64,000 nt of DNA from a virus. Where the stretch lies: the IMG/VR virus record IMGVR_UViG_3300047089_000307, positions 94,652 to 158,651 of that record; one strand, given 5' to 3'. The notes under the pieces were generated by a model. The model had not been told where the DNA came from. It was given only the letters and a program-made list of their open reading frames with translations, and searched no databases. The position numbers and the translations under genes are program-made. Positions 1 through 64,000 of the stretch are shown here, piece after piece. How positions within the stretch are numbered: the first letter of the stretch is position 1; every line of letters starts with the position of its first letter.

Positions 1-177
1 GATCCGGGGTACGCGGCCTGGAAGGCATCACGGCTGAGCACCGCGAGAATCTCGTGGCACGACGATGACCGGGACATGAGGGCCTGGACGGAGGGGCACG
101 GCCGCAGTGATGATGACGCCATCGCCATGGCCTGCGGGCGCCTGACCCTGCACCGCGAGCGAAAGGCAGCCTCATGA
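1..177 (+). CDS. C-terminal part of an unknown protein (enters from left edge)
   Basis: The frame is open from the first base to a TGA at 175-177, giving the last 58 residues of a polar, Asp- and Arg-rich protein that I do not recognise. Its stop overlaps a downstream ATG (TCATGA), the junction style of the plus-strand gene string in this window, which argues that it is real. The opposite strand is also open here, as a run-on of the minus-strand gene that starts at 950. Confidence 0.45.
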   Translation, partial: DPGYAAWKASRLSTARISWHDDDRDMRAWTEGHGRSDDDAIAMACGRLTLHRERKAAS

Positions 178-950
178 CCGCCCGGCGCTGGCCCGGCTGG
201 CGAACGACCTGCACGGCGCCGGCCACGAGGTCTACGTGGTAACCCCCACCACGTCGCCAGCACCGGGCGCAGCTGCTTCCAGGTCTCGTCACTGGTGAAC
301 AGCCCCAGGAACTCGCACACGTCCCGGACCTCCTGCGGCACGCACGGCACGACGCGGGCCGCCGCTGCCTGGTAACCGGGGTACTGGGGGAGAAGATCCC
401 TGGTGAACAGCTCCATCGCGTCAATGGCGTCCTGCCGCTTGTCCTTGTCACCGGGACGGCTTTCCAGGGACCGGGTGACCTGCCGCCACGTCAGCGCCTC
501 GCGGGGCAGCCGCTCGCCAGTCTCGGCATCCATGAGCTGGCCGTCGAACGGGAAGATCCCGGTGCGCAGCAGCTCGTGCCGGGATTCCCCCATGTCGTCA
601 CGCAGCTGGTCGGCGCTGTAGTCGATGCTGTCGTCAGTCCTGGACCAGTCCGGGTGGCAGAGCGGGCGCACCACGATGACGCTGGCCCGGCCGTGGTCAG
701 AGGTCTCGTAGTCGTAGGAAGCGCACTCGGCAACGTCGTGCTCCAGCCAGTTCGCCTCGTGCCGGATGGTCAGCCAGTCCATGGACGGGAACGGCTTGCC
801 CTCACCGGGCCCGTACCGCTCGTCCAGCCACCGCAGGTACGCGTGGCCGCTGTGGCAGCGGCCCTCGGCGAACTTCCAGTTAACCCGCTCGTCTTCTGGC
901 GTGACCCCGGTCAGGGCGTACCCAAGGTGCTTCTGGATGCGGATTCCCAT
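1..950 (-). CDS. Unknown protein, 3' end lost or rearranged
   Basis: An ATG at 950 opens a frame that stays open to the left edge (about 316 codons). The convincing part is 245-950, about 235 residues with a balanced composition, several Trp and His residues and typical high-GC codon use; no family recognised. The last ~80 codons run antisense to two plus-strand reading frames, so the natural C-terminus was probably lost at the ~244 junction. The gene diverges from the HAD gene at 1021, and the space between carries a plus-strand promoter-like site. Confidence 0.55.
   Translation of the reverse strand, partial: MGIRIQKHLGYALTGVTPEDERVNWKFAEGRCHSGHAYLRWLDERYGPGEGKPFPSMDWLTIRHEANWLEHDVAECASYDYETSDHGRASVIVVRPLCHPDWSRTDDSIDYSADQLRDDMGESRHELLRTGIFPFDGQLMDAETGERLPREALTWRQVTRSLESRPGDKDKRQDAIDAMELFTRDLLPQYPGYQAAAARVVPCVPQEVRDVCEFLGLFTSDETWKQLRPVLATWWGLPRRPRGRRRAGRSPAGPAPGGHEAAFRSRCRVRRPQAMAMASSSLRPCPSVQALMSRSSSCHEILAVLSRDAFQAAYPG
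174..244 (+). pseudogene. Fragment of a HAD-family gene
   Basis: Bases 179-244 repeat 1060-1125 of the intact HAD gene with only four differences. The catalytic DLDGT region is missing and similarity stops abruptly at about 244, where sequence belonging to a minus-strand gene begins. Reading from the ATG at 174 gives another frame that stops at 242. I infer a deletion or rearrangement remnant; an assembly misjoin is the alternative. Confidence 0.5.
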
Positions 951-989
951 CAGTGGCCCTTCCGGGAGGCAACGGCAAGAACAGCTACC

Positions 990-1012
990 TTTATCATACT
1001 GTAAAAGACGAG
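990..1012 (+). promoter_or_regulatory. Promoter-like site, CATACT type
   Basis: CATACT at 995-1000 is followed at once by GTAAAAGAC and then by a GAGGAG ribosome site before the GTG at 1021. It matches the window-wide pattern [T/C/G]ATACT plus a purine-rich AAGAGA-like downstream part. I see no TTGACA-type -35. Confidence 0.5.
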
Positions 1013-1020
1013 GAGTTCCT

Positions 1021-1365
1021 GTGACTGCATACGGCTTTGACCTGGACGGGACGCTCGATCGCCCGGCGCTGGCCCGGCTGGCGAATGACCTGCACGACGT
1101 CGGCCATGAGGTCTACGTGGTAACCGGCGGCCTGGGCGATACAGGCGAGTGGACGCTGCCGGCCCGTGAGCGCACGCTGGCCGCGCTCGGCGTGCGCTAC
1201 ACGGCGATCATGCGCTGCATTGACCCGGACATCCGGCAGCTGGGCCTCCTGAAAGGCGAGCAGTGCGCCCGGCTGGGCATCGCCGTCATGGTCGATGACG
1301 ACCGGCTCTACCTGGACGGCGTCGCCGCCGCGGCCAGTGACGTCGTGCGGCTGCTGGTGCTGTGA
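1021..1365 (+). CDS. HAD-like hydrolase, short form
   Basis: 114 residues starting at GTG, with GAGGAG a few bases upstream. The N-terminal D-L-D-G-T (residues 7-11) is the HAD nucleophile motif, and a VDDDR near residue 92 resembles the acidic motif IV. At 114 residues it lacks a cap domain, so it is a minimal HAD or a polynucleotide-phosphatase-like protein; substrate unknown. Its stop overlaps the next start (TGATG). A fragment of a second copy lies at 174-244, and distant HAD relatives are at 3947 and 52341. Confidence 0.75.
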   Translation: MTAYGFDLDGTLDRPALARLANDLHDVGHEVYVVTGGLGDTGEWTLPARERTLAALGVRYTAIMRCIDPDIRQLGLLKGEQCARLGIAVMVDDDRLYLDGVAAAASDVVRLLVL

Positions 1366-1700
1366 TGAGCGGCGTGAGCGGCGCGGACCTGTACCGGGAA
1401 CTGGTCGGGCAGGCGTACGAGCGCCGCAGCGACTGGCGCAATGACCACCGGAGCCTGTACTGGGTGATGAGCCATGAGTGTCGCAATGTCATCATGCAAC
1501 TGTGCTCACCGCAGGGATGGCCGGCCCTGGAGCTGTCGCGCACCGAGGGCCTGCGGGACATGCTGTTCGGCTACCCGGTCATCGCCGGGCCTGCCTACGG
1601 CCCGCCGCTGCTGACTGACGACCCGCTGGCAGCGGCGCAACGCGTGCAGCTGATCGCGCGGAACCTGACGCTAGCGGAACTGGCTAGTGAGCCGGGCTAG
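1365..1700 (+). CDS. Unknown small protein with LTLAEL tail
   Basis: 111 residues from the ATG that overlaps the preceding stop; a GTG one codon earlier is also possible. No known domain. The C-terminal stretch IARNLTLAELAS, followed by EPG, is a looser version of the ARxLTLxEMM tail found on the tandem family at 12.2-15.6 kb, so I place it as an outlying tail-bearing protein. Confidence 0.7.
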   Translation: MSGVSGADLYRELVGQAYERRSDWRNDHRSLYWVMSHECRNVIMQLCSPQGWPALELSRTEGLRDMLFGYPVIAGPAYGPPLLTDDPLAAAQRVQLIARNLTLAELASEPG

Positions 1701-1716
1701 CCCACGGTACGATGAC

Positions 1717-1746
1717 TTATACTCTGCAAGACCGAGAAAGGGAGGT
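1717..1746 (+). promoter_or_regulatory. Promoter-like site, TATACT type, with strong RBS
   Basis: TATACT at 1718-1723 is followed by CTGCAAGACC and a GAGAAAGGGAGG ribosome site ahead of the GTG at 1750. It sits in one of the few real gaps of the left gene string, immediately before a DNA-binding protein gene. Confidence 0.55.
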
Positions 1747-1749
1747 CAC

Positions 1750-1917
1750 GTGGATAGCAGGGTGACGATCTACGTGCCGCCGGAGCTAAGGGAGAAGCTC
1801 AGCTGGCTGCCCCCGCGCACCATCAGCCGGATCTGCCAGCAGGCACTGAGCGCCGAGGTGACCCGGCGGCTGACGCTGCGGGACGAGGCCGTCGAGGATG
1901 CTTTCGCCGAGGACTGA
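1750..1917 (+). CDS. Ribbon-helix-helix-like DNA-binding protein
   Basis: 55 residues. The start is the GTG eight bases after GGGAGG rather than in-frame codons further upstream, which lie within the promoter-like site. The N-terminus (RVTIYVPPEL, residues 4-13) is a beta strand followed by a helix-turn-helix-like ISRICQQALSAEV, the layout of Arc/CopG ribbon-helix-helix repressors. Being first after its own promoter, it may regulate this gene run; that is inference. Confidence 0.7.
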   Translation: MDSRVTIYVPPELREKLSWLPPRTISRICQQALSAEVTRRLTLRDEAVEDAFAED

Positions 1918-1929
1918 GAAAGGGACCTC

Positions 1930-2289
1930 ATGCCTGACGTCGTGACCGTGCGCAAGGACGAGCTGCTGGAGGTGCTGCGCAAGAACCGGGCCGCGCACCG
2001 GGAGGCGTTCCTGAAGGCGCAGGCAGGCTACCGGGCCCGCGCCATCGCAGAGCTGGACCGGTCCCTGGCGGACGCGCGGGCCGGCCGGGACATCCGGCTG
2101 ATCGTCAGCCTGCCGGTGCCCGAGGACCACACGGAGGACTACGACCGGGAGATCCGGATGCTGGAGATGCACACCGGGAACACCGTCGAGCTGGAGTCCC
2201 GGCTGTTCGACCAGGTCGTGATGGACCGCTGGCGCTGGTCGTCCGCCTTTGAGACCACCAACTCCGCGTACCTGGGCAAGCCGCGGTGA
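1930..2289 (+). CDS. Conserved actinophage-type hypothetical protein
   Basis: 119 residues with GAAAGGGA before the ATG. The N-terminal half is helical and charged (KDELLEVLRKNRAAHREAF), and the end has the pattern of a family I associate with actinophage genomes: an RMLEM segment, an acidic 'VELESRLFDQ' segment and an aromatic 'MDRWRWSSAF'. Function is not known to me. The stop overlaps the GTG of the following membrane protein. Confidence 0.75.
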   Translation: MPDVVTVRKDELLEVLRKNRAAHREAFLKAQAGYRARAIAELDRSLADARAGRDIRLIVSLPVPEDHTEDYDREIRMLEMHTGNTVELESRLFDQVVMDRWRWSSAFETTNSAYLGKPR

Positions 2290-2576
2290 GCAGGCGGGCA
2301 GAGGTGAGGTGGCGGGCGCGGGACGTGAGCCGGACCATCGCGTTCACCATCCGGCGCCGGCCAGCGCGGTACCTCGGCTGGATGGCCCTCCTCCTGACCG
2401 GGGAGGAGACATCGATAGCGGTGGCCTTCTTCAATCCCGTCGCGGCATGGGCAGCCGTGGCCTGCGCCGTCGCCGCCGCGATCCTGTTCTCGGCTGACAG
2501 TGCGCGGCTGCGGAAGAGAGCCCGGCAGCGGCCACTGGACGAGCTAGACGAGCTGGGCAAGGAGTGGCCGCAGTGA
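2286..2576 (+). CDS. Small membrane protein
   Basis: 96 residues from a GTG overlapping the previous stop. A very basic N-terminus (residues 1-28) precedes two hydrophobic stretches at about 30-40 and 46-68, then a charged tail. Likely two membrane segments with a basic cytoplasmic N-terminus. No family recognised. Confidence 0.7.
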   Translation: MSRRAEVRWRARDVSRTIAFTIRRRPARYLGWMALLLTGEETSIAVAFFNPVAAWAAVACAVAAAILFSADSARLRKRARQRPLDELDELGKEWPQ

Positions 2577-3607
2577 CCACGATCTCCTTCACCGCCTCCC
2601 GCTTTAACTTCGCCCCGCCGCCGTCCGTCGTGGCCAGCGTGCTGTCCGCCCGGGTGCCGCTCGCGGACCGCTACGTCACCGGGGCCTGCCAGGGCGGGGA
2701 CGCCTGGATCGGCGCCTGGCTGTACGTGACCAGGCCGGCCGCTGAGCACGTCGTGGTGGTCCCGTGTAACCGCCGTCAGGTCGACCCCTGGTGGACGCGC
2801 ACCGGGAGCCTGCCGCTGGTGACCGTCATCGACATGCCCCCGGGCACCAACTACGCCGACCGGAACCGGGAGCTAGTGGCCAGGGCTGACCAGGTCTTCG
2901 GCTTCCCGGCATTCCCGGAGGAGGACCCGCGGTCGCAGCGCAGCGGCACCTGGCAGACGATCCGGATGGCCCGCGACGCCGGGAAGCTGAGGCTGTGGCA
3001 GTGCGTCACGCCGCCGTACCGGGGGCAGGTTGAGGCCCTGACGGGGGAGCCGGACCTCGCGGCGCCGGCCACCGTCTCCTATCGCGAGGAGCTCGCGCGG
3101 TTCATGACCGCGGAGGGCGAGGAGAAGATCCGGATGCTCTTCGCGGAGCCGGATGAGCACCAGCCGTGGTGCGGAGACGCGTCGCTGAGCCGGCCGGACG
3201 ATGAGTGCACTTGCGACGTCACCCCGGAGATGCAGTACGCGCAGCGCGGCCAGTCCGAGGCGGAGCAGGCCCGGCGCGGGGATGACGGACTCACGGACGA
3301 GGAGCGCGCTGAGTACGCCCGGCGCTTCTGGGCGGTGGCCAATGCCCCAGTCTCGCCCGAGATGCGGGCAGCCACGCGCCGTCGCCTTGACTCCGCGGCC
3401 ATCGGCGAGTCCCGGCACCAGGCCCGGCGCGGGGATGACGTCGAGGCATGGCTGAGGGGCTGGCGGGACCTGCTCGGCGGCGACCCCTGGCACGCCGTGA
3501 ACGGGCTGCTGGATGATTACCGCAAGCGGGCCGATCTCGGGATTGCCCTCGATGACGATAGCGAAGCAGGGCACGCCGCTGGGCACGGAGCCGGCGAGGA
3601 TGAATGA
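2573..3607 (+). CDS. SLOG/DUF2493-like nucleotide-binding protein with long charged tail
   Basis: 344 residues; the start is the GTG overlapping the previous stop. Residues 1-140 look like a SLOG (YspA/DUF2493-type Rossmann) domain: the Gly-rich loop TGACQGGDA near residues 36-44 and the later ADQVFGFP followed by SGTWQTIRMARDAGK, where the acidic/aliphatic strand and the helix near the ligand are expected. Such domains bind nucleotide-derived ligands. Residues ~170-344 are low-complexity and highly charged with a CxCD motif, and contain two similar 'QARRGDD' segments (about residues 236 and 289). Confidence 0.7.
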   Translation: MTTISFTASRFNFAPPPSVVASVLSARVPLADRYVTGACQGGDAWIGAWLYVTRPAAEHVVVVPCNRRQVDPWWTRTGSLPLVTVIDMPPGTNYADRNRELVARADQVFGFPAFPEEDPRSQRSGTWQTIRMARDAGKLRLWQCVTPPYRGQVEALTGEPDLAAPATVSYREELARFMTAEGEEKIRMLFAEPDEHQPWCGDASLSRPDDECTCDVTPEMQYAQRGQSEAEQARRGDDGLTDEERAEYARRFWAVANAPVSPEMRAATRRRLDSAAIGESRHQARRGDDVEAWLRGWRDLLGGDPWHAVNGLLDDYRKRADLGIALDDDSEAGHAAGHGAGEDE

Positions 3608-3950
3608 CCCGTCGCAGGTGAGCTACCAGGACCTGTGGGCGTACCTGGTCGATGAGTACTACCGGTTCCGGCTCCTGGACGCCCCTCGCCGCGGGCCCTG
3701 GGCCTGTCACCTGTGGTGGGTAATGCACCCGCGCTGGCTGCACCCGTGCCTGAACGCAGAAGTAATGAACATGAGCTACCGCATGTACCAGGAACAGCGC
3801 AAGAGCCCGGAATGGCTGCTGACCGGCATCCCGGTCCTGGAAGGCATGAAGTTCGGGGAGCCGAAGCTGACGCGGGACCCGGCCAGCCTCAGCAAGGGGC
3901 CGTACCTGCACGCCCGGCCGCTGACGCTGCGGGAGCTGATGAGCCGGTGA
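3600..3950 (+). CDS. Unknown protein with ARPLTLRELMSR tail
   Basis: 116 residues; the ATG at 3600 overlaps the previous gene by 8 bases. It is Trp/Tyr-rich (YLVDEYYRFRLL and WWVMHPRWLHP in the first half). No known domain. It ends in HARPLTLRELMSR, a clear copy of the C-terminal tail of the 12.2-15.6 kb family, although the rest of the protein is not obviously similar. Confidence 0.75.
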   Translation: MNDPSQVSYQDLWAYLVDEYYRFRLLDAPRRGPWACHLWWVMHPRWLHPCLNAEVMNMSYRMYQEQRKSPEWLLTGIPVLEGMKFGEPKLTRDPASLSKGPYLHARPLTLRELMSR

Positions 3951-4513
3951 CCACGGTAGCGATTGACTTTGACGGAGTTATTCACCGGTACTCACGCGGC
4001 TGGCAGGACGGGTCCATCTACGACTTGCCGTTCGACGGGGCGCTGGACGGGCTACGGCAGCTGATGAGCAGGCACGCGGTCTTCATCTTCACGTCCCGGA
4101 ACACCGCGCAGGTCGCAGGCTGGCTTCATGACCACGGGTTCAAGGTCAGCACCGATGACTCGGCCTTCCGGCATGACCGCGACTGGGACGGCGTGTTCTG
4201 GGAAACCCGGGGCGTGCTGCTCGTCACTAACCGGAAGCTGGGCGCCTCCGCTTACCTCGATGACAGGGCCGTCAGGTTCACTAGCTGGAAGCAGGCGCTC
4301 GCCGACCTGGGGACGGGAACTGGTCCGGAACCGGACGCCGCCGAGGCGCTGGCGCGGGAGATCCTTGAGGCGGCATGCCAGCGGGACGGCCTCTCGCTGG
4401 AGTCGGACGCGGACCCGGGGAAGCCTGCCCGCAACTACGAGCTGGCGCTGCGCCTGGGCATCGGGCACGTGTTCGGGCTAGGCCCTGCGCGCGGCGATGA
4501 GGTGGAACGATGA
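3947..4513 (+). CDS. HAD-like phosphatase
   Basis: 188 residues from a GTG overlapping the previous stop. AIDFDGVIH (residues 5-13) is HAD motif I, FTSRN (near 47) resembles motif II with a Ser/Thr, and YLDDRA (near 101) is the acidic motif IV, so the catalytic frame is complete. The segment LVTNRKLGAS...DDRA closely parallels the HAD protein at 52341, so the two are probably paralogues. Residues 120-188 form a helical C-terminal extension. Likely a small-molecule or nucleic-acid phosphatase; substrate unknown. Confidence 0.8.
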   Translation: MTTVAIDFDGVIHRYSRGWQDGSIYDLPFDGALDGLRQLMSRHAVFIFTSRNTAQVAGWLHDHGFKVSTDDSAFRHDRDWDGVFWETRGVLLVTNRKLGASAYLDDRAVRFTSWKQALADLGTGTGPEPDAAEALAREILEAACQRDGLSLESDADPGKPARNYELALRLGIGHVFGLGPARGDEVER

Positions 4514-4749
4514 CCGCCTGGCTAAGCCCCGGAGGGGAAGACCGCAACGGGCAGGATCACCCGTGGCACGGCGCGCTGGACGTTGACGAGAGCGCGGTCG
4601 ACATGCTGGTGATCGTCTTCGCCGAGTGCCGGGAGCTGGGCATCGCGATCTCCGGCTTCATGCCGCTGGACACGCCGGCCCACCAGCGCGCGGCCGTCAT
4701 GCACCTGTCCCGGCTGGTCCTGCGGGAGAAGAGGGAGCGCGGGCTATGA
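4510..4749 (+). CDS. Unknown small protein
   Basis: 79 residues, starting at an ATGA overlap and ending in another. A hydrophilic N-terminus is followed by two predicted helices (ESAVDMLVIVFAECRELG and HQRAAVMHLSRLVLREKRE). No family recognised. Confidence 0.7.
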   Translation: MTAWLSPGGEDRNGQDHPWHGALDVDESAVDMLVIVFAECRELGIAISGFMPLDTPAHQRAAVMHLSRLVLREKRERGL

Positions 4750-4994
4750 GCGAGACGGCCCCGAAGGTCAGCTTCACCGTCACCACGTACTGGAAGCGCC
4801 CCCGCGGCCAGCCGGGGCTAACGCGGATGGGCAGCCGGCGGCTGACGCTCAGCGAGGCCCTGGACTGGGTGCTCGCCGAGCTGCCGGCCGACGCGGTCAC
4901 CCTGGCGCACGACCTGGATGACGGCCGGAACGTGGTGACCGTCACCATCGACTGGGGCAAGGTACCGATGGAGGCCAGGGACGGTGCCCGGTGA
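4746..4994 (+). CDS. Unknown small protein
   Basis: 82 residues from the ATG overlapping the preceding stop. It looks like a compact alpha/beta domain: a strand FTVTTYW, a helix LSEALDWVLAEL and a strand VVTVTIDW. RRLTLSEALDW is internal and only superficially like the tail motif found elsewhere. Function unknown. Confidence 0.7.
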   Translation: MSETAPKVSFTVTTYWKRPRGQPGLTRMGSRRLTLSEALDWVLAELPADAVTLAHDLDDGRNVVTVTIDWGKVPMEARDGAR

Positions 4995-5182
4995 GCAAGC
5001 CCGGTGCCCGGTACGAGATCACCGCGATCCGGCGCGTCCGCTGCCCGCTGTGCGGGTCGGCGGCCGGGCAGTGGTGCACGAGCCGCAGCGCCAGCGACCC
5101 GGTTCCGATCGCGCACCCGCACCCGGAACGGATCGCAGCGGTGCTCGCGGCCAGGAAGGCGAGGAGGCAGGAGCCATCATGA
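4991..5182 (+). CDS. Phage zinc-finger protein
   Basis: 63 residues from GTG. CPLCGS...WC...H-PH-PER matches the small zinc-binding module common in actinobacterial phages (CPxCGA-x-GxxC followed by HxxR). A related module sits in the longer protein at 41278. Probably binds nucleic acid or stabilises a complex; target unknown. Confidence 0.8.
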   Translation: MSKPGARYEITAIRRVRCPLCGSAAGQWCTSRSASDPVPIAHPHPERIAAVLAARKARRQEPS

Positions 5183-5526
5183 CCGAGTGCGGGGTACCAG
5201 GCTGCGCAAGCCACCCGGAGCCGCTGCTGACCGCGGCCGAGCGTAACCTCATCCGGGCGCTCGGCCTGGCCTACCGGCAATTCGAGGAGCTGGCCGGCCA
5301 TTCCCCGCTGACGCGCGACGATGACCTGGCCGAAGTCCGGCTGCACGTTCACGCACTTCAGCGGATGATCATGGCGCAGGCCGCGGCGCGGGCGTTCCCG
5401 GGTGAGCTGCGGGCACTGGGGCTAACCGTCACTGACGGCGCGCTGGCCAACCGGGAAGGCAGTGACCCGGGACATGAAGACCGGGCAGTACGCGGCCGGG
5501 AAGTCCAGGAGGATGGCAGGCAATGA
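5179..5526 (+). CDS. Unknown helical protein
   Basis: 115 residues; ATG overlapping the previous stop. Mostly helical, with a Cys-containing N-terminus (ECGVPGCASH, perhaps metal-binding) and a long amphipathic region at residues 20-80. The last 30 residues are charged and look unstructured. Confidence 0.7.
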   Translation: MTECGVPGCASHPEPLLTAAERNLIRALGLAYRQFEELAGHSPLTRDDDLAEVRLHVHALQRMIMAQAAARAFPGELRALGLTVTDGALANREGSDPGHEDRAVRGREVQEDGRQ

Positions 5527-5705
5527 GCAGCCTGGCTGACCTGAGCACGATCATGGCCAGCTGCTTCACGGAGTGGCTGGAATACGAGCACGCCTGGCAT
5601 GCCCTGAACGACGATGAGATGGCGATCATGACCAGGGCTTTCGGCGCGGGCTTCCTCTACGGCGGGCTGCTGCTGACGCGCGAAGAGACCGGGGAGCTGC
5701 CGTGA
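5523..5705 (+). CDS. Unknown small acidic protein
   Basis: 60 residues, overlapping both neighbours by four bases. Rich in aromatics (CFTEWLEYEHAWHAL), with a Gly-rich hydrophobic patch (GAGFLYGGLLL). No family recognised; retained because of its exact ATGA junctions. Confidence 0.7.
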   Translation: MSSLADLSTIMASCFTEWLEYEHAWHALNDDEMAIMTRAFGAGFLYGGLLLTREETGELP

Positions 5706-6460
5706 ACACGCCGCTGGCCTGGGACGCCGCGCTCGGCCGGCCGCTGCTGCTCGATGCCTACTGCGGGGCTGGCGGCATAGCCTGGGGGTACTGGCTGGCC
5801 GGCTTCGCCGTCATCGGCATCGATCACCAGCCGCAGCCGCACTACCCGTTCCCGTTCTTCCAGGGCGACGCCGTCAAGGCGCTGGGCGACCTGATCGCCG
5901 GGAAGCCACTGTCCTTCACCTACCAGCCCACGGGCAGCGTCGTGCCGTACCGGCTGAAGGACGTCGCCGCGATCCACGCCAGCTGCCCTTGCCAGTTCGC
6001 CACCGTATACGGGAACAACAAGGCGCACGTGAAGCAGGATCACCCGAACCTGATTCCGCCAACCCGCGAGCTGCTGGCGGCCACCGGGCTGCCGTACGTG
6101 ATCGAGAACGTCTACGGCGCGCGGGCGCACCTGAAGGACCCGGTCATGCTGTGCGGCACGTCGTTCGGCATCGAGGTACGGCGGCACCGGCTGTTCGAGT
6201 CGACGGTGACGATCCCCTCGGTTCCCTGTGACCACGGCCGGTTCACGGCACGCAAGTACCCGGGCAGCTCCAACCGGCCGAACGGGCGCACCGTGTGCAA
6301 CATCGGCGAGTACCGCGTCCCGCTGGCGGTCCAGCAGGCCGCGATCGGGATCAGCTGGATGAACCTGGCGGAGATCGCGCAGGCGATTCCCCCGTGCTAC
6401 ACCGAGTTCATCGGCATGTTCCTGATGAACGACCTGATCCTGAAAGGGCGTGAGCCATGA
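5702..6460 (+). CDS. DNA (cytosine-5) methyltransferase
   Basis: 252 residues from GTG. Motif I is DAYCGAGGIAWGYWLAGF (residues 18-35, AdoMet binding), followed by a conserved acidic residue after strand 2 (GIDHQ). The catalytic PCQ loop is at about 96-98 and ENV (motif VI) at about 134-136. Motif VIII-like arginines follow (RRHRLFES). At 252 residues the target-recognition region between motifs VIII and IX is short. No restriction enzyme is adjacent, so this is probably an orphan phage methylase protecting DNA or modifying regulation; specificity cannot be read from the sequence. Confidence 0.88.
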   Translation: MNTPLAWDAALGRPLLLDAYCGAGGIAWGYWLAGFAVIGIDHQPQPHYPFPFFQGDAVKALGDLIAGKPLSFTYQPTGSVVPYRLKDVAAIHASCPCQFATVYGNNKAHVKQDHPNLIPPTRELLAATGLPYVIENVYGARAHLKDPVMLCGTSFGIEVRRHRLFESTVTIPSVPCDHGRFTARKYPGSSNRPNGRTVCNIGEYRVPLAVQQAAIGISWMNLAEIAQAIPPCYTEFIGMFLMNDLILKGREP

Positions 6461-6510
6461 TCGTCCGCTTCACCGGGCTCTGCGCGCCGTGCGCCGTGGG
6501 GGAAAGGTAA
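6457..6510 (+). CDS. Possible 17-residue Cys-pair peptide
   Basis: An ATG overlapping the methyltransferase stop begins a 17-residue frame with a CAPC pair, ending in TAA just after a GGAAAGG that serves the next gene. It may be a real micropeptide or only a coupling ORF that brings ribosomes to the next start. Confidence 0.3.
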   Translation: MIVRFTGLCAPCAVGER

Positions 6511-6514
6511 GGCA

Positions 6515-6682
6515 TTGACCGAGCGGGATGCCATGGAAAGGGCCATGATCGCCGTGCGCACGATCCTCGCGCAGTCCAAGGACCCGCGCACCACGCTAGG
6601 CCGGATGGGACCTTCCTCCGTGGCCTTCCATGCGGCCTGGGCCGCAGTTGACACGTACCGCAAGGCCCTGGAGGAAACATGA
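6515..6682 (+). CDS. Unknown small helical protein (TTG start)
   Basis: 55 residues beginning at TTG, eight bases after GGAAAGG, and ending in an ATGA overlap with the next gene; without it there would be a 170-base hole in an otherwise tiled string. Two helices are likely. No family recognised. Confidence 0.6.
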   Translation: MTERDAMERAMIAVRTILAQSKDPRTTLGRMGPSSVAFHAAWAAVDTYRKALEET

Positions 6683-7002
6683 GTCACTACCTGTCCACCG
6701 CGTGCTATCACGAGCACCTGGCCAGCGACCCGGCACTGCACGACGCCTGCCGCCTGGCCTGCAAGTTCTGCGATGCGCCGTGCAGCTGCCCGCAGCACCC
6801 GCAGGAGAGCGGCAGCCCGCGCGCCGTCAGCGGGATCGACCAGGCCCGGGACATCGCCCGCGAGCTGCTGAGCTTGCTGGAGGAAGCCGGCGGGGTGCCG
6901 TACAAGCTCCACGAGCGGCTGAGCGATGACCCGCGGCTGTTCTGGCTGAGCGGGGGAGAGGCGCCGCCCGGGACGTGGAAGCAGGGGGAGGAGCAGCGGT
7001 AA
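6679..7002 (+). CDS. Cys/His-rich small protein
   Basis: 107 residues. The N-terminal third has CYHEHL, CRLACKFCDAPCSC and PQHP, enough ligands for one or two zinc sites; the rest is a helical charged domain. Probably a zinc-stabilised adaptor. Overlaps the next gene by one base (TAATG). Confidence 0.7.
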   Translation: MSHYLSTACYHEHLASDPALHDACRLACKFCDAPCSCPQHPQESGSPRAVSGIDQARDIARELLSLLEEAGGVPYKLHERLSDDPRLFWLSGGEAPPGTWKQGEEQR

Positions 7003-7220
7003 TGGCTGACTGCACGGCCTGGAAGGAAACCACCACCCGGCAGGTCTTCGAGCTGAGCATGCCGTCGAACGCCATCGAGCTGTCGAAGATGATCAGCTGG
7101 GCGTGCTCAGCGTATCGATCGGCGCACGGCAAGGAGCCGGCTGACGACGCGATCACCGTCACGGTCACCGATGACGCGATCATGCTGGGCTACGTGCTGG
7201 AGAAGGGCCGGCTGCAATGA
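7002..7220 (+). CDS. Unknown small protein
   Basis: 72 residues from the ATG in the TAATG junction. A beta-alpha-beta pattern (TTTRQVFELSM, AIELSKMISWAC, AITVTVTDDAIML) suggests a compact domain. Function unknown. Confidence 0.7.
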   Translation: MADCTAWKETTTRQVFELSMPSNAIELSKMISWACSAYRSAHGKEPADDAITVTVTDDAIMLGYVLEKGRLQ

Positions 7221-7363
7221 GGGCGCTGCGGTGGCTGGCCTGGCTGGCGGACGAGATCCTGGACCGCGTGCCCGCCGTCGAGGACGGCCGCGTTTACTGG
7301 TACGGCGGCTGGGGCTGCCGCCTGCGGATGTCCCGGTTCTGGGACGAGGGGGATAAGCCGTGA
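7217..7363 (+). CDS. Unknown 48-residue protein
   Basis: ATG in the ATGA overlap with the previous gene, stop in a GTGA overlap with the next. Trp-rich (WLAWLADEIL, YWYGGWGC). Short but positioned exactly like its neighbours. Confidence 0.6.
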   Translation: MRALRWLAWLADEILDRVPAVEDGRVYWYGGWGCRLRMSRFWDEGDKP

Positions 7364-7593
7364 GCGCGGGCTTCTGCCAGCACACCGGGGACTGCTGGGA
7401 TGACCCGGACTGCGCGCTGCACGGCTCGGGCCTGTGCCCGGCACTGGTCGCCATCCCCGCGCAGGCCCGTGAGCGCATCCTGCGCCAGCACCGGGAGCTA
7501 GGGCAGCTCACGGCGCGGGACGAGGCGCTGGAGGGCGACGAATTGCGCAAGGTGCGGATGCGCCCCGTGAACGAAGCCGAGGACGACTGGTGA
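7360..7593 (+). CDS. Small Cys-containing protein
   Basis: 77 residues from GTG. CQHTGDCWDDPDCALH looks like a metal-binding N-terminus, followed by a helix with many Arg/Glu. No family recognised. Confidence 0.65.
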   Translation: MSAGFCQHTGDCWDDPDCALHGSGLCPALVAIPAQARERILRQHRELGQLTARDEALEGDELRKVRMRPVNEAEDDW

Positions 7594-7820
7594 GCGCCGC
7601 CACGCCGCGCTCATTCTGGCTCGCCGTGCTCACCCGGGTGCTGGACCGCGCAGCTGACAGCGCGGAAGAGCGCGCACGCAGGTTATACTGCGAGAGACTT
7701 AGAAGGAGGACGGTGATGATGACTGCGCACCGCGGATGCCGTAGTTGCGGGAACGTCCGAACATGCACGTGCTCCGCCACGTGCGACTGCCGTTGCATCG
7801 ATTGCCACTGCCATGCCTGA
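7590..7820 (+). CDS. Cysteine-rich miniprotein, possibly with a long and a short form
   Basis: From the GTG at 7590 the product is 76 residues. A TATACT promoter-like site and an AAGGAGG ribosome site lie inside the gene, so a 35- or 34-residue form from the ATGs at 7716/7719 is likely the main product. That form has nine Cys in about 25 residues (GCRSCG, CTCSATCDCRC, DCHC), metallothionein-like in density. Inference: metal binding or a zinc-dependent small regulator. Confidence 0.65.
   Translation: MSAATPRSFWLAVLTRVLDRAADSAEERARRLYCERLRRRTVMMTAHRGCRSCGNVRTCTCSATCDCRCIDCHCHA
7683..7709 (+). promoter_or_regulatory. Internal promoter-like site, TATACT type
   Basis: TATACT at 7684-7689 followed by GCGAGAGACTTAGAAGGAGG: the same layout as the sites at 1718 and, on the other strand, 43913. 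It lies within the upstream reading frame and points to the Cys-rich short form. Confidence 0.55.
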
Positions 7821-8028
7821 TATCCCCATCCGGGCACGGTGCAGTGGCATGTGCGCCCTGCACTGCGCCGGCCACGAGTACCAGGCAGAGCTCAGCTCGA
7901 AGGACGCGGACCGGCTGCTGGAGTGGCTGCGCAACGGCGACGCGGGGACGTTCACCCCGCACTCGCCCAGCCGGCTGTTCATTGACGCCACCGGCAACGG
8001 CGGCCTCGTCATCAGGATGGCGCCGTGA
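7813..8028 (+). CDS. Unknown small protein
   Basis: 71 residues, overlapping the Cys-rich gene by eight bases. N-terminal CSGMCALHCAGHEY may bind metal; the remainder is an alpha/beta segment ending in LFIDATGNGGLVIRM. No family recognised. Confidence 0.7.
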   Translation: MPDIPIRARCSGMCALHCAGHEYQAELSSKDADRLLEWLRNGDAGTFTPHSPSRLFIDATGNGGLVIRMAP

Positions 8029-8363
8029 CCGGCGCAGTGAGCGGGCCGGCTCCCCGCAGGCCGGTGGTCCCCGGCTCCGGGCAGGCCGGCGAGCCGCGTG
8101 ACCTCGCGCGCTGCCAGGCCCCGGACGGCACCGGGCACGCTTGCCGGGCACGGGCGTCCTGGCGGGTCAGCATCGGCAGCCGCCGCAGCGACGCGCAGCT
8201 GGCCTGCGGCCGGCACCTGAACATGGCCGCCCTGGCGATGCTCGGCGCGGAGGGGCGCGCCAGCGCCGTGCTCGCCGTCACGCCCGTGGCCGGCCTGCGC
8301 GCCCTGGCGGGGCTGAGTGAGTACCTGAGCCCGGCGGAGATCCGGCAGGGGGCGCGGCCATGA
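8025..8363 (+). CDS. Unknown protein, single Cys/His cluster
   Basis: 112 residues from GTG. After a flexible N-terminus, RCQAPDGTGHACRARASW and LACGRHL look like a small C-x-H-C type cluster of the kind that recurs in actinobacterial small proteins. C-terminal half helical. Confidence 0.65.
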   Translation: MTGAVSGPAPRRPVVPGSGQAGEPRDLARCQAPDGTGHACRARASWRVSIGSRRSDAQLACGRHLNMAALAMLGAEGRASAVLAVTPVAGLRALAGLSEYLSPAEIRQGARP

Positions 8364-8623
8364 CCAGCGGGGGGAAGCTGCCCGAGGCCCGGCTGCTGCT
8401 GCGCATCAGGTACCGGGGGCCGTGGGAGCGGCTGGAGGGCTTCTTCTACGGCGTCCGCGCGGACAATACCCTGCGCTTCAAGATCAGCGAGACCCCCCGC
8501 GGCTGGCGACGGGCGGCTGCCGCGCTCGGTGACTACTGCGACCGCCGGGACAGCGCCTGGCATGACCGCCATGCACGGGGCGGTACCCGCCCGCATCGCG
8601 CCTGGAAGAGGAGAGGGCCGTGA
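8360..8623 (+). CDS. Unknown small basic protein
   Basis: 87 residues. Beta-rich start (LLLRIRYRGPWERLEGFFYGV), then a basic, probably disordered tail. No family recognised. Confidence 0.65.
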   Translation: MTSGGKLPEARLLLRIRYRGPWERLEGFFYGVRADNTLRFKISETPRGWRRAAAALGDYCDRRDSAWHDRHARGGTRPHRAWKRRGP

Positions 8624-8916
8624 TCACGGGCGAGGAGCGGGCCGTCGCCCGCAGGCTGTGGCCGGATGACGAGGAGACGGACTTCACCGTGGCCGTCGTC
8701 CCGGGCGACCCGGCCTGGATACGGCTGTCGTGCTCCGTGCACGGCCCCGTCATCGCTGCCGTCACCTGGGACCTGGGCGAGCTGCTCGTCGCCGCCGAGC
8801 GGCACTACGTCACCCGGCACCTGCGCCCGAACCGGGCTGCCCGCCCTGGCGAGTGCTCCTTCTGCTCGGGCGGGATGGCGGACTACTGCACCTGCCCGCC
8901 GGAGGAGGCACCGTGA
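8620..8916 (+). CDS. Unknown protein with C-terminal Cys cluster
   Basis: 98 residues from GTG. An alpha/beta core (FTVAVVPGDPAWIRLSC) is followed by CSFCSGGMADYCTC, four Cys able to hold one zinc. No family recognised. Confidence 0.7.
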   Translation: MITGEERAVARRLWPDDEETDFTVAVVPGDPAWIRLSCSVHGPVIAAVTWDLGELLVAAERHYVTRHLRPNRAARPGECSFCSGGMADYCTCPPEEAP

Positions 8917-9494
8917 TCAGCTTCAGTGACACTGGCCGCGCCATGACCCTCATCGCCAGCATCAGCGCAGCCAAGGAGACGCACCCGGGCTTCTGGCCGA
9001 TGCTGGTCACGCGGATCGTCACTGACCTGGACATCGCCGGCGATGAAGCGGCCGTGGCGATGATCGTGAGGCTGCTCGCCCTGCTGCGGGGCCAGCTGGA
9101 GGACAGGGTCACGGTGCCCGCCAGCGCCCAGGACGTCAAGGTCCGCGTGAACCGCCTGCGCAGGATGGCCAGGCGGCAGGGCCTGCGGCTCGTCAAGTCG
9201 CGGCTCCGGGACCCGCTCGCGCCCGGCTTCGGCCGTTACCAGGTGGTGACGGCACAGGGGGAGGAGCCAGAGCGCTTCACCTCGCCCGGGGGATGGGGCC
9301 TGACGCTCAGTGAGGCTGAGCGGCGCCTCACGGAGACCGCCGCGGCAGCGCGCACGACCTTCCGCTGGCAAGGCGAGTGCCCGAACTGCGGGGACCCCGC
9401 CGCTGAGGACCTGTGCGCCCGGTGCCAGGCCCTCATGCAGTCCCCGGCCATGCGGCAGCTGCTGGCGACCCTGGCGAGCAGGGAGCAGCCGTGA
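8913..9494 (+). CDS. Two-part zinc-ribbon protein
   Basis: 193 residues from the GTG overlapping the previous stop. Residues 1-60 are helical; residues ~70-110 hold a basic RRMARRQGLRLVKSR segment like the small domain many actinobacterial proteins use before a strand (GRYQVV); residues ~150-175 are a zinc ribbon (CPNC...CARC). DNA binding is plausible but unproven. Confidence 0.7.
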   Translation: MISFSDTGRAMTLIASISAAKETHPGFWPMLVTRIVTDLDIAGDEAAVAMIVRLLALLRGQLEDRVTVPASAQDVKVRVNRLRRMARRQGLRLVKSRLRDPLAPGFGRYQVVTAQGEEPERFTSPGGWGLTLSEAERRLTETAAAARTTFRWQGECPNCGDPAAEDLCARCQALMQSPAMRQLLATLASREQP

Positions 9495-9649
9495 TCACCG
9501 ACAAGCGCTGCTGGTGGTGCGGGAAGCTCTTCAAGGGCATCGACACCGACGTCCCCGTGGGCGCAGGCTACCTATGGGACACCGACGTGAGCATCCTGTG
9601 CGACGGCGACGGCTCGCAGGACTGCGAGCGCAGGGTAAAGCGACCCTGA
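9491..9649 (+). CDS. Small zinc-binding protein
   Basis: 52 residues from GTG: CWWCGKLF near the start and C...C in the second half. Followed by an A-rich leader that serves the next gene. Confidence 0.65.
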   Translation: MITDKRCWWCGKLFKGIDTDVPVGAGYLWDTDVSILCDGDGSQDCERRVKRP

Positions 9650-9676
9650 GAAAAGAAAAAGAAAAAGGAGAAGCAC

Positions 9677-9814
9677 ATGATGGGACAGAGCTCCTCCCAC
9701 GGGGCCTCGTACTCCAACGGCCCGCTGGCAGCCGGCCAGGCCAAGCGGGATGCCGGATGGGATATCCGCCCCGTCCGGCACTGGGACTTCACCGAGCCCC
9801 AGACGCTGGCCTGA
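9677..9814 (+). CDS. Unknown 45-residue protein
   Basis: Starts at ATG-ATG after GAAAAAGGAG. The last ~25 codons (9748-9820 with flanks) are imperfectly repeated downstream at 9833-9902. Composition is hydrophilic (Ser/Gly/Asp). No family recognised. Confidence 0.6.
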   Translation: MMGQSSSHGASYSNGPLAAGQAKRDAGWDIRPVRHWDFTEPQTLA

Positions 9815-9902
9815 CCGTTAGGAAGGGTCCCAGTGCCGGACGGGATATCAGCCCGCCCGGCACGGGGACTTCACCGAGCCCAGACGCTGGCCCGACCGTC
9901 AG
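9748..9902 (+). repeat. Imperfect tandem duplication of a gene 3' end
   Basis: About 70 bases at 9748-9820 recur at 9833-9902 with small deletions that destroy the reading frame. The second copy lies between the small gene at 9677 and the gene at 9913 and provides the latter's GAAAGG ribosome site. Confidence 0.7.
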
Positions 9903-9912
9903 AAAGGCACGC

Positions 9913-10629
9913 ATGTACCACGGAACATCCCTTACCAGCCCGGAGCGCACGATCACCGCAGAGGTGATCTGCGCCGGGCGCCGGCTGCCCTTCTACCAGC
10001 GCCCGGCAGACGGCTACCCCTACATTCCCGGAACCGCCGGGGCCAGCTACCTGATCGCGGTGCGGAACCTGGGCACCCGGCGCATCGAGGTGCTCGCCGC
10101 CGTGGACGGCATGAGCCTGATCACCGAGGAGGAGGCGTCCCTGGAGCGCAGCCAGGGCCTGGTCATCCCCGCGCACGGGGAGTACCGGTTCGCCGGCTTC
10201 CGCACCGGGGACGACTCCTCCCGGGAGCTGGTCTTCGGGGACCCGGCCGGGTCGGTCGCGGAGCAGGCCACCGGGTCCGCGGCAGGCTGCGGCGTGATCG
10301 GCATCGCCGCCTGGGTAGAACAGCACGCGCCCGCCTGGACCGCCGCCGCGGGAGGAGCAGCGCCCCCGGTCAGCGGCTTCGAGACCCGCGGCGGCACCCG
10401 GGGCATGACCCCGAACGCCTCCCGGGGGCTGGGCACGCACGCCGGAGCCGAGCGCCACGACCCGGTGGGCCGCACCTCGTTCACCCGCGCGCACGGGAGG
10501 CCGGACGTGCTGGTCATCGGCTACAAGGAGCTGGCGGAGCTGGAGGCGATGGGGATCACCGGCCCGGCCGACCCGGAGCCGTTCCCCGGTGACGTGAAGG
10601 CGGCCGGGTACCGCCGGTACGCGCCGTGA
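9913..10629 (+). CDS. Conserved hypothetical protein, beta-rich
   Basis: 238 residues. Residues ~15-140 have the pattern of a conserved family I recall from diverse bacteria and phages: 'RNLGTRRIEVLAAVDGMSLI', then a VIPAHGEYRFAGFRTGDD segment, an FGDPAGSVAEQAT segment and GVIGIAAW. The family has no assigned function known to me; it looks like a beta-sandwich. The C-terminal third (residues 150-238) is Gly/Ala-rich. Confidence 0.7.
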   Translation: MYHGTSLTSPERTITAEVICAGRRLPFYQRPADGYPYIPGTAGASYLIAVRNLGTRRIEVLAAVDGMSLITEEEASLERSQGLVIPAHGEYRFAGFRTGDDSSRELVFGDPAGSVAEQATGSAAGCGVIGIAAWVEQHAPAWTAAAGGAAPPVSGFETRGGTRGMTPNASRGLGTHAGAERHDPVGRTSFTRAHGRPDVLVIGYKELAELEAMGITGPADPEPFPGDVKAAGYRRYAP

Positions 10630-11078
10630 CAAGGCAGTTCACCATCGTGCTGACCAGCGCTGACGGGCAGGTTAACTCGCGGTTCGAGTGCGAGGCGCAG
10701 ACCCCGCAGGCTGCGCTGACGGCTTTCGCCGGCGCGGGACCGAGGACGTGGCTGTACGGCCTGACCGCTGACGAATGGCTGCACCTGGCCAGCGAGGGCG
10801 AGGACAGCGAGGTGCAGCCCTGCTGCGGTAACGTCGGCGAACTGCGCGACCTGCTGCGCGCCCTGGCCACGTTCCAGTCCCGGGATGACACGGGGTGGCA
10901 GCTCAGTATCGGCCGCCACATCCTGGAGAACCTGGACGGCGACGGGGACGGGCACGGCCTGGGCGACGCCGCCGCGTTCCCGCTGCTGCACCGGGTGCTG
11001 GACGGCATCCGGGCGCAGCAGGCCGGCCAGGGCCCGGGCGAGGAGTCGTCCCACCGGGGGGCAGGTGACCGGCCCTGA
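10626..11078 (+). CDS. Unknown protein
   Basis: 150 residues from GTG in a GTGA junction. An alpha/beta N-terminus (FTIVLTSADGQVNSRFECEA) and a mid helix with CCGNVGELRDLLRAL. An Asp/Gly run (DGDGDGHGLGD, near 115) is acidic enough to bind cations, but I see no true EF hand. Confidence 0.7.
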   Translation: MTRQFTIVLTSADGQVNSRFECEAQTPQAALTAFAGAGPRTWLYGLTADEWLHLASEGEDSEVQPCCGNVGELRDLLRALATFQSRDDTGWQLSIGRHILENLDGDGDGHGLGDAAAFPLLHRVLDGIRAQQAGQGPGEESSHRGAGDRP

Positions 11079-11203
11079 TCATCTTCGGCAAGTGCACCGC
11101 GTGCGAGGGCACCGGGGACCACAACGCCTGCGGCGGGGACGGTTGCCGGAACTGCGACTGGACGGGCACGTGCAGCGCCTGCGGCGGCCGGGGAACGAAA
11201 TGA
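11075..11203 (+). CDS. Possible DnaJ-type zinc-finger miniprotein
   Basis: 42 residues with four CxxC-type pairs (CTAC, CGGDGC/CRNC, CSAC) in the GxG context of DnaJ zinc centres. The frame has no ATG/GTG start; it would have to begin at the CTG overlapping the previous stop. Coding character is good, the start is uncertain. Confidence 0.45.
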   Translation: MIIFGKCTACEGTGDHNACGGDGCRNCDWTGTCSACGGRGTK

Positions 11204-11219
11204 CGGGGGTGGCCGCCCT

Positions 11220-11801
11220 GTGACTGAGGAAGCGCCGCGGGCCGGGCCTGCCCTGACCGCGGCACAGCAGGACCTGCTGCGCCGGCTAACCCAGGGCCCG
11301 CAGCCGGCGGTAACCTGCGTGCTCGGCGTCGACCCCGGCCCTGTCACGGGCATCGCGTGGCTGTGCTCCGGGCCGGGGCAGCGTCCCCTGGTCTTCCAGT
11401 GCAATGCCGCGGGCGCGTACCCGCTGGCGAGCTGGCTGCTGGAGGCCAGCGAGGGGCCGGCCCGGATCATCTGCGCCGGCGAGCGGTTCATCACCGGGCG
11501 CGGCGCCGGGGCCAGGGGCGCGAACGCTACCGCCACCCGGCAGGTGATCAGCGACCTGGACCGGCTCGCCAGGTGGCACTGGCGCAGCGCAGCAGAAGTG
11601 AAACCCTGGGCAACCGACGCCCGGCTGAAGGCGGCAGGGCTGCTGGAGCAGTGCCACGGCATGCCGCACGCTGCCGACGCGTGCAGGCATGCTTTGTTTG
11701 CCATGATCCACGACTGTGGCATGCCCGATCCGCTCTCGCGCAAGGCGGGCACGCTCTATGCCCGGTCACTGTCGCTGGAAGAACTGGAGGGCTTCTCATG
11801 A
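11220..11801 (+). CDS. RuvC-like Holliday junction resolvase
   Basis: 193 residues from GTG. The RNase H fold residues are visible: Asp in LGVDPGPVTGIAW (residue 38), Glu in ICAGERF (about 88) and the C-terminal Asp pair region in MPHAADACRHALF (about 153), with KPWATDARLKAAGL before it as in phage RuvC-like proteins. Expected to cut four-way or branched DNA during replication or packaging. Unusually, it ends in YARSLSLEELEGFS, a version of the tail carried by the family that begins 400 bases downstream. Confidence 0.85.
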   Translation: MTEEAPRAGPALTAAQQDLLRRLTQGPQPAVTCVLGVDPGPVTGIAWLCSGPGQRPLVFQCNAAGAYPLASWLLEASEGPARIICAGERFITGRGAGARGANATATRQVISDLDRLARWHWRSAAEVKPWATDARLKAAGLLEQCHGMPHAADACRHALFAMIHDCGMPDPLSRKAGTLYARSLSLEELEGFS

Positions 11802-11989
11802 TGCCGGCTGACGGGGAGAGCAGCTTCCGGATGGTGCTGACCTCGAATTCCTGCCCGCGCTGCGGCGCCATCACCTACCTCCGGCTGTCCGCCTCCGCAG
11901 AGGGAAGCGTCGCCGTGGCCGGCGAGCAGCCACCGCCCGTCGACAACCGGGCGCAGCACGCGGACTGGCACGAGCGGACGGGCACGTGA
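11798..11989 (+). CDS. Small zinc-binding protein
   Basis: 63 residues; ATG in a TCATGA overlap. CPRCGAITYLRL is half of a zinc ribbon. Its ending WHERTGT recurs as WRERTGT in the next gene. Confidence 0.65.
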   Translation: MMPADGESSFRMVLTSNSCPRCGAITYLRLSASAEGSVAVAGEQPPPVDNRAQHADWHERTGT

Positions 11990-12222
11990 GCGCCTGGCGG
12001 CTAGTGGCGGGCCTGGCCGGCGTGGCGGCGGCACTCGCGGCCGTGATCCTGGCAGCCCAGGCGGTCGCCAGGGGATCAGTGCTGGAGATCGCGTTCCTGC
12101 CCGCGCTCATCGGGCTGCCCGCCAGCGTCGCGGTGATCATCCTTGAGCCGTCCTCCCCGGGCGAGGATGATGATGACGACGAGGATGACGAGCCGGGCTG
12201 GCGCGAGCGGACGGGCACGTGA
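11986..12222 (+). CDS. Small membrane protein
   Basis: 78 residues from GTG. Two hydrophobic helices (about 5-28 and 36-53), then an acidic loop (a run of Asp/Glu) and the terminal WRERTGT shared with the previous gene. Likely two-pass inner membrane protein; function unknown. Confidence 0.7.
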   Translation: MSAWRLVAGLAGVAAALAAVILAAQAVARGSVLEIAFLPALIGLPASVAVIILEPSSPGEDDDDDEDDEPGWRERTGT

Positions 12223-12581
12223 GCAGGCACCGGGGCCGGATAGGGTTCCGGGGCGGCTGGGCGCTGACGTACGAGGAAGACCGCTGGTGGCCGTCCTGGG
12301 AGAGTGCTTCCCGGCTGCACTGCGTCACCTGGACGCTGGACGACGTGGTCATGACGCAGGCGCAGTACGAGCGGGCCGCCGCCGTCCGGGACGACGCTCC
12401 GTACTGGCTGACCGCCATGGCAGCCGGGCTTGCGATGACGGCCGGGCTCGCGATGGTCAGCGGGATCTTGCTCAGCGAGGCTGAGGCGATGGCCATCCGG
12501 CGCGGCGCTCACCCGCTGACGGTGCTGCTGCCCCGGACCTGGGCCCGGCCGCTGACCCTGGCGGAGATGATGGGTGCATGA
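12219..12581 (+). CDS. Tail-family protein (member 1 of the tandem array)
   Basis: 120 residues. Begins the tandem array: N-terminal FRGGWALTYE, two V-M-T-x-A-Q / L-S-E-A-E-A-M type segments, then the shared block 'RRGAHPLTVLLPRTWARPLTLAEMM'-like ending (residues ~96-118). Overlaps the next member by four bases (GCATGAGC). Confidence 0.8.
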   Translation: MSRHRGRIGFRGGWALTYEEDRWWPSWESASRLHCVTWTLDDVVMTQAQYERAAAVRDDAPYWLTAMAAGLAMTAGLAMVSGILLSEAEAMAIRRGAHPLTVLLPRTWARPLTLAEMMGA

Positions 12582-12889
12582 GCGTGCTGGCGCAGCGAGA
12601 CGGCTGGACGCTGGAGACAGGCCCGCCTTCCCCTCCTGACTTCCCCTGTGCTGCGTTCATCCTGCGCGAGCTGGCCGTGACGCAGGAGCAGTGCGCCGCC
12701 ATCTTGTACCGCTGCGGCCGGACCGGGTCCTGGTTCCGGGTCCCCGTCCCCGGCGGATGGGTCATGACGCTGGAGCTGGACCGGGCGGAGGCGCACGCGA
12801 TCGGGCTGCTGGGACGCGACCCGCTGACGGTGCTGGCTCCCCCGCTGCACGCCCGGTCACTGACCCTGAGGGAGATGATGAGCGCATGA
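12578..12889 (+). CDS. Tail-family protein (array member 2)
   Basis: 103 residues. Starts MSVLAQRDGWTLETG, identical over the first 12 residues to member 3. Two internal half-repeats (LAVTQEQCAAI and LDRAEAHAIGL) precede PLTVLAPPLHARSLTLREMM. Translationally coupled on both sides. Confidence 0.82.
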   Translation: MSVLAQRDGWTLETGPPSPPDFPCAAFILRELAVTQEQCAAILYRCGRTGSWFRVPVPGGWVMTLELDRAEAHAIGLLGRDPLTVLAPPLHARSLTLREMMSA

Positions 12890-13206
12890 GCGTGCTGGCG
12901 CAGCGAGACGGCTGGACGCTGAGCGCGTGGCGCTGGCCCCGGAGCGGCAGCCTGCTCCGGCACGTGTACCAGCTCCGGCACGTGTACCAGCTGGACGGGC
13001 TGACGGTAACGGACGCGCAGCTCCAGGCCATGACCGCCCGGTCATCGCACATGTGGTGGGTAAGCCCTGAGTGCCTGATCATGCACGGCGTCAGCCTCAC
13101 CTGGGAGCAAGCCCGCGCAATCCAGGACGGGGCAAATCCGGTAACCGTGCTGACCCCTCGCTTCCGGGCCCGGTCACTGACCCTGAGGGAGATGATGGGC
13201 GCATGA
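12886..13206 (+). CDS. Tail-family protein (array member 3)
   Basis: 106 residues. Same N-terminus as member 2. A perfect tandem duplication of 18 bases gives RHVYQLRHVYQL at residues 22-33, a sign of recent slippage. Half-repeats LTVTDAQLQAM and VSLTWEQARAI; ends in FRARSLTLREMMGA. Confidence 0.82.
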   Translation: MSVLAQRDGWTLSAWRWPRSGSLLRHVYQLRHVYQLDGLTVTDAQLQAMTARSSHMWWVSPECLIMHGVSLTWEQARAIQDGANPVTVLTPRFRARSLTLREMMGA

Positions 13207-13586
13207 GCAGGATAGTCATGAAACGACGGCTGCGGTGCGGCGCGGTGCTGACCGCGCAGGAGCACTGGGAGCACTCGATGGGCGTCATGTCGCCAGGGCA
13301 CCGGGAGGTACTCTTCACGCTGCATGACCTCCCGGTGACGCCCGGAGACGCCGAGCGGCTGATGTCGGCGCGACCGCGGCCATGGCGTCGGGGTGCAGGC
13401 AGCTGGATTACCAGAACCTTCATGCACCAGTACGGCGCGAACGTCACCCCCGTCTTGTCCCTGTCCCGGATTCAGGTCACGCCGCAGGAGGCGGACCGCA
13501 TGCTGTCCGGGGAGCACCCGATGGCGGTGCTGCTGCCGCCGCTGTACGCGCGGTCGCTGACCCTGGCGGAGATGACGGGCGCATGA
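13203..13586 (+). CDS. Tail-family protein (array member 4)
   Basis: 127 residues. The N-terminus is divergent and basic, but the half-repeats LPVTPGDAERLM and IQVTPQEADRML and the end PLYARSLTLAEMTGA are clear. Confidence 0.8.
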   Translation: MSRIVMKRRLRCGAVLTAQEHWEHSMGVMSPGHREVLFTLHDLPVTPGDAERLMSARPRPWRRGAGSWITRTFMHQYGANVTPVLSLSRIQVTPQEADRMLSGEHPMAVLLPPLYARSLTLAEMTGA

Positions 13587-13912
13587 CGTGCAGCGAGATG
13601 CTCGCCGCCCGGGACGGCTGGACGCTGGACGCGGCGTGGGAGGGCGCCTTCCCGTACGGGACCGTGTCCTCCCCGGTTCGCTGCACGCTGTCCGGGCTGC
13701 GGGTGACGAGGAGCCAGGCCCGCGCCATCACCACGGGCCGGGCCGTGCTCACCGTTGAGCACGAGTACCCGTTCGGCAGCTTCTTCCTCCTGCACCTGGA
13801 GGTCACGCCGGCCGAGGCTCACGCCATCGCGGGCGGCAGGCACCCGCTGAACGTGCTGATGCCGCCGCTGTACGCGCGGTCGCTGACCCTGGCGGAGATG
13901 ACGGGCACGTGA
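13583..13912 (+). CDS. Tail-family protein (array member 5)
   Basis: 109 residues: ARDGWTLDAA start, LRVTRSQARAI and LEVTPAEAHAI half-repeats, and PLYARSLTLAEMTGT. The last 15 codons are nearly identical to member 4, consistent with recent duplication. Confidence 0.82.
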   Translation: MTCSEMLAARDGWTLDAAWEGAFPYGTVSSPVRCTLSGLRVTRSQARAITTGRAVLTVEHEYPFGSFFLLHLEVTPAEAHAIAGGRHPLNVLMPPLYARSLTLAEMTGT

Positions 13913-14355
13913 CCCGCGTCACCGGCAGGAACGGGATCATGTACCTCGGCACGGGGCCGGGCGCGCTGCTCGGCCAGCCCGTGGCTTATATCCCGGACTG
14001 GTCCATTGACTTCGACGTCCTGCCGGCAGCACTGACCGGGGTGACGCTCGCCGAGCGGGACGGCTGGACGCTGCGGGCCGGCACCGCCCCGTACGGTCAC
14101 TTCGGCGATACGCGCCCGCTGTACGTGCTGGAGAACCTGATGGTGACGGCCGGGCAGGCGAGCCAGGTCATGCGGCACCGGCCGGGGGACCTGCCCTGGC
14201 ACCTGGGCCACGGCAACGGCCCGCTGCGGCCGATGAAGATGGTGCTGACCACGGAGGAGACGGTGCGCGTCTGGCGCGGGGCCGACCCGCTGGCCATGCT
14301 GGCCCCGCCGCTGCGCGCCCGCGCGCTGACCCTGGAGGAGATGATGAGGGAATGA
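13909..14355 (+). CDS. Tail-family protein (array member 6)
   Basis: 148 residues, the longest member: about 45 extra N-terminal residues precede the usual RDGWTLRAG. Half-repeats LMVTAGQASQVM and LTTEETVRVW; ends LRARALTLEEMMRE. Confidence 0.8.
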   Translation: MTRVTGRNGIMYLGTGPGALLGQPVAYIPDWSIDFDVLPAALTGVTLAERDGWTLRAGTAPYGHFGDTRPLYVLENLMVTAGQASQVMRHRPGDLPWHLGHGNGPLRPMKMVLTTEETVRVWRGADPLAMLAPPLRARALTLEEMMRE

Positions 14356-14765
14356 GCTGGGACTGGCCGGGCTGGCGACTGGCCCGCACCTTCCACGGCA
14401 GCCGGAACGGGATGGCCCGGCGCGATAACTGGACGCTGGAGACCTGGCAGTACGAGGCGCCGCTGACCTGTTACTCCGAGTACCTCATCCCGCGCGTGAC
14501 CACCGACGTGCGGTACGTGCTGTCCGGCCTGACGGTGACGCCCCGCGAGGCGGATGCCATCACCGGCCGTCGCCTGGGGCACTTCGCGCCGCCGCGGGCC
14601 AGCGTGCACTACGGCTACGGCCCTGGCCCGGTCCTGGTGATGGACGACATTGAGCTGACCATGGACGAGGCGGCGGCCATCGTAGACGGCACCGACCCGG
14701 TGGCCGCGCTGGCGCCGCGGATCAGGGCACGGCCGCTGAGCCTTCAGGAGATGATGGGCGCATGA
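14352..14765 (+). CDS. Tail-family protein (array member 7)
   Basis: 137 residues. RRDNWTLETW near the start, LTVTPREADAI and LTMDEAAAI half-repeats, ending IRARPLSLQEMMGA. The tail wording changes here from LTL to LSLQ, a subtype shared by the next two members. Confidence 0.8.
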   Translation: MSWDWPGWRLARTFHGSRNGMARRDNWTLETWQYEAPLTCYSEYLIPRVTTDVRYVLSGLTVTPREADAITGRRLGHFAPPRASVHYGYGPGPVLVMDDIELTMDEAAAIVDGTDPVAALAPRIRARPLSLQEMMGA

Positions 14766-15013
14766 GCGAGGGCTACTCCTGGCGGGACCTGACGGGCTTC
14801 CTGGTGTCCGTCCACCGTGACCAGGCCGCCCGGCAAGAAGCCGGGGACCGCCAGGTCGCGGCACTGCGGGCGTCGGTCTGGCAGCTCCAGCGCCAGGCCG
14901 GCGTGATGACCCTGAATGAGGTGCGGGCCCGGCAGGACAGGGCGTCCCTGCCGCCCGGCACGATCGTGCTGCGCGCCCGGCCGCTGAGCCTTCAGGAGAT
15001 GCTAGGCACGTGA
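14762..15013 (+). CDS. Tail-bearing protein with a different body (array member 8)
   Basis: 83 residues. The body is a single helical, possibly coiled-coil segment (residues 15-55) without the half-repeats, yet the end LRARPLSLQEMLGT is the same as in member 9. This separates the tail from the fold. Confidence 0.78.
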   Translation: MSEGYSWRDLTGFLVSVHRDQAARQEAGDRQVAALRASVWQLQRQAGVMTLNEVRARQDRASLPPGTIVLRARPLSLQEMLGT

Positions 15014-15044
15014 CGCAGGACAACGGAAAGCGAGTGCGCACGCC

Positions 15045-15419
15045 ATGCGGCCACCAGGAATTACCTACGATGCCCCCCGGCCGCAGCCGTGGACGCTGAC
15101 CCAGGTCCGGGACTACCCGGGCGGGCCGCGGCGGTGGCAGCTGGCCCTGGAGGTTACCGGCGGCGAGCAGGCCAGGGCGGTCCGGCTAGCGCGGGGCGGC
15201 AGCGGGGTGATGCGGACCCGGGACGACGGCGTCATGCGGTACCCGGAGGCTTACCTGTTCGAGTTCATCGACGTCACCGCGGAGGAGATGCTCGCCATCG
15301 CGGGCGGGGCCAGCCCGCTGGACGTGCTGCTGCGCGGCCCGGACGGGGCGCGGCAGTGGCTGTGGCCGCTGGTGCTGCGCGCCCGGCCGCTGAGCCTTCA
15401 GGAGATGCTGGGCACGTGA
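15045..15419 (+). CDS. Tail-family protein (array member 9)
   Basis: 124 residues; GGAAAGCGAG stands upstream of the ATG and this is the only array member with a gap before it. PQPWTLTQV at the start, a strong half-repeat IDVTAEEMLAI, then a longer linker and LRARPLSLQEMLGT. Confidence 0.8.
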   Translation: MRPPGITYDAPRPQPWTLTQVRDYPGGPRRWQLALEVTGGEQARAVRLARGGSGVMRTRDDGVMRYPEAYLFEFIDVTAEEMLAIAGGASPLDVLLRGPDGARQWLWPLVLRARPLSLQEMLGT

Positions 15420-15589
15420 GCCACGGGGACTACGTGCAGCTCCTGGCGAGGCTGTACCTGGCCGGGATCATCACCGCAGCCAAGGCCCGCTGCCTGCATG
15501 AGGCCGCTTTCACGCGATGGCGGGCAACGACCGGGGGGCCGCTGCCGCTGGCAGCCCGGCCACTGACCCTGGCCGAGATGCTGGGCTAG
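15416..15589 (+). CDS. Tail-bearing small protein (array member 10)
   Basis: 57 residues from GTG. A short helical body (YVQLLARLYLAGIITAAKAR) lacking the half-repeats, ending AARPLTLAEMLG. Last gene of the array; its stop overlaps the stop of a possible minus-strand gene. Confidence 0.72.
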   Translation: MSHGDYVQLLARLYLAGIITAAKARCLHEAAFTRWRATTGGPLPLAARPLTLAEMLG

Positions 15590-15762
15590 TACCTGGCGAT
15601 CTTCCGGACGACGAGAGCGAGTACGCCGATGATCAGGACCACGATGACCCAGGCAGCCAGGTCGGATGCCCACACGGGCAGTATCCCGGGGCCGGGGTGG
15701 TAGCAAGAGGGATCGCCGGGCCGGCCCGTGAAGCCGTGGCACCGGCCCAGTGTCCCTGCCAT
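15586..15762 (-). CDS. Possible single-pass membrane protein
   Basis: 58 residues on the minus strand with one hydrophobic helix (VWASDLAAWVIVVLIIG region) followed by VVRKIARY. No clear ribosome site, and the opposite frames are also open, so the call rests on the membrane segment and on filling an otherwise empty gap. Confidence 0.4.
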   Translation of the reverse strand: MAGTLGRCHGFTGRPGDPSCYHPGPGILPVWASDLAAWVIVVLIIGVLALVVRKIARY

Positions 15763-15782
15763 CAGCCCGGCCCGGCCAGCAG

Positions 15783-15974
15783 GTGACCGGGTGGGGCTGG
15801 GTACTCATCGCCGTGTGCGTATCGGCGCTTCTCTTCCTGGCCGCGTGCTGGGCGGGCACTTGCTCGGTGAAGGGGTGCCGTGAGCCGGTGCGGTTCCACT
15901 CGATGGCGCGGCCGGGGACGGACGTGTGCGCCCGGCATTTCTGGGAGGAATGGGACGACGGTTACCGGTGCTGA
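15783..15974 (+). CDS. Small membrane protein with Cys/His cluster
   Basis: 63 residues from GTG. A membrane helix at about 4-24 and then CSVKGCREPVRFH...CARHF, a C-x4-C...H...CxxH zinc-like module seen in other actinophage small proteins. Convergent with the ParB-like gene. Confidence 0.6.
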   Translation: MTGWGWVLIAVCVSALLFLAACWAGTCSVKGCREPVRFHSMARPGTDVCARHFWEEWDDGYRC

Positions 15975-15996
15975 CTGACCCTGCCATGCGCGCGGG

Positions 15997-16791
15997 CTAC
16001 TCCGCCTTGTCATACGCTGCCCGGATCTTCGCCAGCACGGCGTGCTCGGAGCCGCGGCCCTGCGCGGCGCCGGCCAGCTCCCAGGTGCCGGCCGCCTTCA
16101 TCGCCCGCATCAGGCGCTCGTGCTCCAGCTCGGCGTTGCCCAGGGCCAGGCCCACCGCCTTGACCAGCGTCACGTTCGTGCGCCGCTTGTCGTCACCGGG
16201 GAAGCACTCGCGCAGGGCGCGCAGCGTCTCCCGTAGCCGGGGCTCGCCGCCGATGGCCAGCACGTAGGTACCCGCGCTGATGCCGATCGTGGTGGCGCTG
16301 TCGGTCCGCTGGCCTATCGTGAAGCCCTGCTCCTCGAACATGCGGTTGACGGTGAACGCGAGGCTGCCGTCATCGAACTCGATGTCACTGCGGGCCGCCT
16401 CGGTCAGCGTCACCTTCTTCAGCCGCTGAAGGTCCTGGAAGATGCGGTTCTCCTGGGCCAGCGTCAGGCCGCGGAGCACCCGGCACGGGACCAGGTGGTT
16501 CGGGCCGAACTTCTCGTGCAGCCAGTGGTTGGAGGCGTTGCCGTCCAGCGTCCAGTACTGGTGGCTGTCAGAACGGTAGGACACGACGCGCGGGCGCAGT
16601 AGCACAGGATTGTAGTCCTGGAACGCCTTGGCCCTCGCCCTGAGCGTTGACAGGTACCTGACGCTGTCCTCGGGGCGGTTGCGCTGCGGCCCGCGCAAGG
16701 TGGCGAACGCGGACACCAGTATGCCGACCGGCAGCATGGTGTCCTCGTAGTTCTGCGGCGGAGCCTCGGGGTAGATGACCTTCTTTGCCAA
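15997..16791 (-). CDS. ParB/DUF6551-like protein
   Basis: 264 residues with a TTG start five bases after GAAAGGGA; a GTG at 16821 would add ten residues but overlaps the promoter-like site. The centre carries a ParB-N-like pattern: 'YWTLDGNASNHWLHEKFG', resembling the conserved 'DG-x-Hr' turn, followed by PCRVLRGLTLAQENRIFQDLQR, which I recognise from actinobacterial ParB-related proteins of phages and plasmids. The C-terminal half is helical. Could act in partition, plasmid-like maintenance or transcription control. Confidence 0.65.
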   Translation of the reverse strand: MAKKVIYPEAPPQNYEDTMLPVGILVSAFATLRGPQRNRPEDSVRYLSTLRARAKAFQDYNPVLLRPRVVSYRSDSHQYWTLDGNASNHWLHEKFGPNHLVPCRVLRGLTLAQENRIFQDLQRLKKVTLTEAARSDIEFDDGSLAFTVNRMFEEQGFTIGQRTDSATTIGISAGTYVLAIGGEPRLRETLRALRECFPGDDKRRTNVTLVKAVGLALGNAELEHERLMRAMKAAGTWELAGAAQGRGSEHAVLAKIRAAYDKAE

Positions 16792-16823
16792 CGGAATCCC
16801 TTTCAAGGGGTAGCTTCTCACTC

Positions 16824-16842
16824 ACATCATACTCTAAGAGAC
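16824..16842. promoter_or_regulatory. Symmetric promoter-like site
   Basis: CATACT (16828-16833) followed by CTAAGAGACTACC reads rightward, while the same bases give TATGAT read leftward toward the ParB-like gene. The leftward direction fits the gene; the rightward one matches the window-wide pattern, so it may fire both ways. Confidence 0.45.
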
Positions 16843-16847
16843 TACCT

Positions 16848-18089
16848 TTACCATCCGGCGATAGTCAGTGACCGCTCCGCCCTCGTCACCGCGGTGTACA
16901 GCCACCGGCTGCGCTCGCCAGTTCCGGGCGCCGGCCAGCCCTCCTCAATGACCAGCACCTTCTCGGCCGAACTTCCCTGTGCCTTGTGGGCTGTGAGTGC
17001 GTAGCCATAGTCAAAGAGCGCGACATGACGGTCCCTGACGCAGGATGCCTGGAACTTCGGGTCACCGAACGGCAGCGCTGATACCGTCCCCGACCACGGG
17101 CGGAGGAGGTCCTCGCATTCGATGACAGCCTGGAATGTGGCCTCACTACCGGGCCCTGTTACCCCTCCCACGGCCAGGATGGTCCCGCGCTGACCGTTGT
17201 ACAGGCCCTCTGCGTGGTTATTGCGAAGGCAGGTCACCGTATCGCCGACCTGCGGCGGCCCGGACCGGCCGTGCCACGCGCGCATCAGCTGGTTGTGCGC
17301 TGTCCTTGCGGCGTTAGTCGCGCAGATGATCAGGTCCGCCTCAGCCGGGTGCAGGCCGGCCAGCCCGGACTCATGCTCGGCCATCGTCAGCTTGACCGCA
17401 TCCGGCCCGTACCAGCCGGGCGGCACGTGGCCCTGCTCGCGCGCCCACCGCGCCATGGTGAGGATGGCCATGCCAGACGGGCTTTCCTCGTTCTGCCGGT
17501 GGATCTTCTCCAGCCGGATATCCGGGCTGGCCATCAAGTTGAAGGACGAGCGGACGGGCGGCAGCTGGCCGTGGTCGCCGACCGCCAGCACCGGAACGCC
17601 ATGGCCGGTCAGGTCCTTCCAGAGCTGCTCGGGGATCATCGATGCCTCGTCGGCCACGACCAGTCCGATGCCGGCGAGCGGCTCCGGCGCCGGCGTGAAG
17701 CTCAGCTGGCGGCGCACCGCGCACTCCCAGCCCCGTCCGGCGTGCGCGCGGCACTGAACGTCCGCCTCCTTCATTACCGTGTCACTCTCGGTGCACACCG
17801 TAACCTCACAGGCACGGTAGAGCAGCCGGTGCAGGGTGGACGCATGATCCGGGGGGACGTCACCGGGGAGCTTGCGCCGCAGCACGGACGTCGCCTTACC
17901 GGTGTAGGCGGCGAACGCGATCCGGATATCAGGCAGGAACTGCGGCAGGCAGCAGATCAGGCTAGTCTTCCCGGTTCCCGCCAGCCCGCCCAGGGTCAGC
18001 GGCGGCCAGCCCCCGGCCTCATGCCACGCCAGGATCTGCGTGAGCGCGCGGCGCTGGTCCGCGGACAGGGTCTCCGTCAGGTCAGTCAT
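16848..18089 (-). CDS. SF1 (RecD/Dda-like) DNA helicase
   Basis: 413 residues from ATG. Walker A GLAGTGKTS (residues 35-43), Walker B VVADEAS (about 145), motif III VGDHGQLPPV (about 171), a motif V-like ALTAHKAQGSSAEKV (about 368) and motif VI YTAVTRAERS (about 400) appear in the order of 5'-3' SF1B helicases, and the length is close to phage T4 Dda. Expected to help replication restart, recombination or protein displacement. The reading frame stays open upstream into the repeat tract, but that extension is low-complexity Arg/Gly/Ala and not believable. Confidence 0.9.
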   Translation of the reverse strand: MTDLTETLSADQRRALTQILAWHEAGGWPPLTLGGLAGTGKTSLICCLPQFLPDIRIAFAAYTGKATSVLRRKLPGDVPPDHASTLHRLLYRACEVTVCTESDTVMKEADVQCRAHAGRGWECAVRRQLSFTPAPEPLAGIGLVVADEASMIPEQLWKDLTGHGVPVLAVGDHGQLPPVRSSFNLMASPDIRLEKIHRQNEESPSGMAILTMARWAREQGHVPPGWYGPDAVKLTMAEHESGLAGLHPAEADLIICATNAARTAHNQLMRAWHGRSGPPQVGDTVTCLRNNHAEGLYNGQRGTILAVGGVTGPGSEATFQAVIECEDLLRPWSGTVSALPFGDPKFQASCVRDRHVALFDYGYALTAHKAQGSSAEKVLVIEEGWPAPGTGERSRWLYTAVTRAERSLTIAGW

Positions 18090-18508
18090 AGACCCCAAGA
18101 TACCGGTAACAGGGCCCGGCACCGAGTGAAACGGCGCCGGGCTCCCGTGCCTGCCTAGCCAGGCCCGTCCTAGCCGAGCCATTCCTGCCGGGGCGGGCCG
18201 CGCCCAGCCCTGCCTAGCCTTGCGACGCCTGCCGAGCCTTGCCCAGCCGCGCCACGCCAAGCCCTGCCTGCCCAGCCGAGCCTAGCCCAGCCGCACCACG
18301 CCTAGCCATGCCTGCCACGCCAGACCTTGCCCTGCCTAGCCATGCCTGCCGGACCTCGCCTCACCTAGCCAAGCCATGCCGCGCCTGCCCTGCCGTGCCG
18401 CGCCGGGGCCTGCCGAGCCTAGCCATGCCTGCCTAGCCGAGCCCTGCCGAGCCTAGCCATGCCATGCCTGCCAGTCCTGGCCTTGCGTCACCCCGCCTTG
18501 CCCCGCCG

Positions 18509-18552
18509 TGTCCATCCCTTTTACGCCGGATGCTGCTGCTCCCGTGCCTGCC
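18509..18552 (-). repeat. 42-bp unit, copy 1
   Basis: On the minus strand it reads GCAGCAGCATCCGGCGTAAA then AGGGATGGACACGGC, nearly the 3' end of the gene at 19736 including its stop region. Copies 1 and 2 are about 157 bases apart. Confidence 0.8.
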
Positions 18553-18665
18553 CGGCCACGCCAGACCTCGCCGCGCCTAACCTCACCTGCCCCGCCATGC
18601 CAGACCTTGCCGCGCCTAACCTCACCTGCCGCGCCAGACCTCGCCATGCCCTGCCGTGCCTAGCC

Positions 18666-18709
18666 GTGTCCATCCCTTTGCGCCGGATGCTGCTGCTCCC
18701 GTGCCTGCC
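18666..18709 (-). repeat. 42-bp unit, copy 2
   Basis: Same unit with CGCAAAGGG in place of CGTAAAGGG (minus-strand reading). Flanks are pentamer repeat. Confidence 0.8.
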
Positions 18710-19058
18710 GCGCCGCACCTGGCCATGGCTAACCTCACCGCGGCTGCCGAGCCGATCCCAGCCGTGCCTAGCCGTGCCGGCCCTGACCTCGCCTGCCCTG
18801 CCGCGCCGCGCCTGACCCAGCCAGGCCACGCCATGCCTGCCGCGCCGACGCGCGCCACCCCGTGCCAAGCCACGCCCTGCCTGCCGGTCCCCGCCTAGCC
18901 CCGCCTGGCCATGCCAGCCCGAGCCATGCCTGCCTTGCCAGACCTTGCCTCGCCGTGCCTTGCCGTGCCTGCCCGGCCTCGCCACATCGCGCCATGCCTC
19001 TCCTTGGCCAGCCTCGCCATGCCTGCCCCGCCTGGCCTCGCCGGACCCTGCCCTGCCG

Positions 19059-19101
19059 CGTCCATCCCTTTACGCCGGATGCTGCTGCTCCCGTCCCTGC
19101 C
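19059..19101 (-). repeat. 42-bp unit, copy 3
   Basis: Same unit; about 393 bases from copy 2, with one substitution near its end. Confidence 0.8.
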
Positions 19102-19283
19102 GGTCCCGGCCTAGCCTCACCGAGCCTGACCTGCCTGACCGCGCCATGACGCACCGAGCCTTACCGGTCCCTGCCTGCCATGCCACGCCACCCCGTGCCA
19201 AGCCCTACCTGCCCTGCCGCGCCGCGCCCTGCCGTGCCGTGCCTCGCCTGCCGCGCCTGGCCCTGCCGCACCGCACCATGCCA

Positions 19284-19326
19284 CGTCCATCCCTTTACGC
19301 CGGATGCTGCTGCTCCCGTGCCGGCC
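19284..19326 (-). repeat. 42-bp unit, copy 4
   Basis: Same unit; about 225 bases from copy 3. Confidence 0.8.
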
Positions 19327-19512
19327 AGACCTGCCGAGCCATGTCGTTCCGCTCCGCGCCATGCCCTGCCTGCCAAGCCACGCCCCACCCCGCCGAACCG
19401 AGCCATGCCTGCCAGGCCGTGCCGAGCCGCGCCTAGCCACGCCACGCCATGCCTGCCGGGCCATGACGCACCGCGCCTTGCCGCGCCACACCGTGCCTGC
19501 CCCGCCTTGCCA

Positions 19513-19555
19513 AGTCCATCCCTTTGCGCCGGATGCTGCTGCTCCCGTGCCTGCC
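19513..19555 (-). repeat. 42-bp unit, copy 5
   Basis: Same unit; about 229 bases from copy 4 and 211 from the related gene end at 19724-19755, which has CAGCCGG where the free copies have CGCCGG or ACGCCGG. Confidence 0.8.
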
Positions 19556-19735
19556 CCGCCTAGCCAAGCCTTGCCACGCCGCGCCTTGCCTGCCGGGCCG
19601 GACCCCGCCGGGCCGGACCATGCCGAGCCGCACCATGCCGTGCCTGCCGGACCGGACCACGCCACGCCGCACCATGCCGTGCCTCGCCTGCCGCACCAAG
19701 CCTCGCCGGACCCCGCCTTGCCATGTCCATCCCTT

Positions 19736-20203
19736 TCAGCCGGATGCTGCTGCCTTCTTCACCTGCGCCTCGTGCTCGGCGATGACCTCGGCAAGCTCCT
19801 GCCAGAACTCGGGGTAGTCGCGGTACCGCTGGGCCATGGAGCGGACCTCGCGGCGGATGCGCAGCAGGATCAGGCCCTGCTCCTGCGTCGTGAGCGAGGT
19901 GACGCTGGAGTACGTGCCGGGCGGCGAGGGGATGCCGATCATCCGGTCGGCCACGTACTTGCGCATCATGACCGCGCGCTGGCCGCCGGACGCGACCTCG
20001 CGGACGACGGCCACCCGGTAGCTGCGGATCAGGCCGCGGGCCTCCTCCAGGCGGCGCTGCGCCGCGGCGATGGCGTCATCCCAGGTGAACAGCCCGTGCA
20101 GCGCGCTGTCCTCCGGCCGTGCTGCCGCCACGACCTCATCGGCGTGCAGCTTGCCGCGGGAGTCCTCCAGCCCCTTCAGGGCCTTCAGTACCTCATCCCT
20201 CAC
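19736..20203 (-). CDS. Conserved phage hypothetical protein
   Basis: 155 residues from a GTG overlapping the upstream gene's stop. The pattern HADEVVAAARPEDSALHGLFTWDDAIAAAQ-like at residues ~20-50, followed by a helix EEARGLIRSYRVAVV, is one I know from many siphophage early regions, usually next to a partner like the gene at 20200. Function unassigned; a role in recombination or DNA metabolism is only suggested by such neighbourhoods. Its last codons are the source of the repeated 42-bp units. Confidence 0.75.
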   Translation of the reverse strand: MRDEVLKALKGLEDSRGKLHADEVVAAARPEDSALHGLFTWDDAIAAAQRRLEEARGLIRSYRVAVVREVASGGQRAVMMRKYVADRMIGIPSPPGTYSSVTSLTTQEQGLILLRIRREVRSMAQRYRDYPEFWQELAEVIAEHEAQVKKAAASG

Positions 20204-20892
20204 AGGACTATCTCCTTGACCTCGGCGTCGTCCGGCACCCGGAACGTGCCGTAGGAGCCAGTATTGGATTCCTTGCTGGCCGGGCGCCACTCGCCGATGC
20301 CCGCGAAGCCGGCGGCGTCCACCAGCGCGATGACGGACTCCAGCGTCAGCGAGTTGCGCACCCAGACCACCTCCAGCACCGCCGACCACGGCCAGTACTC
20401 CGGCCGGAAGCGGATGTCGGCGACGCCGGTCTCGTTGCGCGCGTAGTCCTGGCGCATCACCGCGGTGGCCGGGACGAGCGCCGACTCCTCGCCGGTCCAC
20501 TCCCCCCAGACGGGGACCAGCAGCGTGCGGTTCGCCTGGTCGGTGCCCGGCTCGCCGTTGACGAAGATCATCCGGCGCAGGTCCGTCATGGGCAGCTTGG
20601 AGCCCTTGAAGAACCGGGCCGCGTCCACGATGGCGGCCTTGAAGCCGACCGAGGGGAACGCGGGGGCGCCGCCGGGGAGCAGGTGCTGGGCGTCGCGGAA
20701 GTTCTGCTCCGGGTCCTTCGGCTGGCGCTCGACGGGCTTGCCCATCTGCCGGTCGAGCATGATCTGCTGGGCCTTGGCGCTGAACTTGTTGGTGATGAGC
20801 GGGGTGAGGCCCTGGACGGGCACCCGGATCATGGAGCGGCCGAGCCGCTGGAGCGAGATCGCGCCCGTGGTGGTGGCCTTCGCTGGGGGCAT
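20200..20892 (-). CDS. Conserved phage protein of unknown function
   Basis: 230 residues; GAAAGGGA lies upstream of the ATG. The run VPVQGLTPLITNKFSAKAQ, then MLDRQMGKPVERQ, a FRDAQHLLPGG segment and FPSVGFKAAIVDAARFF match a phage family that regularly precedes the 155-residue partner. The fold looks like a beta-rich ferredoxin-like or RAMP-like protein, but I cannot assign activity. Confidence 0.75.
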   Translation of the reverse strand: MPPAKATTTGAISLQRLGRSMIRVPVQGLTPLITNKFSAKAQQIMLDRQMGKPVERQPKDPEQNFRDAQHLLPGGAPAFPSVGFKAAIVDAARFFKGSKLPMTDLRRMIFVNGEPGTDQANRTLLVPVWGEWTGEESALVPATAVMRQDYARNETGVADIRFRPEYWPWSAVLEVVWVRNSLTLESVIALVDAAGFAGIGEWRPASKESNTGSYGTFRVPDDAEVKEIVL

Positions 20893-20929
20893 CAGGCTTC
20901 CCTTTCTTCTTTACATGGACTGACTGATA

Positions 20930-20956
20930 CCCCACGATACTCTAAGACTGCTATCC
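20930..20956 (+). promoter_or_regulatory. Promoter-like site, GATACT type
   Basis: GATACT at 20936-20941 followed by CTAAGACTGC in the 72-base gap between divergent genes; the plus-strand gene starts 23 bases further on with hardly any ribosome site. Confidence 0.5.
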
Positions 20957-20964
20957 TGGACTAC

Positions 20965-21177
20965 ATGAGCACTAAGGGCATGAAGGGTCACGGGGGCATC
21001 GATCCGTATGCAGGCAACGGCTGGTCCTCCCTGTACTGCCACGACTGTGAGCAAACCTGCTCCCCGGCTAGCCCGTGCGACCACTGCGAGCCGGAGGTCT
21101 GCACCAGCAAGGGCCGCGTGATCTACCGGGGGCCTGAGCGAGTGCAGGGGACAGGGGGATGGGAGCGCGAGCCGTGA
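20965..21177 (+). CDS. Small Cys-rich protein
   Basis: 70 residues. CHDCEQTCSPASPCDHCEPEVC (residues ~25-46) has seven Cys and one His, enough for a binuclear zinc site. First gene of the plus-strand run that carries further tail-family members. Confidence 0.7.
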   Translation: MSTKGMKGHGGIDPYAGNGWSSLYCHDCEQTCSPASPCDHCEPEVCTSKGRVIYRGPERVQGTGGWEREP

Positions 21178-21854
21178 GCTACCAGGGCAGCAACCGCAAT
21201 GACGAGAAGGCACCGGATGAGGTGACGGGCACGCTGCTGGTCACGGTCACCGTATACGGCGGGACGCTGGCGGACGCGGCGACCGCGCTGTCCAGTTACC
21301 GGGGCAAGGGCTGGGGCCGGGAGATGACCGACCTGCTAAATGGCGGGGAGTTCGAGGTCATCGCCGCTGACGTCGCTAAGGACGTCACGGCCGGCGACGC
21401 TGATCCTGACGTCATGAGCGAGCAGGAGCTGCGCGAGGAGATCACCCGGGTCGTCCTCGCGCAGCGAGCAGACTGCGCGGAGCACCCGATGCCGTTCCCG
21501 CGGCCGTCGTGCTGGGCGTGCGCCCGCAACGGGGCCTTCCACCGGGCGGCGCTGCTCGCGGCGGGCCGCTGGCCGGCCGCTGACCCGGTGACGTACGTGC
21601 TGCCCGCTCAGCCGGGCCGCTGGCCGGCCGCTGACCCGGAAGGAGCTGATGACGAGACGGCCGCGCCAGCCAGGCACAAGGCACGCGTGCGCAGCACCGG
21701 CCTGCGCTATGACGGCGTGCGGCTGTGGCGCTGGGCCTGCCCGCACTGGGACCAGGGCCGGAACCGGAACTGCCGCGGCGGCGACTACGGGTCCTGGGCC
21801 ATGGCCGTCCGTGACGCCGTCCGGCACGCCGGGTCAGGCGGCACGGCCTGGTGA
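21174..21854 (+). CDS. Unknown protein with internal duplication
   Basis: 226 residues from GTG. A short alpha/beta N-terminal domain, a C-x-H / CWAC motif near 105-120, and GRWPAADP twice (about residues 130 and 148) from a recent 45-base duplication. The C-terminus has basic and Trp-rich segments with CPHW and CRGG. No family recognised. Confidence 0.68.
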   Translation: MSYQGSNRNDEKAPDEVTGTLLVTVTVYGGTLADAATALSSYRGKGWGREMTDLLNGGEFEVIAADVAKDVTAGDADPDVMSEQELREEITRVVLAQRADCAEHPMPFPRPSCWACARNGAFHRAALLAAGRWPAADPVTYVLPAQPGRWPAADPEGADDETAAPARHKARVRSTGLRYDGVRLWRWACPHWDQGRNRNCRGGDYGSWAMAVRDAVRHAGSGGTAW

Positions 21855-22180
21855 GTAATCGCCACGGGCTGGCCCGGGACGGCTGGGGGCTGCCCGTCGC
21901 CGGGGACGGCTGGACGCTGACCGTGGAGCCGCTGCGCGGCCGTGACAAGTACGTCCGGTTCGCGCTGCGCGGGCCGGTCGCAAACGTGACGCCCGGCGAG
22001 CGGGCCGCGCTGCGGGTGTTCCAGGCACCGGGCGGCTGGCCGGCGATAGGCGTGGACGGCGGCATCGAGGTGAGCTGGGAAGAGGCGCAGCTGATCCGGG
22101 GCGGACGCGACCCGCGGCACGTGCTGTGGCCGCCGCTGCGGGCCCGGGCGCTGACGCTGGCGGAGATGATGAGCCGGTGA
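21851..22180 (+). CDS. Tail-family protein (second cluster, member 1)
   Basis: 109 residues from GTG. DGWTLTVEP (residue ~19), half-repeats VTPGERAALRVF and VSWEEAQLI, then PLRARALTLAEMMSR. Seven kilobases from the main array but of the same architecture. Confidence 0.82.
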   Translation: MSNRHGLARDGWGLPVAGDGWTLTVEPLRGRDKYVRFALRGPVANVTPGERAALRVFQAPGGWPAIGVDGGIEVSWEEAQLIRGGRDPRHVLWPPLRARALTLAEMMSR

Positions 22181-22500
22181 ACCGCCTGCTGCTCCCGGGC
22201 CCGCGGCCGTCAGGAAGCTACCCGGTGCCGGAGGAGTACGCGCAGCGACTGCTGCGCGCGGCCGGGTGCACCGGGGCGATGCTCCTGGGCTGGCGCGACG
22301 GGCTAGGGCCGCGCTGCCGGATGTGCGGCCGGGTCGCCGTCATCCCCACGGCCGCGCTCTGGGAGCGCATCGCGGGCTGGCGCGTCCCTGACCCCGCGTA
22401 CAGCATGCGCGAGCACGCCCGCTGGGCGCTGGCCGACCCGGAAGCCAGCCGCGCCGTCATGGCCGGGGGCGCGGTCCTGCTGGAGATGATGGCGAGATGA
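22177..22500 (+). CDS. Tail-related protein with Cys pair
   Basis: 107 residues from GTG. Different body with CRMCGR near the middle; ends in GGAVLLEMMAR, which keeps only the LEMM part of the tail. Coupled on both sides to tail-family members. Confidence 0.7.
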   Translation: MNRLLLPGPRPSGSYPVPEEYAQRLLRAAGCTGAMLLGWRDGLGPRCRMCGRVAVIPTAALWERIAGWRVPDPAYSMREHARWALADPEASRAVMAGGAVLLEMMAR

Positions 22501-22823
22501 CCGTGACGCGGGCGCGCGACGGCTGGACGCTGCACATCGAGAAGAGCCCGCCCGGCAGCCGTTTCGTGAACCGGACCTGGCTGGACGGGCTGGCCGTCAC
22601 CCGGGAGCAGGCGCATGCCATCATCACCGCGGGGGGCGCGGAGCGCACGTGGACGCTCGCGGGATACCACCAGGAGTGGCCGGCCCATGTGCTCATCCTG
22701 GACAGGGTCGGCGTGACCCGGGAGGAGTACCTGGCGATCCTGGGCGGGCGCGATCCGGTGAGCGTCCTCCTGCCGCTGCTGCGGGCCCGCGCGCTAACGC
22801 TGGCGGAGATGATGGCGCAGTGA
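22497..22823 (+). CDS. Tail-family protein (second cluster, member 3)
   Basis: 108 residues. ARDGWTLHIE start, LAVTREQAHAI and VGVTREEYLAI half-repeats, and LRARALTLAEMMAQ: the cleanest example of the full architecture. Confidence 0.82.
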   Translation: MTVTRARDGWTLHIEKSPPGSRFVNRTWLDGLAVTREQAHAIITAGGAERTWTLAGYHQEWPAHVLILDRVGVTREEYLAILGGRDPVSVLLPLLRARALTLAEMMAQ

Positions 22824-23020
22824 CGATGACCCGGATGCTGGCGGCGGCGCACAGTCGCAATCACGACGAGCGTCCCGGCGACTGCGGCCGGAGCCGTTGC
22901 GGTCACCGGCACTACGACGCCTGGCGCGGGACTGGCGGAAGCCGCCTGCGCCGGCGCGGGCAGCGCGCCCGGGAGCGCCGCCTCGTCACCCGTGAGCTGG
23001 CGGAGCTGATGGCGCAGTGA
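22820..23020 (+). CDS. Small basic protein with ELAELMAQ end
   Basis: 66 residues from GTG, very Arg-rich, with CGRSRCGHRH. The end VTRELAELMAQ resembles the neighbouring tail MAQ endings. Confidence 0.6.
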   Translation: MTMTRMLAAAHSRNHDERPGDCGRSRCGHRHYDAWRGTGGSRLRRRGQRARERRLVTRELAELMAQ

Positions 23021-23190
23021 CGCAGGACATTACCCTGGCGGTCATCTCCGGCGCGGCCAGCGCGGTGATGCTCGTCCTGGCGCGCGGGATGTGGACGCAG
23101 GCGCTCCGCGACGCGGTGAACCTCCTCGGCGGCCTGCTGGCCGTGCTCTGCGTCGTGGCTGCCATCGGCGCGGCACTCACGGCAGGATGA
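23017..23190 (+). CDS. Two-pass membrane protein
   Basis: 57 residues from the GTG overlapping the previous stop; hydrophobic stretches at about 5-20 and 35-56. Ends the second plus-strand cluster. The following bases would read LEMMTGA out of frame, perhaps a relic of a tail gene. Confidence 0.6.
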   Translation: MTQDITLAVISGAASAVMLVLARGMWTQALRDAVNLLGGLLAVLCVVAAIGAALTAG

Positions 23191-23210
23191 CCTGGAGATG
23201 ATGACGGGGG

Positions 23211-24455
23211 CTAGGCTGCCGAGGGCAGATCATCTAGCCGGTCGACTTCAGCCTCTTCGCACATGTAAATTGCTGCCTTATGCCGACCAGCAGTCTCAAC
23301 GATGCCAGCAGCGTTTTTAGCTAGCATCTCTATCCGCTGACGATGCTGGCTAATCGTAGCCGTTCCCCAGGTAACCATCGTGCCGTCCCCGAGCGCGAAC
23401 CGGGTGCTGAGCAGCTCTTCCGTTACCTCGATCCGGGTCTTCCTTGCTACGTCAGCGATGAGCTCATCTGTCCGAAGCTTAACGGGACCTCCAGGGTAAA
23501 ACGTCTGAGCTAGCCACCAGTCGTCGGGCGTCCAGCTCTCAAGCGCTGTTACCCCGTGCTTAGAGCACAAACCGCCTGCGACGCTCGCGCGATGGCAATC
23601 CCTGGGCTTCTGCCCCTTCACCGTTAGCTGCCCGGTGCATTCACGACGACCATGCCTTTCACAGAGCCTGCTCGCCTCTCGGTTAACTTCGTTGCGAGCC
23701 AGCCGATCCCGGCGAGCCTCCTCGGTAAGAACTGCCATGTCCTCCCGCACCTGCTGAAACCACCCGTCAAACCGGCCTGCGCACCAGCGGTGAAAAGCCA
23801 GGCTTCCTGGGAAGGTCGAACCGCTGAAGTAATCAGGAAAATACGTGTGCAACCAGCTGATTTCTGTAGCAGGATCGTCATACAGGCACTGGAAGAATTC
23901 TTCACTGCCCGCCCTCGACTCCCGGTTCTTCTGCTCCCGCTCCGCTTCTTCGCGTTCCCGGTCCCTCACTTCCTGCTCCTGCTGGCCCCGCAAGGCACCG
24001 ATGGCCCTCCTGTAAGAGAGCGGAAAACCGGGGTTATCCTGGTATTGCTCCAGGAACTTTCGTGCTTGCGCGGCCACCTCTGCATTGTCGGAGTTCATGT
24101 CGTCTGTCAGCCGCTGGGAAGCTTCCTGAGCTTGCTGCTCATACTCACGTGCCCGTTCCTGCTCAGCTTCACGTCCTAGCCGCTGTCGCTCTTGCTCAGC
24201 TGCGCGGGCCTCTTGCATCCGCTTGACTGCCAGGCTTACGGCACGCTCCTCAGCTTCCCGGGCCAGTCGGCGGCGATGACTGACCACGAAGGTCGTCAGC
24301 ATGGAGATGGCGAATGCGCGAAGCTGCGGTACCTCCATTTCTGCTGCGATGTTTGCGCTCACCGTCCTCGGCTCCATGCCTGGATGCTCGTCGGCATGCT
24401 CCTCAGCCAGGGCGACATACCTGCGGTAAGCCTCTTCCGTGACCGTCTCCGTCAT
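23211..24455 (-). CDS. Long coiled-coil protein of unknown function
   Basis: 414 residues if started at the ATG nearest downstream of the promoter-like site; two more in-frame ATGs lie 9 and 12 bases upstream. Residues ~70-190 are an Ala/Arg/Glu-rich coiled coil. Residues ~265-310 hold CERHGRRECTG...DCHRASVAGGLCSKHG, two Cys/His groups likely to bind zinc. The gene has clearly lower G+C and different codon use from its neighbours, suggesting more recent acquisition. Confidence 0.75.
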   Translation of the reverse strand: MTETVTEEAYRRYVALAEEHADEHPGMEPRTVSANIAAEMEVPQLRAFAISMLTTFVVSHRRRLAREAEERAVSLAVKRMQEARAAEQERQRLGREAEQERAREYEQQAQEASQRLTDDMNSDNAEVAAQARKFLEQYQDNPGFPLSYRRAIGALRGQQEQEVRDREREEAEREQKNRESRAGSEEFFQCLYDDPATEISWLHTYFPDYFSGSTFPGSLAFHRWCAGRFDGWFQQVREDMAVLTEEARRDRLARNEVNREASRLCERHGRRECTGQLTVKGQKPRDCHRASVAGGLCSKHGVTALESWTPDDWWLAQTFYPGGPVKLRTDELIADVARKTRIEVTEELLSTRFALGDGTMVTWGTATISQHRQRIEMLAKNAAGIVETAGRHKAAIYMCEEAEVDRLDDLPSAA

Positions 24456-24459
24456 AGAC

Positions 24460-24500
24460 CGCATCATACTCTCTGCCGCTCCGGGTCCTGAAGTATCTTA
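24460..24500. promoter_or_regulatory. Divergent promoter-like region
   Basis: CATACT at 24465-24470 (rightward) overlaps TATGAT (leftward), and GTATCTTACGGTATGC follows at 24494-24509. The region separates the divergent coiled-coil and HIT genes. Confidence 0.45.
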
Positions 24501-24515
24501 CGGTATGCTGGCGAG

Positions 24516-25112
24516 ATGCATGGGACTCCTGACAAGTCAGTCAGCCGTCCGCGTCGCCGCTGGGCACCCGGCTCCACGGACGAGGAGCTGATGGCCGACA
24601 TTGAAGCCGCGCGCCGCGAGGATGAGGCTGACGGCGTCCTGGCCACCGCCCCGGAGAGCATTACCAGCAGCCAGGCTGCGCGGGTCGGCCGGCTCTTGCT
24701 CGCCGGGCCGCACCGGGGAGAGCCCGTGACCGAGACCCCCGCGATGCCTGGCAAGAGCCCGGACTGCCCGTTCTGCGACCGCGTCGCCAACGGCGAGTTC
24801 GACTACGAGGACAAGTTCAGCGTGGCGTTCCAGCCGCGCAACCCGGTCACGCCAGGTCATTTCCTTGTCGTCTCCCGCAAGCACGTGCCGAGCGCGCTGG
24901 AGGGCCCGCTGGACGCGAGCAGCGCTACCGGGCTGGCCGCCGAGCTCGCCCGGGACATGGGACTGACCGCGTGCAACATCATCACCTCCGCGGGAGCGGC
25001 GGCCACGCAGACGGTCATGCACCTGCACGTCCACGTCGTCCCGCGCCGCGACGGTGACGGCCTGGCGCTCCCGTGGACCGGCCAGCGCAAGGACGGGGCG
25101 GCGCGCTCGTGA
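24516..25112 (+). CDS. HIT-family nucleotide hydrolase/transferase
   Basis: 198 residues. Residues ~83-195 form a HIT domain: CPFCDR at its start, VTPGHFLVVSRKHV in the middle and the histidine triad MHLHVHVVPR (about residue 168). The first ~75 residues are an unusual hydrophilic extension. HIT enzymes hydrolyse nucleoside phosphoramidates or dinucleoside polyphosphates; a phage copy may act on a host nucleotide signal or on adenylylated ends. A further gene overlaps its stop (GTGA). Confidence 0.85.
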   Translation: MHGTPDKSVSRPRRRWAPGSTDEELMADIEAARREDEADGVLATAPESITSSQAARVGRLLLAGPHRGEPVTETPAMPGKSPDCPFCDRVANGEFDYEDKFSVAFQPRNPVTPGHFLVVSRKHVPSALEGPLDASSATGLAAELARDMGLTACNIITSAGAAATQTVMHLHVHVVPRRDGDGLALPWTGQRKDGAARS

Positions 25113-25330
25113 CCGAGGCCCGTGATGCCGTCCACAACGTCCAGTTGCCGGACGGCTCGCAGACGCTGCCGGGCGCTGCGCTGCTGGCGGGCGGCGCCGC
25201 CACCGTGCCACGACTCGTCCGCGCCCGGTTGTGGTACCTGGCGGGAGAGCGTACAAGTCGAGTCCGCACCGCAGCGGGAGGGTGGTTCGCGGCCGCACCC
25301 GGCGCGAAATGCCGGCCGGGAGTGGATGCG
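25109..25330 (+). pseudogene. Truncated gene adjoining the prolyl-tRNA synthetase
   Basis: A GTG overlapping the HIT stop starts a frame with normal composition for about 65-75 codons; it then has no stop and runs on through the antisense of the synthetase to 25969. Another frame here ends GREWMRQ-stop at 25335. I infer that its true end was lost when the synthetase region was acquired. Confidence 0.45.
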
Positions 25331-26737
25331 TCAGTAGGACCGACCGAGAATGGCGATTATTCCCGGCTCGTCGTCGGCGTCCGGCAGGCCGCCGTCCGGA
25401 CGGAACAGGCACCGTACGGAGACCCCGGAAGCGTTCGCCTTCGCTTCGCCGTCAAGTCCGACGCGGTCCCAGGGCACCCGCGCCCAACCAGACGCCGACG
25501 CCTCGATGGCCTCGTCCACCGTGGACACGTCGACGGTCTTCGCCTCGCGGTAGGCCAACGCCTCGTCGTACAGCGACTGCTGATCTTTCTCCAATGCGGC
25601 GACCACCGTCGACATCACATCGTCGAATACGACGGGCTCCTTCGTGCCACTGACTCGCCGCACCACCGTCACCCGGCCTTCGGCGATATCGCGGGGACCG
25701 ACCTCCACCCGAATCGGATAGCCCTTCAACTCGGCATCAATCGCCCGGCGCCCGTATGGCGTGTCGACCCGGTCGTCCAAGCTGACCCGGACGCCCGCAT
25801 CACGCAGTGCGTCCCGCAGCTTGTGCGCGGTGGCGACGACGCCTTCACCGGCCGTCACGGCCACCACGAGCGCTTGGATCGGGGCGAGGCGGGGTGGCAC
25901 CCGCAGACCGTTGTCGTCGCCGTGGCACATGATCATGCCGCCGACCATCCGCGTCGAGCTGCCCCATGACGTCGTGTTGCAGAACTCCTGCCCGCCGGAC
26001 GCGCTGGTGAACTTGATGTTGAAGGCGCGCGCGAAGTTCTCGGTGAACTCGTGCACGGTACCCATCTGCAGCGCCTTCCCGTCGCGCATCATGCCCTCGA
26101 ACGTGTAGGTGCAGGTCGCCCCGGCGAAGCGTTCCTTCACCGTCTTCCGGCCGAGAACGACTGGCATCGCGAGTACGTTGACCATGTAGTCCCGGTACAC
26201 CTCGTGCAGGATCCGGCGCGCGAACGCCCGGGAGTCGGCGAAGTCCACATGGGCGGTGTGGCCCTCTTGCCAGAGGAACTCAGACGTTCTCAGGAAGATC
26301 CGCGGCCGCATCTCCCAACGCACCACGTTCGCCCACTGGTTGAGTAGCAGCGGCAGGTCGCGATAGCTCGAAATCCACTTGGCCATCATTTCGCCGAACA
26401 TCGTTTCGCTCGTGGGGCGCACGACCACGGGTTCGGGCAGTTCCTTGCCGCCGGCGTGTGTCACGAGGGTGAGCTCCGGGCTGAAGCCCTCCACGTGTTC
26501 CGCCTCGCGTGCGAAGTAGTTCTCCGGAACAAACAGCGGGAAGTACACGTTTTGTGCTCCGGTCGCCTTGATCCGCGCCTCGACCTCGGCCACCATCCGC
26601 TCCCAGATCGCATAGCCGGCCGGGCGTACCACCATGGTCCCGCGCACCGGCCCGTTGTCGGCCAGTTCGGCCTTCGCGATCACATCCTGGTACCAGCGGG
26701 GAAAGTCTTCGCCTTGAGGAGTAAGTACTTGCGCCAT
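25331..26737 (-). CDS. proS: Prolyl-tRNA synthetase
   Basis: 468 residues from ATG, the length of the short (archaeal/type 3) ProRS lacking the bacterial editing insertion. Class II motifs are clear: motif 1 region GPVRGTMVVRPAGYAIWE (residues ~30-47), motif 2 around RWEMRPRIFLRTSEFLWQEG (~133-152), the proline pocket TFEGMMRDGKALQMGTVHEF, and motif 3 in the GGMIMCHGDDNGLRVPP region (near 265-280), followed by the anticodon-binding domain. It charges tRNA-Pro. G+C and codon use are lower than in the flanks, and it lies against the gene string. Such extra synthetases can replace a host enzyme or confer drug insensitivity; here that is only inference. Confidence 0.95.
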   Translation of the reverse strand: MAQVLTPQGEDFPRWYQDVIAKAELADNGPVRGTMVVRPAGYAIWERMVAEVEARIKATGAQNVYFPLFVPENYFAREAEHVEGFSPELTLVTHAGGKELPEPVVVRPTSETMFGEMMAKWISSYRDLPLLLNQWANVVRWEMRPRIFLRTSEFLWQEGHTAHVDFADSRAFARRILHEVYRDYMVNVLAMPVVLGRKTVKERFAGATCTYTFEGMMRDGKALQMGTVHEFTENFARAFNIKFTSASGGQEFCNTTSWGSSTRMVGGMIMCHGDDNGLRVPPRLAPIQALVVAVTAGEGVVATAHKLRDALRDAGVRVSLDDRVDTPYGRRAIDAELKGYPIRVEVGPRDIAEGRVTVVRRVSGTKEPVVFDDVMSTVVAALEKDQQSLYDEALAYREAKTVDVSTVDEAIEASASGWARVPWDRVGLDGEAKANASGVSVRCLFRPDGGLPDADDEPGIIAILGRSY

Positions 26738-26909
26738 GACCGCAAAGCGTACCCTGCTCAACTTCTTGTTAAAGACTTTTACAGACAGTAATACTGATTG
26801 CCTGGTCATGAGCACACGCCTGGCGTCGACAACCACGACCCCAACAGACCTGCGGGAACCTTGCGATTCTCCTTGCACCGCCTCGTGCACGCGGAGTACG
26901 TTCGGGGCC
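26738..26909. other. AT-richer intergenic segment between divergent genes
   Basis: 172 bases between the synthetase start and the plus-strand gene at 26910, with a clearly lower-GC stretch at about 26750-26810. Probably the synthetase promoter and leader and the right boundary of the acquired segment. I looked for a T-box-like leader and did not see one. Confidence 0.4.
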
Positions 26910-27098
26910 ATGTCGCTCCTCGCGCCCCCGCTCGTCTCCCTGGCCCGGAAGAAGGCCGCCTACACCAGGCATTACGGCAGCGAGGACGAGCGCGCCCTGG
27001 CCGCGGCCTCGCAGCTGCGCGTGGCCCGCCTGCTGGCCGAGATCGACAGCCTTACCCAGGACGAGCGCACGCAGCTGCTCGCCGCGCTGACCGCGTAA
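26910..27098 (+). CDS. Conserved small actinophage protein
   Basis: 62 residues. RKKAAYTRHYG-x-DDPR-like at residues 13-26, then a helix RVARLLAEIDSL and QDERTQLLAALTA, matches a short helical family common in actinobacterial phages and prophages. Function unknown. Confidence 0.7.
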   Translation: MSLLAPPLVSLARKKAAYTRHYGSEDERALAAASQLRVARLLAEIDSLTQDERTQLLAALTA

Positions 27099-27169
27099 CA
27101 TCACCAGCGCGCAGCCGCTCACGCGCGGGCGCGAGACACCCCGCACCCTGCCAGGGGAGGACCACGCCG

Positions 27170-27187
27170 TGAGCGGAGCCACCACAT
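27170..27187 (+). CDS. Possible 5-codon coupling ORF before the replicase
   Basis: GTG-AGC-GGA-GCC-ACC-ACA-TGA follows a GGGGAGG ribosome site, and its stop overlaps the ATG of the replicase. It may couple or attenuate replicase translation, or be chance. Confidence 0.25.
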
Positions 27188-30100
27188 GAGCGCGACGGGC
27201 GGGGCAGGAGTGTTCTCCGGTGCCGCCGCGGACTACGTCCTGGCCGGCTGGCCGTGCGTGATCCCGGTCCCGCCGGACGCCAAGTTCCCCCCGCCGGCGG
27301 GATTCACCGGGGCCACCGGGACGGACACCACCACCGAGGACATCGTGGGCTGGGCCGGCAACGGGATGTCCGGGTTCTCCGTCGCGCTGCGGATGCCGGA
27401 CGGCGTCATCGGCATCGACGTGGACGACTACGTGAAGAACGGCACCGTCAAGGCCGGCGCCGCCACGCTGGCGCAGCTTGAGGCGGAGCTGGGCGCGCTG
27501 CCGCCGACCTGGTCCTCGACCGCGCGGGGCACGCCGGCCGGGCCCGGGCTGTCCCGCATCATGTTCTTCCGGGTGCCCGCCGGCCGCTACGCCACCCGGT
27601 GCGGCGCCGACATCGACGTCATCCAGCGCCATCACCGCTACGCCGTGGTCGCGCCGTCCCCGCACGCCGGCGCCGGCGCCCGCTACCGCTGGTACCGCCC
27701 GGACGGCACGCCCGCCATGGACGGGGAGGTACCGCGGCCGGGCGACTTCCCGCTGCTGCCGGACTCCTGGGCCAAGCGGCTGGCGGAAGGCGCCACCACT
27801 GCCGGGCCGCCGCCCGCTGACCCCGCCAGCGGGCGGGCGCTGCTGGACTGGCTGCTCGCAGACCAGCGGATGCCGTGCGCGGAAGCCGACGAGGCGGGGC
27901 GCGCGGCGGCGGCCGAGCTGGCAGGAGCCCCGGCCGGCTCGCGGCACGACGCGATGACCGGGCACGTCTACCACGTCATCGCCCTCGGCGCGGAGGGCCA
28001 CGCGGGGGCCGGGTCGGTGCTGGGCTGGCTGGAGCAGCGCTGGGAGGAGCTGACCGGGGCGGAGAACCGCGGCGGGGAGTTCGACCGGATGCTGTTCACC
28101 GCCGCGCGCAAGGCGGCGGGCCGGGCGATCCCCGACCCGTACGCCGACCCGTGCATGGACGCCCGGCCGCTGGGCTGGGACGCGCTGGCCGCCCCGCTGG
28201 ACGACGACGCCAGCGCCGACGACGCGCTGGAGGCGCCGGCCCAGTGGTCACCGAGGCACGCCTGGGGCGCGCACCTGTTCGCCACCTCCGCCCAGCTGGA
28301 CTCGGTGCTGGCCCGCGACATCCTCATGCGCACCTACCCCGGGCTGCGCTACGCCGCCGACGCCGGGACCTGGCTGCTGCGCGGCCCGCTGCGCTGGGAG
28401 GCCCGGCCGGGCGAGCAGGCCCGCTGGGCGGTGGAGGAGATGTTCTGGCTGCTGCCGCGCGGTGACTCAGGAGCCCCGGAGGGCACCGAGCCGCACGAGC
28501 AGGCCAAGCGGCGCGCCCGGTTCGGCACCAACGCCGGGGCCGGCGCCATCGCGGCCAAGATGACGGCCCAGGTGATGGGCGGGCACCACCCGTGCTCGCT
28601 GGACATGGCCGGCCTGGACCATGACGCCGAGATCCTGTGGGCCGGCGGCTACCCCTACGACCTGCGGGCCTGCGGGAGCGGCCCGGTGCAGGCCGCGCTG
28701 AGCCTGGAGACCGTGCACATGCACAGCGCCGGGTGCGCGCCGCGGCGGGGGGCGACGCCGCTGTGGGATGCCTTCCTGGCAGCCGTCTGGCCAGATCCGG
28801 AGGTGCGCGCGTGGGCCGTCCGGGTGCTGGCGGTCACGCTGACCGGGTACAGCGACAAGGCGCTGCCGATCCTGCTCGGGCCGACCAACCGGGGCAAGAC
28901 GCAGGTGATCGCGCTGCTGATGTCGGTGCTGGGCAGTTACGCGCACGCGGCCGACCCGCGGCTGCTGGCCCCGGCCGACCGCAGCCACGCCTCCATCGTG
29001 CACGCGCTGAAGGGGCGCCGCTGCTCGTTCATCGATGAGGCGCCCCGGTCCGGGCAGCAGGCCCAGGAGCGGCTCAAGCAGCTGACCGGCGGCGGGGAGC
29101 TGACCGGCAACCGGATGGCCGAGAACCCGATCACCTTCAAGCCCACGCACACGCTCATCCTGACGGCCAACCCCGGGTCGGAGCCGAAGCTCACGGACGG
29201 GGCCGTGCGCAGCCGGGTGCGGCTCATCCCGTGCGAGGGCGACCCCGAGGCGGTGCGCGCGGCCCGCGCGGCGATCGGCCCGCTGGCCGGCCCGGCCTGG
29301 CGCGCGGAGGCGCCGGCGGTGCTGGCGATGATGATGGCGCAGGCCGCCGCGTGGCTGGCGGACCCGGAGTCGGCCTCCACCGAGCGGGCGCCGCTGTGCG
29401 TGCGCGCGGCGGCGGACACCGCGGCAGCCGCGCAGGACCTGGCGTACGCGTGGCTGACCGAGGAGTGCGAGCACTGGGAGGCGGGCACGAAGGCGGGCCA
29501 GCTGTACCAGGAGTTCGTCGCCTGGTGCCGCCGGGTCAACGTCGCCCCGCATGACATCCCCAAGATGACGGCGTGGGGACTGCGCCTCAATGACCTGGGG
29601 TACCTGCCGCAGAAGCGCCGCGACGCCAATTACCGGCAGCTGCGCGTCCGCCTGGGCGGCTACGACGGCGGCCTCGCACCCTCCACGGTGCCCACGGCAG
29701 CACCCTCCGCGGTGCCCGCGGCAGCGCCCGTACCCTCCACACTGCCCTCCGCGGGACTCGCTGCGCCCGTACCCTCCACGGTGCCCACGGCCGGGAATCC
29801 GGCTGCAACTCCCGCGGTGCCCGCTGCACCCCCCGCGACGGTGGAGGGTACGGCTCCTGTGGAGGGTCTGGTGGAGGGTACGTGGAGGGTTGACGGCAAA
29901 CCCTCCACACTGCAAAACCCCAGGTCAAACCCTCCACAACTATCCACTGTGGAGGGTGTGGATACCCTATCGCCTGTTATACGCACGCACACACGCACAC
30001 ACACACACACACACGTAAGTGAATACCATCCAACCCTCCACACTCTCCACAACCCTCCCCCACCTGCGGAAACGCATTTTGAACCCTCCACAGACCCTCC

Positions 30101-31874
30101 GCAACCCTCCACGCCCCCCGCAGACCCTCCGCAGCTACCCTCCACGGCCACCGGGACCGTCGCCTTCGACCTGGAGGGCGGCAGCGCCGACGAGCTGTTC
30201 ACCTACCGGCCGCACGACGAGCGCGGGTACGTCCGGCTGGCCGGCAGCCTGACCGCGGGCGGGGCGCCGGTCATCACGGGCGCGCCCGCGCTGCTGGAGC
30301 GGCTGGCCGCGGCGGGCGAGATCACCGGGCACAACATCCTCGGCTTCGACCTGCCCGCGCTGGCCTGGCACTGCGGCGCGGACTTCGAGGCGCTGGCGGC
30401 GAAGGCGAAGGACACCGAGCTGATCGCCCGGCAGGCGTGGCCGCCGCGGTCGCGGGAGGGCGGGCACTCCGCGGACGGCTACGGCCTGGACGCGGTGGCG
30501 CAGCGCCTGGGCATCCCGGGCAAGACTGATGACCTGGCCCGGCTCAAGCGCAGGCACGGCGGCTACGACAAGATCCCGCTGGACGACCCGGAGTACCTGT
30601 CGTACCTGGAGGGCGACCTGGCGGCCACGGCGGCGGTGTCCGCGATGCTGGGCAACGACGCCTACACCGTGCGCGAGCACAAGCTGGCCACGCTGGCGGG
30701 CCGGATGACGCTCAACGGCTTCCTGGTCGACGTCCCCCTGCTGGAGCAGCGGATAGCGCAGGGCCAGGAGCGCAAGGCCGCGGCGCTGGGGCTGCTGCAT
30801 GACGGCTGGGGCCTGCCGCTGACGAGAACACTGGCCCGGGGCCGCGGCAAGGCCCGGCATGAGGTGACGGAGGAGCTCGACTCCCCCCTGAGCGCGGAAT
30901 CCGGCAGGGAGTGGCTGGCGGGCGTGCTGGAGGGCTACGGGGTGACGGTGCCGCGGACGCCGAAGCAGGGCAAGCCGGCGGTGGGCGACGAGCAGCTGAG
31001 GGCCATCGCCGCTGACCCGGCCTGCCCGCAGCCGCTGCGGCAGCTGATCGCGTGCGTGAAGATCGTGGTGGGCACGCGGACGGTGTACCAGACGGCCGCG
31101 GACTGCCTGGCCCCGGACGGGCGCGTGCACCCGGGCAACAGCTTCCGGCAGGCGTCCGGGCGCTGGTCGGTGACCAACCCGGGGCTGACCGTCTTCGGCA
31201 AGCACGGCGGGCGGCATGCCGAGCGCGACATCTTCGTCCCCGACCCCGGCCACGTGCTGCTGTGCTTCGACCTCAAGCAGGTGGACATGCGGGCGATGGC
31301 CGGGCACTGCGGCGACCCCGCCTACATGGCGCTGTTCGCCCCGGGCCGGGACGCGCACGCGGAGATCGCCGCGCAGGTGGGCATCAAGCGCCAGGACGCC
31401 AAGGCGATCGGGCACGGCTGGAACTACGGGCTGGGCGCGAACCGGATGATCCGCAACGGCCTCGATGAGGCGCTGGTGCGCAAGTTCATCGCCGGGATGA
31501 CCGAGCGGTTCCCGGTGCTGATCGCCTGGCGCGAGGAGATCCGCGCGGCGGGCAAGGCCGGCGACGTGCTGGACAACGGCTTCGGCCGCCGGATGGCGTG
31601 CGACCCGGAGCGCGCCTACACCGTGGCCCCGGCGCTGATGGGCCAGGGCGGGGCGCGGGACATCATGGGCGAGTGCCTGCTGCGGCTGGACCGCTCGCTG
31701 TGGCCGCTGCTACGGGTGATGGTCCACGATGAGATAGTCTGCTCGGTTCCTAAAGAGGATGCTGTTGACGTAGCGCGGCAAGTTACCAGGGCGATGACAT
31801 GGACCTGGCGGAATGTCCCTATACTTTGTGATCTCAGTGGCGGAAGCAGCTGGGGAGAGGCGTCTGCAAAGTGA
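27186..31874 (+). CDS. Four-domain replicase: PrimPol, SF3 helicase, 3'-5' exonuclease, family A DNA polymerase
   Basis: 1562 residues. Residues ~10-200: bifunctional primase-polymerase domain, with GIDVDDY as the catalytic DxD and QRHHRYAVVAPSPHAG as the His motif. Residues ~520-690: SF3/D5-type helicase with Walker A GPTNRGKTQ (~563), Walker B-like RRCSFIDEA (~614) and a motif C/sensor region LILTANPGSEPK. Residues ~830-990: Pro/Ser/Thr/Val linker and a His/Thr run. Residues ~992-1160: DnaQ-like exonuclease with FDLEGG (DxE), HNILGFDLPAL and YLEGD. Residues ~1160-1562: PolA fingers/palm with CFDLKQVDMRAMAGH (motif A), RQDAKAIGHGWNYGLG (motif B) and VHDEIV (motif C). One chain could prime, unwind, copy and proofread DNA. 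I see no frameshift; the domains are in one frame. Confidence 0.93.
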   Translation: MSATGGAGVFSGAAADYVLAGWPCVIPVPPDAKFPPPAGFTGATGTDTTTEDIVGWAGNGMSGFSVALRMPDGVIGIDVDDYVKNGTVKAGAATLAQLEAELGALPPTWSSTARGTPAGPGLSRIMFFRVPAGRYATRCGADIDVIQRHHRYAVVAPSPHAGAGARYRWYRPDGTPAMDGEVPRPGDFPLLPDSWAKRLAEGATTAGPPPADPASGRALLDWLLADQRMPCAEADEAGRAAAAELAGAPAGSRHDAMTGHVYHVIALGAEGHAGAGSVLGWLEQRWEELTGAENRGGEFDRMLFTAARKAAGRAIPDPYADPCMDARPLGWDALAAPLDDDASADDALEAPAQWSPRHAWGAHLFATSAQLDSVLARDILMRTYPGLRYAADAGTWLLRGPLRWEARPGEQARWAVEEMFWLLPRGDSGAPEGTEPHEQAKRRARFGTNAGAGAIAAKMTAQVMGGHHPCSLDMAGLDHDAEILWAGGYPYDLRACGSGPVQAALSLETVHMHSAGCAPRRGATPLWDAFLAAVWPDPEVRAWAVRVLAVTLTGYSDKALPILLGPTNRGKTQVIALLMSVLGSYAHAADPRLLAPADRSHASIVHALKGRRCSFIDEAPRSGQQAQERLKQLTGGGELTGNRMAENPITFKPTHTLILTANPGSEPKLTDGAVRSRVRLIPCEGDPEAVRAARAAIGPLAGPAWRAEAPAVLAMMMAQAAAWLADPESASTERAPLCVRAAADTAAAAQDLAYAWLTEECEHWEAGTKAGQLYQEFVAWCRRVNVAPHDIPKMTAWGLRLNDLGYLPQKRRDANYRQLRVRLGGYDGGLAPSTVPTAAPSAVPAAAPVPSTLPSAGLAAPVPSTVPTAGNPAATPAVPAAPPATVEGTAPVEGLVEGTWRVDGKPSTLQNPRSNPPQLSTVEGVDTLSPVIRTHTRTHTHTHVSEYHPTLHTLHNPPPPAETHFEPSTDPPQPSTPPADPPQLPSTATGTVAFDLEGGSADELFTYRPHDERGYVRLAGSLTAGGAPVITGAPALLERLAAAGEITGHNILGFDLPALAWHCGADFEALAAKAKDTELIARQAWPPRSREGGHSADGYGLDAVAQRLGIPGKTDDLARLKRRHGGYDKIPLDDPEYLSYLEGDLAATAAVSAMLGNDAYTVREHKLATLAGRMTLNGFLVDVPLLEQRIAQGQERKAAALGLLHDGWGLPLTRTLARGRGKARHEVTEELDSPLSAESGREWLAGVLEGYGVTVPRTPKQGKPAVGDEQLRAIAADPACPQPLRQLIACVKIVVGTRTVYQTAADCLAPDGRVHPGNSFRQASGRWSVTNPGLTVFGKHGGRHAERDIFVPDPGHVLLCFDLKQVDMRAMAGHCGDPAYMALFAPGRDAHAEIAAQVGIKRQDAKAIGHGWNYGLGANRMIRNGLDEALVRKFIAGMTERFPVLIAWREEIRAAGKAGDVLDNGFGRRMACDPERAYTVAPALMGQGGARDIMGECLLRLDRSLWPLLRVMVHDEIVCSVPKEDAVDVARQVTRAMTWTWRNVPILCDLSGGSSWGEASAK
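29683..30145. repeat. CCCTCCAC iteron-like repeats inside the replicase linker
   Basis: At least ten copies of CCCTCCAC or CCCTCCGC and five of the inverse GTGGAGGG lie in this stretch, including a face-to-face pair with ACTATCCACTGTGGAGGG around 29938-29956. They encode only a low-complexity linker, so selection at the DNA level is likely. Possible replication origin or initiator binding sites. Confidence 0.6.
29981..30014 (+). repeat. CA dinucleotide repeat within the replicase frame
   Basis: Alternating AC/GCAC over about 33 bases, encoding a Thr/His run between the helicase and exonuclease-polymerase halves. Slippage by one unit would shift the frame and detach the polymerase. Confidence 0.75.
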
Positions 31875-31956
31875 GCAATAACTGGGACCCGGCAGCGTTC
31901 CCATCCTGTGTGACCTGAATGGCGGGAGCAGCTGGGGAGAGGCGTCTGCAAAGTGA
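31815..31956 (+). repeat. Duplicated 3' end of the replicase gene
   Basis: About 60 bases ending the gene at 31874 recur at 31895-31956. The second copy also reads VPILCDLNGGSSWGEASAK-stop in its own frame and has the GC-rich character of the rest of the gene, while the used copy sits in a lower-GC stretch (about 31725-31860). Looks like 3'-end replacement. Confidence 0.7.
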
Positions 31957-31968
31957 TACCCTCGTGCC

Positions 31969-32229
31969 ATGAGGGACGATATCCCGCTGGGCGCCCTGCG
32001 GTTCGTCACCGTCTCGGAGGTGGCGTCCGCGCTGCGCGTGTCGAGGATGACCGTCTACCGGATGGTGAAGGACGGGACGCTGGACGCCGTGCGGTTCGGG
32101 CGCAGCTTCCGCATCCGCGAGGACTCGGTGGAGTCCTACCTGCGCGCCGCGGTGGTCACCCCGGGCGCGGTGGTCACCCCGGGCGCGGTGGTCACCCCGG
32201 GCGAGGTGGCCGCCGGGACCGTGGCGTGA
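31969..32229 (+). CDS. Excisionase-like helix-turn-helix protein
   Basis: 86 residues. Residues 12-58 match the MerR-like excisionase/'helix-turn-helix 17' domain: LRFVTVSEVASALRVSRMTVY, KDGTLDAVRFGRSFRI and REDSVESYL. The tail contains three tandem VVTPGA/E units from a perfect 18-base repeat. It may act as a transcription regulator or recombination directionality factor; no integrase is in the window. Confidence 0.82.
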   Translation: MRDDIPLGALRFVTVSEVASALRVSRMTVYRMVKDGTLDAVRFGRSFRIREDSVESYLRAAVVTPGAVVTPGAVVTPGEVAAGTVA

Positions 32230-32277
32230 GCGCGAGCGGGCGCCGGGGAAGCTGATGACGGCCCGGCCGGGGGGCCG

Positions 32278-32349
32278 CGTGGTATCTTGACGTCGTTGAC
32301 GGCTGAGGCCCTTCCCGGGAGCCAGTTCGGCCCCTGGCTCCTGGGAGGC
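32278..32349 (+). promoter_or_regulatory. Leader with strong hairpin before the lysin gene
   Basis: GTGGTATCTTGACG (32280-32293) resembles a site at 46489. A GC-rich hairpin at 32317-32346 (GGGAGCCAG against CTGGCTCCT) ends at the GGGAGG ribosome site of the lysin, so it could mask translation. Confidence 0.45.
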
Positions 32350-32353
32350 AGCC

Positions 32354-33253
32354 GTGGCGAAGGGCATTGACTACGCGAACTTCCCGCACCCGTCCCCGGC
32401 GGCCATCAAGGCGGCGGGCTTTGAGTTCGTCATGCGCTATGCCAGCCCGGCTGCCGCCAACGACGCCAACGGCAAGAACCTGCTCAAGGGTGAGCTGACG
32501 GCGCTGCTGGCCGCCGGGCTGAAGGTGGGCCTGGTCTTCGAGTACGCCGCGCGGCAGATGCTGAAGGGCCGCGTGCAGGGCGTGGCCGACGCGCAGCACA
32601 GTGACGCGGTGGCCAAGGGCCTGGGGATGCCCGGCCTGCCGGTGTACTTCGCCGCCGACTGGGACGTGGCCCCCGGGGAGCAGGCGCAGGTGAACGCGTA
32701 CCTGGACGGCGCGGCCTCGGTGATCGGCAAGCCCCGGACCGGGATCTACGGCGGCTACTACCCGGTGAAGCGGGCGCTGGACGGCGGGCACGCGGCCTGG
32801 GCCTGGCAGGCGCTGGCCTGGTCCGGCGGCCAGTGGGACCCCCGGGCGAGCATCCGCCAGCACCTGGGCGTCACGGTGGGCGGCGCCAGCTGCGATGCCG
32901 ACGAATCCATGACGGCGGACTTCGGGCAATGGCCGCGCCCGGCCGTGACGCCTCCCGTGACGCCCCCGCCCGTCATCCCCCCGCCTTCCCCTGCCTACCC
33001 GGTGCCCGCGGCCCTGACGGCCGTCGTGCGCCCGCTGGTGACGCTCGCCTGGGCACCGGGGGACCCGCTGTCCCCGCACTGGCGCGTTCAGGTGGCCGCG
33101 GACGCGGCCGGGAAGCCGGGCGAGGTCACCGTGTCGATGGTGACGACCCTCAGCCACGCCTCGATGAGCCTGCCGGCTGCCGGGAGGTACTGGGCCCGCG
33201 TGCAGGCGGCGGGCAACAGCCCGTTCACGACCTGGCAGGCGTTCACCGCGTAG
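32354..33253 (+). CDS. DUF1906 glycoside-hydrolase-like lysin
   Basis: 299 residues from GTG. Residues ~1-195 have the Rv2525c/DUF1906 fold pattern: GIDYANFPHPSPAAIKAAG at the N-terminus, FEFVMRYAS, GLKVGLVFEY, PVYFAADWD in the barrel core and a GIYGGYYPVKRAL strand-helix. A Pro-rich linker (~200-225) leads to a fibronectin-III-like C-terminal domain (~225-299), probably wall binding. No signal peptide. Likely an endolysin or wall-active protein of the phage; catalytic residues are not certain for this family. Confidence 0.82.
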   Translation: MAKGIDYANFPHPSPAAIKAAGFEFVMRYASPAAANDANGKNLLKGELTALLAAGLKVGLVFEYAARQMLKGRVQGVADAQHSDAVAKGLGMPGLPVYFAADWDVAPGEQAQVNAYLDGAASVIGKPRTGIYGGYYPVKRALDGGHAAWAWQALAWSGGQWDPRASIRQHLGVTVGGASCDADESMTADFGQWPRPAVTPPVTPPPVIPPPSPAYPVPAALTAVVRPLVTLAWAPGDPLSPHWRVQVAADAAGKPGEVTVSMVTTLSHASMSLPAAGRYWARVQAAGNSPFTTWQAFTA

Positions 33254-33264
33254 GGTATGACGCC

Positions 33265-33558
33265 ATGAGGCTCTGGGCTCAGAACAAGTTCCTGGTGACG
33301 CGGCGGGACGGCACGGTGCCTGAGTGGCCGTGGTTCGTCCTGGGAGCGCGCGATCCTGCTGCCCCCGCGGCCCTGAGGGCTTACGCGGACGCTGCGGACG
33401 CTCACGGGATGGACCCGGAGTACACGGCGGACCTCCGGGAGCTTGCCGTGGCCTTCGAGCGCTTCCGGGAGGACCACGGCACGGGTGACCCTGACGCGGC
33501 CCCGCACCGCGCTGATGATCCCGTCACGGCTAGCCGGATGAGGCCCAGGTTCTCGTGA
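33265..33558 (+). CDS. Conserved actinophage hypothetical protein
   Basis: 97 residues. NKFLVTRRDGTVPEWPWFVL, GARDPAAPAALRAYAD and a C-terminal HRADDP are hallmarks of a small family very widespread in Streptomyces-type phages. Function unknown. Confidence 0.78.
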   Translation: MRLWAQNKFLVTRRDGTVPEWPWFVLGARDPAAPAALRAYADAADAHGMDPEYTADLRELAVAFERFREDHGTGDPDAAPHRADDPVTASRMRPRFS

Positions 33559-33677
33559 CGCTCACCGGCTGGGCCATGCTCGCCGTCTTCATCGCCGGGC
33601 TGTACCTCGGCCGCAAGACCGTGCGCCGCAAGGGCAAGCGCAAGGGCAAGGACGAGTGCAAGGACGAGAAGGACTGA
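33555..33677 (+). CDS. Small membrane protein with Lys-rich tail
   Basis: 40 residues from GTG in a GTGA overlap. One membrane helix (residues 4-19), then a Lys/Arg/Asp tail. Position after the lysin suggests, without proving, a holin-like or accessory role. Confidence 0.6.
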   Translation: MTLTGWAMLAVFIAGLYLGRKTVRRKGKRKGKDECKDEKD

Positions 33678-33678
33678 C

Positions 33679-34056
33679 GTGCCGCGTCCCCCGGGAATCG
33701 GCAGCCACGCGTGGGACCTGCTGCGGATGCGCGTGTTCGGGACGCACGGCACCGTGTGCCACCTGTGCGGCCATGGCGGGGCGCGGACGGTCGATCACGT
33801 GATCCCCGTGACGGAGCGCCCGGACCTGGCCCTGTCACTGGCTAACCTGCGCCCGGCGCACGGGTCGGGGAACCGCTGCCCGACGTGCAGCGTGGCGGCC
33901 GGCAAGCCGGTTTTCTGCAACGAGATCAAGCACGGCATGAGCACCGACCGCGCTAAGCGCAAGATCCAGGAGAGAACGGGGCTGCGGCCAGGTGAGCAGC
34001 CTTCCCTGGCGACGGCGAAACCTCCGGTTCCGGCAGATTCCGGCCGTGAATGGTAA
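33679..34056 (+). CDS. HNH endonuclease
   Basis: 125 residues from GTG. CHLCG...TVDHVIPV (HNH first His), SLANLRPAH (Asn and His) and NRCPTC form a complete zinc-ribbed HNH site. Small HNH proteins of this type usually lie beside terminase genes and assist packaging, or nick DNA; here it is the last plus-strand gene before a terminator. Confidence 0.88.
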   Translation: MPRPPGIGSHAWDLLRMRVFGTHGTVCHLCGHGGARTVDHVIPVTERPDLALSLANLRPAHGSGNRCPTCSVAAGKPVFCNEIKHGMSTDRAKRKIQERTGLRPGEQPSLATAKPPVPADSGREW

Positions 34057-34174
34057 AGAGGCCGTGAATGGCGAGGCGCCGCCGCGCTTTCCCCCGGTGA
34101 GCGGGAACCAGGAAGCGGCAGGGCAGGGAGCGCAGGCTCGTGGTGACGCTGAGCGGGAAAACCCCCCAGGCATG

Positions 34175-34213
34175 AAAAAAGCCCGCTCTCATGGCCTGAG
34201 AGCGGGCTTTTCC
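34175..34213. terminator. Bidirectional intrinsic terminator
   Basis: A-rich start, GCCCGCTCTCA paired with TGAGAGCGGGC around a short TGGCC-type loop, then a T run. It ends both the plus-strand HNH transcript and the converging minus-strand transcript. Confidence 0.9.
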
Positions 34214-34219
34214 GCGTTT

Positions 34220-34510
34220 TTACTCCCAAATGGAGCTGTCTATCCAGAATCCGGCATCTTGCGCCTTGTTCCGTTCAGCGATGAGCTTGGCCTGAAGGGG
34301 CTTGACGTCAAAGCCGTCCAGCTGCGCGGCCAGCTCTGCCAGCACCATGAAGGTGCGCATCGTGTACGCCAGGATTACGGCCTCGTACCCGTTAGTCACG
34401 GGCGTGAATTCCGCAATTCGCTGCCGGATGATATCTGCTAGCTCTCCGGTGATGCGCTCGGCCATGCGCACGGGGATGGCGGCGGTTACTTCCTCTTTCT
34501 TTTCTTGCAT
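34220..34510 (-). CDS. Unknown helical protein
   Basis: 96 residues, last gene of the leftward string; a GGAAAGGGAG ribosome site precedes the ATG. Mostly helical, lower in G+C than its neighbours. No family recognised. Confidence 0.7.
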   Translation of the reverse strand: MQEKKEEVTAAIPVRMAERITGELADIIRQRIAEFTPVTNGYEAVILAYTMRTFMVLAELAAQLDGFDVKPLQAKLIAERNKAQDAGFWIDSSIWE

Positions 34511-34525
34511 CTCCCTTTCCTTCTT

Positions 34526-35119
34526 TCATCCTCCCAGGCCGGATTCCCAGTTATTGCCATTGCGGACGGCCTCCGCCAGCGCGGCGCCCCCGTCCCCGGA
34601 GCCGGACGACGCCACGATGGCCCCGTCCACCGCGATGGTCACCGTCACCGGCCCGGCTCCCTGCGTGAGGGCCGACAGCACGTACCCGTCCGCGCCAGGG
34701 CGCAGCGGCTCCGTGAGCGTCATCGGCGACGAGCCGGCGGCCAGGGCGTCACCGTAGGCGCCGTAGGAGACGGCCGCCGGCCCGCCGCGCACGATGAACG
34801 TGACCGTCTCCGGCACCGGCACCGGGGCGGGCGGCGGCCAGGACGGCACGTCACCCGGGCACCAGTCCTGCGCCAGCTCGCCGGCCCGGCAGCTGACGCC
34901 GCGGGCGTCAGTGACCACCGGGTTAGCGTCTGCCGGGCACAGCCCCGCGGCGGTCAGGGCCGCCGCCGGGCACGAGGCCCCGAGGCTGTCGGTGACCGTG
35001 CCCGGCGCGGGGACCGCGGACGGCAGGGCCAGCGCCCTGGACGGCGCGCTGGAGCACCCGGCGACTGCGATGGCCGCGGCGGCCAGGGCCACGGCGGCAG
35101 CCGCGGTCCTGGCCGTCAT
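34526..35119 (-). CDS. Probable lipoprotein
   Basis: 197 residues. The N-terminus has a hydrophobic signal and a lipobox LAAAAIAVAGC with Cys at about residue 22, then a Pro/Ala-rich stretch and a beta-rich domain with paired Cys. Expected to be exported and anchored on the outer face of the membrane, for example as a superinfection-exclusion lipoprotein; that role is inference. Confidence 0.72.
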   Translation of the reverse strand: MTARTAAAAVALAAAAIAVAGCSSAPSRALALPSAVPAPGTVTDSLGASCPAAALTAAGLCPADANPVVTDARGVSCRAGELAQDWCPGDVPSWPPPAPVPVPETVTFIVRGGPAAVSYGAYGDALAAGSSPMTLTEPLRPGADGYVLSALTQGAGPVTVTIAVDGAIVASSGSGDGGAALAEAVRNGNNWESGLGG

Positions 35120-35340
35120 TCCGGGGCCGTCCGGAGGGACTGGGCGTGATGGCTGACTTCCTCTGCCACCTCGCGCCGTCCCTGCGCCCTGGCACGGGAC
35201 AGGGCGACGCGGATCAGCTCGGCTACCCCCCGGGGGACGTAGTCCGGCAGGGTGAGGACGACGACCCCGTTCTCCGGGGCGGTTCCCTCGAAGATGACCC
35301 ACTCCGGGCGCTCCCGGTCCCGGTCCAGGTAGTACCTCAT
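35116..35340 (-). CDS. Unknown small protein
   Basis: 74 residues, overlapping both neighbours. YYLDRDRERPEWVIFEGT and VVLTLPDYVPRGVAELI suggest an alpha/beta domain. No family recognised. Confidence 0.68.
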   Translation of the reverse strand: MRYYLDRDRERPEWVIFEGTAPENGVVVLTLPDYVPRGVAELIRVALSRARAQGRREVAEEVSHHAQSLRTAPE

Positions 35341-35531
35341 TTTGCCGGCCCGTCCAGGCTGTAGCGCCCGCTCAGGCGCTCGGGCAGCGTGGAGATGAAC
35401 TCGGCGGCCTCCAGCTCGGTGTCAAAGTCACCCAGGACGATGGCCTGTACCCCGGTGCCGGATTCTCCCGGAACGCGGGCCTCCTTCCAGTCGCAGACGA
35501 CGTACGGTTTCATGGCTGGTTGCTCTCTCAT
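35337..35531 (-). CDS. Unknown small protein
   Basis: 64 residues from the first ATG; an internal ATG at 35513 (MKPYVV) would give 58. Strand-helix-strand pattern (YVVCDWKEA, AIVLGDFDTELEAAEFI). Coupled at both ends. Confidence 0.68.
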   Translation of the reverse strand: MREQPAMKPYVVCDWKEARVPGESGTGVQAIVLGDFDTELEAAEFISTLPERLSGRYSLDGPAK

Positions 35532-35782
35532 GATCCTTCCCTTCTCTCAAGCCTGCCGCCGAGCTGTGCCTGGCGCAGGCCGAACTGGTAGCCGCAGCGC
35601 AGCCCGCAGAAGCAGTCATCGGCGTAGGCGCCCAGGCCGGCAGCGGGCCGTACGGCGTAGCTGAGGCCCTCACGTTCCATGCGCCCGGTGTCCAGGACCG
35701 TGGTCCGGCGCAGCCTCCGGCCGCACCACAGGCACGTGGCCGACTGGCCGGAGTACCCGAACGGCTGCCGGTCGCCGCTCAT
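35528..35782 (-). CDS. Zinc-finger protein
   Basis: 84 residues. CLWCGRRLRR near residue 17 and DCFCGLRCG near 58 supply two Cys pairs for a treble-clef-like zinc site, as in FYVE- or MYM-like small phage proteins. Confidence 0.7.
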   Translation of the reverse strand: MSGDRQPFGYSGQSATCLWCGRRLRRTTVLDTGRMEREGLSYAVRPAAGLGAYADDCFCGLRCGYQFGLRQAQLGGRLERREGS

Positions 35783-36060
35783 GACCGTTCCCCGGACAGG
35801 GTGTCGATGACCGCCTGGGCCTCCGGGCACGGCCACGTCCGCCGCTGGCCGCCCTTGTCCCGGCACTGGCATGTCATCCACGTCCCGTCCCATCCGTGAT
35901 GCTGCTCCGGCTCGTGGAAGGACAAGGCGGCCAGCAGCGCCGCGGCGACCGTCTCCTTCGGCAGCTGCGCGAGCAGCTGGTCATAGTGCAGGACGGCGGT
36001 GGCCTGCGGTGGCCCTTCCCGGCCCGTGGCCGGGCTGGCCCTATGGCGCCTGGCTGGCAT
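35779..36060 (-). CDS. Unknown protein with Cys/His residues
   Basis: 93 residues. A flexible basic N-terminus, a helix YDQLLAQLPKETVAAALLAALS, then TCQCRDK and WPCPEA, which may bind metal. No family recognised. Confidence 0.65.
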   Translation of the reverse strand: MPARRHRASPATGREGPPQATAVLHYDQLLAQLPKETVAAALLAALSFHEPEQHHGWDGTWMTCQCRDKGGQRRTWPCPEAQAVIDTLSGERS

Positions 36061-36169
36061 CGTCTTCCTCCTCGTTGAAGAACCCGGTTTCCGCGAGCTG
36101 GATCAGCCCTTCCAGGTCGATGGTCCCGTTGCGCCACGCGGCGGCCAGGTTCGCGGCCTCGTAGTCCAT
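36041..36169 (-). CDS. Unknown 42-residue acidic protein
   Basis: ATG overlapping the upstream stop (TGATGG), with its last 20 bases overlapping the next start. Helical N-terminus, then a Glu/Asp run. Fills what would otherwise be a gap. Confidence 0.55.
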   Translation of the reverse strand: MDYEAANLAAAWRNGTIDLEGLIQLAETGFFNEEEDDASQAP

Positions 36170-36369
36170 CAGGACCACCCGTGCAGGCTGCGCCCGGTGA
36201 TGCTGATGCCCTGCACCGCGGGGGGAAGCGCGTTCCCCGTTTCCTGGGTGAACCGCGCCCCGGCCCGCAGGGCGGCCTCCGCCTTGTTGCGGGCCTTGAC
36301 CCAGATCGTGAACCTCTTCCTCTCGCCACCCGGCGGGCCGTAATCGAAGATGACCGTGTAGCCCCTCAC
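36169..36369 (-). CDS. Unknown small protein
   Basis: 66 residues from GTG. YTVIFDYGPPGGERKRFTIWVKARNKAEAALRAG is a strand-turn-strand-helix unit resembling the gene at 36632. Overlaps both neighbours. Confidence 0.65.
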   Translation of the reverse strand: MRGYTVIFDYGPPGGERKRFTIWVKARNKAEAALRAGARFTQETGNALPPAVQGISITGRSLHGWS

Positions 36370-36632
36370 GACGCGGCCTCCGTGTCCTCGCGCGGGAGCT
36401 GGCCGGCCTCGGCTTCCGCTGCCGCCTGCGCCCGCTCCCGGGCCTGGGCCGCCTTGTGCTGGCGGTGCTCGTACAGCGTGGGGACCACCCCGCCGTCGTC
36501 CTTGTGGGCCTGCGCCTGCGCGAGCACGGCGGCCCGCAGCGACCTGGGCAGTCCCGCGACGGCGCGCTGGACCGACTCGGAGTAGCACCACCAGCAGAAC
36601 TTCGGCTGCTTTCTTATCTCATTGACGGCCAT
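36366..36632 (-). CDS. Unknown basic helical protein
   Basis: 88 residues. FCWWCYSESVQRAVAGL at the start and an Ala/Arg/Gln helix at the end. Its ATG overlaps the upstream stop (TAATG). Confidence 0.65.
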   Translation of the reverse strand: MAVNEIRKQPKFCWWCYSESVQRAVAGLPRSLRAAVLAQAQAHKDDGGVVPTLYEHRQHKAAQARERAQAAAEAEAGQLPREDTEAAS

Positions 36633-36868
36633 TATCCTTCTCCTCGTGAAAACGTGACGTGCCGGGGAATCCTGCGCGCGGACAGGGACAGGGATTCAGG
36701 GACGACTCCCTCGGTGCGTGAGTCAAGGTCCAGCCGCAGTTTCCATCCGGCCAGGAAAAGCGCTGACTCCTTGCTGAGCGCCCGGACGGTAAGGACGATC
36801 TCCCGCCTGTCCGGGCGGTTGACGTTCACGCGGAACGCAGCCGTTACCTGATAGGTGAACAAGCTCAT
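36632..36868 (-). CDS. Unknown small protein
   Basis: 78 residues. FTYQVTAAFRVNVN, then EIVLTVRALSKESALFLAGWKL: strand, strand, helix, like the 66-residue protein two genes downstream; the two may be distant relatives. Confidence 0.65.
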   Translation of the reverse strand: MSLFTYQVTAAFRVNVNRPDRREIVLTVRALSKESALFLAGWKLRLDLDSRTEGVVPESLSLSARRIPRHVTFSRGEG

Positions 36869-37164
36869 AGCCGCAGCGCCTGCGTCATCCCCCAGGCCCT
36901 GACTTCCTCTTCGGTGGGCTCTCCGGGGGATATGACCTGGTATTCATCGGCCCACCAGCGGCGTTTTGCCGGCTCCGTGGCGAGAAGTTCCCGGATGGCG
37001 TGCTCCAGCTCGGCGACGGGGCGCTTCTCCTGCATTTCCTCGTGGCTGCGCGGCATGTACCACGCGATAAGGATGTTGGCCACGTCCTCGCGGGTCAGGG
37101 ACCACGTTGTCCGGACGTGCGCTATCTTCTCGGTGCCCCTCACCCAGTTAAACCTGATTGCCAT
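36865..37164 (-). CDS. Unknown protein
   Basis: 99 residues. Charged and Trp-containing (FNWVRGTEKIAHVRTTW; RRWWADEYQVI). No family recognised. Coupled to both neighbours. Confidence 0.68.
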   Translation of the reverse strand: MAIRFNWVRGTEKIAHVRTTWSLTREDVANILIAWYMPRSHEEMQEKRPVAELEHAIRELLATEPAKRRWWADEYQVISPGEPTEEEVRAWGMTQALRL

Positions 37165-37780
37165 TCTCCCCCTCCTTTCCCGGCTTTTCGTTCGCCTTCC
37201 GGTTGTCTTTCCGGGTGCGCCGGTTATACCAGTACGCGCTGGCGTCGATGGCCCCGGGCAGCAGCCGGTCAGCGACGTCCGTGAGGAACCAGGCCACGCT
37301 GGAGACGGCGAACCCGAGCGGGAACAGCGCCGCGCGCACGGGCAGCGGCCAGCGCTGCTGCCAGTACGACGGGAACTCCGCCGCGCCCTCCCTGGCCTCT
37401 TCCTGCCAGCGCTGCGCCCGGTACGCCAGCTCCTGCCAGCTGCGGGTGACGCGGTAGGACACCCACCGCCAGTCCAGCCAGCGGATCATGTACGGCAGCA
37501 CGACGACCTGGCACTTCGGGCAGCGGTACAGCCGCCAGCGCCACAGCGGCAGCATGCCGTCCTCGTCATAGGTCTTCAGGTAGCCGCTGTCGCAGCGCCG
37601 GACCCGGGCGTAGCGCAGGCCGCCGCCTGCCCACCCGGGGCAGCGCCGGAGCTTGTCATAGCACGGGCGGCTGACGCGGAATCGCGCCGCGGGGCCTTCC
37701 ATGCTGCCGGTGAGCATTCCCAGGACCTGCGATCCGGTGAGCTTCCCCGTGTCGGAGACAGGCTCGTTTTCCTCTGTCAT
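37148..37780 (-). CDS. Membrane-associated Cys-containing protein
   Basis: 210 residues. A Trp/Tyr/Arg-rich middle with RRCDSGY and YRCPKCQVVVLPY (possible zinc site), then one hydrophobic stretch at about 150-170 and a basic tail. Resembles membrane-anchored host-interaction proteins; unassigned. Confidence 0.65.
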   Translation of the reverse strand: MTEENEPVSDTGKLTGSQVLGMLTGSMEGPAARFRVSRPCYDKLRRCPGWAGGGLRYARVRRCDSGYLKTYDEDGMLPLWRWRLYRCPKCQVVVLPYMIRWLDWRWVSYRVTRSWQELAYRAQRWQEEAREGAAEFPSYWQQRWPLPVRAALFPLGFAVSSVAWFLTDVADRLLPGAIDASAYWYNRRTRKDNRKANEKPGKEGENGNQV

Positions 37781-38517
37781 GGTGCGTAGTTCCCTTCCCT
37801 GATGCGCGTGACGTGCGCGTAGATGACGGTGCCGTCCGCGCCGGAGTCAAAGGATCGTTCCCCGGTGTGGTGCGTGAACTGGTAGTCGCCGGGCGGCACG
37901 CTGATGACGGTGTCGCCGTAGCCGAGTGCCAGCGCGTTCCCGCCCCGCGAGGCCCAGTCCTCGAAGTCGGCGATGCTGTAAGCCCACAGGTCAGTGCAGG
38001 TCTTTGCCAGCAGCGTCCAGCCCTGCGGGGTCGCCTCCTCCTGCGAGAGCCCGGTCTCGCCGTCGCCCGGGTAATAGTCCAGGCTGGCGATGGCGTAAGA
38101 GTCCCCCCCGGTGCTGAAAAGCCCCGGCGAGGTGTTGCCGACCGGGCCGAACGCGCAGCCGGCCCGCTCCATGGCCACCATCGCCTGGTGCTGGCCGAGG
38201 AGGGAGTTGTAGCTGACGGTCAGGTCCCCGGCCTGCCAGTCGTAGACCGGGCGCAGGCTGTCGCTGACGATCAGCTTCCCGGACGGCACCGCCAGCGTGA
38301 CGATCGTGGTGATGCCGCCGGCGTACGGGCACGGGCCCTGCATCCAGGCGGCGTCACCGGCAATCCGCAGCCAGGGGGAGGCGTCGCAGGACTGGCACGG
38401 GAAGGGAAGCTCCGGGGAGAACGCGCGGCCGAAGCCGTCATCCTCGATGATCATGATCACCTGGCCGTCCGGGACGCTGAGCAGGTGCCCGTTCGCCCGG
38501 AAGATCATGCGCTTCAT
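37777..38517 (-). CDS. Unknown 246-residue protein
   Basis: Beta-rich, with CQSCDASPW near residue 42, repeated YG/YP turns and a C-terminal strand pair (GDTVISVPPGDYQFTHHTG, GTVIYAHVTRI). No family recognised. Coupled to a 35-residue ORF upstream. Confidence 0.7.
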   Translation of the reverse strand: MKRMIFRANGHLLSVPDGQVIMIIEDDGFGRAFSPELPFPCQSCDASPWLRIAGDAAWMQGPCPYAGGITTIVTLAVPSGKLIVSDSLRPVYDWQAGDLTVSYNSLLGQHQAMVAMERAGCAFGPVGNTSPGLFSTGGDSYAIASLDYYPGDGETGLSQEEATPQGWTLLAKTCTDLWAYSIADFEDWASRGGNALALGYGDTVISVPPGDYQFTHHTGERSFDSGADGTVIYAHVTRIREGNYAP

Positions 38518-38621
38518 GAGCTGTCCTCTCCCTCGTTGCCTGCCGCTATCCCGGGAAGGCCGAATGCCGCGATATGACGTGCTATGGCCAGGTCAAGGGC
38601 GGTGAAGTCGTCTTCGTTCAT
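38514..38621 (-). CDS. 35-residue protein, first of its transcript
   Basis: ATG after GAAAGAGGA, with a TATACT promoter-like site just upstream and an ATGA overlap with the next gene. Acidic and helical. Likely translated; function unknown. Confidence 0.6.
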   Translation of the reverse strand: MNEDDFTALDLAIARHIAAFGLPGIAAGNEGEDSS

Positions 38622-38644
38622 GGGCAAAGTCCTCTTTCTTGGTA

Positions 38645-38657
38645 TTTTGCAGTATAA
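38645..38657 (-). promoter_or_regulatory. Promoter-like site, TATACT type (leftward)
   Basis: Read leftward: TTATACT (38651-38657) then GCAAAATACC and the leader of the gene at 38621. It directly follows the stem-loop at 38658-38725. Confidence 0.55.
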
Positions 38658-38725
38658 CCCTGACCGGGCAAGGGAATGCCCCGTACCCGGGAAACGGGCA
38701 CGGGGCACTCGGCTAGCGGGGTCAG
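38658..38725 (-). other. Intercistronic stem-loop, class 1
   Basis: Outer CTGACC/GGTCAG, inner TGCCCCG/CGGGGCA stem with one mismatch. Starts at the stop of the gene at 38726 and ends against a promoter-like site, so at this place it can end one transcript before the next begins. Confidence 0.75.
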
Positions 38726-38827
38726 TTACCGTGCGGGCTGCCAGCCAGGGCAGCCGCAGCTGCATTCCGCGGTGCTGCTGTGCACGTGGCCGCAGGCAGC
38801 GCATGCGGGGGCGGCGGGCGGGGTCAT
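38726..38827 (-). CDS. 33-residue zinc-binding miniprotein
   Basis: ACAACGHVHSSTAECSCGC has five Cys and two His. ATGA overlap with the gene upstream; stop immediately before a class 1 stem-loop. Confidence 0.62.
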   Translation of the reverse strand: MTPPAAPACAACGHVHSSTAECSCGCPGWQPAR

Positions 38828-39060
38828 GGTGATCGCTCCTCCTCTCCTGTCTCAGTAGTGGCGGCGCCCTGGGTGAGGGCGTCCAGGACCAGGTTCCGGG
38901 CGGCTAGCCGGGGCAGCAGCGCCGACACGGTCAGGTCCGTGATCGCCTCGCCCCAGTAGTACGGGCCGAATACCCGGCCGGGCAGCCGGGAGAACTCCAG
39001 CGTGACGCGCTCCCCCCGGTAGGACCGGGCCCGGGTGACGGTGACGGTGCCCGCGATCAT
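38824..39060 (-). CDS. Unknown small protein
   Basis: 78 residues. GTVTVTRARSYRGERVTLEF, then a GPYYWGEAI turn and a helix. No family recognised. Overlaps on the downstream side. Confidence 0.65.
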   Translation of the reverse strand: MIAGTVTVTRARSYRGERVTLEFSRLPGRVFGPYYWGEAITDLTVSALLPRLAARNLVLDALTQGAATTETGEEERSP

Positions 39061-39061
39061 G

Positions 39062-39376
39062 TCAGTCAGCCTCGGGGCCGTCATCCTCGTCCTCCTCGCA
39101 TTCCGGCGGCTCCAGGTACTCCGGGTGGTCCAGCGGGGGCCTGCCCGCATCCCAGCCCAGCAGGGCCCTGGCCTCAGTCACCAGGTCGTTGTAGGTCTCC
39201 CAGGCGCGGTCGTTCTCCACCACGTAAGCCCGGCCGTCAGCCGTGGTGCCCTCGTTGTCCAGTCGCAGGGCCGCGATGCCCATGATGAACCGCAGCGCCT
39301 CCTGCGCGTCCAGGCGGGTGAAGTCCAGGGCTGAGTGCCCGTCCGCGCTGCGCAGGCGCGTGGCGTCAGTCGTCAT
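39062..39376 (-). CDS. Unknown acidic protein
   Basis: 104 residues. Helical middle (LDAQEALRFIMGIAALR), a TYNDLVTEARALLGW segment and a Glu/Asp-rich tail. The C-terminus nearly touches the next start. Confidence 0.68.
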   Translation of the reverse strand: MTTDATRLRSADGHSALDFTRLDAQEALRFIMGIAALRLDNEGTTADGRAYVVENDRAWETYNDLVTEARALLGWDAGRPPLDHPEYLEPPECEEDEDDGPEAD

Positions 39377-39821
39377 TGCCGTGCCTCCTGTCCTCGTGCG
39401 GGCACGCCCCCGCCCAGCTCCGTACCCGGGCGATGAGCAGCTCGTTCCACCGCGCGCTGCCCTTCTCCGGCATTTCCTCGCCCTCGTCCAGGTCGTAGCC
39501 ATCGATATCGGTGCCGGCGTACTGGGCGATGATGATCTCGTCCAGGCTGGCTCCCGGGTGGTCCAGCAGGTGCATGACGCTGTTGACGGCCAGGTTGAGG
39601 ATGTCGTCCTGCGCGATGGTCTCGCTGGATTCACCCTCGTGCTCCGATAGCAGGCTGGCGGCTGCGTTCAGGGCCGCGGAGACTTGCTCGCGGGTGTAGG
39701 CCAGGGTCGTTCCCTGGCTCGCCAGTGCGGCGACCCGGGCGAGCAGGCTGAGGTAATCCTCGTGCCCTGCCCGGGTCCCGCCCGGGTTATCGCGGAGCCA
39801 CTCGCCGAATGCCTTGGCCAT
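39366..39821 (-). CDS. Unknown helical protein
   Basis: 151 residues. Helices at ~5-40 and ~60-100 and an acidic loop DIDGYDLDEGEEMPEKG. Overlaps the next gene by 11 bases. Confidence 0.7.
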   Translation of the reverse strand: MAKAFGEWLRDNPGGTRAGHEDYLSLLARVAALASQGTTLAYTREQVSAALNAAASLLSEHEGESSETIAQDDILNLAVNSVMHLLDHPGASLDEIIIAQYAGTDIDGYDLDEGEEMPEKGSARWNELLIARVRSWAGACPHEDRRHGNDD

Positions 39822-40198
39822 CAGGCTTCTCCTTCCCTGCGCTCCGGCCGCGGTGCGCCGCAGTTACCGCAGGTGCCGTCTTCCACGGGGCTGCGGTAGC
39901 CGCACGCGTGGCCTTCCTCCAGGCGGTTGCGGCATTGCCAGGCGAACCTGGCCTTGTCGAGGAGCTGGTCCAGGGTGTCTGACTCGTAGTCGTCTGCGAC
40001 GTTCCGCAGCCGGCCCAGGATGCCGCCCGGCTCCCATGGCCCAGGCCCTGCTGAGGCCACGGCCACGTCCGTCCATTCGGAGGTGTCGTGGTTCCCGTAG
40101 TTGGCGGCGTCATCAAGCGCGAATTCGACGGCGCTGAGGATTCCTGCCTCATCGGTTCCGTCCGGGGCCTCGACTGTGACCAGGATTGCCTTCTTCAT
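39821..40198 (-). CDS. Unknown protein with C-terminal zinc ribbon
   Basis: 125 residues from the ATG at 40198, eight bases after GGGAGG; an in-frame GTG at 40207 overlaps that site. N-terminal strand-helix (KAILVTVEAPDGTDEAGILSA) and a C-terminal CGYRS...CGNCG. Confidence 0.7.
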   Translation of the reverse strand: MKKAILVTVEAPDGTDEAGILSAVEFALDDAANYGNHDTSEWTDVAVASAGPGPWEPGGILGRLRNVADDYESDTLDQLLDKARFAWQCRNRLEEGHACGYRSPVEDGTCGNCGAPRPERREGEA

Positions 40199-40199
40199 C

Positions 40200-40403
40200 T
40201 CACTCACCTCCCGTCAGCGTGACGCAGCCGGCGCTGTTCCCGTTGGCGTCCAGGATGAGGGCGCGGAAATCAGGGATGACTGCCCAGGATTCCATGTCGT
40301 CCTCCATGCGCTCCACGACCCGGGTGACGGTGCGGTACACGTCGTCTTTCGTGATCATGGCGTCATCGCCGAGCGTGATGCTGATCTCAAGTTTCCGTGG
40401 CAT
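40200..40403 (-). CDS. Unknown small protein
   Basis: 67 residues. LEISITLGDDAMITKDDVYRTVTRVVERM looks like a strand followed by a long helix. Own ribosome site (AAAGGAAAA). Confidence 0.65.
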   Translation of the reverse strand: MPRKLEISITLGDDAMITKDDVYRTVTRVVERMEDDMESWAVIPDFRALILDANGNSAGCVTLTGGE

Positions 40404-40416
40404 TTTTCCTTTCCTT

Positions 40417-40623
40417 TCAGGTAGCGACGTCCAGGGTTACGAGGACTATGTCGTACGAGCAGCCGTCAGGTGCCTCCGCTGACGTGTCCTTCCACGTCAG
40501 CGGGTTTACTCCGTTTTCGTGCTCCTGGCAGGCGGTGCGTGCCTTCTCTTCGTCAGAGAAGCCGCCTATTACGCCGGATTTATGCCCGTCCGGGTAATCG
40601 TGCAGTGCAATGTAGATATCCAT
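40417..40623 (-). CDS. Unknown small protein
   Basis: 68 residues. IYIALHDYPDGHKSGVIGGF then EEKARTACQEHENG, an arrangement of strands and a helix resembling small phage 'DUF' proteins. GAAGAGAAAGAGAAGAG leader. Confidence 0.65.
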   Translation of the reverse strand: MDIYIALHDYPDGHKSGVIGGFSDEEKARTACQEHENGVNPLTWKDTSAEAPDGCSYDIVLVTLDVAT

Positions 40624-40642
40624 CTCTTCTCTTTCTCTTCTT

Positions 40643-40701
40643 CAGGCTGAGTGCCTGCGACCGCGCACGGGAAATTCCCGCCCGCGATCGCCAGTGCTCA
40701 G
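40643..40701 (-). other. Intercistronic stem-loop, class 2
   Basis: Outer CTGAG/CTCAG, then a CACTGGCGATCGC part facing GCGGTCGCAGGC. Relative to other class 2 copies the outermost pairs are compensated (GAG/CTC instead of GACC/GGTC). Confidence 0.65.
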
Positions 40702-40983
40702 TTACTTTTTCCTGGCCTCGTCCGCCTCGCGGGCCAGGGCCGTGTCCTCGGGGCCGTCCGGGTCGTACCCCCCGGCGGTGAGCCACGCGAGGGCGCGCTC
40801 CCGGTTCGCGCCGCGGTCCTTGAGCATCCGGAACGCCTCGCGTACCGGCGTGGAGTACCCGCCCTGGATCATGACGGCGTGCATGGCCGCCTTCTCCGGA
40901 TCGTGGAATCCCAGCTCGTCGGCGAAGAAGCCGCCAAGCTCGTCAGCGAAATAGCCCATTCCCATTCCCATTCCCATTCCCAT
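40702..40983 (-). CDS. Protein with (Met-Gly)n N-terminus
   Basis: 93 residues by the first ATG. The first ten are five Met-Gly pairs encoded by perfect GGAATG hexamers, so the real start can be any of five ATGs and copy number may vary between isolates. Two similar FADELG segments follow (residues 12-27), then an EF-like acidic helix region. No family recognised. Confidence 0.68.
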   Translation of the reverse strand: MGMGMGMGMGYFADELGGFFADELGFHDPEKAAMHAVMIQGGYSTPVREAFRMLKDRGANRERALAWLTAGGYDPDGPEDTALAREADEARKK

Positions 40984-40986
40984 TCC
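40957..40986 (-). repeat. GGAATG hexamer repeat
   Basis: Five perfect tandem hexamers across the start of the gene at 40702; each contains both an ATG and part of a ribosome site (GGGAATGGG). Confidence 0.85.
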
Positions 40987-40999
40987 CTTGTCCCCTTTC

Positions 41000-41281
41000 T
41001 CAGTCTCCGTGCGGGTGGACCAGGATGGCGACGATGGCCAGGGCCTGCCAGTGGTCCAGGCCGGTGATCACCGGGATCAGGCCCCGGTCACAGGTCAGCT
41101 CGCTGACGGCGTAGCCGCGATCTCCGGTCAGGGCAGCGATCAGCGCATTCCCGTGCACGCGCCATTCCCTTTCATGCGGGTGACCCGGGCAGTGGGCGGC
41201 CCCGCATTCGCAGGGGACTGCGGGGTTATCGCAGTCGTCTACCTCGCAGGGAGCCGGGCCTGGGCGGTGCAGGGTGCTCAT
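41000..41281 (-). CDS. Cys/His-rich small protein
   Basis: 93 residues. CEVDDCDNPAVPCECGAAHCPGHPHE (residues ~12-38) has six Cys and several His; the rest is a helix with ALIAALTGD and a hydrophobic end. Confidence 0.7.
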   Translation of the reverse strand: MSTLHRPGPAPCEVDDCDNPAVPCECGAAHCPGHPHEREWRVHGNALIAALTGDRGYAVSELTCDRGLIPVITGLDHWQALAIVAILVHPHGD

Positions 41282-41676
41282 CGTCCCTCCTCCTCCTCCT
41301 GCGCCTCGATGGCGTCGGCCAGGGCCGTGAGCACGGGCAGCGGGTCCCGGTCGGTGAGCGCCAGCAGGGCCGCGGTCATCACGTCCGGGCTGGCGCCGCT
41401 CAGCAGGAGCAGCGCCTTGGCCCGGGGGTGGCGCAGCGGGCTGCCCGCTACCGGGTCCTTGTCGCCCTTGCGCCAGACCGGGAGTACCAGCGCGGTGCGT
41501 TGCTCGTGCGGGTGCCGTAGCCGCCGCCGGATGAAGAACGTTCCCGGCAGCAGCACGACGCGGTGGCATCGCTTGCCGGCCGGCGCGTGGCACAGCGGGC
41601 AGGCGTGCCGCAGCGACTTAACTTCACGCAGGTAGCCTGCCAGGTCGCTGTTCAGCTCCAGTGACATCTCGTTCAT
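41278..41676 (-). CDS. Phage zinc-finger protein, long form
   Basis: 132 residues. CPLCHAPAGKRCHRV followed by RRRLRHPHEQR repeats the module of the 63-residue protein at 4991, here embedded in a longer helical protein with a Glu-rich end. Confidence 0.75.
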   Translation of the reverse strand: MNEMSLELNSDLAGYLREVKSLRHACPLCHAPAGKRCHRVVLLPGTFFIRRRLRHPHEQRTALVLPVWRKGDKDPVAGSPLRHPRAKALLLLSGASPDVMTAALLALTDRDPLPVLTALADAIEAQEEEEGR

Positions 41677-41849
41677 GGCATCCTTTCCTCATCGGCCATC
41701 GTCAGCAGCCGTCTCGCCAGTTCCCTCAGCTCGTCCGGGCCGGCGTTCTCGATGACGTCCCGGAGGTAGGCCACGGCGCTGGCCCTGCGCTCGGTGGGCT
41801 CCCAGCTGAGCTGGCCGAGCGCGGAGCCGGTTGTCCACGTGCAGTACAC
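41673..41849 (-). CDS. Unknown small protein
   Basis: 58 residues from a GTG after GAAAGGAAGAG; earlier in-frame codons fall inside the neighbouring gene. Helical C-terminal half (DELRELARRLLTM). Confidence 0.62.
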   Translation of the reverse strand: MYCTWTTGSALGQLSWEPTERRASAVAYLRDVIENAGPDELRELARRLLTMADEERMP

Positions 41850-41878
41850 GGTTCTCTTCCTTTCAGTAGCGGCGGAGC

Positions 41879-42085
41879 TCACCAGTGCCCGATGATCGTC
41901 CGGCAGTGGCAGCACAGCAGCGGGCACCGGCCGCCATCGAACTTCCTGATCCCCTTCTCCGGGGGGCAGTGATGACCTCGCGCGCACAGCGTGGCCGCGA
42001 GCAGGGCGTGCCAGGTCTCGCCGGGCTTGCGGCAGTAATCCCGGACGGCGTGCTTCCAGGTCACCAGCCGGGGCTTGCGCTTCAC
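41879..42085 (-). CDS. Small Cys/His-rich basic protein
   Basis: 68 residues from a GTG overlapping the previous stop. CARGHHCPPEKG and CPLLCCHCRTIIGHW give a likely zinc centre. Confidence 0.68.
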   Translation of the reverse strand: MKRKPRLVTWKHAVRDYCRKPGETWHALLAATLCARGHHCPPEKGIRKFDGGRCPLLCCHCRTIIGHW

Positions 42086-42246
42086 GGGACGGCCTGCCCG
42101 CGGGCGCTCTCCGGACCGGCAGTCCAGCTGGCCTCCTCGCCGCTGAAGTCCTGCTCGGTCCAGGTCGTCCGGCACAGCAGGAGGCTGACGGGGCAGTCCG
42201 GTGCGCCGTCGCAGCACCACCAGGGCACGAATGATGCCCTGCTCAT
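42082..42246 (-). CDS. Small Cys-containing protein
   Basis: 54 residues: WWCCDGAPDCPVSLLLC near the start. ATG overlaps the Ku stop, and its own stop overlaps the next GTG, so it is part of the Ku transcript. Confidence 0.6.
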   Translation of the reverse strand: MSRASFVPWWCCDGAPDCPVSLLLCRTTWTEQDFSGEEASWTAGPESARGQAVP

Positions 42247-43046
42247 GCGGCCTTCGCCGCCTTCGCGGCCTTGGCCGCCGCCACGCTGGCCTTCAGGATG
42301 TCGCCCAGGTCAGCGGGCGCCCCGGTGCCCGGCTCGGCAGCGGAGGTCCCGGGCGGCAGTACCACGTCACCGCCGGCGATCTTCGCCTCGATGACCTGCT
42401 CCAGTGCCTCCCGGTAGCCGTCGTGGTAGGCGTCCGGGCTGAAGTCTTCGGTCAGGGTGTCGATCAGCATGGCCGCCGACGCCAGCTCCTGGCTGCGCAC
42501 CTGCGTGTCCTCGTCCAGGAACGCGAAGTCCGGCGAGCGCACCTCATCCGGCCACAGCAGCGTCTCCAGCACCAGCATGTCGCCGAGGACGCGGATGACC
42601 GCCAGGGACTCCCGCAGCCGCAGGGCCACCTTGGCGACGGCCACCCGCCCGGAGCTGCGCAGTGCCTCGCGGAACAGCACGTACGCCCGCGTCCCGCCCC
42701 GGCCCGGCTCCAGGTAGTAGCTCTTGCCGGACAGCAGCGGGCTGACCTGCCCCGCGGCGGTGAAGCTCAGCACCTCGACCTGCTTGCGGGTCGGCAGCGG
42801 CAGGCGTGCCAGGTCGGCGTCCGTCAGCACGGCCACCGTCCCGTCCGGCAGCTCATAGCCCTTGGCCAGGTCGGAGTACGGGACCTCCGCGCCGTCAGCC
42901 GAGCAGATGCGGCGCAGGTGGATGCGCGCCCCGTCCGCCTGGTGCACCTGGTGGAAGGCGACGTCCCGCTCTCCGGTGGCGGCGTACAGCTTCACCGGGA
43001 TGACGACCATGCCGAACGAAACTGTGCCTGACCATATGCTTCTCAT
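42243..43046 (-). CDS. ku: Ku DNA end-binding protein
   Basis: 267 residues, full length for bacterial Ku. SIWSGTVSFGMVVIPVKLY at the N-terminus, the GYEL...TDADL segment, the KSYYLEPG strand, the YVLFREAL helix and the LETLLWPDEVR region are all in place; the end is the usual Lys/Ala tail. A Ku homodimer rings DNA ends for non-homologous end joining. No LigD is present here, so it would work with host LigD, perhaps to close phage DNA ends or protect them from nucleases. Confidence 0.95.
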   Translation of the reverse strand: MRSIWSGTVSFGMVVIPVKLYAATGERDVAFHQVHQADGARIHLRRICSADGAEVPYSDLAKGYELPDGTVAVLTDADLARLPLPTRKQVEVLSFTAAGQVSPLLSGKSYYLEPGRGGTRAYVLFREALRSSGRVAVAKVALRLRESLAVIRVLGDMLVLETLLWPDEVRSPDFAFLDEDTQVRSQELASAAMLIDTLTEDFSPDAYHDGYREALEQVIEAKIAGGDVVLPPGTSAAEPGTGAPADLGDILKASVAAAKAAKAAKAA

Positions 43047-43061
43047 GGTTTCCTCTTTCTT

Positions 43062-43080
43062 CTTCGGATACTATCGCTGG
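43062..43080. promoter_or_regulatory. Promoter-like site between Ku and the HNH-type gene
   Basis: GATACT at 43067-43072 reads rightward and leaves only about ten bases to the ATG at 43082. On the minus strand GAAGAAGAAAGAGGAAACC is the Ku leader. Confidence 0.45.
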
Positions 43081-43081
43081 C

Positions 43082-43660
43082 ATGGTGCCATGCGAGCTGT
43101 GCTCGGAGCCCCAGGTTGCCCGGGGGCTGTGCAGGAAGCACTACTCCGCGCAGTACGACCGGGCGCGGCACGAGGCGCATCCGCTGCGTCACGCCTTCTA
43201 TGGCATGCAGGGCCGCTGCCGGAACCCGGGTGACAAGGACTGGCATAACTACGGGGCCCGGGGCATCACCGTCTACGAGCCGTGGATCGGGAACTTCCCT
43301 GCGTACGAGCGCTATGTTCAGGACGAGGTCGGCAACTGCCAGCACGGGTACTGCGGGGGCTGCCCGCAGCGCTGCGCTATCGACCGCGTTGATAAGGACG
43401 GGCCGTATGAGCCTGGGCAGCTCCGCTGGGCTACGCCTGGGGAGCAGTGGGCTAACAGGCGTGATTTCGTGCCCTTCGGAGGTAAGCGCGCCCGGGGTGA
43501 ACGGCAGGGCAGCGCCAAGCTGACTGAAGCTAGCGTCCGTGATATCCGCAGGCGCGTGGCAGCGGGCGAGAGCAAGGCGTCGGTGGCCAGGCGTTATGAC
43601 GTAACGGATGTCCTGGTCGGCATGATCGTGCGCCGGCGAGCGTGGGGCTGGCTGGAGTGA
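43082..43660 (+). CDS. HNH/AP2-type homing endonuclease-like protein
   Basis: 192 residues, the only plus-strand gene in this stretch of minus-strand genes. LRHAFYGMQGRCRNPGDKDW, YGARGITVYEPW, AIDRVDKDGPYEPGQLRWATP and EQWANRR are hallmarks of phage free-standing HNH-type endonucleases with an AP2-like fold; the C-terminus (SVRDIRRRVAAGESKASVARRYDV) is a helix-turn-helix. The N-terminus adds CELCSE...CRKH zinc ligands. Probably a selfish element beside Ku. Confidence 0.82.
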   Translation: MVPCELCSEPQVARGLCRKHYSAQYDRARHEAHPLRHAFYGMQGRCRNPGDKDWHNYGARGITVYEPWIGNFPAYERYVQDEVGNCQHGYCGGCPQRCAIDRVDKDGPYEPGQLRWATPGEQWANRRDFVPFGGKRARGERQGSAKLTEASVRDIRRRVAAGESKASVARRYDVTDVLVGMIVRRRAWGWLE

Positions 43661-43669
43661 GCCAGCCCC
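43644..43669. terminator. Hairpin over the stop of the HNH-type gene
   Basis: Perfect 10-bp arms GGGGCTGGCT and AGCCAGCCCC with a 6-base loop holding the stop region. No T run. Separates the converging transcripts. Confidence 0.7.
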
Positions 43670-43699
43670 CGTGTCGCTCATGCCTGCCTCTTTCTTCTC

Positions 43700-43882
43700 T
43701 CAGGATTCGCTGGCGTCCTTCGCCAGCTTCCGGGTCCGCGCGTTGTACCCGGCGTTGGCGGCGACCCGCGCGGCCGTGACCGGCGCGGACATGCCGCCGG
43801 TAGCGACGAACGCGAGCAGGTGCAGTCCCTTGCGGGTCCTCTTGTCCTTGCGGACGATGACGACCGGTGGCTTGCGTGCCAT
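43700..43882 (-). CDS. Small basic protein
   Basis: 60 residues, Lys/Arg/Ala-rich, with a weak hydrophobic middle (LHLLAFVATGGMSAPVTAARVA). Resembles a basic actinobacterial small-protein family of unknown role. Strong AGAAAGGGAA leader. Confidence 0.65.
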   Translation of the reverse strand: MARKPPVVIVRKDKRTRKGLHLLAFVATGGMSAPVTAARVAANAGYNARTRKLAKDASES

Positions 43883-43904
43883 GTTCTTTCCCTTTCTCTT
43901 TCTG

Positions 43905-43920
43905 TCTCTTGCAGTATATC
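43905..43920 (-). promoter_or_regulatory. Promoter-like site, TATACT type (leftward)
   Basis: Read leftward: GATATACT then GCAAGAGACAGAAAG. It follows a class 2 stem-loop and precedes the gene at 43882. Confidence 0.6.
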
Positions 43921-43924
43921 TTCC

Positions 43925-43985
43925 CAGGCTGGTCGCCTGCGGACGCGGACGGGGGAAGATCCCGCCCGCGACCGCCAGCGGTCAG
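43925..43985 (-). other. Intercistronic stem-loop, class 2
   Basis: GCTGG/CCAGC with CGG bulged, TCGCGGGCGGGAT paired imperfectly with the TCCCCCGTCCGCG side, capped by a short loop. Lies between the stop of the gene at 43982 and a promoter-like site. Confidence 0.65.
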
Positions 43986-44374
43986 AGCTGGCTGTTGATC
44001 AGCTGCCAGATTTCCGGGAACGTGGTTCCGGTGTCGTTGAGGCTGGCCAGCGAGTCCTGGTTCCGGCCTTCCGGCCGGCCGGCCATGGTCACCACCGGGC
44101 TAGCCAGGGTCAGCCCGGCCCAGCTGGTGACAGCCGAGGGGAGCAGCGCGTATGCCCAGTCCGTTCCGTCCGGGGTGGCGTAGCGGTACCTCCCGTTCTC
44201 CGGGTTGAGGGTGCGCACGACGATTCCGGCTTCCACGGCCAGGTCGCACAGGCCGCCGAGGCAGCAGAACTCCTCCTTCCCGCTCTCGGTAACCTGGCGC
44301 AGCGCGCCCCTGCCCTGCTCGTCCGCGTGCGCCAGCAGCCATTCGCCCCACCGGGCTTTGATCTCGGGGTTCAT
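43982..44374 (-). CDS. CCLG-type phage protein, copy A
   Basis: 130 residues. EFCCLGGLCDLAVEAGI, then WAYALLPSAVTSWAGL, SLASLNDTG and IWQLI at the end match a well-spread phage family (CCLG-x-L-C near the N-terminus, 'lND.G..F..IA.lI' near the C-terminus). A close paralogue is the next gene upstream. Function unknown; often in early regions. Confidence 0.75.
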   Translation of the reverse strand: MNPEIKARWGEWLLAHADEQGRGALRQVTESGKEEFCCLGGLCDLAVEAGIVVRTLNPENGRYRYATPDGTDWAYALLPSAVTSWAGLTLASPVVTMAGRPEGRNQDSLASLNDTGTTFPEIWQLINSQL

Positions 44375-44409
44375 TGGCGTTGCGGTGCCGTTCCCTCTCC
44401 TTCGTGCTT

Positions 44410-44793
44410 TCACAGTTGCTCGCTGATGAGCCGCCAGATACTCGGGAAGCGGTAGCCTTGGTCGTTCAGCTCGGCCAGCGACGCGCGATGGCTGTCCGCG
44501 AGGGAGACCACCGGGTTGCTGTCCGGCAGGCCGGCCCACTGGTACACGGCCCGGGGCAGCGTCCCGGTCTCCGGTTCCGGGTGCAGCTCTCCTTCCACGT
44601 AGTAGCCGTACTTGCGCGTGGCCTCATTGAAGGTGCGCACGACGATTCCGGCGGCCACGGCCAGGTCGCACAGGCCGCCGAGGCAGCAGAACTTGCCTCC
44701 AGCGTCAGTCTCCTGGCGTAGCGCGCCCGTGCCCTGCTCGTCCGCGTGCTCCAGCAGCCACGCGCCCCACTGGTCCTTGATCTCGGCGTTCAT
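44410..44793 (-). CDS. CCLG-type phage protein, copy B
   Basis: 127 residues from the second ATG, which aligns with copy A; the first ATG (44799) would add two residues. Same landmarks: KFCCLGGLCDLAVAAGIVVR, AVYQWAGL, SLAELNDQG and IWRLISEQL. Tandem duplication with copy A. Confidence 0.75.
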   Translation of the reverse strand: MNAEIKDQWGAWLLEHADEQGTGALRQETDAGGKFCCLGGLCDLAVAAGIVVRTFNEATRKYGYYVEGELHPEPETGTLPRAVYQWAGLPDSNPVVSLADSHRASLAELNDQGYRFPSIWRLISEQL

Positions 44794-44835
44794 TGGCATT
44801 TCGGTGCCGTTTCCTTTCTTGTTTTCTCCTGTTTG

Positions 44836-44902
44836 CCCTGACCGGGCAAGGAAGCGCCCGTGCCCTGTTCCCAGGGCACGGGCGCTTGGCTAACCGGGTC
44901 AG
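44836..44902 (-). other. Intercistronic stem-loop, class 1
   Basis: Outer CTGACC/GGTCAG; the internal loop GGTTAGCCAAG faces CTTCCTTGCCCGG; inner GCGCCCGTGCCCTG stem perfectly paired. Confidence 0.75.
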
Positions 44903-44907
44903 TCTCC

Positions 44908-45354
44908 TTACCAGATTTGCTGGCCGGCCAGCCGGATAGCGTGCTCGCGCTCGCGCTCCAGGGTCTCCGGCGGCCAGTCGACCGTGCCGGTGATAACGAG
45001 GTCGCTGACGCGGACGATAGTCCACGCCACGCCGACGCCTCCGACGTATTCCGCCTCCTCGCGGAGGCAGAAGTCCAGGGGAACGTTGTCCGGCCCTGCC
45101 CCGCGGGGAGGGTCAATGCGGCCTTCCGCCAGCAGCTCATCCAGGATCTCCCGCGCCAGGGCGCCTTGCTCATCCGCAGGAGCCGGGCGCGGCGGGCGCC
45201 GCCGCAGCCAGGCGTCCACCCGGTAGCTGTGCACGTCCGATATCTCCCGCTGGCGGTACCAGGGGAAAGGCCGCCACGTCCAGCGCTGGTACCGGTAGAC
45301 GCGGGTCGTGGTGAAGGTGGTCCCGACGTCAGGGGCCAGGGCAGCCTCGTTCAC
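44908..45354 (-). CDS. Unknown protein
   Basis: 148 residues, Arg/Trp/Tyr-rich N-terminus (VYRYQRWTWRPFPWY), helical middle with an EILDELLAEGR segment. No family recognised. A 14-residue ORF overlaps its start. Confidence 0.68.
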   Translation of the reverse strand: MNEAALAPDVGTTFTTTRVYRYQRWTWRPFPWYRQREISDVHSYRVDAWLRRRPPRPAPADEQGALAREILDELLAEGRIDPPRGAGPDNVPLDFCLREEAEYVGGVGVAWTIVRVSDLVITGTVDWPPETLEREREHAIRLAGQQIW

Positions 45355-45395
45355 GGCGTGTGCTCCTGCCAGCCGAAGTACACTCTGTTTTTCAT
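45351..45395 (-). pseudogene. Displaced 3' end of the gene at 45948
   Basis: Encodes MKNRVYFGWQEHTP-stop. RVYFGWQEHTP parallels RVYFNWSEHKDQ, the current end of the gene at 45948, and CAGAGTGTA is identical in both. I read it as the original gene end, cut off by insertion of the homing endonuclease. Confidence 0.6.
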
Positions 45396-45967
45396 GAATG
45401 ACTCCATCTCTTCCTGTTCACGATCATGGAAATAGTCGCCTTACTCACGCAGAATTCGTCAGCTAGCATCCTTTGCTTTTCTCCAGCCGCGTGTCTTTGC
45501 CGGATTTGCGATACGTCTTTCTCGGTTAGCTTTGCCATCGGGTTCTGGCTGCCTGCGTTCGCAGTGCCGTCACGTACCCGGTCCCCCTGGTTCTCCGCTG
45601 GCGTTCCGTAGCGCAAGTTGGCTACGCAGTTCACCAGGTTTCCCTCAGGGCCATGGCAGCACTGCATGCCCGCAGGGCGCTCGCCAAGGTGAGCGCGAGC
45701 GACCAGCGTGTGCACCATGTGGTGGTGGATGATGCCGTCCGCGTCGGTGAGGGTCACCTGCCAGTAATTCCTGTGCCAGCTCACCGGACTGGATGAGGCG
45801 CGGTACTGCCTGATGATCCCGCCGGGGCGCGTCCACGGATACGTTTTCCCTTTCCGTGACCTGCGCCAGATGATGCGATCAAGGGACCGTACGGTCCCTT
45901 GATCGCTCACCTCGTACAGTCCCTCGTACCCGACTACCGGGAGCCACTCACTGGTCTTTGTGTTCAC
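45392..45967 (-). CDS. NUMOD4/HNH homing endonuclease
   Basis: 191 residues; the GTG start lies inside the end of the gene at 45948. Residues ~5-22 are a NUMOD4 module (SEWLPVVGYEGLYEVSDQG), residues ~60-135 the HNH core (HRNYWQVTL, MVHTLVARAHLG, CHGPEGNLVNCVANLRYGT, ENQGDR) and residues ~145-190 a helix-turn-helix (LTEKDVSQIRQRHAAGE...SKATISMIVNRKRW). Lower G+C than the neighbours. A selfish element that replaced the last codons of its host gene. Confidence 0.88.
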   Translation of the reverse strand: MNTKTSEWLPVVGYEGLYEVSDQGTVRSLDRIIWRRSRKGKTYPWTRPGGIIRQYRASSSPVSWHRNYWQVTLTDADGIIHHHMVHTLVARAHLGERPAGMQCCHGPEGNLVNCVANLRYGTPAENQGDRVRDGTANAGSQNPMAKLTEKDVSQIRQRHAAGEKQRMLADEFCVSKATISMIVNRKRWSHS

Positions 45968-46184
45968 TCCAGTTAAAATACACTCTGGGCGCGTGCGTGA
46001 ACTCCAGCGATCCCAGCGTGCCGTCTGACTTGCGCGAGACGACCACGTACGGCGCCTGGAATCCCAGCACGTCGAATTCCTCTTGCAGCTGCTCGGTAGT
46101 CCACGTCTGCGTGGGCCATTGCCGGCTCAGGTCCCGGTGCGCCTGCGCGGCCTCGGGGGACTCGAACATCTTGCCGTCGCTCAT
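45948..46184 (-). CDS. Small protein interrupted by a homing endonuclease
   Basis: 78 residues. Helical N-terminus (ESPEAAQAHRDLSRQ), then TEQLQEEFDVLGF and a beta end (YVVVSRKSDGTLGSLEF). Its last 12 codons are AT-richer and came with the inserted endonuclease; the displaced original end lies at 45351-45395. The N-terminal pattern recalls a widespread phage family of unknown function. Confidence 0.75.
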   Translation of the reverse strand: MSDGKMFESPEAAQAHRDLSRQWPTQTWTTEQLQEEFDVLGFQAPYVVVSRKSDGTLGSLEFTHAPRVYFNWSEHKDQ

Positions 46185-46378
46185 GCGCCTGCCTCCGGCT
46201 TCTTCACGTGCCCCTGGAGGAGGAGCATGGACGCCGTGCGCCCGTAGCTCCCCTGAAGCTCCCAGGCCAGGCCGCTGTCCACCAGCTCCTGGAAGAAGGC
46301 GATGATCTCGTCATCGCTCATCTCCCCGTCCTCGTAGGCCATGATCTTGTCCACTAGGTCGTTCTTCACCGCGCTCAC
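46181..46378 (-). CDS. Conserved small phage protein
   Basis: 65 residues from GTG after GAAAGGG. DKIMAYEDGEMSDDEIIAFF, then QELVDSGLAWELQGSYGR is a very common phage/plasmid family. Function unassigned. First gene after a TATACT-type promoter. Confidence 0.82.
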   Translation of the reverse strand: MSAVKNDLVDKIMAYEDGEMSDDEIIAFFQELVDSGLAWELQGSYGRTASMLLLQGHVKKPEAGA

Positions 46379-46398
46379 GGGATTGCCCTTTCTGTCTC

Positions 46399-46412
46399 TT
46401 AGAGTATCTTGC
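46399..46412 (-). promoter_or_regulatory. Promoter-like site, GATACT type (leftward)
   Basis: Read leftward: AAGATACTCTAAGAGACAGAAAGGG, the same core as at 16828 and 20936, directly after a stem-loop. Confidence 0.55.
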
Positions 46413-46417
46413 CTCGT

Positions 46418-46482
46418 CCCTGACGGGACAGTGAAGCGCCCGGTCCCTGGCGGGGGACCGGGCGCTCGGACTGCCGTGTCAG
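46418..46482 (-). other. Stem-loop, class 1, in a promoter-containing gap
   Basis: Outer CTGAC-A-CGG against CCCGTCAG, inner GCGCCCGGTCCC stem perfect. Here it does not abut a stop codon but lies upstream of the promoter-like site at 46403, with a short G-rich tract beyond. Confidence 0.7.
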
Positions 46483-46485
46483 CAG

Positions 46486-46605
46486 TGACGTGGTATCTTG
46501 GAGTCTTAGTATGCGGTTGGGCAGGGCATGGCAGGACATGGGCTGGTGCGGCAGGCACGGAGAGCAGGCCCGTTTTCCTGAGTACGGGGAAGCGGGCCTG
46601 CTCCT
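46486..46605 (+). other. Possible short plus-strand RNA with GGCAN repeats and hairpin
   Basis: CGTGGTATCTTGGAGTC, then TAGTATGCGG, then about 60 bases of GGCAG/GGCAT-type pentamers, ending in an 11-bp hairpin (GAGCAGGCCCG/CGGGCCTGCTC, 46562-46603) that also lies behind the gene at 46609. The pentamers recall the 18.1-19.7 kb tract. Confidence 0.35.
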
Positions 46606-46608
46606 GTG

Positions 46609-47880
46609 TTAATCGACGCGCCCGCCCATTGACCACGCCCGGACACTCGGCGGGAAGTTCCCCGCCTGGTGCATGGGGACGGTATTTCTGACAAGCTCAT
46701 GCCAGGTCTTGCCGTCTCCGAGCTGGATCGTGGCGTGCTCGGCCGGACGCCGGACGTGGTACAAGCGGCCCCTCGCGTACGTGCGGCCGTTCAGCATCCG
46801 CATCTCGGTGACGCGGTGATTTACCTGGAGCACCAGTGTCATTCGCTGGGACGGGCCCGGCAGGTCTCGCGTCATCATCCCGGGCCGCGCGATGGCGAAC
46901 ACGTCGCCTTGCCTGAGTACGGCCCGGCCCGCTGCCTCGGCTGCCAGGACCTCCGGCGGCTTGAGTGCCTCCCGGGCCGCGGCTACCGTCTGCGGCCGGG
47001 CACCGCGGGGCAGCTCAGCCAGGAAGTACAGCGGCCGAGGCTCGTTCGTGTCGAACGCGGACAGGAAGTAGGCGTGCCTGCGGGTTTCATGGCCCTGGTC
47101 CCGGCCGAGGTAGCGGGTGTAACTGGCGCGGAACACCGACTCGCCGAGCCAGTGCCGCTGCTCGGTCCAGTGGTACAGGCCGTCCGCGCCTGGCGTGATC
47201 TCCTGGTAGTGGTCTTCCAGCGGCGCCTGGTATTCCGGGCCGGGTACCGGGAAGTTCTGATGGCCGTTCAGCGCGGAGTGGCGGCTGACGTGCCAGCCGC
47301 TGCCGCCGCCGATGGCCGAGTCCGGGTATGCCTTCCGGCCGTCATCCGCGACGGGCGGCGTGATTACCGCTCCGGTGGCGTCCCGCCAGGTGTGCTGCTT
47401 GCGGTGGCTCTCCGGCACGCCGTCCAGCGTGATCGCGGAGTGATCCTCCCTTGTCCATCGCTCGGGAAGCACCTCCACGGGGACGATCGTCTCCATGCTG
47501 ATGCCCGCCTCGCGCAGCGCGGAGAACGGCACGATGACCCATGGCGTGCCGGACTGCTGCGCGGCTTCGCGCATCATGGCGTTGTGGTTATTGGTCCGGC
47601 CGAAGCCGCCGCGGCCCCACCAGTCGCCGTTCAGTACCCACAGCTTCCGTGACCCGTCCTCGTTCAGGATCAGGCGGCCCAGCGGGAAGTGGCTTCCGTA
47701 GGACACGATCTCCGTGATCACGCCACCGTGGCTGTGGTAGTACAGGCTCGACCTGCCGCCGTCCGGGAACCGTGCCCGCAGGTGCCCCTTCTTGCCGTCC
47801 GGCTCGGTGCCATGCGGCTTCCCGGCGTACTGCACGAACCGGGGGATAATGTAGCTTGCGCCGCGACTTTCTTTTTTCAT
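46609..47880 (-). CDS. Large unknown protein
   Basis: 423 residues from the second ATG of the leader. Aromatic- and His-rich; no catalytic signature that I can name. Notable segments: YYHSHGGVITEIVSYGSHFPLG (quoted here as a landmark within residues ~45-70 only in part), VLNGDWWGRGGFGRTNNHN and a C-terminal GDVFAIARPGMMTRD. The length and the beta-rich pattern resemble large single-copy phage early proteins of unknown role. Confidence 0.7.
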   Translation of the reverse strand: MKKESRGASYIIPRFVQYAGKPHGTEPDGKKGHLRARFPDGGRSSLYYHSHGGVITEIVSYGSHFPLGRLILNEDGSRKLWVLNGDWWGRGGFGRTNNHNAMMREAAQQSGTPWVIVPFSALREAGISMETIVPVEVLPERWTREDHSAITLDGVPESHRKQHTWRDATGAVITPPVADDGRKAYPDSAIGGGSGWHVSRHSALNGHQNFPVPGPEYQAPLEDHYQEITPGADGLYHWTEQRHWLGESVFRASYTRYLGRDQGHETRRHAYFLSAFDTNEPRPLYFLAELPRGARPQTVAAAREALKPPEVLAAEAAGRAVLRQGDVFAIARPGMMTRDLPGPSQRMTLVLQVNHRVTEMRMLNGRTYARGRLYHVRRPAEHATIQLGDGKTWHELVRNTVPMHQAGNFPPSVRAWSMGGRVD

Positions 47881-47902
47881 TTCATTTTCCCTTTCTTTTT
47901 CG

Positions 47903-48292
47903 TCACTCGCCATTGCAGAGGAATGTCACGCCATTCAGCGTCACTTCCTCGTAGGAGGTTTCCAGGAGACCGTCCTGGAGATCCCGGGCGAACCTTTTCG
48001 CTCGCCAGTACGGGGTCTCGGTGGCTTCTCCGTAGGCATCGTGGCTGCGGTATTTCGCGTACGTTGCCCAGTAGCTCTCGCGGACAACGGAGTCAGCCTT
48101 GCCGATGGCCGCGCGGAAGTCTCGCAGTTCCCTCAGCTCTTCGCTCAGCCCGGCGACTTCGTCTAGCGCGCCGTCATCCTGTCCGCCGGCCAGGAGCAGG
48201 AAGATCCTCGCCCGGATTCCGGTGACTCGCTCGTCCACGTCACGGGCGTACAGGATGTCCTCGCGGGACAGGTCGTGAATGTCCTTTGCCAT
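47903..48292 (-). CDS. Conserved phage protein, antirestriction-like ending
   Basis: 129 residues. The central helix pair (EVAGLSEELRELRDFRAAI) is followed by YWRAKRFARDLQDGLLETSY and EEVTLNGVTFLCN; the last part resembles the C-terminus of phage proteins sometimes called antirestriction-like. The assignment is weak. Confidence 0.7.
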   Translation of the reverse strand: MAKDIHDLSREDILYARDVDERVTGIRARIFLLLAGGQDDGALDEVAGLSEELRELRDFRAAIGKADSVVRESYWATYAKYRSHDAYGEATETPYWRAKRFARDLQDGLLETSYEEVTLNGVTFLCNGE

Positions 48293-48309
48293 GTGCCTTT
48301 CCTCTTCTC

Positions 48310-48513
48310 TCAGGCGCGGTTGAAGGCGACGAACCACCCGTTGCCGTGCGTGTCCTCGCGGGAGCAGTACTCCTGCGCGCTTTCCAGCGTGACGTTCTCT
48401 GCTATCAGCAGCTTTTCTTCCCCGGAGCGGAAGACATGGAGGTTCCGGTCGCCCGTTCCTTCTTCCGGTACGGCAGGGAGCCCGTACTTCGCCAGCACTT
48501 CGCTTTTGCCCAC
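48310..48513 (-). CDS. Unknown small protein
   Basis: 67 residues from GTG, six bases after GAAGGAG and just beyond a stem-loop. NLHVFRSGEEKLLIAENVTL then SAQEYCSRED. No family recognised. Confidence 0.65.
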   Translation of the reverse strand: MGKSEVLAKYGLPAVPEEGTGDRNLHVFRSGEEKLLIAENVTLESAQEYCSREDTHGNGWFVAFNRA

Positions 48514-48535
48514 TTCTCCTTCTCTCTTTGCCGTG

Positions 48536-48603
48536 CCCTGACCGGGCGGCAAAGCGCCCCGTGCCTGGTAACCAGGCACGGGGCGCTCGGGCTGGGCGGT
48601 CAG
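48536..48603 (-). other. Intercistronic stem-loop, class 1
   Basis: Outer CTGACC/GGTCAG, internal GCCCAGCCCGAG opposite CTTTGCCGCCC, inner GCGCCCCGTGCCTGG stem perfect with a TAAC loop. Begins inside the stop of the gene at 48600. Confidence 0.8.
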
Positions 48604-49436
48604 TAAGCCGGGCCGAATACGGTGTCGTCCCAGCGGTCGGTGAACAGCTTCTCGTTCTCCTTCAGCTGCTCGCGCGCCCGGCGCAGTTCCGGCGACACGT
48701 AGTCCGGGTCGCCGTGCGCGCTGAGTGCGGCCCGGTTAGCCTCCCAGTCCGCCTGGTCAATGGCAGACCATGCCTGCGGCTGGTGACCGCTGGCCAGGGT
48801 CTCGCGAACCTCGGCTATGGCTGCGCGTGCTTCCCTGGCCTGCTCTTCCGTGAGCCCGTGCCAGGGTCGCTCCTGCTGCTCCGGTGACGGCCTGAGGGGC
48901 TGCCGCCGGGGCACGCGCATCAGCGGCGCGCACGACCTGCCGTTCGCCAGGCATTCCGGGGCGACCCGGCTACTGCACTGGCACCGGTCAGGCACGGACG
49001 GAAGCTCGCTGAACTGGTTCCCGGTCTTCTCGTGGAAGTCGGCCGCGTCCCGGTAGCCCCAGCTGGGACCGGTGGCCGCGCCGAACCGCGCGCCGGGGTC
49101 GGCGGCGAATATCTCCGCCATGAACCAGCCCCACTCATGCCACGTTGCCGCCCACACCGCCTCGCCGCGTGCCCGCTCGCTGGCCGCGCCGCGGTTGCCG
49201 CTGTTCTTGTACCGGCGCACTCGCAGGACCTTGCCGTGCTGGTCTCGCGTGCCGGGCGGCAGGGAGTGCTTGTCCAGCGTGCCGAGCTGCACCTGCACGG
49301 AGCGGGCGTGCGTCCGCGATGGCCGCGTGGCGAACGATGCGGTGAACACGATGTCCGGCGTTGCCAGGCCGGCCGCCTTCACGCGGTTCAGCGCGCTGTG
49401 GACCTGCTGCTCGGACAGGCTCGTGTAGAGCCTCAC
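48600..49436 (-). CDS. Unknown 278-residue phage protein
   Basis: Starts at the GTG overlapping the previous stop. An N-terminal helical part (LSEQQVHSALNRVKAAG), a basic beta region with VRRYKN, then AVWAATWHEWGWFMAEIF-AADP, a pattern I associate with a Streptomyces-phage protein family, a CQCSSRVAPEC-type Cys cluster and a C-terminal helix beginning DPDYVSPELRRA. Function unknown. Confidence 0.7.
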   Translation of the reverse strand: MRLYTSLSEQQVHSALNRVKAAGLATPDIVFTASFATRPSRTHARSVQVQLGTLDKHSLPPGTRDQHGKVLRVRRYKNSGNRGAASERARGEAVWAATWHEWGWFMAEIFAADPGARFGAATGPSWGYRDAADFHEKTGNQFSELPSVPDRCQCSSRVAPECLANGRSCAPLMRVPRRQPLRPSPEQQERPWHGLTEEQAREARAAIAEVRETLASGHQPQAWSAIDQADWEANRAALSAHGDPDYVSPELRRAREQLKENEKLFTDRWDDTVFGPAY

Positions 49437-49603
49437 GAGATTGCCCGGCCTGGCAGCGTGCCAGCCTGGCGCACCGCTGGCGACACGTAATCCGGGTCCA
49501 GGTACGGGTCGCCTGGCCGCAGTGCCTCTTTCATGGCCTGCCACTGGACGAGCAGTGCCAGGAGCCCTACCTGAATCCGCTTGCGCAGGGTCCACTCGAT
49601 CAT
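49433..49603 (-). CDS. Unknown 56-residue protein
   Basis: ATG after GAAAGGGAAATG. One hydrophobic helix (VGLLALLVQWQAM) and then PYLDPDYVSPAVRQA, which shares DPDYVSP with the end of the downstream gene, suggesting a small duplication or fused boundary. Confidence 0.65.
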   Translation of the reverse strand: MIEWTLRKRIQVGLLALLVQWQAMKEALRPGDPYLDPDYVSPAVRQAGTLPGRAIS

Positions 49604-49636
49604 TTCCCTTTCCTTTCTGTGTGATTCGTTGCGTGA

Positions 49637-49703
49637 TTGACCGGACAAGGAAGCGGCACCGGCTCGCTTGCGCGAGGCGGTGCCGCTCGGCTAACCAGGT
49701 CAG
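49637..49703 (-). other. Intercistronic stem-loop, class 1
   Basis: Outer CTGACC/GGTCAA-type, internal GGTTAGCCGA opposite TTCCTTGTCCGG, inner GCGGCACCGCCTCG stem, nearly identical to the element at 56861 although the flanking genes differ. Confidence 0.8.
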
Positions 49704-49711
49704 GTGGTGGC

Positions 49712-49900
49712 TTACGGGTAGTGGTAGGACGTAATGGTCTTCAGGCCCATGGATTCAGCGACCTCCTCCAGGGCGGCGGCGTAGCCGTCCCGGTAAGCCG
49801 GGTTTCGCCATTCGGCGCTCTTCTCGGCCTCTCGCAGGGCGGTCGTCATCGCCTCCGCCAGGCTGGATAGCTGGTACTCGGCTGTGTCGGCCATGCTCAT
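49712..49900 (-). CDS. Unknown small helical protein
   Basis: 62 residues; ATGA overlap with the gene upstream. Helical throughout (AEYQLSSLAEAMTTALREAE...RDGYAAALEEVAE); resembles early phage small proteins. Confidence 0.68.
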   Translation of the reverse strand: MSMADTAEYQLSSLAEAMTTALREAEKSAEWRNPAYRDGYAAALEEVAESMGLKTITSYHYP

Positions 49901-50229
49901 GTCGTTTCCCCCTCTTCGATAGCCGGCACCGGAAGCGGCTCGCCCCGGTACGTCCCGATGAGCGAGTACCGCCAGTTGATGTGCTGCGCTGTGTCCGGTA
50001 GCCTCACGGGCGGCCCGTCCGTCCCGAAGTAGGCGGCCGGGCTGCCGTAGCTGGCGATCCGGATGTCGCCGGCGTCCCGGTGAGACAAGTCGTGGTTCTG
50101 GAAAACGGCCACGCCGTCTCCGCGGGCCAGCCACTGGTTGACCTTCCCGGTGATCTCCCCGGTTCCCTCCGGCCCGTATTCCTCGAAGAGGCAGGCAGCC
50201 AGTTCTCCGGCGGTGAATTCCGTTGCCAT
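49897..50229 (-). CDS. Conserved actinophage protein
   Basis: 110 residues. GVAVFQNHDLSHRDAGDIRI, SYGSPAA and INWRYSLIGTYRG are the landmarks of a protein family I recall as common in Streptomyces phages. Function unknown. First gene of its transcript, after a promoter-like site. Confidence 0.78.
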   Translation of the reverse strand: MATEFTAGELAACLFEEYGPEGTGEITGKVNQWLARGDGVAVFQNHDLSHRDAGDIRIASYGSPAAYFGTDGPPVRLPDTAQHINWRYSLIGTYRGEPLPVPAIEEGETT

Positions 50230-50239
50230 GGGTTTTTCC

Positions 50240-50266
50240 TTTCTCAGTATCTTGCGGTAGTATGGA
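50240..50266 (-). promoter_or_regulatory. Promoter-like site, double
   Basis: Read leftward: CATACTACCGCAAGATACTGAGAAAGG; both CATACT (50259-50264) and GATACT (50246-50251) occur 13 bases apart before the leader of the gene at 50229. Confidence 0.5.
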
Positions 50267-50372
50267 GGGAGTATGCGGTATGGTTTGGCCAGGCAAGGTC
50301 AGGTGAGCCCTGGCGGGGCCAGGCAGGCGTGGGACTCCACCTGGTCACAGCACGTCTGTGGCCAGGTGGTGG
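50266..50372 (+). other. Possible short plus-strand RNA with GGCAN repeats and hairpin
   Basis: After AGTATGCGG (50269-50277) comes G-rich pentamer-like sequence and then a hairpin (CCACCTGG/CCAGGTGG, 50336-50368) that spans the stop of the minus-strand GMC oxidoreductase gene. Same layout as 46486-46605. Confidence 0.35.
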
Positions 50373-51820
50373 CCTAGCCTGAGTGCGTTGGCCATGACGG
50401 TCAGCGCAGGATTCGTTGCTCCTACGGACGGCATGAACGAGCTGTCCGTGACGTACAGGTTGCGCACGTCCCAGGTCTGGCAGAACGGGTCCAGAACGGA
50501 TGTTGCCGGGTCGGTGCCGAATCGCAGGGTCCCCGCCTGGTGGGCCACGGCCGTCAGCGGCATCATCTTGCGCAGGAACAGCGCGTCCACGCCGGAAGCC
50601 CAGAGCATCTTCTTGGTGGCCGCGTACAGCTGGTGCGCCGCGCGCTGGCTCGTCTGCGTGACCGACAGCCGGATGGTGCCGTCAGCGTCCAGCGTGACCC
50701 GGTTCTCCGGCCGGGGCAGGTCCTCGGTGGACAGCCAGAAGTCCAGCGCGTGCGCGGCGACCTTCTCCAGTGACCAGCCCGGGGCCAGCGCGGCCAGCCG
50801 GGACTCGCCCCTCATGGCTTCTGCTGAGCTTTTTCCCAGCATCTGGATGCAGCCCAACCCCTCGTTGTAGAAATCGTTGATGCATAGCGTCTTCTGGAAG
50901 ACGGTCGGGTTCGGTTCTGGAGTAATGGCCATGACCGCTTGCGACAGGTGGGACATGTAGTTGCGTCCTACCTGTCCAGAGCTGTTGGCCAGTCCTGACC
51001 GCAGTAGGATCGCGGCGCTGTTGACCGCGCCGGCCGCCAGCACGATGATGTTCGCGCTGTGCAGCTCGCGGTATTTCTCGCCGTCCTCGTCCGTGCGCAC
51101 TACGTCCACCCAGCGTGCCTGGCCTCCGGGGGCTATGATGCGCCTGACTCTCGTATTCGTCATCAGCGTGACGTTGTCCATCCCCAGCAGCGGGCGTACC
51201 GCGACCGTCTCCGCGTCGCTTTTGGCTCCCAGCTGGCAGGCGAACCCGTCGCAGGTCCCGCACAGGATGCAGCCCTTAGCCGTCAGCACGCCGGCCGGCG
51301 CGTGGAACGGGTGGTAGCCCGCCCGGGTCAGGTCATCGGACAGCTGCTGGATGCGCGGCTCGTGCGGGACGGCCGGCAGCGGGTACTGCCTGCTCCAGCT
51401 TCCCTCCGTGGGGTCCTCACCGTGGTGCCCGCGGACGGAGTACATCTGCTCGGCCTCGTCGTACCATGGCCCCATGTCGGTGTAGCCCAGCGGCCACGCA
51501 GGGGAGATCCCGTCTGTCTCCTGGCGGGCCTCGAAGTCACGCGGGCGCAGCCGGAACAAGGCTGCGCCGAACAACTTGGTGGCTCCGCCTACGTAGTAGT
51601 GCGCCTGCGGCTGGAATGGCTTCCCGTGCTTATCGCGCCAGGTGTCCTTGCTGACGTACCGGCCGTTGCCGAACACTTCCTTTGCGTCCCAGTTCTCCGG
51701 TTCGCGGGGCAGGAATCCTCCGCGCTCGATGATGGCGATCCGCTTGCCCGTCTTTGCTAGCACGCTGGCCAGCGTTCCGCCGCCGGCCCCTGAGCCGACG
51801 ATGATGACGTCGTAGTGCAT
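50345..51820 (-). CDS. GMC-family FAD oxidoreductase
   Basis: 491 residues, full length. Dinucleotide fold IIVGSGAGGGTLAS (residues 6-19), GMC-type YYVGGATKLFGAALF, a CILCGTCDGFACQLGAKS segment (~187-204) with three Cys, AAGAVNSAAILL, and the C-terminal YVTDSSFMPSVGATNPALTVMANALRLG, which holds the conserved Asn/His active-site side. Oxidises an alcohol or sugar-like substrate; a partner cytochrome or Cys-cluster protein is not seen. A metabolic enzyme of this size is unusual among the small phage genes here, but its base use matches them and it is flanked by standard leaders and stem-loops. Confidence 0.9.
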   Translation of the reverse strand: MHYDVIIVGSGAGGGTLASVLAKTGKRIAIIERGGFLPREPENWDAKEVFGNGRYVSKDTWRDKHGKPFQPQAHYYVGGATKLFGAALFRLRPRDFEARQETDGISPAWPLGYTDMGPWYDEAEQMYSVRGHHGEDPTEGSWSRQYPLPAVPHEPRIQQLSDDLTRAGYHPFHAPAGVLTAKGCILCGTCDGFACQLGAKSDAETVAVRPLLGMDNVTLMTNTRVRRIIAPGGQARWVDVVRTDEDGEKYRELHSANIIVLAAGAVNSAAILLRSGLANSSGQVGRNYMSHLSQAVMAITPEPNPTVFQKTLCINDFYNEGLGCIQMLGKSSAEAMRGESRLAALAPGWSLEKVAAHALDFWLSTEDLPRPENRVTLDADGTIRLSVTQTSQRAAHQLYAATKKMLWASGVDALFLRKMMPLTAVAHQAGTLRFGTDPATSVLDPFCQTWDVRNLYVTDSSFMPSVGATNPALTVMANALRLGHHLATDVL

Positions 51821-51849
51821 GGTCCTTTCTCCTTTCTTGCTTCCTGTTG

Positions 51850-51918
51850 CCCTGACCGGGCAAGGGAGCGCCCCGTGCCTGAGTGACCAGGCACGGGGCG
51901 CTCGGCTAACCAGGTCAG
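51850..51918 (-). other. Intercistronic stem-loop, class 1
   Basis: Outer CTGACC/GGTCAG, internal TGGTTAGCCGAG opposite CTCCCTTGCCC, inner GCGCCCCGTGCCTG perfect. Between the stop at 51919 and the leader of the GMC oxidoreductase. Confidence 0.8.
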
Positions 51919-52194
51919 TTACCCGGACAGGTGCTCGTCCCCGGTGAGGGGCTTGCCCGCCAGTGCGTCCTTGATCTCTCCGAAGGCAGCACGCCGCTGC
52001 CGGGTGATGTCGTCCAGCTCGCTCTCCCGGCTGTCGATGTCATAGATCAGCCGGTCCAGCCGGCCCCACAGGCCACCGGGGCCGGCGTTGACGTACTGGG
52101 CGGTCAGCTCCCGCATGGCGGTGGCGTGCTCGCGCATCTCGCGCAGGGCCTCGCGCGGGAAGCGGCTTAGCTCATCGGTGCTCAGGATGGTCAT
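51919..52194 (-). CDS. Unknown helical protein
   Basis: 91 residues. Charged, mostly helical (FPREALREMREHATAMRELT; SRESELDDITRQRRAAFGEI), perhaps coiled coil. No family recognised. Confidence 0.7.
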   Translation of the reverse strand: MTILSTDELSRFPREALREMREHATAMRELTAQYVNAGPGGLWGRLDRLIYDIDSRESELDDITRQRRAAFGEIKDALAGKPLTGDEHLSG

Positions 52195-52195
52195 C

Positions 52196-52339
52196 TCAGG
52201 TCACCTGCCCGAGTGCGAAGGCGAGACCCCCGAGGACGGGACTGGCGAAGAGCGCGACGACTAGCCCGTTCAGGAGCCAGGACACGATTGCGACGACGGG
52301 CCTTGCAGGCAGGCCGTTGGCTGCCTTCCACGTGGTCAT
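52196..52339 (-). CDS. Small membrane protein
   Basis: 47 residues with one long hydrophobic stretch (residues 15-44). ATG in a short leader after the gene at 52341. Confidence 0.55.
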   Translation of the reverse strand: MTTWKAANGLPARPVVAIVSWLLNGLVVALFASPVLGGLAFALGQVT

Positions 52340-52340
52340 C

Positions 52341-52760
52341 TCAGATCACCGGTCGCTGCGCCAGTGCGGCCTCCAGCGCGGCCATGACCAGCAGCGGGTT
52401 GTCGCCGTAGCGCCAGCACAGCGCCCGGTCGTCCACGAACAGCCGGGTGCCGTCCAGCTTGCGATGGGTAACCAGGACGGTGCGCCCGTCCCTGCCGCCG
52501 TCCCAGCTCCTGCGGCGCATGAGCGGGTCGGTCCTGGTCCGCACGTTCTGCGCGTGCAGTGCGCGGGCGACCTTGCCGGGCTTGTTGCCGGTGACGATGG
52601 CGACGACGTGCCCGCTGGCGTGCGCCATGTGGATGAGCGTGGCGTCCACCCGGCCGAAGTGCGGCTCCCAGTGGTCGTGCTCGTGCACGACGCCGTCGAA
52701 GTCCAGGACCAGGAGCTGGGCTACCTTCTCCTCCGGGTCTGCCTTTCCTGCCAGTGTCAT
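52341..52760 (-). CDS. HAD-like phosphatase
   Basis: 139 residues. VLDFDGVVHEH (motif I, residues 18-28), VTGNKPGK (motif II region, ~57) and LFVDDRALCW (~108). The LVTHRKLDGTRLFVDDRA segment is close to the plus-strand HAD protein at 3947. No cap. Own ribosome site GAAAGGAAAAAG. Confidence 0.78.
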   Translation of the reverse strand: MTLAGKADPEEKVAQLLVLDFDGVVHEHDHWEPHFGRVDATLIHMAHASGHVVAIVTGNKPGKVARALHAQNVRTRTDPLMRRRSWDGGRDGRTVLVTHRKLDGTRLFVDDRALCWRYGDNPLLVMAALEAALAQRPVI

Positions 52761-52794
52761 TTTCTTTTTCCTTTCTCGTGCTTTCCTGTCTTGC

Positions 52795-52858
52795 CTAGCC
52801 GGACAGCAAGGCGCTCCGCATTCACCGTTGAATGCGGAGCGCCATGCTCACGGGCTAG
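52795..52858 (-). other. Intercistronic stem-loop, class 1 variant
   Basis: The outer pairs are CTAGCC/GGCTAG instead of CTGACC/GGTCAG, a compensated change, and the inner GGCGCTCCGCATTCA stem is perfect. The CTAG holds the TAG stop of the gene at 52855. Confidence 0.8.
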
Positions 52859-53028
52859 AGCCGGAAGATGCTGTTCGGGTGGTCCAGGTCGCGGTAGTAG
52901 GTCTCCTCCTCCGGGATGGTGATCCGCATCATCTTCGGGTTGGGCCTGCGCGCCAGGAACAGCAGGACGGTGAATCCCAGGCTGAGCAGGAGGGGAAGGC
53001 CGAGCGCGACGGAGAGGGTGAAGATCAT
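52855..53028 (-). CDS. Small membrane protein
   Basis: 57 residues. N-terminal helix (LSVALGLPLLLSLGFTVLLF) then a basic and acidic tail. Likely a single-pass inner membrane protein. Confidence 0.62.
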   Translation of the reverse strand: MIFTLSVALGLPLLLSLGFTVLLFLARRPNPKMMRITIPEEETYYRDLDHPNSIFRL

Positions 53029-53031
53029 GGC

Positions 53032-53202
53032 TTACTGCCCTCCGTCAGGTGCGCACGCTAGCGTTGCGTGGACGCCGGCTTCTGTCAGGATCGGGGGCGT
53101 GACGATGTATCCCGTAGTCCGGTTGCCGGTGGCATCCGTGGTCATGAGGGCGTACTCGGCCAGCAGCCTTTCGGCTTCGGCGTAGTGCTCACGGGGCGTC
53201 AT
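53032..53202 (-). CDS. Unknown small protein
   Basis: 56 residues. AEAERLLAEYALM helix and a Thr/Pro-rich end. No family recognised; packed between neighbours with 3-5 base gaps. Confidence 0.6.
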   Translation of the reverse strand: MTPREHYAEAERLLAEYALMTTDATGNRTTGYIVTPPILTEAGVHATLACAPDGGQ

Positions 53203-53207
53203 GGCGG

Positions 53208-53924
53208 TTACCGCCCTTCGGTGAGCTGGCGGTTGCCGACGGCGGGGAGGAGCCCGTTGTCTTGCGCGATCTGGTCCTTCCACAGCTGGCTGGCGACGGG
53301 CTTGCCGTCCCATTCGGCCAGGAAGCTGACGTAGCCGGGCACGTTGTCCTCGTGCATGCCGTCCGGCGCGGGCCCGGACGGGCCGATCTCGGCGATCTTG
53401 ACGTCGTCAGCCATGAAGTGGATGGCGCGCGGGTTGCCGCTTTCCGGGTGAATGTGGACGGTGATGCCCGGTCCCACGGGACGCAGGGCCGGCAGCTCAC
53501 CGTGATGGGTGCGCACGGTGCTGGCGGTGTCGAAGAACGTGATCAGCGAGTCCCAGGTGAGCGCGACCGGCGCGTAGCCTTCCCACATGGCCTCGCGGGC
53601 CCGCGCCGTCCGGCTGGCGGGGTCATTCGGGTTGGCGAGCAGCTCGGTCACCTGCCAGTTGCGCGTGTATCCGCCCTTGACTAGCGGGAAGCTGCCGTAC
53701 GTGCCAGCGAGCCCGGCGGAGGTGAGCTGGTCACTGCCCGACCACAGTGCCAGGTGGCCGTGGTTGCCGGCGTGGTCGCCGTACGCTCGCCATGCGCGGG
53801 CGAAGGAGCCGTTGTCCAGGTACGGCTTCGCAGCCGCTGCCTCTGCCGCCAGCAGCCGCTCCCTTTCTTCTCGTGGCATCCCGTCCGGGAATGCGATGTC
53901 CATGGATACCAGGAACTCTGGCAT
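53208..53924 (-). CDS. Muconolactone-isomerase-like protein
   Basis: 238 residues. Residues ~1-105 resemble muconolactone delta-isomerase (MIase family): EFLVSMDIAFPDGMPREERERLL, then ARAWRAYGDHAGNHGHLALW, a GSFPLV turn and a terminal NPNDPASR. Residues ~110-238 form a beta-rich second domain with VHIHPESGNPRAIHF. Such dimeric barrels isomerise lactones, but active-site residues are not certain, so it may have another role. It shares the minus-strand string with the GMC oxidoreductase 1.4 kb downstream. Confidence 0.65.
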   Translation of the reverse strand: MPEFLVSMDIAFPDGMPREERERLLAAEAAAAKPYLDNGSFARAWRAYGDHAGNHGHLALWSGSDQLTSAGLAGTYGSFPLVKGGYTRNWQVTELLANPNDPASRTARAREAMWEGYAPVALTWDSLITFFDTASTVRTHHGELPALRPVGPGITVHIHPESGNPRAIHFMADDVKIAEIGPSGPAPDGMHEDNVPGYVSFLAEWDGKPVASQLWKDQIAQDNGLLPAVGNRQLTEGR

Positions 53925-53962
53925 TGGCGTGCCTTTCTCTTCGTGCGCTTCTCCTCGCTTAG

Positions 53963-54030
53963 CCCTGACCGGGCAGCAAAGCGCCCCGTGCCTGGTTATC
54001 AGGCACGGGGCGCTCGGGCTGGGCGGTCAG
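53963..54030 (-). other. Intercistronic stem-loop, class 1
   Basis: Almost the same as the element at 48536 (outer CTGACC/GGTCAG, GCCCAGCCCGA internal part, GCGCCCCGTGCCTG inner stem). Overlaps the stop of the gene at 54027. Confidence 0.8.
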
Positions 54031-54632
54031 TCGTCCTCGGCGTCCTCGTCGTCCTCGTCGTCCTCGTCGTCCTCCTCGTCGTCCTCGGCGTCCTCGTCGT
54101 CCTCCTCGTCCTCGTCCGCGCCCGCGCAGCCAGCGCAGTCACACGACTCGTCGTCTTCGTCGTCTTCGTCGTCCTCGTCGTCCTCGCACTCGGGGATCTC
54201 GAACGTGCCCGTCTCCGCGATGGCGTCCAGGGCGGCCAGCACCTCGCTTTCCGTGCGCCCGGCATGGAACAGCCAGTCCGACAGGTCCTGATCCAGCGTT
54301 AGCCCCAGCGCCCGCGCGCCCAGGTAGTCTGCGGAGCCGATCTGCTCGCCGTCTGCGGTCTCGACGTTCGAGCCGTCATCGATGAGCGCTCCCGGCGGGG
54401 CGGTGAGGATCGCGGCCCATCCGGCGACGCAGCCGGTCGTCCCGCAGGAGTGGCTGCCGTGCCGGAGCGCGTCCAGGATCTTGCTGATCGCCATCTCGGT
54501 GGACTTGCCGAACCATGTGCGCTGGTACCACCACCGGGAATCGGTGCGGATCAGGTCCGCGATGAACCTCGCCAGCGTCCGCGGGGTGAAGCTCTCCGGG
54601 ATCTCGCGGACAGTCTCTTCGTGCTCGTGCAT
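54027..54632 (-). CDS. Conserved phage protein with acidic repeat tail
   Basis: 201 residues. Residues ~30-140 match a common phage family (SCGTTGCVAGWAAIL then SADYLGARALGLT, DWLFHAG). The last 50 residues are almost only Asp/Glu, encoded by GAC/GAG/GAA repeats and interrupted by CDCAGCAG. The tail might mimic DNA or bind metal; its length may vary by slippage. Confidence 0.75.
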   Translation of the reverse strand: MHEHEETVREIPESFTPRTLARFIADLIRTDSRWWYQRTWFGKSTEMAISKILDALRHGSHSCGTTGCVAGWAAILTAPPGALIDDGSNVETADGEQIGSADYLGARALGLTLDQDLSDWLFHAGRTESEVLAALDAIAETGTFEIPECEDDEDDEDDEDDESCDCAGCAGADEDEEDDEDAEDDEEDDEDDEDDEDAEDD

Positions 54633-54658
54633 GACGTGCCTTTCTGCTTGTTCCTTTC

Positions 54659-54715
54659 AGGCTGGGTGCCTGCGACCGTGCGCAGGAGATCCTGCGCACG
54701 GCCGCCAGTACCCGG
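54659..54715 (-). other. Intercistronic stem-loop, class 2
   Basis: ACTGGCGGCCGTGCGCAGG paired with CCTGCGCACGGTCGCAGG, then the conserved CACCCAGCCTGAA. Long perfect inner stem (CCGTGCGCAGG/CCTGCGCACGG). Confidence 0.7.
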
Positions 54716-54722
54716 ACTGGCC

Positions 54723-54839
54723 TTACCGCTCCCGGTCTTCCCAGCGGGGGTCAGCCGGGTTCCCGGTGTAGTACCAGGCCGAGCCGTACTCGGCCAGGAC
54801 GTCCAGTGCCCGCCGGAGCCAGCACCGCACCCGGGCCAT
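54723..54839 (-). CDS. 38-residue basic protein
   Basis: Arg/Trp-rich; ATG overlaps the upstream stop. No recognisable family. Confidence 0.5.
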   Translation of the reverse strand: MARVRCWLRRALDVLAEYGSAWYYTGNPADPRWEDRER

Positions 54840-55069
54840 CACAGCTGCCCGAGGTAGTCGACCAGCTCCTGGAAGCCGGACAGCGACCAGGACACGATGA
54901 GGATCGTCATCTCCCCCATGTCGGAGGCGAGGAGGAAGGTGATGATGAGCATGCCGGCGAACAGCACTCCCGTGTGCGCGTGCAGCCGCAGCGCCGCGCG
55001 CTTGAGCTCTTGCTCATCGGCTGCGATGACGCGCGCCGTGATGTTGCTGATCCGCAGTAGCGGTGTCAT
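54839..55069 (-). CDS. Small membrane protein
   Basis: 76 residues. Two hydrophobic stretches (GVLFAGMLIITFLLA and MTILIVSWSLSGF) after a charged N-terminal helix. Function unknown. Confidence 0.66.
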   Translation of the reverse strand: MTPLLRISNITARVIAADEQELKRAALRLHAHTGVLFAGMLIITFLLASDMGEMTILIVSWSLSGFQELVDYLGQL

Positions 55070-55078
55070 GGTCTCCTC

Positions 55079-55972
55079 CTACTGCCCGGCGGCCAGGGCC
55101 GGGACGGCGTCCCTGCGGTCGGGGTACAGCTCGCGCAGCTGCGTGATCATGGCCGTGACGTCCCAGGCGGCGTCCGGCTGCGCGCCGGCTGCATCCTGGT
55201 AATCACGGCTCGCGGCCTCGTAGGTGGCCACGATGTTCGGCCGGGAGCTCTGGGACAGGTAGCCCAGGAAGCCGGCCCGGCTCGCGTCACCGGGAGGGCA
55301 CATGCACAGCAGCCGCATGCGCGGGTCGAAGTCCCCGATGGTCACGATGTGGGACACCACGTCCTCGTGCCCGTGCGTGCACACGATGACCAGCGCCTTC
55401 CCCAGCCAGGCGGCGGCGACGGAGGCCAGCGCCGTTCCCTCGGGGTCCCACGCGCACACGATTGCCTCGAACTTGCGCGCGTGCGGCAGCAGGTCAGCCA
55501 CGAGGGCGTCCCGGGTGCGCGACAGCTGCCCCGTGGCCGGCTCGCCGGGCGGCAGCGGCGCGACCTGCTGGTAGTCCCGGACCTGGGCCGCGTAGGTGGC
55601 CACGATGGTGGCGTGGCCGTAGCGGGCCAGCCAGTCCGCGACGTGCCGCCAGCTTGCGCCGAGGCAGAAGAAGTCGTCCACGTACAGGAGCCTCATCCCC
55701 TGGCGGAGCTCTCCGATGACCTTGACCTGCGGGGAGCCGTCATCGCGTGCCTGGTTGCACACGACGAGCAGCGTCTTGGACAGCTTCGCTGCGGCGACGG
55801 CGGCCAGCGCCACGCCGTGGAAGTCCCCCGCGCACACGATCGCGTCAAACTCATGCGCGCGGGAGACCAGGTCACCGGTCATCGCCTCCTTGGCGGCGGT
55901 GAGGGCGGGTGGTGCCCCGGCGGGCAGCCCGGAGAGGGGCCCCAGTTCAGGGGGCTGGTACTCGGTTACCAT
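55079..55972 (-). CDS. Tandem phosphoribosyltransferase-like protein
   Basis: 297 residues. The first half has the type I PRTase signature MRLLYVDDFFCLGASW (residues ~93-108, the PRPP loop) and a FDAIVCAGDFHGVALA lead-in. The second half repeats the layout (KFEAIVCAWDPEGTALASV, KALVIVCTHGHE) but the PRPP loop is lost (RLLCMCPPGDASRAG), so it is probably a degenerate structural copy. PRTases transfer phosphoribosyl groups in nucleotide salvage; phages use such proteins to scavenge bases. Confidence 0.72.
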   Translation of the reverse strand: MVTEYQPPELGPLSGLPAGAPPALTAAKEAMTGDLVSRAHEFDAIVCAGDFHGVALAAVAAAKLSKTLLVVCNQARDDGSPQVKVIGELRQGMRLLYVDDFFCLGASWRHVADWLARYGHATIVATYAAQVRDYQQVAPLPPGEPATGQLSRTRDALVADLLPHARKFEAIVCAWDPEGTALASVAAAWLGKALVIVCTHGHEDVVSHIVTIGDFDPRMRLLCMCPPGDASRAGFLGYLSQSSRPNIVATYEAASRDYQDAAGAQPDAAWDVTAMITQLRELYPDRRDAVPALAAGQ

Positions 55973-56009
55973 GACGAGCCTTTCTCGTGTCTCTTCCCTG
56001 CTCTTGCTC

Positions 56010-56072
56010 CAGGCTGGTCGCCTGCGGCCGTGGACAGGGCGGATGGCCCTGCCCGCGACCGTCAGCGGTCAG
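56010..56072 (-). other. Intercistronic stem-loop, class 2
   Basis: CTGACCGCTGACGGTCGCGGGCAGGG against CCCTGTCC...CGCAGGCGACCAGCC; the GGGCAGGG/CCCTGTCC core is the strongest stem. Overlaps the stop region of the gene at 56069. Confidence 0.65.
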
Positions 56073-56383
56073 TGCGGCAGTCGCTCGCGCTTGAATTCCA
56101 GGACCCGCCAGGGGCCGAGGGGGGATTCCTCTTGCCGGCCGAGCCGGACCAGGCGCCGGTCCTCCTCGTTCCGCGCGGTCAGCATGCTGCGCACCTGCGC
56201 CCGGGTGCTGTGCTCCTCGCACGCGTAGAGCGACAGGTCGCAGGTTTCCGTGCCGGTGCTGCTGCGGGGCGGGGCTGTGAAGAACCCGCCGGAGAATCCC
56301 GGGAACTCGACCTTCCCGCGCCCGGTCACGCAGCTGAGGTTGTACTCCGCGCGGTTCGGGCAGTCCTTGCGCCAGCAGTTCAT
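56069..56383 (-). CDS. Zinc-binding small protein
   Basis: 104 residues. CWRKDCPNRAEYNLSC and later CEEHSTRAQ supply Cys/His; LTARNEEDRRLVRLGR is a helix. Resembles actinophage small proteins of the C-x4-C type. Confidence 0.68.
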   Translation of the reverse strand: MNCWRKDCPNRAEYNLSCVTGRGKVEFPGFSGGFFTAPPRSSTGTETCDLSLYACEEHSTRAQVRSMLTARNEEDRRLVRLGRQEESPLGPWRVLEFKRERLPH

Positions 56384-56823
56384 CAGCACTGCGCTCCGTG
56401 CTCGCGGTACTGCCAGTGCCACCTGCCGTCGCTCGCGGCCCACGCGGTGGCGCGCTCGCTCTCGGCCCGGAAGCCACCGCCCAGGTTGGCGGCGAACAGC
56501 CTGCCCGTGGCGGCGGGCATCGCGGCGATCCGGGCTAGCAGCTCCACGCTGCTGATCAGCTGCGTGCGCTCGACGGACTGGCCGCCGCTGTCCTGCCATG
56601 CCTCGTACGCGCTGCGCAGGGACGGTGCGCGGTCTGCCAGGCGAGCGTCCGCGTAGGCACGCGCGAACGCGAGCTCCGGGCTAATCCACCGGTCGATGCC
56701 GGCCGTGGGAGGGCCGGACGTGCTCGCGTCCATGCGCCCTCGGGCGTAGCCGAGTGCCTCCCGCATTGTCTCGCTGTGCTTGTGGCTGATGAACGTGGTG
56801 TCCGCGGGCTGTAGTTCAGTCAT
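56383..56823 (-). CDS. Unknown protein
   Basis: 146 residues. Helical, Arg/Ala-rich (SPELAFARAYADARLAD; VELLARIAAM). No family recognised. GGAGAAACG leader. Confidence 0.68.
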   Translation of the reverse strand: MTELQPADTTFISHKHSETMREALGYARGRMDASTSGPPTAGIDRWISPELAFARAYADARLADRAPSLRSAYEAWQDSGGQSVERTQLISSVELLARIAAMPAATGRLFAANLGGGFRAESERATAWAASDGRWHWQYREHGAQC

Positions 56824-56860
56824 CGTCGTTTCTCCTGCTCTTTCTCGTTTTCCCTGGTGT

Positions 56861-56928
56861 CCTGACCGGACAAGGAAGCGGCACCGGCTCGCTTGCGCGA
56901 GGCGGTGCCGCTCGGCTAACCGGGTCAG
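56861..56928 (-). other. Intercistronic stem-loop, class 1
   Basis: Outer CTGACC/GGTCAG with an inner GCGGCACCGCCTCG stem almost identical to that at 49637; the loop is GCAA-like. Starts within the stop of the gene at 56925. Confidence 0.8.
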
Positions 56929-57305
56929 TTCCTGCGTGCAGCCTTGATCTCGGCGACCAGGCTGTCTATCTGCTCCCACTGCTGGCGCTGCGGGTGGAAT
57001 GCCTCTGCGGCGACGAGGTCCGGGTAGGCATCCACCATCGTGTCCGCGTCCGGGAACGCAGCCTCGCGGGGGTCACCGCCCTGGCCTGCGTAGATCCGGA
57101 ACAGCAGTACCTCCTCCGCCCTGATCAGGCCGGACATCAGGCGCGGGATGACGTACTCGTCCAGCGTCCAGCCTGCGTTGTCGTTACCGCCGATCGTGAT
57201 GACGCCCGGCTCTCCCGGGATTACCTCGTAGTTCGACGGCAGGTAGCGGGCGACGGTCTCCGCTGAGGGGATGCCGTCTCGTTGCCTTACGTGCGCGTAC
57301 CTCAT
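56925..57305 (-). CDS. Unknown protein
   Basis: 126 residues. A MRYAHVRQRDGIPSAETVARYL start and a WTLDEYVIPRLMSGLI helix. Asp/Glu-rich C-terminus. No family recognised. Confidence 0.7.
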   Translation of the reverse strand: MRYAHVRQRDGIPSAETVARYLPSNYEVIPGEPGVITIGGNDNAGWTLDEYVIPRLMSGLIRAEEVLLFRIYAGQGGDPREAAFPDADTMVDAYPDLVAAEAFHPQRQQWEQIDSLVAEIKAARRN

Positions 57306-57520
57306 GGCTCCTCCGTTTCCATTAGCTCCCGGGCACGGGCCATGGCAGCCTGCGCCAGGTCCATGTGCCGTGCGGCTACCCGCAGCTGCTCCCCGGCGTC
57401 TTGCCTGCGCTGCCATGCCTCACGGGTCTCGCCGCTGCGCTGCCCGGTCCAGAACTCCGCGTCCAGCGGACGGCCGGGCTGCGCGGCGATCTCGCCGGAG
57501 CCGACGATCCTGGTTTTCAT
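57302..57520 (-). CDS. Unknown small helical protein
   Basis: 72 residues. SGEIAAQPGRPLDAEFWTG then an Arg/Gln/Ala helix. ATGA overlap on both sides. Confidence 0.66.
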   Translation of the reverse strand: MKTRIVGSGEIAAQPGRPLDAEFWTGQRSGETREAWQRRQDAGEQLRVAARHMDLAQAAMARARELMETEEP

Positions 57521-57852
57521 GTCCGGTGCCGCCGCAGTCCCGCGTTGCCGGCGATGGCCGTGGCCGCTCCCTGCACTGACTGGTAGGCCAGGTTCAGGTA
57601 CCGCCCGCGCCCGTCGTGGCACTCGAACGGCTTGAGCGGGTCCTCGTCATCGTCAGCCACGGGGTTCTGCGACGACGGGACGCCGGACATGACCGCCTCG
57701 TCCCTGGTGTCGGTGATGAAGCCGAGGACCCGCCCGCTGCGCGGGTCCGTGACCGTCCAGTCCGCGAGCGGCGGCTGCTCCGGCTCGCTGTAGACGCGGA
57801 CCTTGCCGAACACGGTGTCGTAGGTGACGTCCAGGTCGTTGCCTGCTCCCAT
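57517..57852 (-). CDS. Unknown protein
   Basis: 111 residues. Beta-rich start (VTYDTVFGKVRVYS, DWTVTDPRSGRVLGF) and an acidic loop. No family recognised. GGAGGCGGGAGGAGC leader. Confidence 0.68.
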   Translation of the reverse strand: MGAGNDLDVTYDTVFGKVRVYSEPEQPPLADWTVTDPRSGRVLGFITDTRDEAVMSGVPSSQNPVADDDEDPLKPFECHDGRGRYLNLAYQSVQGAATAIAGNAGLRRHRT

Positions 57853-57891
57853 GCTCCTCCCGCCTCCTTTCCCTTCTCGTTTTCCTGGTTG

Positions 57892-57960
57892 CCCTGACCG
57901 GACAGCAAAGCGCCCCGTGCCCGGGTGAGCGGGCGCGGGGCGCTAGGGCTGAGGAGTCAG
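57892..57960 (-). other. Intercistronic stem-loop, class 1
   Basis: CTGACT with an inner GCGCCCCGCGCCCG stem carrying one G-T type change, and a GTCCGGTCAG end; the outer pair is CTGACt/gGTCAG. Confidence 0.7.
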
Positions 57961-57966
57961 GAGCTG

Positions 57967-58335
57967 CTAGCAGCCCCGGGAGTCCGTGACGGTGCTGTGC
58001 GCGATGCCCGTCTTGCTCACGGACCTGCGCACCTCGTGCTCCGTCCAGCACGGGAAGCGCATCACCTTGGCCAGGCGGAACGTGGATGACGCCCCGGTGT
58101 AGCTGCGCGACCAGCCGTGCTCGGCCTCGGTGTAGTCCTTGCCGCAGGTGACCTTCGTGGTCCACCGGTCGGACACGCTCCCGCGGGAGCTGACCGTGTG
58201 GCTGTGCGTGGTCCTGGACGTGCACGCGGTGGCCGTGGCCGCCTCGGCGGGGATCGCCACGGTGCCCGCCATGCCGCCGGCCAGGCAGAGCGCGACGATC
58301 CCGGACATGACGTAATCCATGCGCTTGAGCTTCAT
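57967..58335 (-). CDS. Secreted protein
   Basis: 122 residues. KLKR then IVALCLAGGMAGTVAIPAEA is a Sec signal peptide with AEA cleavage near 31; four Cys in the mature part (two pairs) suggest disulphides. Ser/Thr-rich. Possibly acts outside the host membrane. Confidence 0.72.
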   Translation of the reverse strand: MKLKRMDYVMSGIVALCLAGGMAGTVAIPAEAATATACTSRTTHSHTVSSRGSVSDRWTTKVTCGKDYTEAEHGWSRSYTGASSTFRLAKVMRFPCWTEHEVRRSVSKTGIAHSTVTDSRGC

Positions 58336-58367
58336 TTCCTGTGCTGCCTTTCTCCTGCTCTCCCCGG

Positions 58368-58437
58368 GCTGGCCGGGCTGCGATGCGCTCCCGCGCCTGT
58401 CATTCCAGGCGCGGGAGCGCACGGGCGGCCGTGCCAG
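58368..58437 (-). other. Intercistronic stem-loop, class 1 variant
   Basis: Outer GCTGGC/GCCAGC, inner GCGCTCCCGCGCCTG perfect over 14 bp. Sits just after the stop of the gene at 58439. Confidence 0.7.
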
Positions 58438-58438
58438 C

Positions 58439-58633
58439 TCAGGTCAGCGGCAGGCTGGCGAAGACCAGGGAGTCGTCGCCGCCCAGGACCTCGTACGCGG
58501 CGAGGACATCCGCCGAGGTTTCCAGGGCCTGCGCCACGATCTCCCGGGCGTCCCAGGCGTGCGCCTCGTCCAGGTACACGCGCACCGTGATGTACGTGGT
58601 GTCCGCGCGCTCGTTCAGCTCCTGCGCGCTCAC
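58439..58633 (-). CDS. Unknown small protein
   Basis: 64 residues from the GTG overlapping the previous stop. TTYITVRVYLDEAHAWDAREIVAQAL is a strand-helix unit. No family recognised. Confidence 0.63.
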   Translation of the reverse strand: MSAQELNERADTTYITVRVYLDEAHAWDAREIVAQALETSADVLAAYEVLGGDDSLVFASLPLT

Positions 58634-58845
58634 CCTCGCCGTCCGGTCCGGCGCGCGGGCAGGACGCGCCTGCTGGTGCGCCCGCTGGCCATGGCCTCCG
58701 CCTCCTGGGAGCGGGGCGCGGCGTCCGGGACGCGGAACGCCCACGGCTTCGTGCCGCTCAGGTCCGCGCGCCGCTTCGCCACGCCGGCCGCGCGCACGGT
58801 GCTGCGCCTGGGAGTCGGGCCGTTCTTGGTACGGTCGTTGCTCAC
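58630..58845 (-). CDS. Basic, probably disordered protein
   Basis: 71 residues from GTG after GGAAAGGG. Arg/Pro/Ser-rich throughout, likely nucleic-acid binding. No family recognised. Confidence 0.6.
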   Translation of the reverse strand: MSNDRTKNGPTPRRSTVRAAGVAKRRADLSGTKPWAFRVPDAAPRSQEAEAMASGRTSRRVLPARRTGRRG

Positions 58846-58876
58846 GGTGTTGCCCTTTCCGGTAGTTTCCTGGTTG

Positions 58877-58947
58877 CCCTGACCGGGCAGCAAAGCGACC
58901 GCGCCCCCGTGGTTGCGGGGGCGCGGTCGCTAGGGCTGGCTGGTCAG
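58877..58947 (-). other. Intercistronic stem-loop, class 1
   Basis: Outer CTGACC/GGTCAG; the inner stem is different in sequence (GCGACCGCGCCCCCG against its complement), which keeps pairing while changing most bases. Confidence 0.8.
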
Positions 58948-59282
58948 TGCTGCTTCGTGCTGGCGTACGTGGTGCCGGGCTCGTGAAGCTCGGCGTCCTT
59001 GCCCTCGAAGTACCGGGCTAGCCGGCCGTACTGGCGCATGGTGCCGGACATGGTGTCGGAGCCGCCGCGCGTGGTGTTGTGCCAGGTCTGGGTCTCGCCG
59101 GAGTCCGCGTACCCGTTGGACCAGGCGGCGACCCGGGTCACCTGCACGACGGTCAGGTTGTTGTCCCAGAATTTCGCGCCCACGGTGACCGGGAAGCCGT
59201 CTGCGGACAGGTGCGCGACCTGGACTGCGGGGTGCTTCGGGCAGGAGCCGTCGTTGGCTCCGGTGCAGGCGGGACCGGTCAC
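58944..59282 (-). CDS. Unknown protein
   Basis: 112 residues from the GTG overlapping the previous stop. CTGANDGSC near the start; beta-rich VTVGAKFWDNNLTVVQVT. No signal seen, but the pairing with the exported protein upstream suggests a related job. Confidence 0.66.
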   Translation of the reverse strand: MTGPACTGANDGSCPKHPAVQVAHLSADGFPVTVGAKFWDNNLTVVQVTRVAAWSNGYADSGETQTWHNTTRGGSDTMSGTMRQYGRLARYFEGKDAELHEPGTTYASTKQH

Positions 59283-59566
59283 GGCTGCTCGACGTCCAGC
59301 GTTCCGTCCCGGAGGCAGGTGGCCACGTCGCTGTCCGGCAGGAAGACCTCCTGGCCGGGCTTGAGCGTGACTACCCAGGTGCCTACCAGCTGGTCGGTGT
59401 TGTCGGTGTAGACCGGCTGGGTCGCGCGGCACGTGCCGGCCGGCAGGTGAATCGCTGTCCCCCTGGACTGCGCGACCGCGTAGGTGGTGCCGGCGGTAGC
59501 GCCGCTGAGCAGGACGAGCGATCCCGTGAGCAGTAGCGCGCGGCGTCGGGTGATCCGGAGCTTCAT
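59279..59566 (-). CDS. Exported or membrane-anchored protein
   Basis: 95 residues. RITRRRALLLTGSLVLLSGATAG is a basic-hydrophobic leader (signal peptide or anchor), followed by a beta-rich domain with two Cys. Confidence 0.68.
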   Translation of the reverse strand: MKLRITRRRALLLTGSLVLLSGATAGTTYAVAQSRGTAIHLPAGTCRATQPVYTDNTDQLVGTWVVTLKPGQEVFLPDSDVATCLRDGTLDVEQP

Positions 59567-59588
59567 GGTGGTTTCCCTTTCTCGGTTG

Positions 59589-59656
59589 CCCTGACTGGAC
59601 AAGGAAGCGCTCCGCACCGTGCGTTACGGTGCGGAGCGCTCAGCCAATCGAGTCAG
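59589..59656 (-). other. Intercistronic stem-loop, class 1
   Basis: Outer CTGACT/AGTCAG: the last base pair changes from C-G to T-A with both sides adjusted. Inner GCGCTCCGCACCGT perfect. Confidence 0.8.
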
Positions 59657-59660
59657 TGCC

Positions 59661-59855
59661 TTACGGGCAGGTCAGCCCGTCATCGCCGTACTGCCGTGCC
59701 AGGTCCTGGCACGCGGGCGCGGTACTCGTGCCCGTGGTCTGGTAGATGACCTGCCCTTGCGGGGCGGGCATGCTCTGCACGGCCAGCGTGGCGGCTACTC
59801 CGAAGAGGCAGGCTGTTACAGCCAGGGCCGCTATCCATGCTCTGGGGTGCTTCAC
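59661..59855 (-). CDS. Exported or membrane-anchored small protein
   Basis: 64 residues from the GTG overlapping the previous stop. PRAWIAALAVTACLFGVAATL is a signal or anchor; a Cys pair near the C-terminus. Confidence 0.64.
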   Translation of the reverse strand: MKHPRAWIAALAVTACLFGVAATLAVQSMPAPQGQVIYQTTGTSTAPACQDLARQYGDDGLTCP

Positions 59856-60085
59856 GATGACGTGTCCTTCCTCGTGATGAGGATCGTGGGCCATTCCAGG
59901 TACCGGGCCGCCATGACCTGCGCGTCCGCGTGGGCCCAGCTGTCCGGGTCCGGCGTGCCGTCCGCGCGCAGCAGGACGGGCTCGATCTGCCCCTCCTGCT
60001 CCAGGCGCTCAGCCTGCGCGTAGACGTCCCGCCAGTGCGGCTCGCTGCTGACGGGGACGTCGTGCGGGCTGACCAGCTCGGTCAC
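59852..60085 (-). CDS. Unknown small protein
   Basis: 77 residues from GTG. Helical (DVYAQAERLEQEG), ending TILITRKDTSS. No family recognised. Confidence 0.62.
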   Translation of the reverse strand: MTELVSPHDVPVSSEPHWRDVYAQAERLEQEGQIEPVLLRADGTPDPDSWAHADAQVMAARYLEWPTILITRKDTSS

Positions 60086-60087
60086 GG

Positions 60088-60570
60088 CTACGCCCTGGCC
60101 TCGGTCACGATGGCCCGGTTGATCCACGGCACGCCATGGCCGGCCGTGTCGACGTGCAGCGTGTCGGCAGCGCCGTAGCGGGCCTGGGCCGGCGCGCTGC
60201 GGGCGACGTTCAGCGCGTCCTCGCTGCTGGGCGCGCTGGTGATCAGCGTGATCAGGTCATCCCCGGTCATGGCCTCGTGCACGGTGACCCGGGACTCAGC
60301 CGTCAGGATCGCGGTTGCGTAGCTGGCCCAGACTTCGCTGTCCTTGCTGATGGTGATGGCCTGCCCGTGCTGGGACTGGTATGCGGCGTTGCCGGCGGCC
60401 AGCTCCTCCTGCGCGCTGCGTGCCTCGGCGTACGCATCCGGGTGCCGCAGCGCGATGAAGTTCAGCAGGAAGTGCAGGTCCAGCATGCTTAGCTGCGCTA
60501 TCTCCTCTAGCGGTCCGGCCGGCTGCTGCCTGCCTTCCGTCTCCGGGATGTCCCGGGAGTGCTTTCCCAT
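60088..60570 (-). CDS. Unknown protein
   Basis: 160 residues. Helices at ~20-45 (LSMLDLHFLLNFIALRH) and ~45-70, then a beta segment. No family recognised. AGGAAGGGAAATC leader. Confidence 0.68.
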   Translation of the reverse strand: MGKHSRDIPETEGRQQPAGPLEEIAQLSMLDLHFLLNFIALRHPDAYAEARSAQEELAAGNAAYQSQHGQAITISKDSEVWASYATAILTAESRVTVHEAMTGDDLITLITSAPSSEDALNVARSAPAQARYGAADTLHVDTAGHGVPWINRAIVTEARA

Positions 60571-60596
60571 GGTCGATTTCCCTTCCTGTCGGTTCC

Positions 60597-60666
60597 TGAT
60601 GGCCACGTAAGGCCATGGCCCCGGATTTCCCTGTCACGGGAAATCCGGGGCCACGATCCGGCGTCA
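60597..60666 (-). other. Intercistronic stem-loop, other type
   Basis: Inner stem GGCCCCGGATTTCCC perfect (60617-60652); the outer part CTGACG...CATCAGG is less regular than in class 1. Confidence 0.65.
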
Positions 60667-60900
60667 GTTCAGGATCAGCCGTCCCATGGCTTCCCAGCCG
60701 CCGAGCATTTCAGCGACTACCTTCTGGGAAAGCACGGCAGCGGCCAGCGGGCTTGCCCCGGATTTGCGGGCTGCCCGGTAAGCGGCGTTCTGCGCTAGTG
60801 CCTCTGCTTCTTCCCGGTTGCCGTGCGGGAGGGACAGCGCGTCAGCGGCGGCATCGCTGGCCGCCATTTCGATGTCGGTCATGTCCGGGAGAGCGGTCAT
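60664..60900 (-). CDS. Unknown helical protein
   Basis: 78 residues. Ala-rich helices (ASDAAADALSLPHGNREEAEA; ASPLAAAVLSQKVVAEML). No family recognised. Confidence 0.65.
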   Translation of the reverse strand: MTALPDMTDIEMAASDAAADALSLPHGNREEAEALAQNAAYRAARKSGASPLAAAVLSQKVVAEMLGGWEAMGRLILN

Positions 60901-60916
60901 TTCCGGGTTTTCCTCT

Positions 60917-61051
60917 CTAGACACGGTCAAGTGCGGGATCGTAGTGCGTGGCTCTCCGCGCGCCGGCCAGGTAGGCCATGCGCAGGAAGGAGTAGCTGAG
61001 CATGGAGTCATCAGGCAGGGAGTCCCACCAGGATTCGAAGTCCTCGTCCAT
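60917..61051 (-). CDS. 44-residue acidic protein
   Basis: ATG after GAAAGGAATCC; DEDFESWWDSLPDDSML then a helix. Resembles tiny early phage proteins. Confidence 0.58.
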   Translation of the reverse strand: MDEDFESWWDSLPDDSMLSYSFLRMAYLAGARRATHYDPALDRV

Positions 61052-61067
61052 TTCCTGGATTCCTTTC

Positions 61068-61598
61068 TCAGTAGTTCCTGGTCCACGTGAACAGGAACCG
61101 CGTGTCGTAGTGGCTGCTGCACCGGTTGCAGCTGATCTGCTTAGTCGGCCGGCGTTCCCGTCCGGTTTCGTGGCCGGCCGGGCACGTCCCCGCCCACCGG
61201 GGCTCCAGCTCTGCCTCGCCGTCGTGTCCCCAGGTCCTGTCCGGCTCCACTCCGATCCGGATGCACTCCAGCTGCCACGCGGCATCGTGGTAGTGGCCGG
61301 GCGTCCGCGCGTGCGCGATCTCGTGCAGCACGGTCTTGCGCTGGTGCTCCGGAATCCACAGGGACATGAGCAGCGCGGAGAAGCTCAGCGTTCCCGCGCT
61401 GCCGTTCCTGCCGTACCGGCACTGGCCGGCCCGGCGCTTGGCCTGGTCAAACTGGAATCCCCATGCGGACAGGTCATGGGCAGCCATCTCGGCGAGCGCC
61501 ATCTCCCGGAATTCCGCTAGCTTCCCGGGCTCGGCGACGTGGTTACCGTTGTCAACTAGCGTGACCGCCCCGAACTGTGAGAGCAGTGATCCTGCCAT
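61068..61598 (-). CDS. SprT-like zinc metalloprotease
   Basis: 176 residues. HEIAHARTPGHYHDAAW (residues 92-108) is the HExxH motif with a third His nearby, as in SprT/Spartan-type peptidases; the end has CPAGHETG and ISCNRC-SSHYD, a zinc ribbon. LSFSALLMSLWI and VLHE fit the strand before the active helix. Spartan-like proteases remove proteins crosslinked to DNA; a phage copy could clear replication blocks. Starts FGAVTLV (residues 9-15), also seen in the protein at 62438. Confidence 0.85.
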   Translation of the reverse strand: MAGSLLSQFGAVTLVDNGNHVAEPGKLAEFREMALAEMAAHDLSAWGFQFDQAKRRAGQCRYGRNGSAGTLSFSALLMSLWIPEHQRKTVLHEIAHARTPGHYHDAAWQLECIRIGVEPDRTWGHDGEAELEPRWAGTCPAGHETGRERRPTKQISCNRCSSHYDTRFLFTWTRNY

Positions 61599-61630
61599 GC
61601 GTCCTGGATTCCTCCTTTCCTGCTCAGTAC

Positions 61631-61689
61631 CGGGCTGAATGCCCGTGAGCGCACGCGGGGGATTCCCGCGTGCGCTCATGGGGAGTCAG
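61631..61689 (-). other. Intercistronic stem-loop, other type
   Basis: Inner GAGCGC-ACGCGGG/CCCGCGTGCGCTC, outer CTGACT...TTCAG; similar placement to class 1, different internal loops. Confidence 0.6.
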
Positions 61690-61701
61690 TTCCTGCGAAT
61701 T

Positions 61702-61902
61702 TCAGACGTGAACGGCCATCGTGGTGATGACCACGGATAGCGCGAAGAACGGACTGAATGCCAGCGCGTAGCAAACAGGCGAGAAAATCTCGGCCACGAT
61801 GCCCCGGATGTTACTCCGGTAGGCGCGCCGGAAAAGCGGGTACGTGACTGCCGTGATCGCCAGCGTTGCGTAGAGAGTATCAGCGGGTATCATGGTGAGC
61901 AT
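61702..61902 (-). CDS. Small membrane protein
   Basis: 66 residues from the ATG after GGGAGAGAAG. Two hydrophobic helices (~8-25 and ~42-62). Function unknown. Confidence 0.65.
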   Translation of the reverse strand: MLTMIPADTLYATLAITAVTYPLFRRAYRSNIRGIVAEIFSPVCYALAFSPFFALSVVITTMAVHV

Positions 61903-62157
61903 GGCGAAATCTTCTCTCCCTCTTGGGTGGCATGGGCTAGGTACGGTCACCCATGCCGGACTGAGCTACGCTACTGAGGTACCCGTAGCCGTGAAACGTG
62001 GAATTCCCCGTGTTCCTGGTGTACGCATTTTCAGCGTTGTGCTTGATCCGGATAAGGACCAGGAACACGGGGAATCGCGGCACTGGCGAGAGTCGGACTC
62101 GCACGCTAGCTGCGGACGCTAGCGCTCACCGTGAGCGATGCCGGATAGGAGGGACAG
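61903..62157. other. Non-coding gap with large inverted repeat
   Basis: An 18-bp perfect inverted repeat (ATTCCCCGTGTTCCTGGT at 62003-62020 and its complement at 62058-62075) spans a 37-base loop. Further on, GAGAGTCGGACTCGC and GCTAGC repeats occur. Could be a terminator, a leader structure or a protein target. No convincing gene on either strand. Confidence 0.55.
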
Positions 62158-62316
62158 TTACAACGGGAGTTGCTTGCTGCCGTAGCAGTAACGGCCGTCT
62201 TGATTCTTGTGAACGTGGAGCTTGCCCTTAACGCCGAGTGCCAGGATCTTTCCGCATCGCTGGCACTTACCGCGCGTGATACCGCTAGGGGTTGGCTTGT
62301 ATGCCCTGGTTGCCAT
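62158..62316 (-). CDS. Small zinc-binding protein
   Basis: 52 residues; GGAGGACA ribosome site. GKCQRCGKILALG then LHVHKNQDGRYC: a CxxC...H...C zinc site in a basic protein. Confidence 0.75.
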   Translation of the reverse strand: MATRAYKPTPSGITRGKCQRCGKILALGVKGKLHVHKNQDGRYCYGSKQLPL

Positions 62317-62351
62317 TGTCCTGTCCTCCTGCTGTGTCCTGCCTCACCGTT

Positions 62352-62435
62352 GCCGGCTAGGTAGCACGCGGGACGATTGCCCCGAATGCTGCCTAGCCGG
62401 CCGGCCGCGCGTGTCGCGTGGCCGGCCGGCTGCGC
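62352..62435 (-). other. Two adjacent GC-rich stem-loops
   Basis: GCCGGCTAGGTAGCA pairs with TGCTGCCTAGCCGGC, and next to it GCCGGCCGGC arms enclose a CGCGACACGCGC part. Placed between the genes at 62438 and 62316 like the intercistronic elements, but doubled. Confidence 0.65.
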
Positions 62436-62437
62436 TG

Positions 62438-63070
62438 CTAGTTGCGGTTGAGGATTTGCTGACCGCGCGACGTGCGCCGGCGCGCCGGCTGCGGAGTACC
62501 TTGCGTCACGGTGACCTCACCGTTGGCGTTCTCCGCTGCCGGCTTCTTCACGGTCAGCCGGAAGTGGATGTCATGCCCGACATTCCACGTGGGGTCAACC
62601 TTGTTGTCCGGAATCCACTTGACGGGAACCACGGTTCCGTTCTTCTCCGTGATCGTTCCGGCCACGGGAGCGTTAGTCTCGGGGTCGGTTTCCGTAACGC
62701 GGAAACTCGCGTCCTTGTCCGCATCCTTGCGCGTCCAGTGCGCCGGCGCGTGCTTGGGAAGGTAGGGGTTGAGGTTGTGGAGCTCGGCATACGCGCGGAT
62801 GTAATTGCGGAAGTCTTCCGCATCCTGCTCTGTCGCGTCCGCCTTACGGGCCCTCAGGTCAAGATGGATCTTGTAAGTGCTTTCCATCGTGGCCAGGATT
62901 CCGGGCACCTCCGCCAGAGCGGCGGCAACGTCCGGCGGAATGGTGACCGTGGTCTTCTTGACCAGGGTGACCGCACCGAACGCACTCAGCGCGAAGAAGC
63001 CGCTGGGACTCGGGTTAGCCGGCGCGCTGGTCTCGGAGGGATTGGTCGTGGTGTCAGTGGTGCCAGGCAT
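62438..63070 (-). CDS. First gene of the leftward string, unknown function
   Basis: 210 residues. Thr/Ser/Pro-rich start with FGAVTLVKKTTVTIPPDV (the FGAVTLV shared with the SprT-like protein), a helical region (~50-95), then a conserved-looking beta region around WNVGHDIHFRLTVKKPA. Recalls abundant DNA-binding or nucleoid-like phage proteins, but that is a guess. Lower G+C than most of the string. Confidence 0.72.
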   Translation of the reverse strand: MPGTTDTTTNPSETSAPANPSPSGFFALSAFGAVTLVKKTTVTIPPDVAAALAEVPGILATMESTYKIHLDLRARKADATEQDAEDFRNYIRAYAELHNLNPYLPKHAPAHWTRKDADKDASFRVTETDPETNAPVAGTITEKNGTVVPVKWIPDNKVDPTWNVGHDIHFRLTVKKPAAENANGEVTVTQGTPQPARRRTSRGQQILNRN

Positions 63071-63177
63071 GGTGTGCCCTTTCTAGTGTTCCGGGGCCCT
63101 CTGGCGGGCCCTCCTGCCCGGGCCCGCTGCGGGCCCGCGCGCGGGCCCGATTTCTCTTGCCCACTGCTCTCAGAATA

Positions 63178-63215
63178 CGCTAGTGTCGGGGAATACGCCA
63201 ATGTCCAGGTCAGGA
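63178..63215 (-). promoter_or_regulatory. Candidate promoter of the leftward string
   Basis: Read leftward: TTGGCG, 18 bases, then TATTCT and a short leader to the gene at 63070. It sits just inside the 63221 palindrome, as a repressed promoter would. Confidence 0.45.
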
Positions 63216-63220
63216 CCATA

Positions 63221-63239
63221 ATTCGAACGGTGTTCGAAT
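63221..63239. promoter_or_regulatory. 19-bp palindromic operator
   Basis: Perfect 8-base arms ATTCGAAC and GTTCGAAT around GGT. It resembles the actinobacterial LexA box except that the spacing is one base short, so the true binder is open. Confidence 0.6.
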
Positions 63240-63560
63240 GCCTCGGAACTAGGACAAAACGGACTCTGGTCACAGGAGTAACAGGACAACAGCAACATGA
63301 GTCACATCAGTCGCAAGAGGCATCCCGAGTTACATAGTTAGGCGAGGTAACGACTAATATGGTAACAGCATGGCTGCAAGACGGTAACGGGATGGTAACG
63401 AGATCTCGGCCGCCCCCGCCACTCTCGATTATCCATGGCTATAGTCATGCATGGTCGACCCTAAGAACTGCCGGCCTGTTGTCAATCGAGCCCCACTGTC
63501 GGCGAGACCAGGTCGGCCTGCCTGTTGCGCTAGCTGGCCGGCTGCCGAGCACGGCCACGT

Positions 63561-63687
63561 GTGCTAGCCATAGTGCTAGCATGAGCAAGCATAGCCTCTG
63601 ACCTGCGACGATGTGATCGTTAGTTACCGTTGCTAACGGTGTACCGATCGGTCCATGCTAGCCCACGTGCTAGCATGAGCAAGCAAA
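63561..63687. repeat. Direct 34-bp repeat pair
   Basis: GTGCTAGC...TGCTAGCATGAGCAAGCA occurs at 63561-63594 and again at 63654-63687 with few changes; each contains two GCTAGC palindromes. Confidence 0.75.
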
Positions 63688-64000
63688 GTCATGTCGTTAG
63701 CCATGTTAACGACCCAGCTACGACAGTGATCGCCATGCCACGTACATACTCGACTACACGACACACCACGCTAAGCTACGTCACCACCCGTCCACTGTCC
63801 CATACCATCGATCAGTCACATACAGTCACAACGATGGTCACCACCACATGACCATGTACCACCCTACGCTACAGTGGTCGACTACATGTGTGCCATGGTC
63901 ACCATACCATGACCATGGTCGACTACACGATGATGGTCGACGATAGTGAACGAGGGTAGTCGACCATGGTCGTACTTTTTGCGTACAAGTGTTCGAGGAC

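Follow-up and report, generated by a model that had tools for sequence, protein, structure and literature searches.

The window, that is the whole 64,000-base stretch of phage DNA analysed here, carries ten consecutive small genes at 12219-15589, all of which end in the array version of one short tail, ARxL(T/S)LxEM (Table 1). All ten open reading frames described in an earlier note on this DNA were found, with the lengths it gave (57-148 aa). The ATGA or GTGA overlaps of four bases by which it had joined the genes are present at eight of the nine junctions; genes 8 and 9 are the exception and do not overlap, since gene 9 starts at the ATG at 15045 and is not in frame with the GTG at 15010. 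The array domain, consisting of an RDGWTL segment and two half-repeats, was recognised in genes 1-7 and 9, in a degenerate form in some, and genes 8 and 10 have the tail as the sole feature in common with the other array genes. As the earlier note had proposed, the structure of one member was predicted: the AlphaFold2 model of a5 (pLDDT 82) has two sheet-helix half repeats, and its fold gave weak, scattered matches such as kinase lobes and topoisomerase (best Foldseek E 0.08 among viral structures and 0.28 in the PDB; best VIA Z 4.5). The domain had no significant match among Pfam and PHROGs profiles, which agrees with the absence of a named family that the note had reported. No match to virion profiles was obtained for it with HHalign, and therefore a virion-protein origin of the array domain is not claimed.

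Table 1. Tailed genes in the window, and b2 from the second cluster (positions counted from the first base of the window).
Gene	Position	Strand	Length (aa)	Features	Tail
g144	1365..1700	+		major-capsid A/P-domain-like fragment, tail	ARNLTLAELASEPG
g148b	3600..3950	+		diverged g144 paralogue (33-39%), tail	ARPLTLRELMSR
g169	11220..11801	+		RuvC-like nuclease (phrog_1981), tail added past normal C-terminus	ARSLSLEELEGFS
a1	12219..12581	+	120	array domain, tail	ARPLTLAEMMGA
a2	12578..12889	+	103	array domain, tail	ARSLTLREMMSA
a3	12886..13206	+	106	array domain, tail	ARSLTLREMMGA
a4	13203..13586	+	127	array domain, tail	ARSLTLAEMTGA
a5	13583..13912	+	109	array domain, tail	
a6	13909..14355	+	148	tail-tube-like N-terminal 37 aa, then array domain, tail	
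a7	14352..14765	+	137	array domain, tail	ARPLSLQEMMGA
a8	14762..15013	+	83	portal-like segment (aa 35-68), tail; without array domain	
a9	15045..15419	+	124	divergent array domain, tail	ARPLSLQEMLGT
a10	15416..15589	+	57	head without assignment, tail	ARPLTLAEMLG
b1 (second cluster)	21851..22180	+	109	array domain, tail	ARALTLAEMMSR
b2 (second cluster)	22177..22500	+	107	ends GGAVLLEMMAR; outside the 17 tailed genes	
b3 (second cluster)	22497..22823	+	108	array domain, tail	ARALTLAEMMAQ

The description of the locus as a tandem family with a common tail holds as far as the tail on the ten genes is concerned, but it is too narrow, since two of the ten lie outside the domain family and seven tailed genes are found elsewhere. 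A six-frame scan of the phage record (158,651 bases) with a tail HMM recovered 17 copies at six places (E <= 8e-5; next-best match E 0.98), every one of them C-terminal, 2-5 residues ahead of the stop, in a gene on the + strand. The tail has about ten residues, and over the 17 proteins the consensus of the C-terminal motif is (DPx8-11)LxARxL(T/S)LxE(M/L)x2-5-COOH. Besides the array genes, the carriers are a RuvC-like nuclease, two further array-domain proteins from a second cluster, which bring the tailed copies of this lineage-specific domain to ten in the whole record, and four small proteins outside the array that are without the domain (g028, g071, g144 and g148b). The ending of b2, in the same second cluster, is possibly a degenerate tail. 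Two other metagenome contigs hold identical DNA (100%), so that an assembly artefact is unlikely.

As judged from codon comparisons, the tail is maintained across the 17 proteins by selection on the protein sequence, in line with the earlier claim of conservation with synonymous change. The seven conserved codons of the tail gave a pS of 0.33 and a pN of 0.064 (pN/pS about 0.2), and in five dispersed tailed genes codons for the same residue are identical in 58% of comparisons, where 53% is expected from genome codon usage. Chance or mere DNA duplication as the origin of the tail was rejected on these values and on the near-saturated synonymous sites of the dispersed copies. Duplication, which the earlier note had raised as a challenge to its claim, does play a part within the array: the array tails taken alone are more alike (77% identical codons vs 50% expected), and therefore recent duplication or conversion also happened there. 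The bodies of the tailed proteins diverge freely, with a poorly calibrated dN/dS of about 0.6-1.3 in most pairs.

The enzyme among the carriers, g169, matches phrog_1981 (E 9e-11), a family annotated as of unknown function, and had no match in Pfam; we read it as a RuvC-like nuclease from its GVDPG..E..HAADACRH pattern. RuvC-like homologues in five relatives stop where the g169 tail starts, and therefore the tail is an addition to a pre-existing protein. Ahead of it stands DPL, similar to the DP ahead of the array tails. Neither tail nor array domain was found in twelve large relatives gathered by a tail-tube protein scan, three of which have virion fragments that are untailed (portal in G011 and G012, tube in G019). 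The tail and array HMMs had no match over 2.87 Mb of related loci, nor had the array domain in 30 related records, a search run without a positive control. Beyond this record, the tail was sought by tblastn in phages and by DNA and profile-derived patterns in IMG/VR and GTDB genomes, with identical contigs of this virus and chance matches as the only yield. Among the chance matches, L014 has a different gene context, and L025 and L026 have one unrelated protein each, with the endings RVLTLNELFGV and RMLTLTELDRL. A PDB sequence search using the tail gave no match, and a beta-clamp-binding motif was dropped as its candidate identity, there being no Q in the tail to fit the consensus.

At the level of sequence, several heads look like pieces of virion proteins that the phage itself encodes, namely two regions of the capsid and the N-terminus of the tail tube, and more weakly the portal and the tape measure. 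In BLASTP against the own genome, the capsid was matched by g028 (43% identity, E 2e-10) and g144 (32%, E 2e-7), the N-terminus of the major tail-tube protein by the N-terminal 37 aa of a6 (54% identity, E 2e-8; HHalign 96%) and the tape measure, weakly, by g071 (31%, E 5e-5; HHalign 39%). Neither g028, which covers capsid aa 9-61 (the N-terminal delta region), nor g144, which covers aa 273-354 (the A/P region; HHalign 93%), is a complete HK97-type major capsid protein, both being partial matches to a capsid of 416 aa. Their local similarity to a clade capsid profile is significant (E 1.2e-10 and 9.5e-6), and they were the best non-capsid matches when clade profiles were run over about 2,300 proteins. 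The portal likeness of a8 is weak (phrog_12 E 0.03; HHalign 50%; PF04860 E 0.04, at 13.5 bits under the Pfam gathering cut-off of 39.1), and g148b on its own has no detectable capsid likeness. In g028, g144, a8 and a6 the virion-like segments span about 30-85 residues, with no complete domain, and an AlphaFold2 model of the g144 pair reached a pLDDT of 39.5. In a blind permutation test of about 2,000 pairs the top five were all tailed proteins; at p<1e-4, virion-like heads occur in 5/17 tailed vs 0/184 untailed small proteins (hypergeometric 2.4e-6). HHalign P values for these heads range from 2e-10 to 3e-4, the best of 736 controls being 0.0024.

The best explanation of these observations is a protein set with a constant tail and variable heads, from one actinomycete phage lineage. 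Tentatively, we suggest that the tail may be a docking device and that some heads may mimic virion proteins in soluble form and serve as decoys, most likely for the immune sensors of the host. The tail would then be a short linear motif taking each carrier to one common partner, either a host factor or a phage complex, and the virion-like heads would engage any factor that binds newly made capsid, tube, portal or tape-measure protein; once captured, this factor would be recruited or removed through the tail. Array-domain heads, which diverge fast, could be baits for other partners. Immune systems are described that recognise the capsid, the portal, the terminase and the tail tube (PMC11364771), and the phage protein DSAD1 blocks DSR2 through competition with the tube protein (PMC11087589). 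The position of g144, a6 and a8 in a replication-type region, outside the virion operons, was counted in favour of decoys, with an expression timing that we infer. The fuller proposal, of an immune decoy set in which pieces of the own capsid, tube, portal and tape measure share a C-terminal handle by which captured sensors are passed on to one partner, beside a fast-evolving bait array with the same handle, seems doubtful to us. A tail on a nuclease fits a decoy set poorly, and against the decoy reading in general there are also the location of g028 and g071 within virion operons, the weakness of the portal and tape-measure likenesses and the lack of any in g148b alone. Moreover, decoy action is not the whole story, because ten of the 17 heads resemble nothing known.

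Perhaps the fragments are instead dominant-negative poisons of capsid and tail assembly in competing related phages, the tail serving self-protection or recruitment. They match assembly regions, the capsid delta region and the tube N-terminus; the tape measure is the target of the blocker Tab, and tail assembly that of Tai (PMC10884400, PMC11364771), and g028 has terminase and portal as its immediate neighbours, Tab genes likewise lying in a terminase region (PMC10884400). We nevertheless regard this as unlikely, for the fragments are about as similar to the phage's own proteins as to those of relatives, so that self-poisoning would have to be avoided, most relatives have no such fragments, and the tail on the nuclease is left unexplained. 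That very tail, the same tag on unrelated proteins one of which is an enzyme, would suit a signal loading carriers into the particle or to an assembly site, where virion-like heads co-assemble with their parents, and g028 combines a delta-like capsid region with a place in the packaging operon. Most carriers lie outside the virion operons, however, and the tag is C-terminal, whereas the T4 signal is N-terminal and cleaved, and the probability of this reading appears low. Partial duplications of virion genes and of the RuvC 3' end might also have recombined in this lineage, leaving the tail as a readily copied gene end and heads with little function. The common strand, the likeness of the array copies in their 3' end DNA and the lack of the tail in all relatives examined speak for such a by-product, and the DPL of g169 would make the nuclease 3' end a possible donor. 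It is rather improbable given that the dispersed copies keep their residues while synonymous change is near saturation, and in view of the intact reading frames in all 17 genes, the use of both TCG and AGC for serine at one tail position, and the divergence of the fragments (31-54%), too great for recent debris. Least of all do we favour a DNA-level signal for ribosome binding and restart at the overlapping next gene (GGAG before ATGA) with an incidental protein tail: 11 of the 17 tails do enter a start overlapping by four bases, most with NGGAGATG upstream, but six (g028, g071, g144, a8, a10 and b3) are followed by no overlapping start on the same strand, codons vary synonymously, and A-R-x-L-T-L upstream of GGAG is conserved as protein, which makes this reading very improbable.

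The same tail on at least 17 small proteins of a large soil phage is an arrangement without a named counterpart. To our knowledge, phages counter the sensors that recognise virion proteins by escape mutations or by means of a single protein. If the decoy reading is true, one handle would let this phage cover several exposed parts of its virion at the same time, and the partner could be sought directly with the tail as a hook. Even without decoys, a short, protein-selected C-terminal motif carried by 17 proteins, most of them unrelated and one an enzyme with tailless relatives, points to a hitherto unknown docking or targeting system, which would belong to an uncultured clade of large soil phages. 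The T4 capsid-targeting sequence is likewise a short tag common to several phage proteins that are otherwise unrelated, there internal ones; it sits at the N-terminus and is cleaved off by the prohead protease, whereas all 17 copies here are C-terminal and of different sequence. Tab and Tai, compared by description only, resemble the virion-like fragments as small phage or satellite proteins acting on virion assembly, yet they act on competing phages, and the relevant parts of the sources mention no common C-terminal tail (PMC10884400, PMC11364771). DSAD1, the DSR2 inhibitor, differs from the tailed proteins in not being known within a common-tail set; likened by its action and not by its sequence, it is, as the proposed decoys would be, a small phage protein competing with a virion protein for the sensor site (PMC11087589).

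Our analysis showed that unrelated protein heads, some of them look-alikes of the phage's own virion proteins, bear one constant C-terminal motif under selection, ARxL(T/S)LxEM (the tail). A six-frame scan of the whole record found 17 tail copies, each ending a plus strand ORF, and the tail HMM recovered these 17 at E <= 8e-5, with all else at 0.98 and above. If g169 and the adjoining ten-gene array are taken as one site, and b1 and b3 as another, the carriers occupy six sites; the tail is carried by this genome only, plus identical contigs.

Tailed genes outside the array, and loci of untailed small proteins with portal or tail-tube segments in relatives
Feature	Location	Strand	Remark
g028	record 20100-20396	+	outside array
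g071	record 51434-51763	+	outside array
g144	window 1365-1700	+	outside array
g148b	window 3600-3950	+	outside array
g169, RuvC-like	window 11220-11801	+	adjoins array
b1	window 21851-22180	+	outside array
b3	window 22497-22823	+	outside array
L111	G011 183-815		untailed
L120	G012 867-1433		untailed
L125	G012 103688-103933		untailed
L185	G019 39921-40178		untailed

As the earlier note proposed, the tail is conserved at protein level, with pS of 0.33 and pN of 0.064 in seven conserved codons. Among five dispersed tailed genes, same-residue codons are identical in 58% of cases versus 53% expected from genome usage, indicating synonymous sites near saturation, while the higher agreement of the array copies (77% versus 50% expected) indicates recent duplication or conversion there. 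The bodies gave dN/dS of ~0.6-1.3 in most comparisons, poorly calibrated in this codon-biased genome. A restart signal was rejected as the whole reason for tail conservation, because an overlapping same-strand gene is missing after 6 of the 17 tails.

All-against-all BLASTP within the genome matched g028 to capsid residues 9-61 (43%, E 2e-10), g144, of which g148b is a paralogue, to capsid residues 273-354 (32%, E 2e-7), the N-terminal 37 residues of array protein a6 to the tail-tube protein (54%, E 2e-8) and g071 to tape measure residues 1147-1237 (31%, E 5e-5); for a8, portal was the top PHROGs and Pfam match, below threshold. In a shuffle test against picking, comparing the heads of all 17 tailed proteins, and 184 small proteins without the tail, with ten phage proteins, these were the top five of ~2,000 pairs, 5/17 tailed against 0/184 untailed proteins (hypergeometric 2.4e-6, hand-calculated). 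HHalign of clade profiles gave P values of 2e-10 (g028-capsid), 2.6e-7 (g144-capsid), 3e-9 (a6-tube), 3.2e-4 (g071-tape measure) and 1.6e-4 (a8-portal), the best among 736 control comparisons being 0.0024. At the level of sequence, both capsid resemblances and that of a6 to the tube are firm, that of a8 to portal is likely and that of g071 to tape measure possible.

Twelve large related records were examined out of a tail-tube protein scan that returned 134 related IMG/VR loci. One, G018, was included via the tail-tube protein alone, its capsid gene not being found; in the other eleven this gene is single-copy and its product 46-92% identical to that of the present phage. Tail and array domain are absent from all twelve. 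In G011 and G012, a 188-210-aa protein includes portal residues 225-267 (42-64% identity), and another, of 81-92 aa, begins with 18 portal-like residues; in G019, a tail-tube segment lies within an 85-aa protein. These untailed proteins indicate that small proteins with virion fragments recur across the clade and the tail does not, a looser parallel. Large in-frame, intein-like insertions were also seen in relatives' terminase and portal genes (L181, G001 record 79113-81836 and 83086-86037; portal genes of G006 and G021), that of the G001 terminase adjoining a GKN Walker-A-like site; they are absent from the present phage's portal and terminase.

In five relatives the RuvC-like homologue stops either at (P/K)DPL or a few residues further on; compared with these, only the present phage's protein carries the extension ...LYARSLSLEELEGFS. 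The RuvC-like gene adjoins the polymerase gene in G015, and in the present phage the array and b cluster lie between the two. Since most carriers have a DP ~14 residues before the tail, resembling the DPL in which members of the RuvC-like family natively end, the 3' end of this putative nuclease gene may, speculatively, be the ancestral donor of the tail.

All ten array ORFs are present (window 12219-15589). The ATGA/GTGA junctions previously described hold for eight of nine, as 4-base overlaps, genes 8 and 9 being separated by 31 bases. The half-repeat domain, made up of a WTL segment, two V-T-x-x-E/Q-A half-repeats and a G-x-x-P-L-x-V-L motif, is common to genes 1-7 and 9, and genes 8 and 10 have just the tail in common with the rest. 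The domain indeed matches no named family in Pfam or PHROGs, neither giving a significant hit. Its AlphaFold2 model, from ten array-domain sequences, was good (pLDDT 82), with two strand-helix half-repeats and the tail as a short helix at the end; searches with Foldseek and VIA brought up no convincing relative. Two adjacent genes just upstream (window 11798-11989 and 11986-12222) share a different C-terminal end, W(H/R)ERTGT, which is mostly a ~30-nt DNA repeat extending over the start of the following gene. In window 18144-19712, ~1.5 kb of quasi-repetitive GCC-rich DNA (units resembling GCCTAGCCATGCCTGCC, with periods of 15-44) contains no convincing gene.

The 158,651-b IMG/VR virus record, whose bases 94652-158651 form the window, is that of a tailed phage, encoding portal, maturation protease, HK97-type capsid protein, tape measure and major tail protein; genes outside the window were called by a simple coding-potential script. 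Its G+C of 69% and DUF397 genes suggest an actinomycete host. Three DUF397-like genes are scattered (L013:11033-11320, L013:13188-13406 and g039, record 27486-27659), and the terminase-portal spot is occupied by such genes in G001 and by tailed g028 here. The window also encodes a primase/helicase-like N-terminal part fused to a family A DNA polymerase (27186-31874, 1562 aa), a class II aminoacyl-tRNA synthetase-like protein with core and anticodon-binding domains (25331-26683, minus strand) and a GMC-type FAD oxidoreductase (50345-51820, minus strand); no tRNA genes were found within it.

Perhaps the tail docks to a single partner, and the virion-like heads would compete for binders of nascent virion proteins; we propose this decoy reading tentatively. 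Bacterial sensors that detect major capsid proteins, portal/terminase and tail tube have been described (PMC11364771), and a known phage inhibitor competes with the tube protein for DSR2 (PMC11087589). The anatomy of the tailed proteins fits equally an interference of virion-like fragments with assembly, which we consider unlikely and for which Tab is the comparison case (PMC10884400). It fits cargo targeting by the tail equally well, an improbable reading too, and we would also be surprised if the tailed proteins were a by-product. To our knowledge, no known kind of system attaches a single C-terminal tail to a putative enzyme, to an array domain of its own and to pieces of virion proteins; the newness lies in this architecture, apart from the proposed function.

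Follow-up and report, generated by a model that had tools for sequence, protein, structure and literature searches.

The locus raises two questions: whether the primase, helicase, exonuclease and polymerase that can be read from it are really encoded by a single phage gene, and what the DNA between the two halves of that gene holds besides a protein linker. The window, i.e. the whole stretch of 64,000 nucleotides that was analysed, corresponds to positions 94652-158651 of a 158,651-bp IMG/VR record. The replicase gene is a single open frame on the plus strand (27186-31874) with an ATG start, 1562 codons and no internal stops. A sequence-only reading had placed a PrimPol, an SF3 helicase, a 3'-5' exonuclease and a family A polymerase in this one 1562-residue frame, and domain matches, structural models and motifs all agreed with that assignment. 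The domains follow one another in the order given below; a linker of about 155 residues (830-985; 470 bp of code) separates the winged helix that ends the initiator half from the exonuclease-polymerase (exo-PolA) half.

27186-31874, plus strand: fused replicase gene, 1562 codons plus stop (open frame; PHROGs and Pfam domains)
27186-28115, plus strand: AEP (PrimPol) domain, residues 1-310, with motif I D78/D80 and motif III D144 and without the canonical motif-II His (AF2 model compared with pRN1 ORF904; alignment)
28233-29390, plus strand: SF3 helicase, about residues 350-735, with Walker A GPTNRGKT 565-572, Walker B FIDE 615-618, N662 and R677/R679 (DUF5906; AF2 model compared with AsfvPrimPol and D5; motif positions)
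29478-29660, plus strand: C-terminal winged helix of the initiator half, residues 765-825 (AF2 model; alignment)
30141-30680, plus strand: 3'-5' exonuclease (DEDDy), residues 986-1165, with D995/E997, D1055 and Y1140/D1144 (invariant alignment columns; motif positions)
30681-31871, plus strand: family A DNA polymerase, residues 1166-1562, with motif A DLKQVDMR 1362-1369, motif B 1402-1415 and motif C HDE 1514-1516 (PF00476, 99.6 bits; alignment)

Domain searches with the individual segments supported the four-domain reading. In PHROGs, phrog_1156 ('DNA primase') covered residues 7-816 (E=5e-99) and phrog_17 ('DNA polymerase') residues 971-1559 (E=1e-76); in Pfam, PF00476 (PolA) matched residues 1260-1558 over its cut-off (E=2e-28, 99.6 bits) and DUF5906, pointing to SF3, matched residues 563-663. 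The P4-family primase C-terminal profile TIGR01613 scored 96 bits, under its cut-off of 108.7. For the AF2 model of residues 1-347 (pLDDT 91.5) the best four PDB matches obtained with Foldseek were all pRN1 ORF904 prim-pol. The model of residues 351-840 (pLDDT 90.8) matched AsfvPrimPol and poxvirus D5/E5 and contained the winged helix, which in the numbering of that model comprises helices 420-433 and 444-453 and strands 459-460 and 465-471. When the profile of the AEP domain was compared with the PDB by sequence no AEP was found, the domain being matched by fold only; PF09250 matched close relatives at 1e-16 to 1e-21 and left the protein itself unmatched at E<=1.

That all catalytic motifs are readable, as had been claimed, proved correct for the helicase, exonuclease and polymerase, but not for the AEP domain, where the motif-II histidine is absent (S123-R124-I125). 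The SF3 part showed Walker A and B, motif C, an arginine finger and the AAA+ fold. Exo I (DxE), Exo II (NxxxFD) and Exo III (YxxxD) of the exonuclease all fell in columns conserved in the family, and activity is predicted; motifs A, B and C of a family A enzyme were present in the polymerase. Within the polymerase (window positions 31269-31430, residues 1362-1415), motif A (DLKQVDMR) has Asp in place of the steric-gate Glu of Pol I, which is common to most relatives in the exo-Pol alignment, and motif B has His at the position of Pol I Phe762. Alignment of 39 AEP sequences showed D78 and D80 of motif I to be invariant and D or E at residue 144 to be almost invariant, and the sxH histidine of motif II to be missing from the entire subfamily, which has S123-R/G-I125 instead. 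An invariant HRY (H150) lies close to this S-[RG]-I replacement (window positions 27546-27641, residues 121-152), and might or might not provide a substitute for the histidine. Judging from these columns the primase chemistry of the subfamily may differ from that of other PrimPols, and owing to the absence of the canonical histidine the primase activity of the domain is uncertain.

A sequencing error joining two genes had been named as a possible source of the long frame. Primase-helicase and PolA are separate adjacent genes in many phages, and one contig (L002) terminates within the linker. Against a merger by sequencing or assembly, however, a contig of a second metagenome carried a replicase sequence identical over residues 1-889, and the replicase frame was open through 130 linker codons in 30/30 full-length AEP-type relatives, the other two linker frames having 131 and 136 stops and being open in 1/30 and 0/30. 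No in-frame start codon was found ahead of the exonuclease between residues 926 and 1030, which makes separate translation of the polymerase unlikely, and the same fusion occurred in about 47 loci. With the identical independent contig, the conserved open linker frame and the recurring fusion, an artefact was rejected; its probability is practically nil.

An exonuclease-polymerase half in the same protein had also been thought uncommon, which the relatives contradicted. Two scans based on the AEP-SF3 half found 74 and 51 loci. Of 49 loci with a close SF3 half, some of which are near-duplicates, 47 carried a PolA in the same frame, mostly of a more distant lineage with about 22-31% identity to the PolA described here. 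A scan with the exo-Pol profile yielded 78 viral loci, 59 of them fused to a primase-helicase (mostly with an N-half of Toprim type), 13 separate and 6 cut by the contig end. On these two counts, 47/49 and 59/78, uniqueness of the fusion was rejected. Three main kinds of N-half were distinguished, namely type I, AEP-SF3 (this phage, L026, L092); type II, DUF3854/D5_N-SF3 (plasmid pS1D4-14.2); and type III, resembling phiAsp2 Pas55. The search for the same architecture in other genomes, which the sequence-only reading had proposed, found AEP-SF3-exo-PolA in dozens of contigs of IMG/VR, some of them prophages, and in Nocardioides sp. LHD-245; going by IMG numbers, several of the type I loci, L097, L098 and L104 among them, presumably lie in isolate genomes. 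Among 395 other genomes from the phylum of the host of L092 there were no matches at E<=1e-60. About 55 viral contigs, as well as phiAsp2 Pas55 and plasmid pS1D4-14.2, carried analogous fusions of Toprim type. In two type I loci, L100 (7671-12618) and L227, the frame was broken or truncated behind the winged helix, and these genes are perhaps decayed or mis-assembled. The suspicion that the fusion is widespread and described thus held in its first part, and no paper on the AEP-SF3-PolA form was found. In the open-licence literature searched, the AEP-SF3-PolA family, its iteron-array linker, the two-residue rule and the exchange of halves set out below were undescribed; priority of the in-gene address, the rule and the fusion family is not certain.

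The four-domain reading had overlooked what the linker code contains, an array of iterons with an alternating tract inside it:

29678-30145, both strands: iteron array of 14 copies of ACCCTCCAC, predicted replication origin and linker code (plus strand at 29678, 29732, 29771, 29900, 29929, 30033, 30083, 30104 and 30137; minus strand at 29841, 29859, 29871, 29882 and 29949)
29978-30017, no strand assigned: alternating pyrimidine-purine tract of 40 nt (TATACGCACGCACACACG...CACGTA) within the array, in the region where the gene has its lowest GC content (53-55%)

The 158,651-bp record contained 14 copies of ACCCTCCAC, and 14/14 fell within the 470 bp that encode the linker; both strands and all three frames are represented among them. 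Around the alternating tract the GC content dropped from 67-78% to 53-55%, and the single-stranded DNA of the linker folded more stably than every shuffle (z -4.95). The linker peptide is rich in PSTV/PSTL motifs, and the repeats could accordingly be no more than a low-complexity Pro/Ala/Thr/Val protein linker whose DNA repeats arise from codon bias. Yet in 500 trials no synonymous-codon shuffle of the open frame gave more than 3 copies, and shuffling of codons within the linker only gave at most 6, compared with the 14 observed. The spread of the copies over all frames and both strands likewise speaks against a protein linker as their source, as does the recurrence of the same DNA motif family, covarying with the winged helix, in most other type I linkers. 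Such a source was rejected by the codon-shuffle tests and is highly improbable.

The codon-shuffle test was applied to the linkers of 92 fused genes. All codon shuffles were exceeded by 28/33 linkers of type I (AEP), 3/23 of type II and 1/33 of type III, the last being L070. Most of the significant AEP-type arrays belonged to the motif family ACCCNNCA, and the form ACCC[G/T][T/C/G]CA was common to most type I arrays; the arrays of L104, L118, L123 and L125 had a somewhat different motif. A significant array was absent in 5/33 AEP-type linkers (L026/L120, L100, L122, L126), and the array is therefore not universal. The alternating tract was present in 20/33 AEP-type linkers compared with 0/23 and 2/33 of the Toprim-type linkers, and could favour Z-DNA or easy unwinding. 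Since these linkers are open in frame and carry the iterons at the same place, coding and iteron constraints act on the same DNA. In the series L097-L126, the alternating CA/CG tracts were seen to encode HTHTHTR-like peptides in most AEP-type linkers.

Comparison of the type I winged helices with their iterons drew attention to six residues:

29613-29630, plus strand: wing residues K810-N815, with residue 810 covarying with iteron base 6 and residue 815 with base 5 (covariation in type I)

Within type I, N at residue 815 went with T at iteron base 5 in 12/12 cases and K or W with G in 17/17, and H at residue 810 went with T at base 6 in 16/16 cases, K, R, D, S or P being accompanied mostly by C or G. 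When 474 alignment columns were scanned blind, both pairs ranked first (815/base 5, z 13.0; 810/base 6, z 6.1). The count excludes loci with a motif that could not be aligned to ACCCNNCA (L104, L118, L123, L214, L231) and those with too few copies, both being picked out by eye. Tree-independent pairs changed in the predicted direction in 5-7/7 cases for base 5 and 5-6/6 for base 6, and in the opposite direction in none; in L107 and L111, whose SF3 halves are near-identical, both wing residues and both iteron bases differ as the rule predicts. The two-residue rule had been written down before the loci of the second scan were read, and the ten testable later loci, a small validation set, showed fit or partial fit with 0 reversals (p=0.048 per rule). 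One of them, L183, combines a TT iteron with H and N in the wing, as predicted; L221, L125 and L217 fit the rules in part only, L217 having Ala at 815. This covariation strongly suggests that the replicase recognises the array in its own gene. If the rule is true, binding is predicted to prefer the phage's own ACCCTCCAC over ACCCGTCAC and ACCCTTCAC, and changing K810/N815 to H/K would move the preference from TC to GT. Origin specificity would then be predictable from sequence, and a rule of two residues and two bases is directly testable.

We consider it likely that this gene of a large tailed phage, whose host is probably an actinomycete, specifies a self-contained initiator-replicase, and that the origin is embedded in the gene itself as linker code. 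The C-terminal winged helix of the AEP-SF3 half would bind the iteron cluster (ACCCTCCAC in this phage), and the SF3 ring would then assemble at the iterons and melt the DNA, a step that the alternating CA/CG tract, with its lower GC content, would assist. The AEP domain would make primers, which the tethered exo-PolA half, working in the uncut chain, would extend and proofread; the iterons, placed in the gene as linker code between the halves, would be the replication origin. Initiator and origin, together with helicase, primase, proofreader and polymerase, would then all reside in a single gene, which would make it a candidate self-contained module for replication, and a very compact one. 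Genes for a tape measure, a head-tail adaptor and a major tail protein identify the record as a tailed phage; it also contains a Dda-like helicase gene, and an endolysin gene lies about 480 bp downstream of the replicase gene. No second PolA, PolIII alpha, DnaB or Toprim_3 was found in the 158,651-bp record, which is possibly incomplete, and this is consistent with the replicase protein as the main replicase of the phage. The linear record showed no end repeat and may be incomplete. Elsewhere in the window (18204-19712), degenerate GCC-rich repeats with units of 10-44 bp stand in tandem over about 1.5 kb, between or inside short frames.

Recognition of the array by the wing, as indicated by covariation, does not define its function, and the cumulative GC skew showed no turn at the array. 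The replicase might bind it as an operator or copy-number (incompatibility) site, repressing or titrating, with the true origin elsewhere. An operator would, however, hardly be expected so far inside the coding region, beyond the helicase domain, and the array is accompanied by low GC, a strong single-strand fold and the alternating tract. Known systems also favour an origin. Lambda O, unlike the protein described here, is neither helicase nor primase nor polymerase, and brings in host enzymes. The iterons of the lambda origin lie in the middle of gene O, a repeat cluster confined to the initiator gene as here (PMC7466680). The pRN1 ORF904 protein shares with the initiator half the AEP fold, the SF3 domain and the C-terminal winged helix in the same order, and immediately behind orf904 pRN1 has an element that it requires in order to replicate (PMC4234260); ORF904 differs in being without an exonuclease-polymerase half, and the element is a 100-nt stem-loop with no iterons, outside the gene. 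P4 alpha, likewise a multifunctional primase-SF3 helicase, is reported to bind origin repeats via its winged helix (PMC4234260), as is predicted here, but has a Toprim-type primase and is without a polymerase. An operator or copy-number site is, on this evidence, unlikely. With the array as origin, a lambda-type in-gene origin and a P4/pRN1-type primase-helicase initiator would be joined with a tethered family A polymerase.

The exposed linker might also be the place where one chain, once made, is cleaved to give separate enzymes, the fusion being a device for co-expression. PREX has a Toprim primase and a T7 gp4-like helicase, is cleaved into parts and is not known to have an origin in its gene; the protein described here is not of that type, its N-domain being an AEP and the record having no Toprim_3 match. 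The two are alike in that a single chain of Plasmodium PREX likewise unites a primase, a helicase and a DNA polymerase, and its being cut into its enzymes favours cleavage here (PMC9631997), as does the coexistence of fused and separate forms in the polymerase tree. Deletion of a domain in GP55 of phage 1706 affects the other domains, by contrast, which speaks against cleavage (PMC12205980). GP55 unites helicase, AEP primase, 3'-5' exonuclease and polymerase, four activities shown biochemically in one chain; it differs from the present protein in its family B polymerase (PolB), by which the two are of different types, in having the helicase first, in another primase accessory domain and in that no in-gene origin is reported (PMC12205980). 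The AICE Fdat2245 carries Prim-Pol and PolA on one element as separate proteins (PMC3218068). Cleavage is a rather doubtful alternative; it concerns the protein alone and is compatible with an in-gene origin.

How an origin would have come to lie in a gene is suggested by unfused relatives. Arrays were found near the 3' end of unfused AEP genes in L020 (+40), L130 (+71), L166 (+12), L138 (+38), L168 (+198), L132 (-203) and L137 (-145); in many other unfused AEP relatives no array was seen. Because these arrays are found at the 3' end of the primase-helicase gene or a short way behind it, the simplest history would be that a flanking origin was turned into linker code when a downstream polymerase gene was joined on. 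In L020 (3493-3698), eight copies of AGGGGCCCA begin 40 bp behind the unfused AEP gene and ahead of a separate PolA gene, which is presumed to be the layout before fusion.

The halves have also changed partners. In the exo-Pol tree, type I N-halves occupied three separate places, forced by supported branches, and fused and separate forms both occurred. L099 and L101 had 57-58% identity over the N-half compared with 23-27% in Pol; the most similar SF3 half was that of L183 (62%). phiAsp2 Pas55 (phrog_17) and pS1D4-14.2 WP_181360814 carry the same exo-PolA family behind a primase-helicase, but their primase is DUF3854/Toprim-like, their helicases are of other types, their N-domains are non-homologous to this AEP and the linkers of these fusion types are as a rule without iterons. 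The halves are swapped as units, the primase-helicase together with its predicted origin on the one hand and the polymerase on the other, and the breakpoints fall in the linker. It seems reasonably probable that these genes form a family of phage replicases whose linker code is their own origin, read by the winged helix via two residues (815 for base 5 and 810 for base 6 of ACCCNNCA), and which evolve by swapping halves together with the origin at the linker.

The closest Pol was found in L070 of the sister phage G001, with an exo-Pol part 72% identical to that of the present phage (G000). The N-half of L070 is of type III (Toprim) and has no detectable similarity to the AEP-SF3 half described here, and its linker contains 6/6 copies of AGGGGGAAC, ACCCTCCAC being absent. 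The two genomes are colinear over dozens of genes, including those flanking the replicase. Given a Pol that is 72% identical, an unrelated N-half and colinear genomes, one lineage has had its entire N-half exchanged at this site, the breakpoint falling within the linker; the pair is a natural case in which a replicase half and its linker repeats were swapped in an otherwise colinear phage genome. The L070 locus also contains 22 copies of GGCAATGCC, repeats of which lie upstream of the replicase gene (1329-2194), apart from the linker array.
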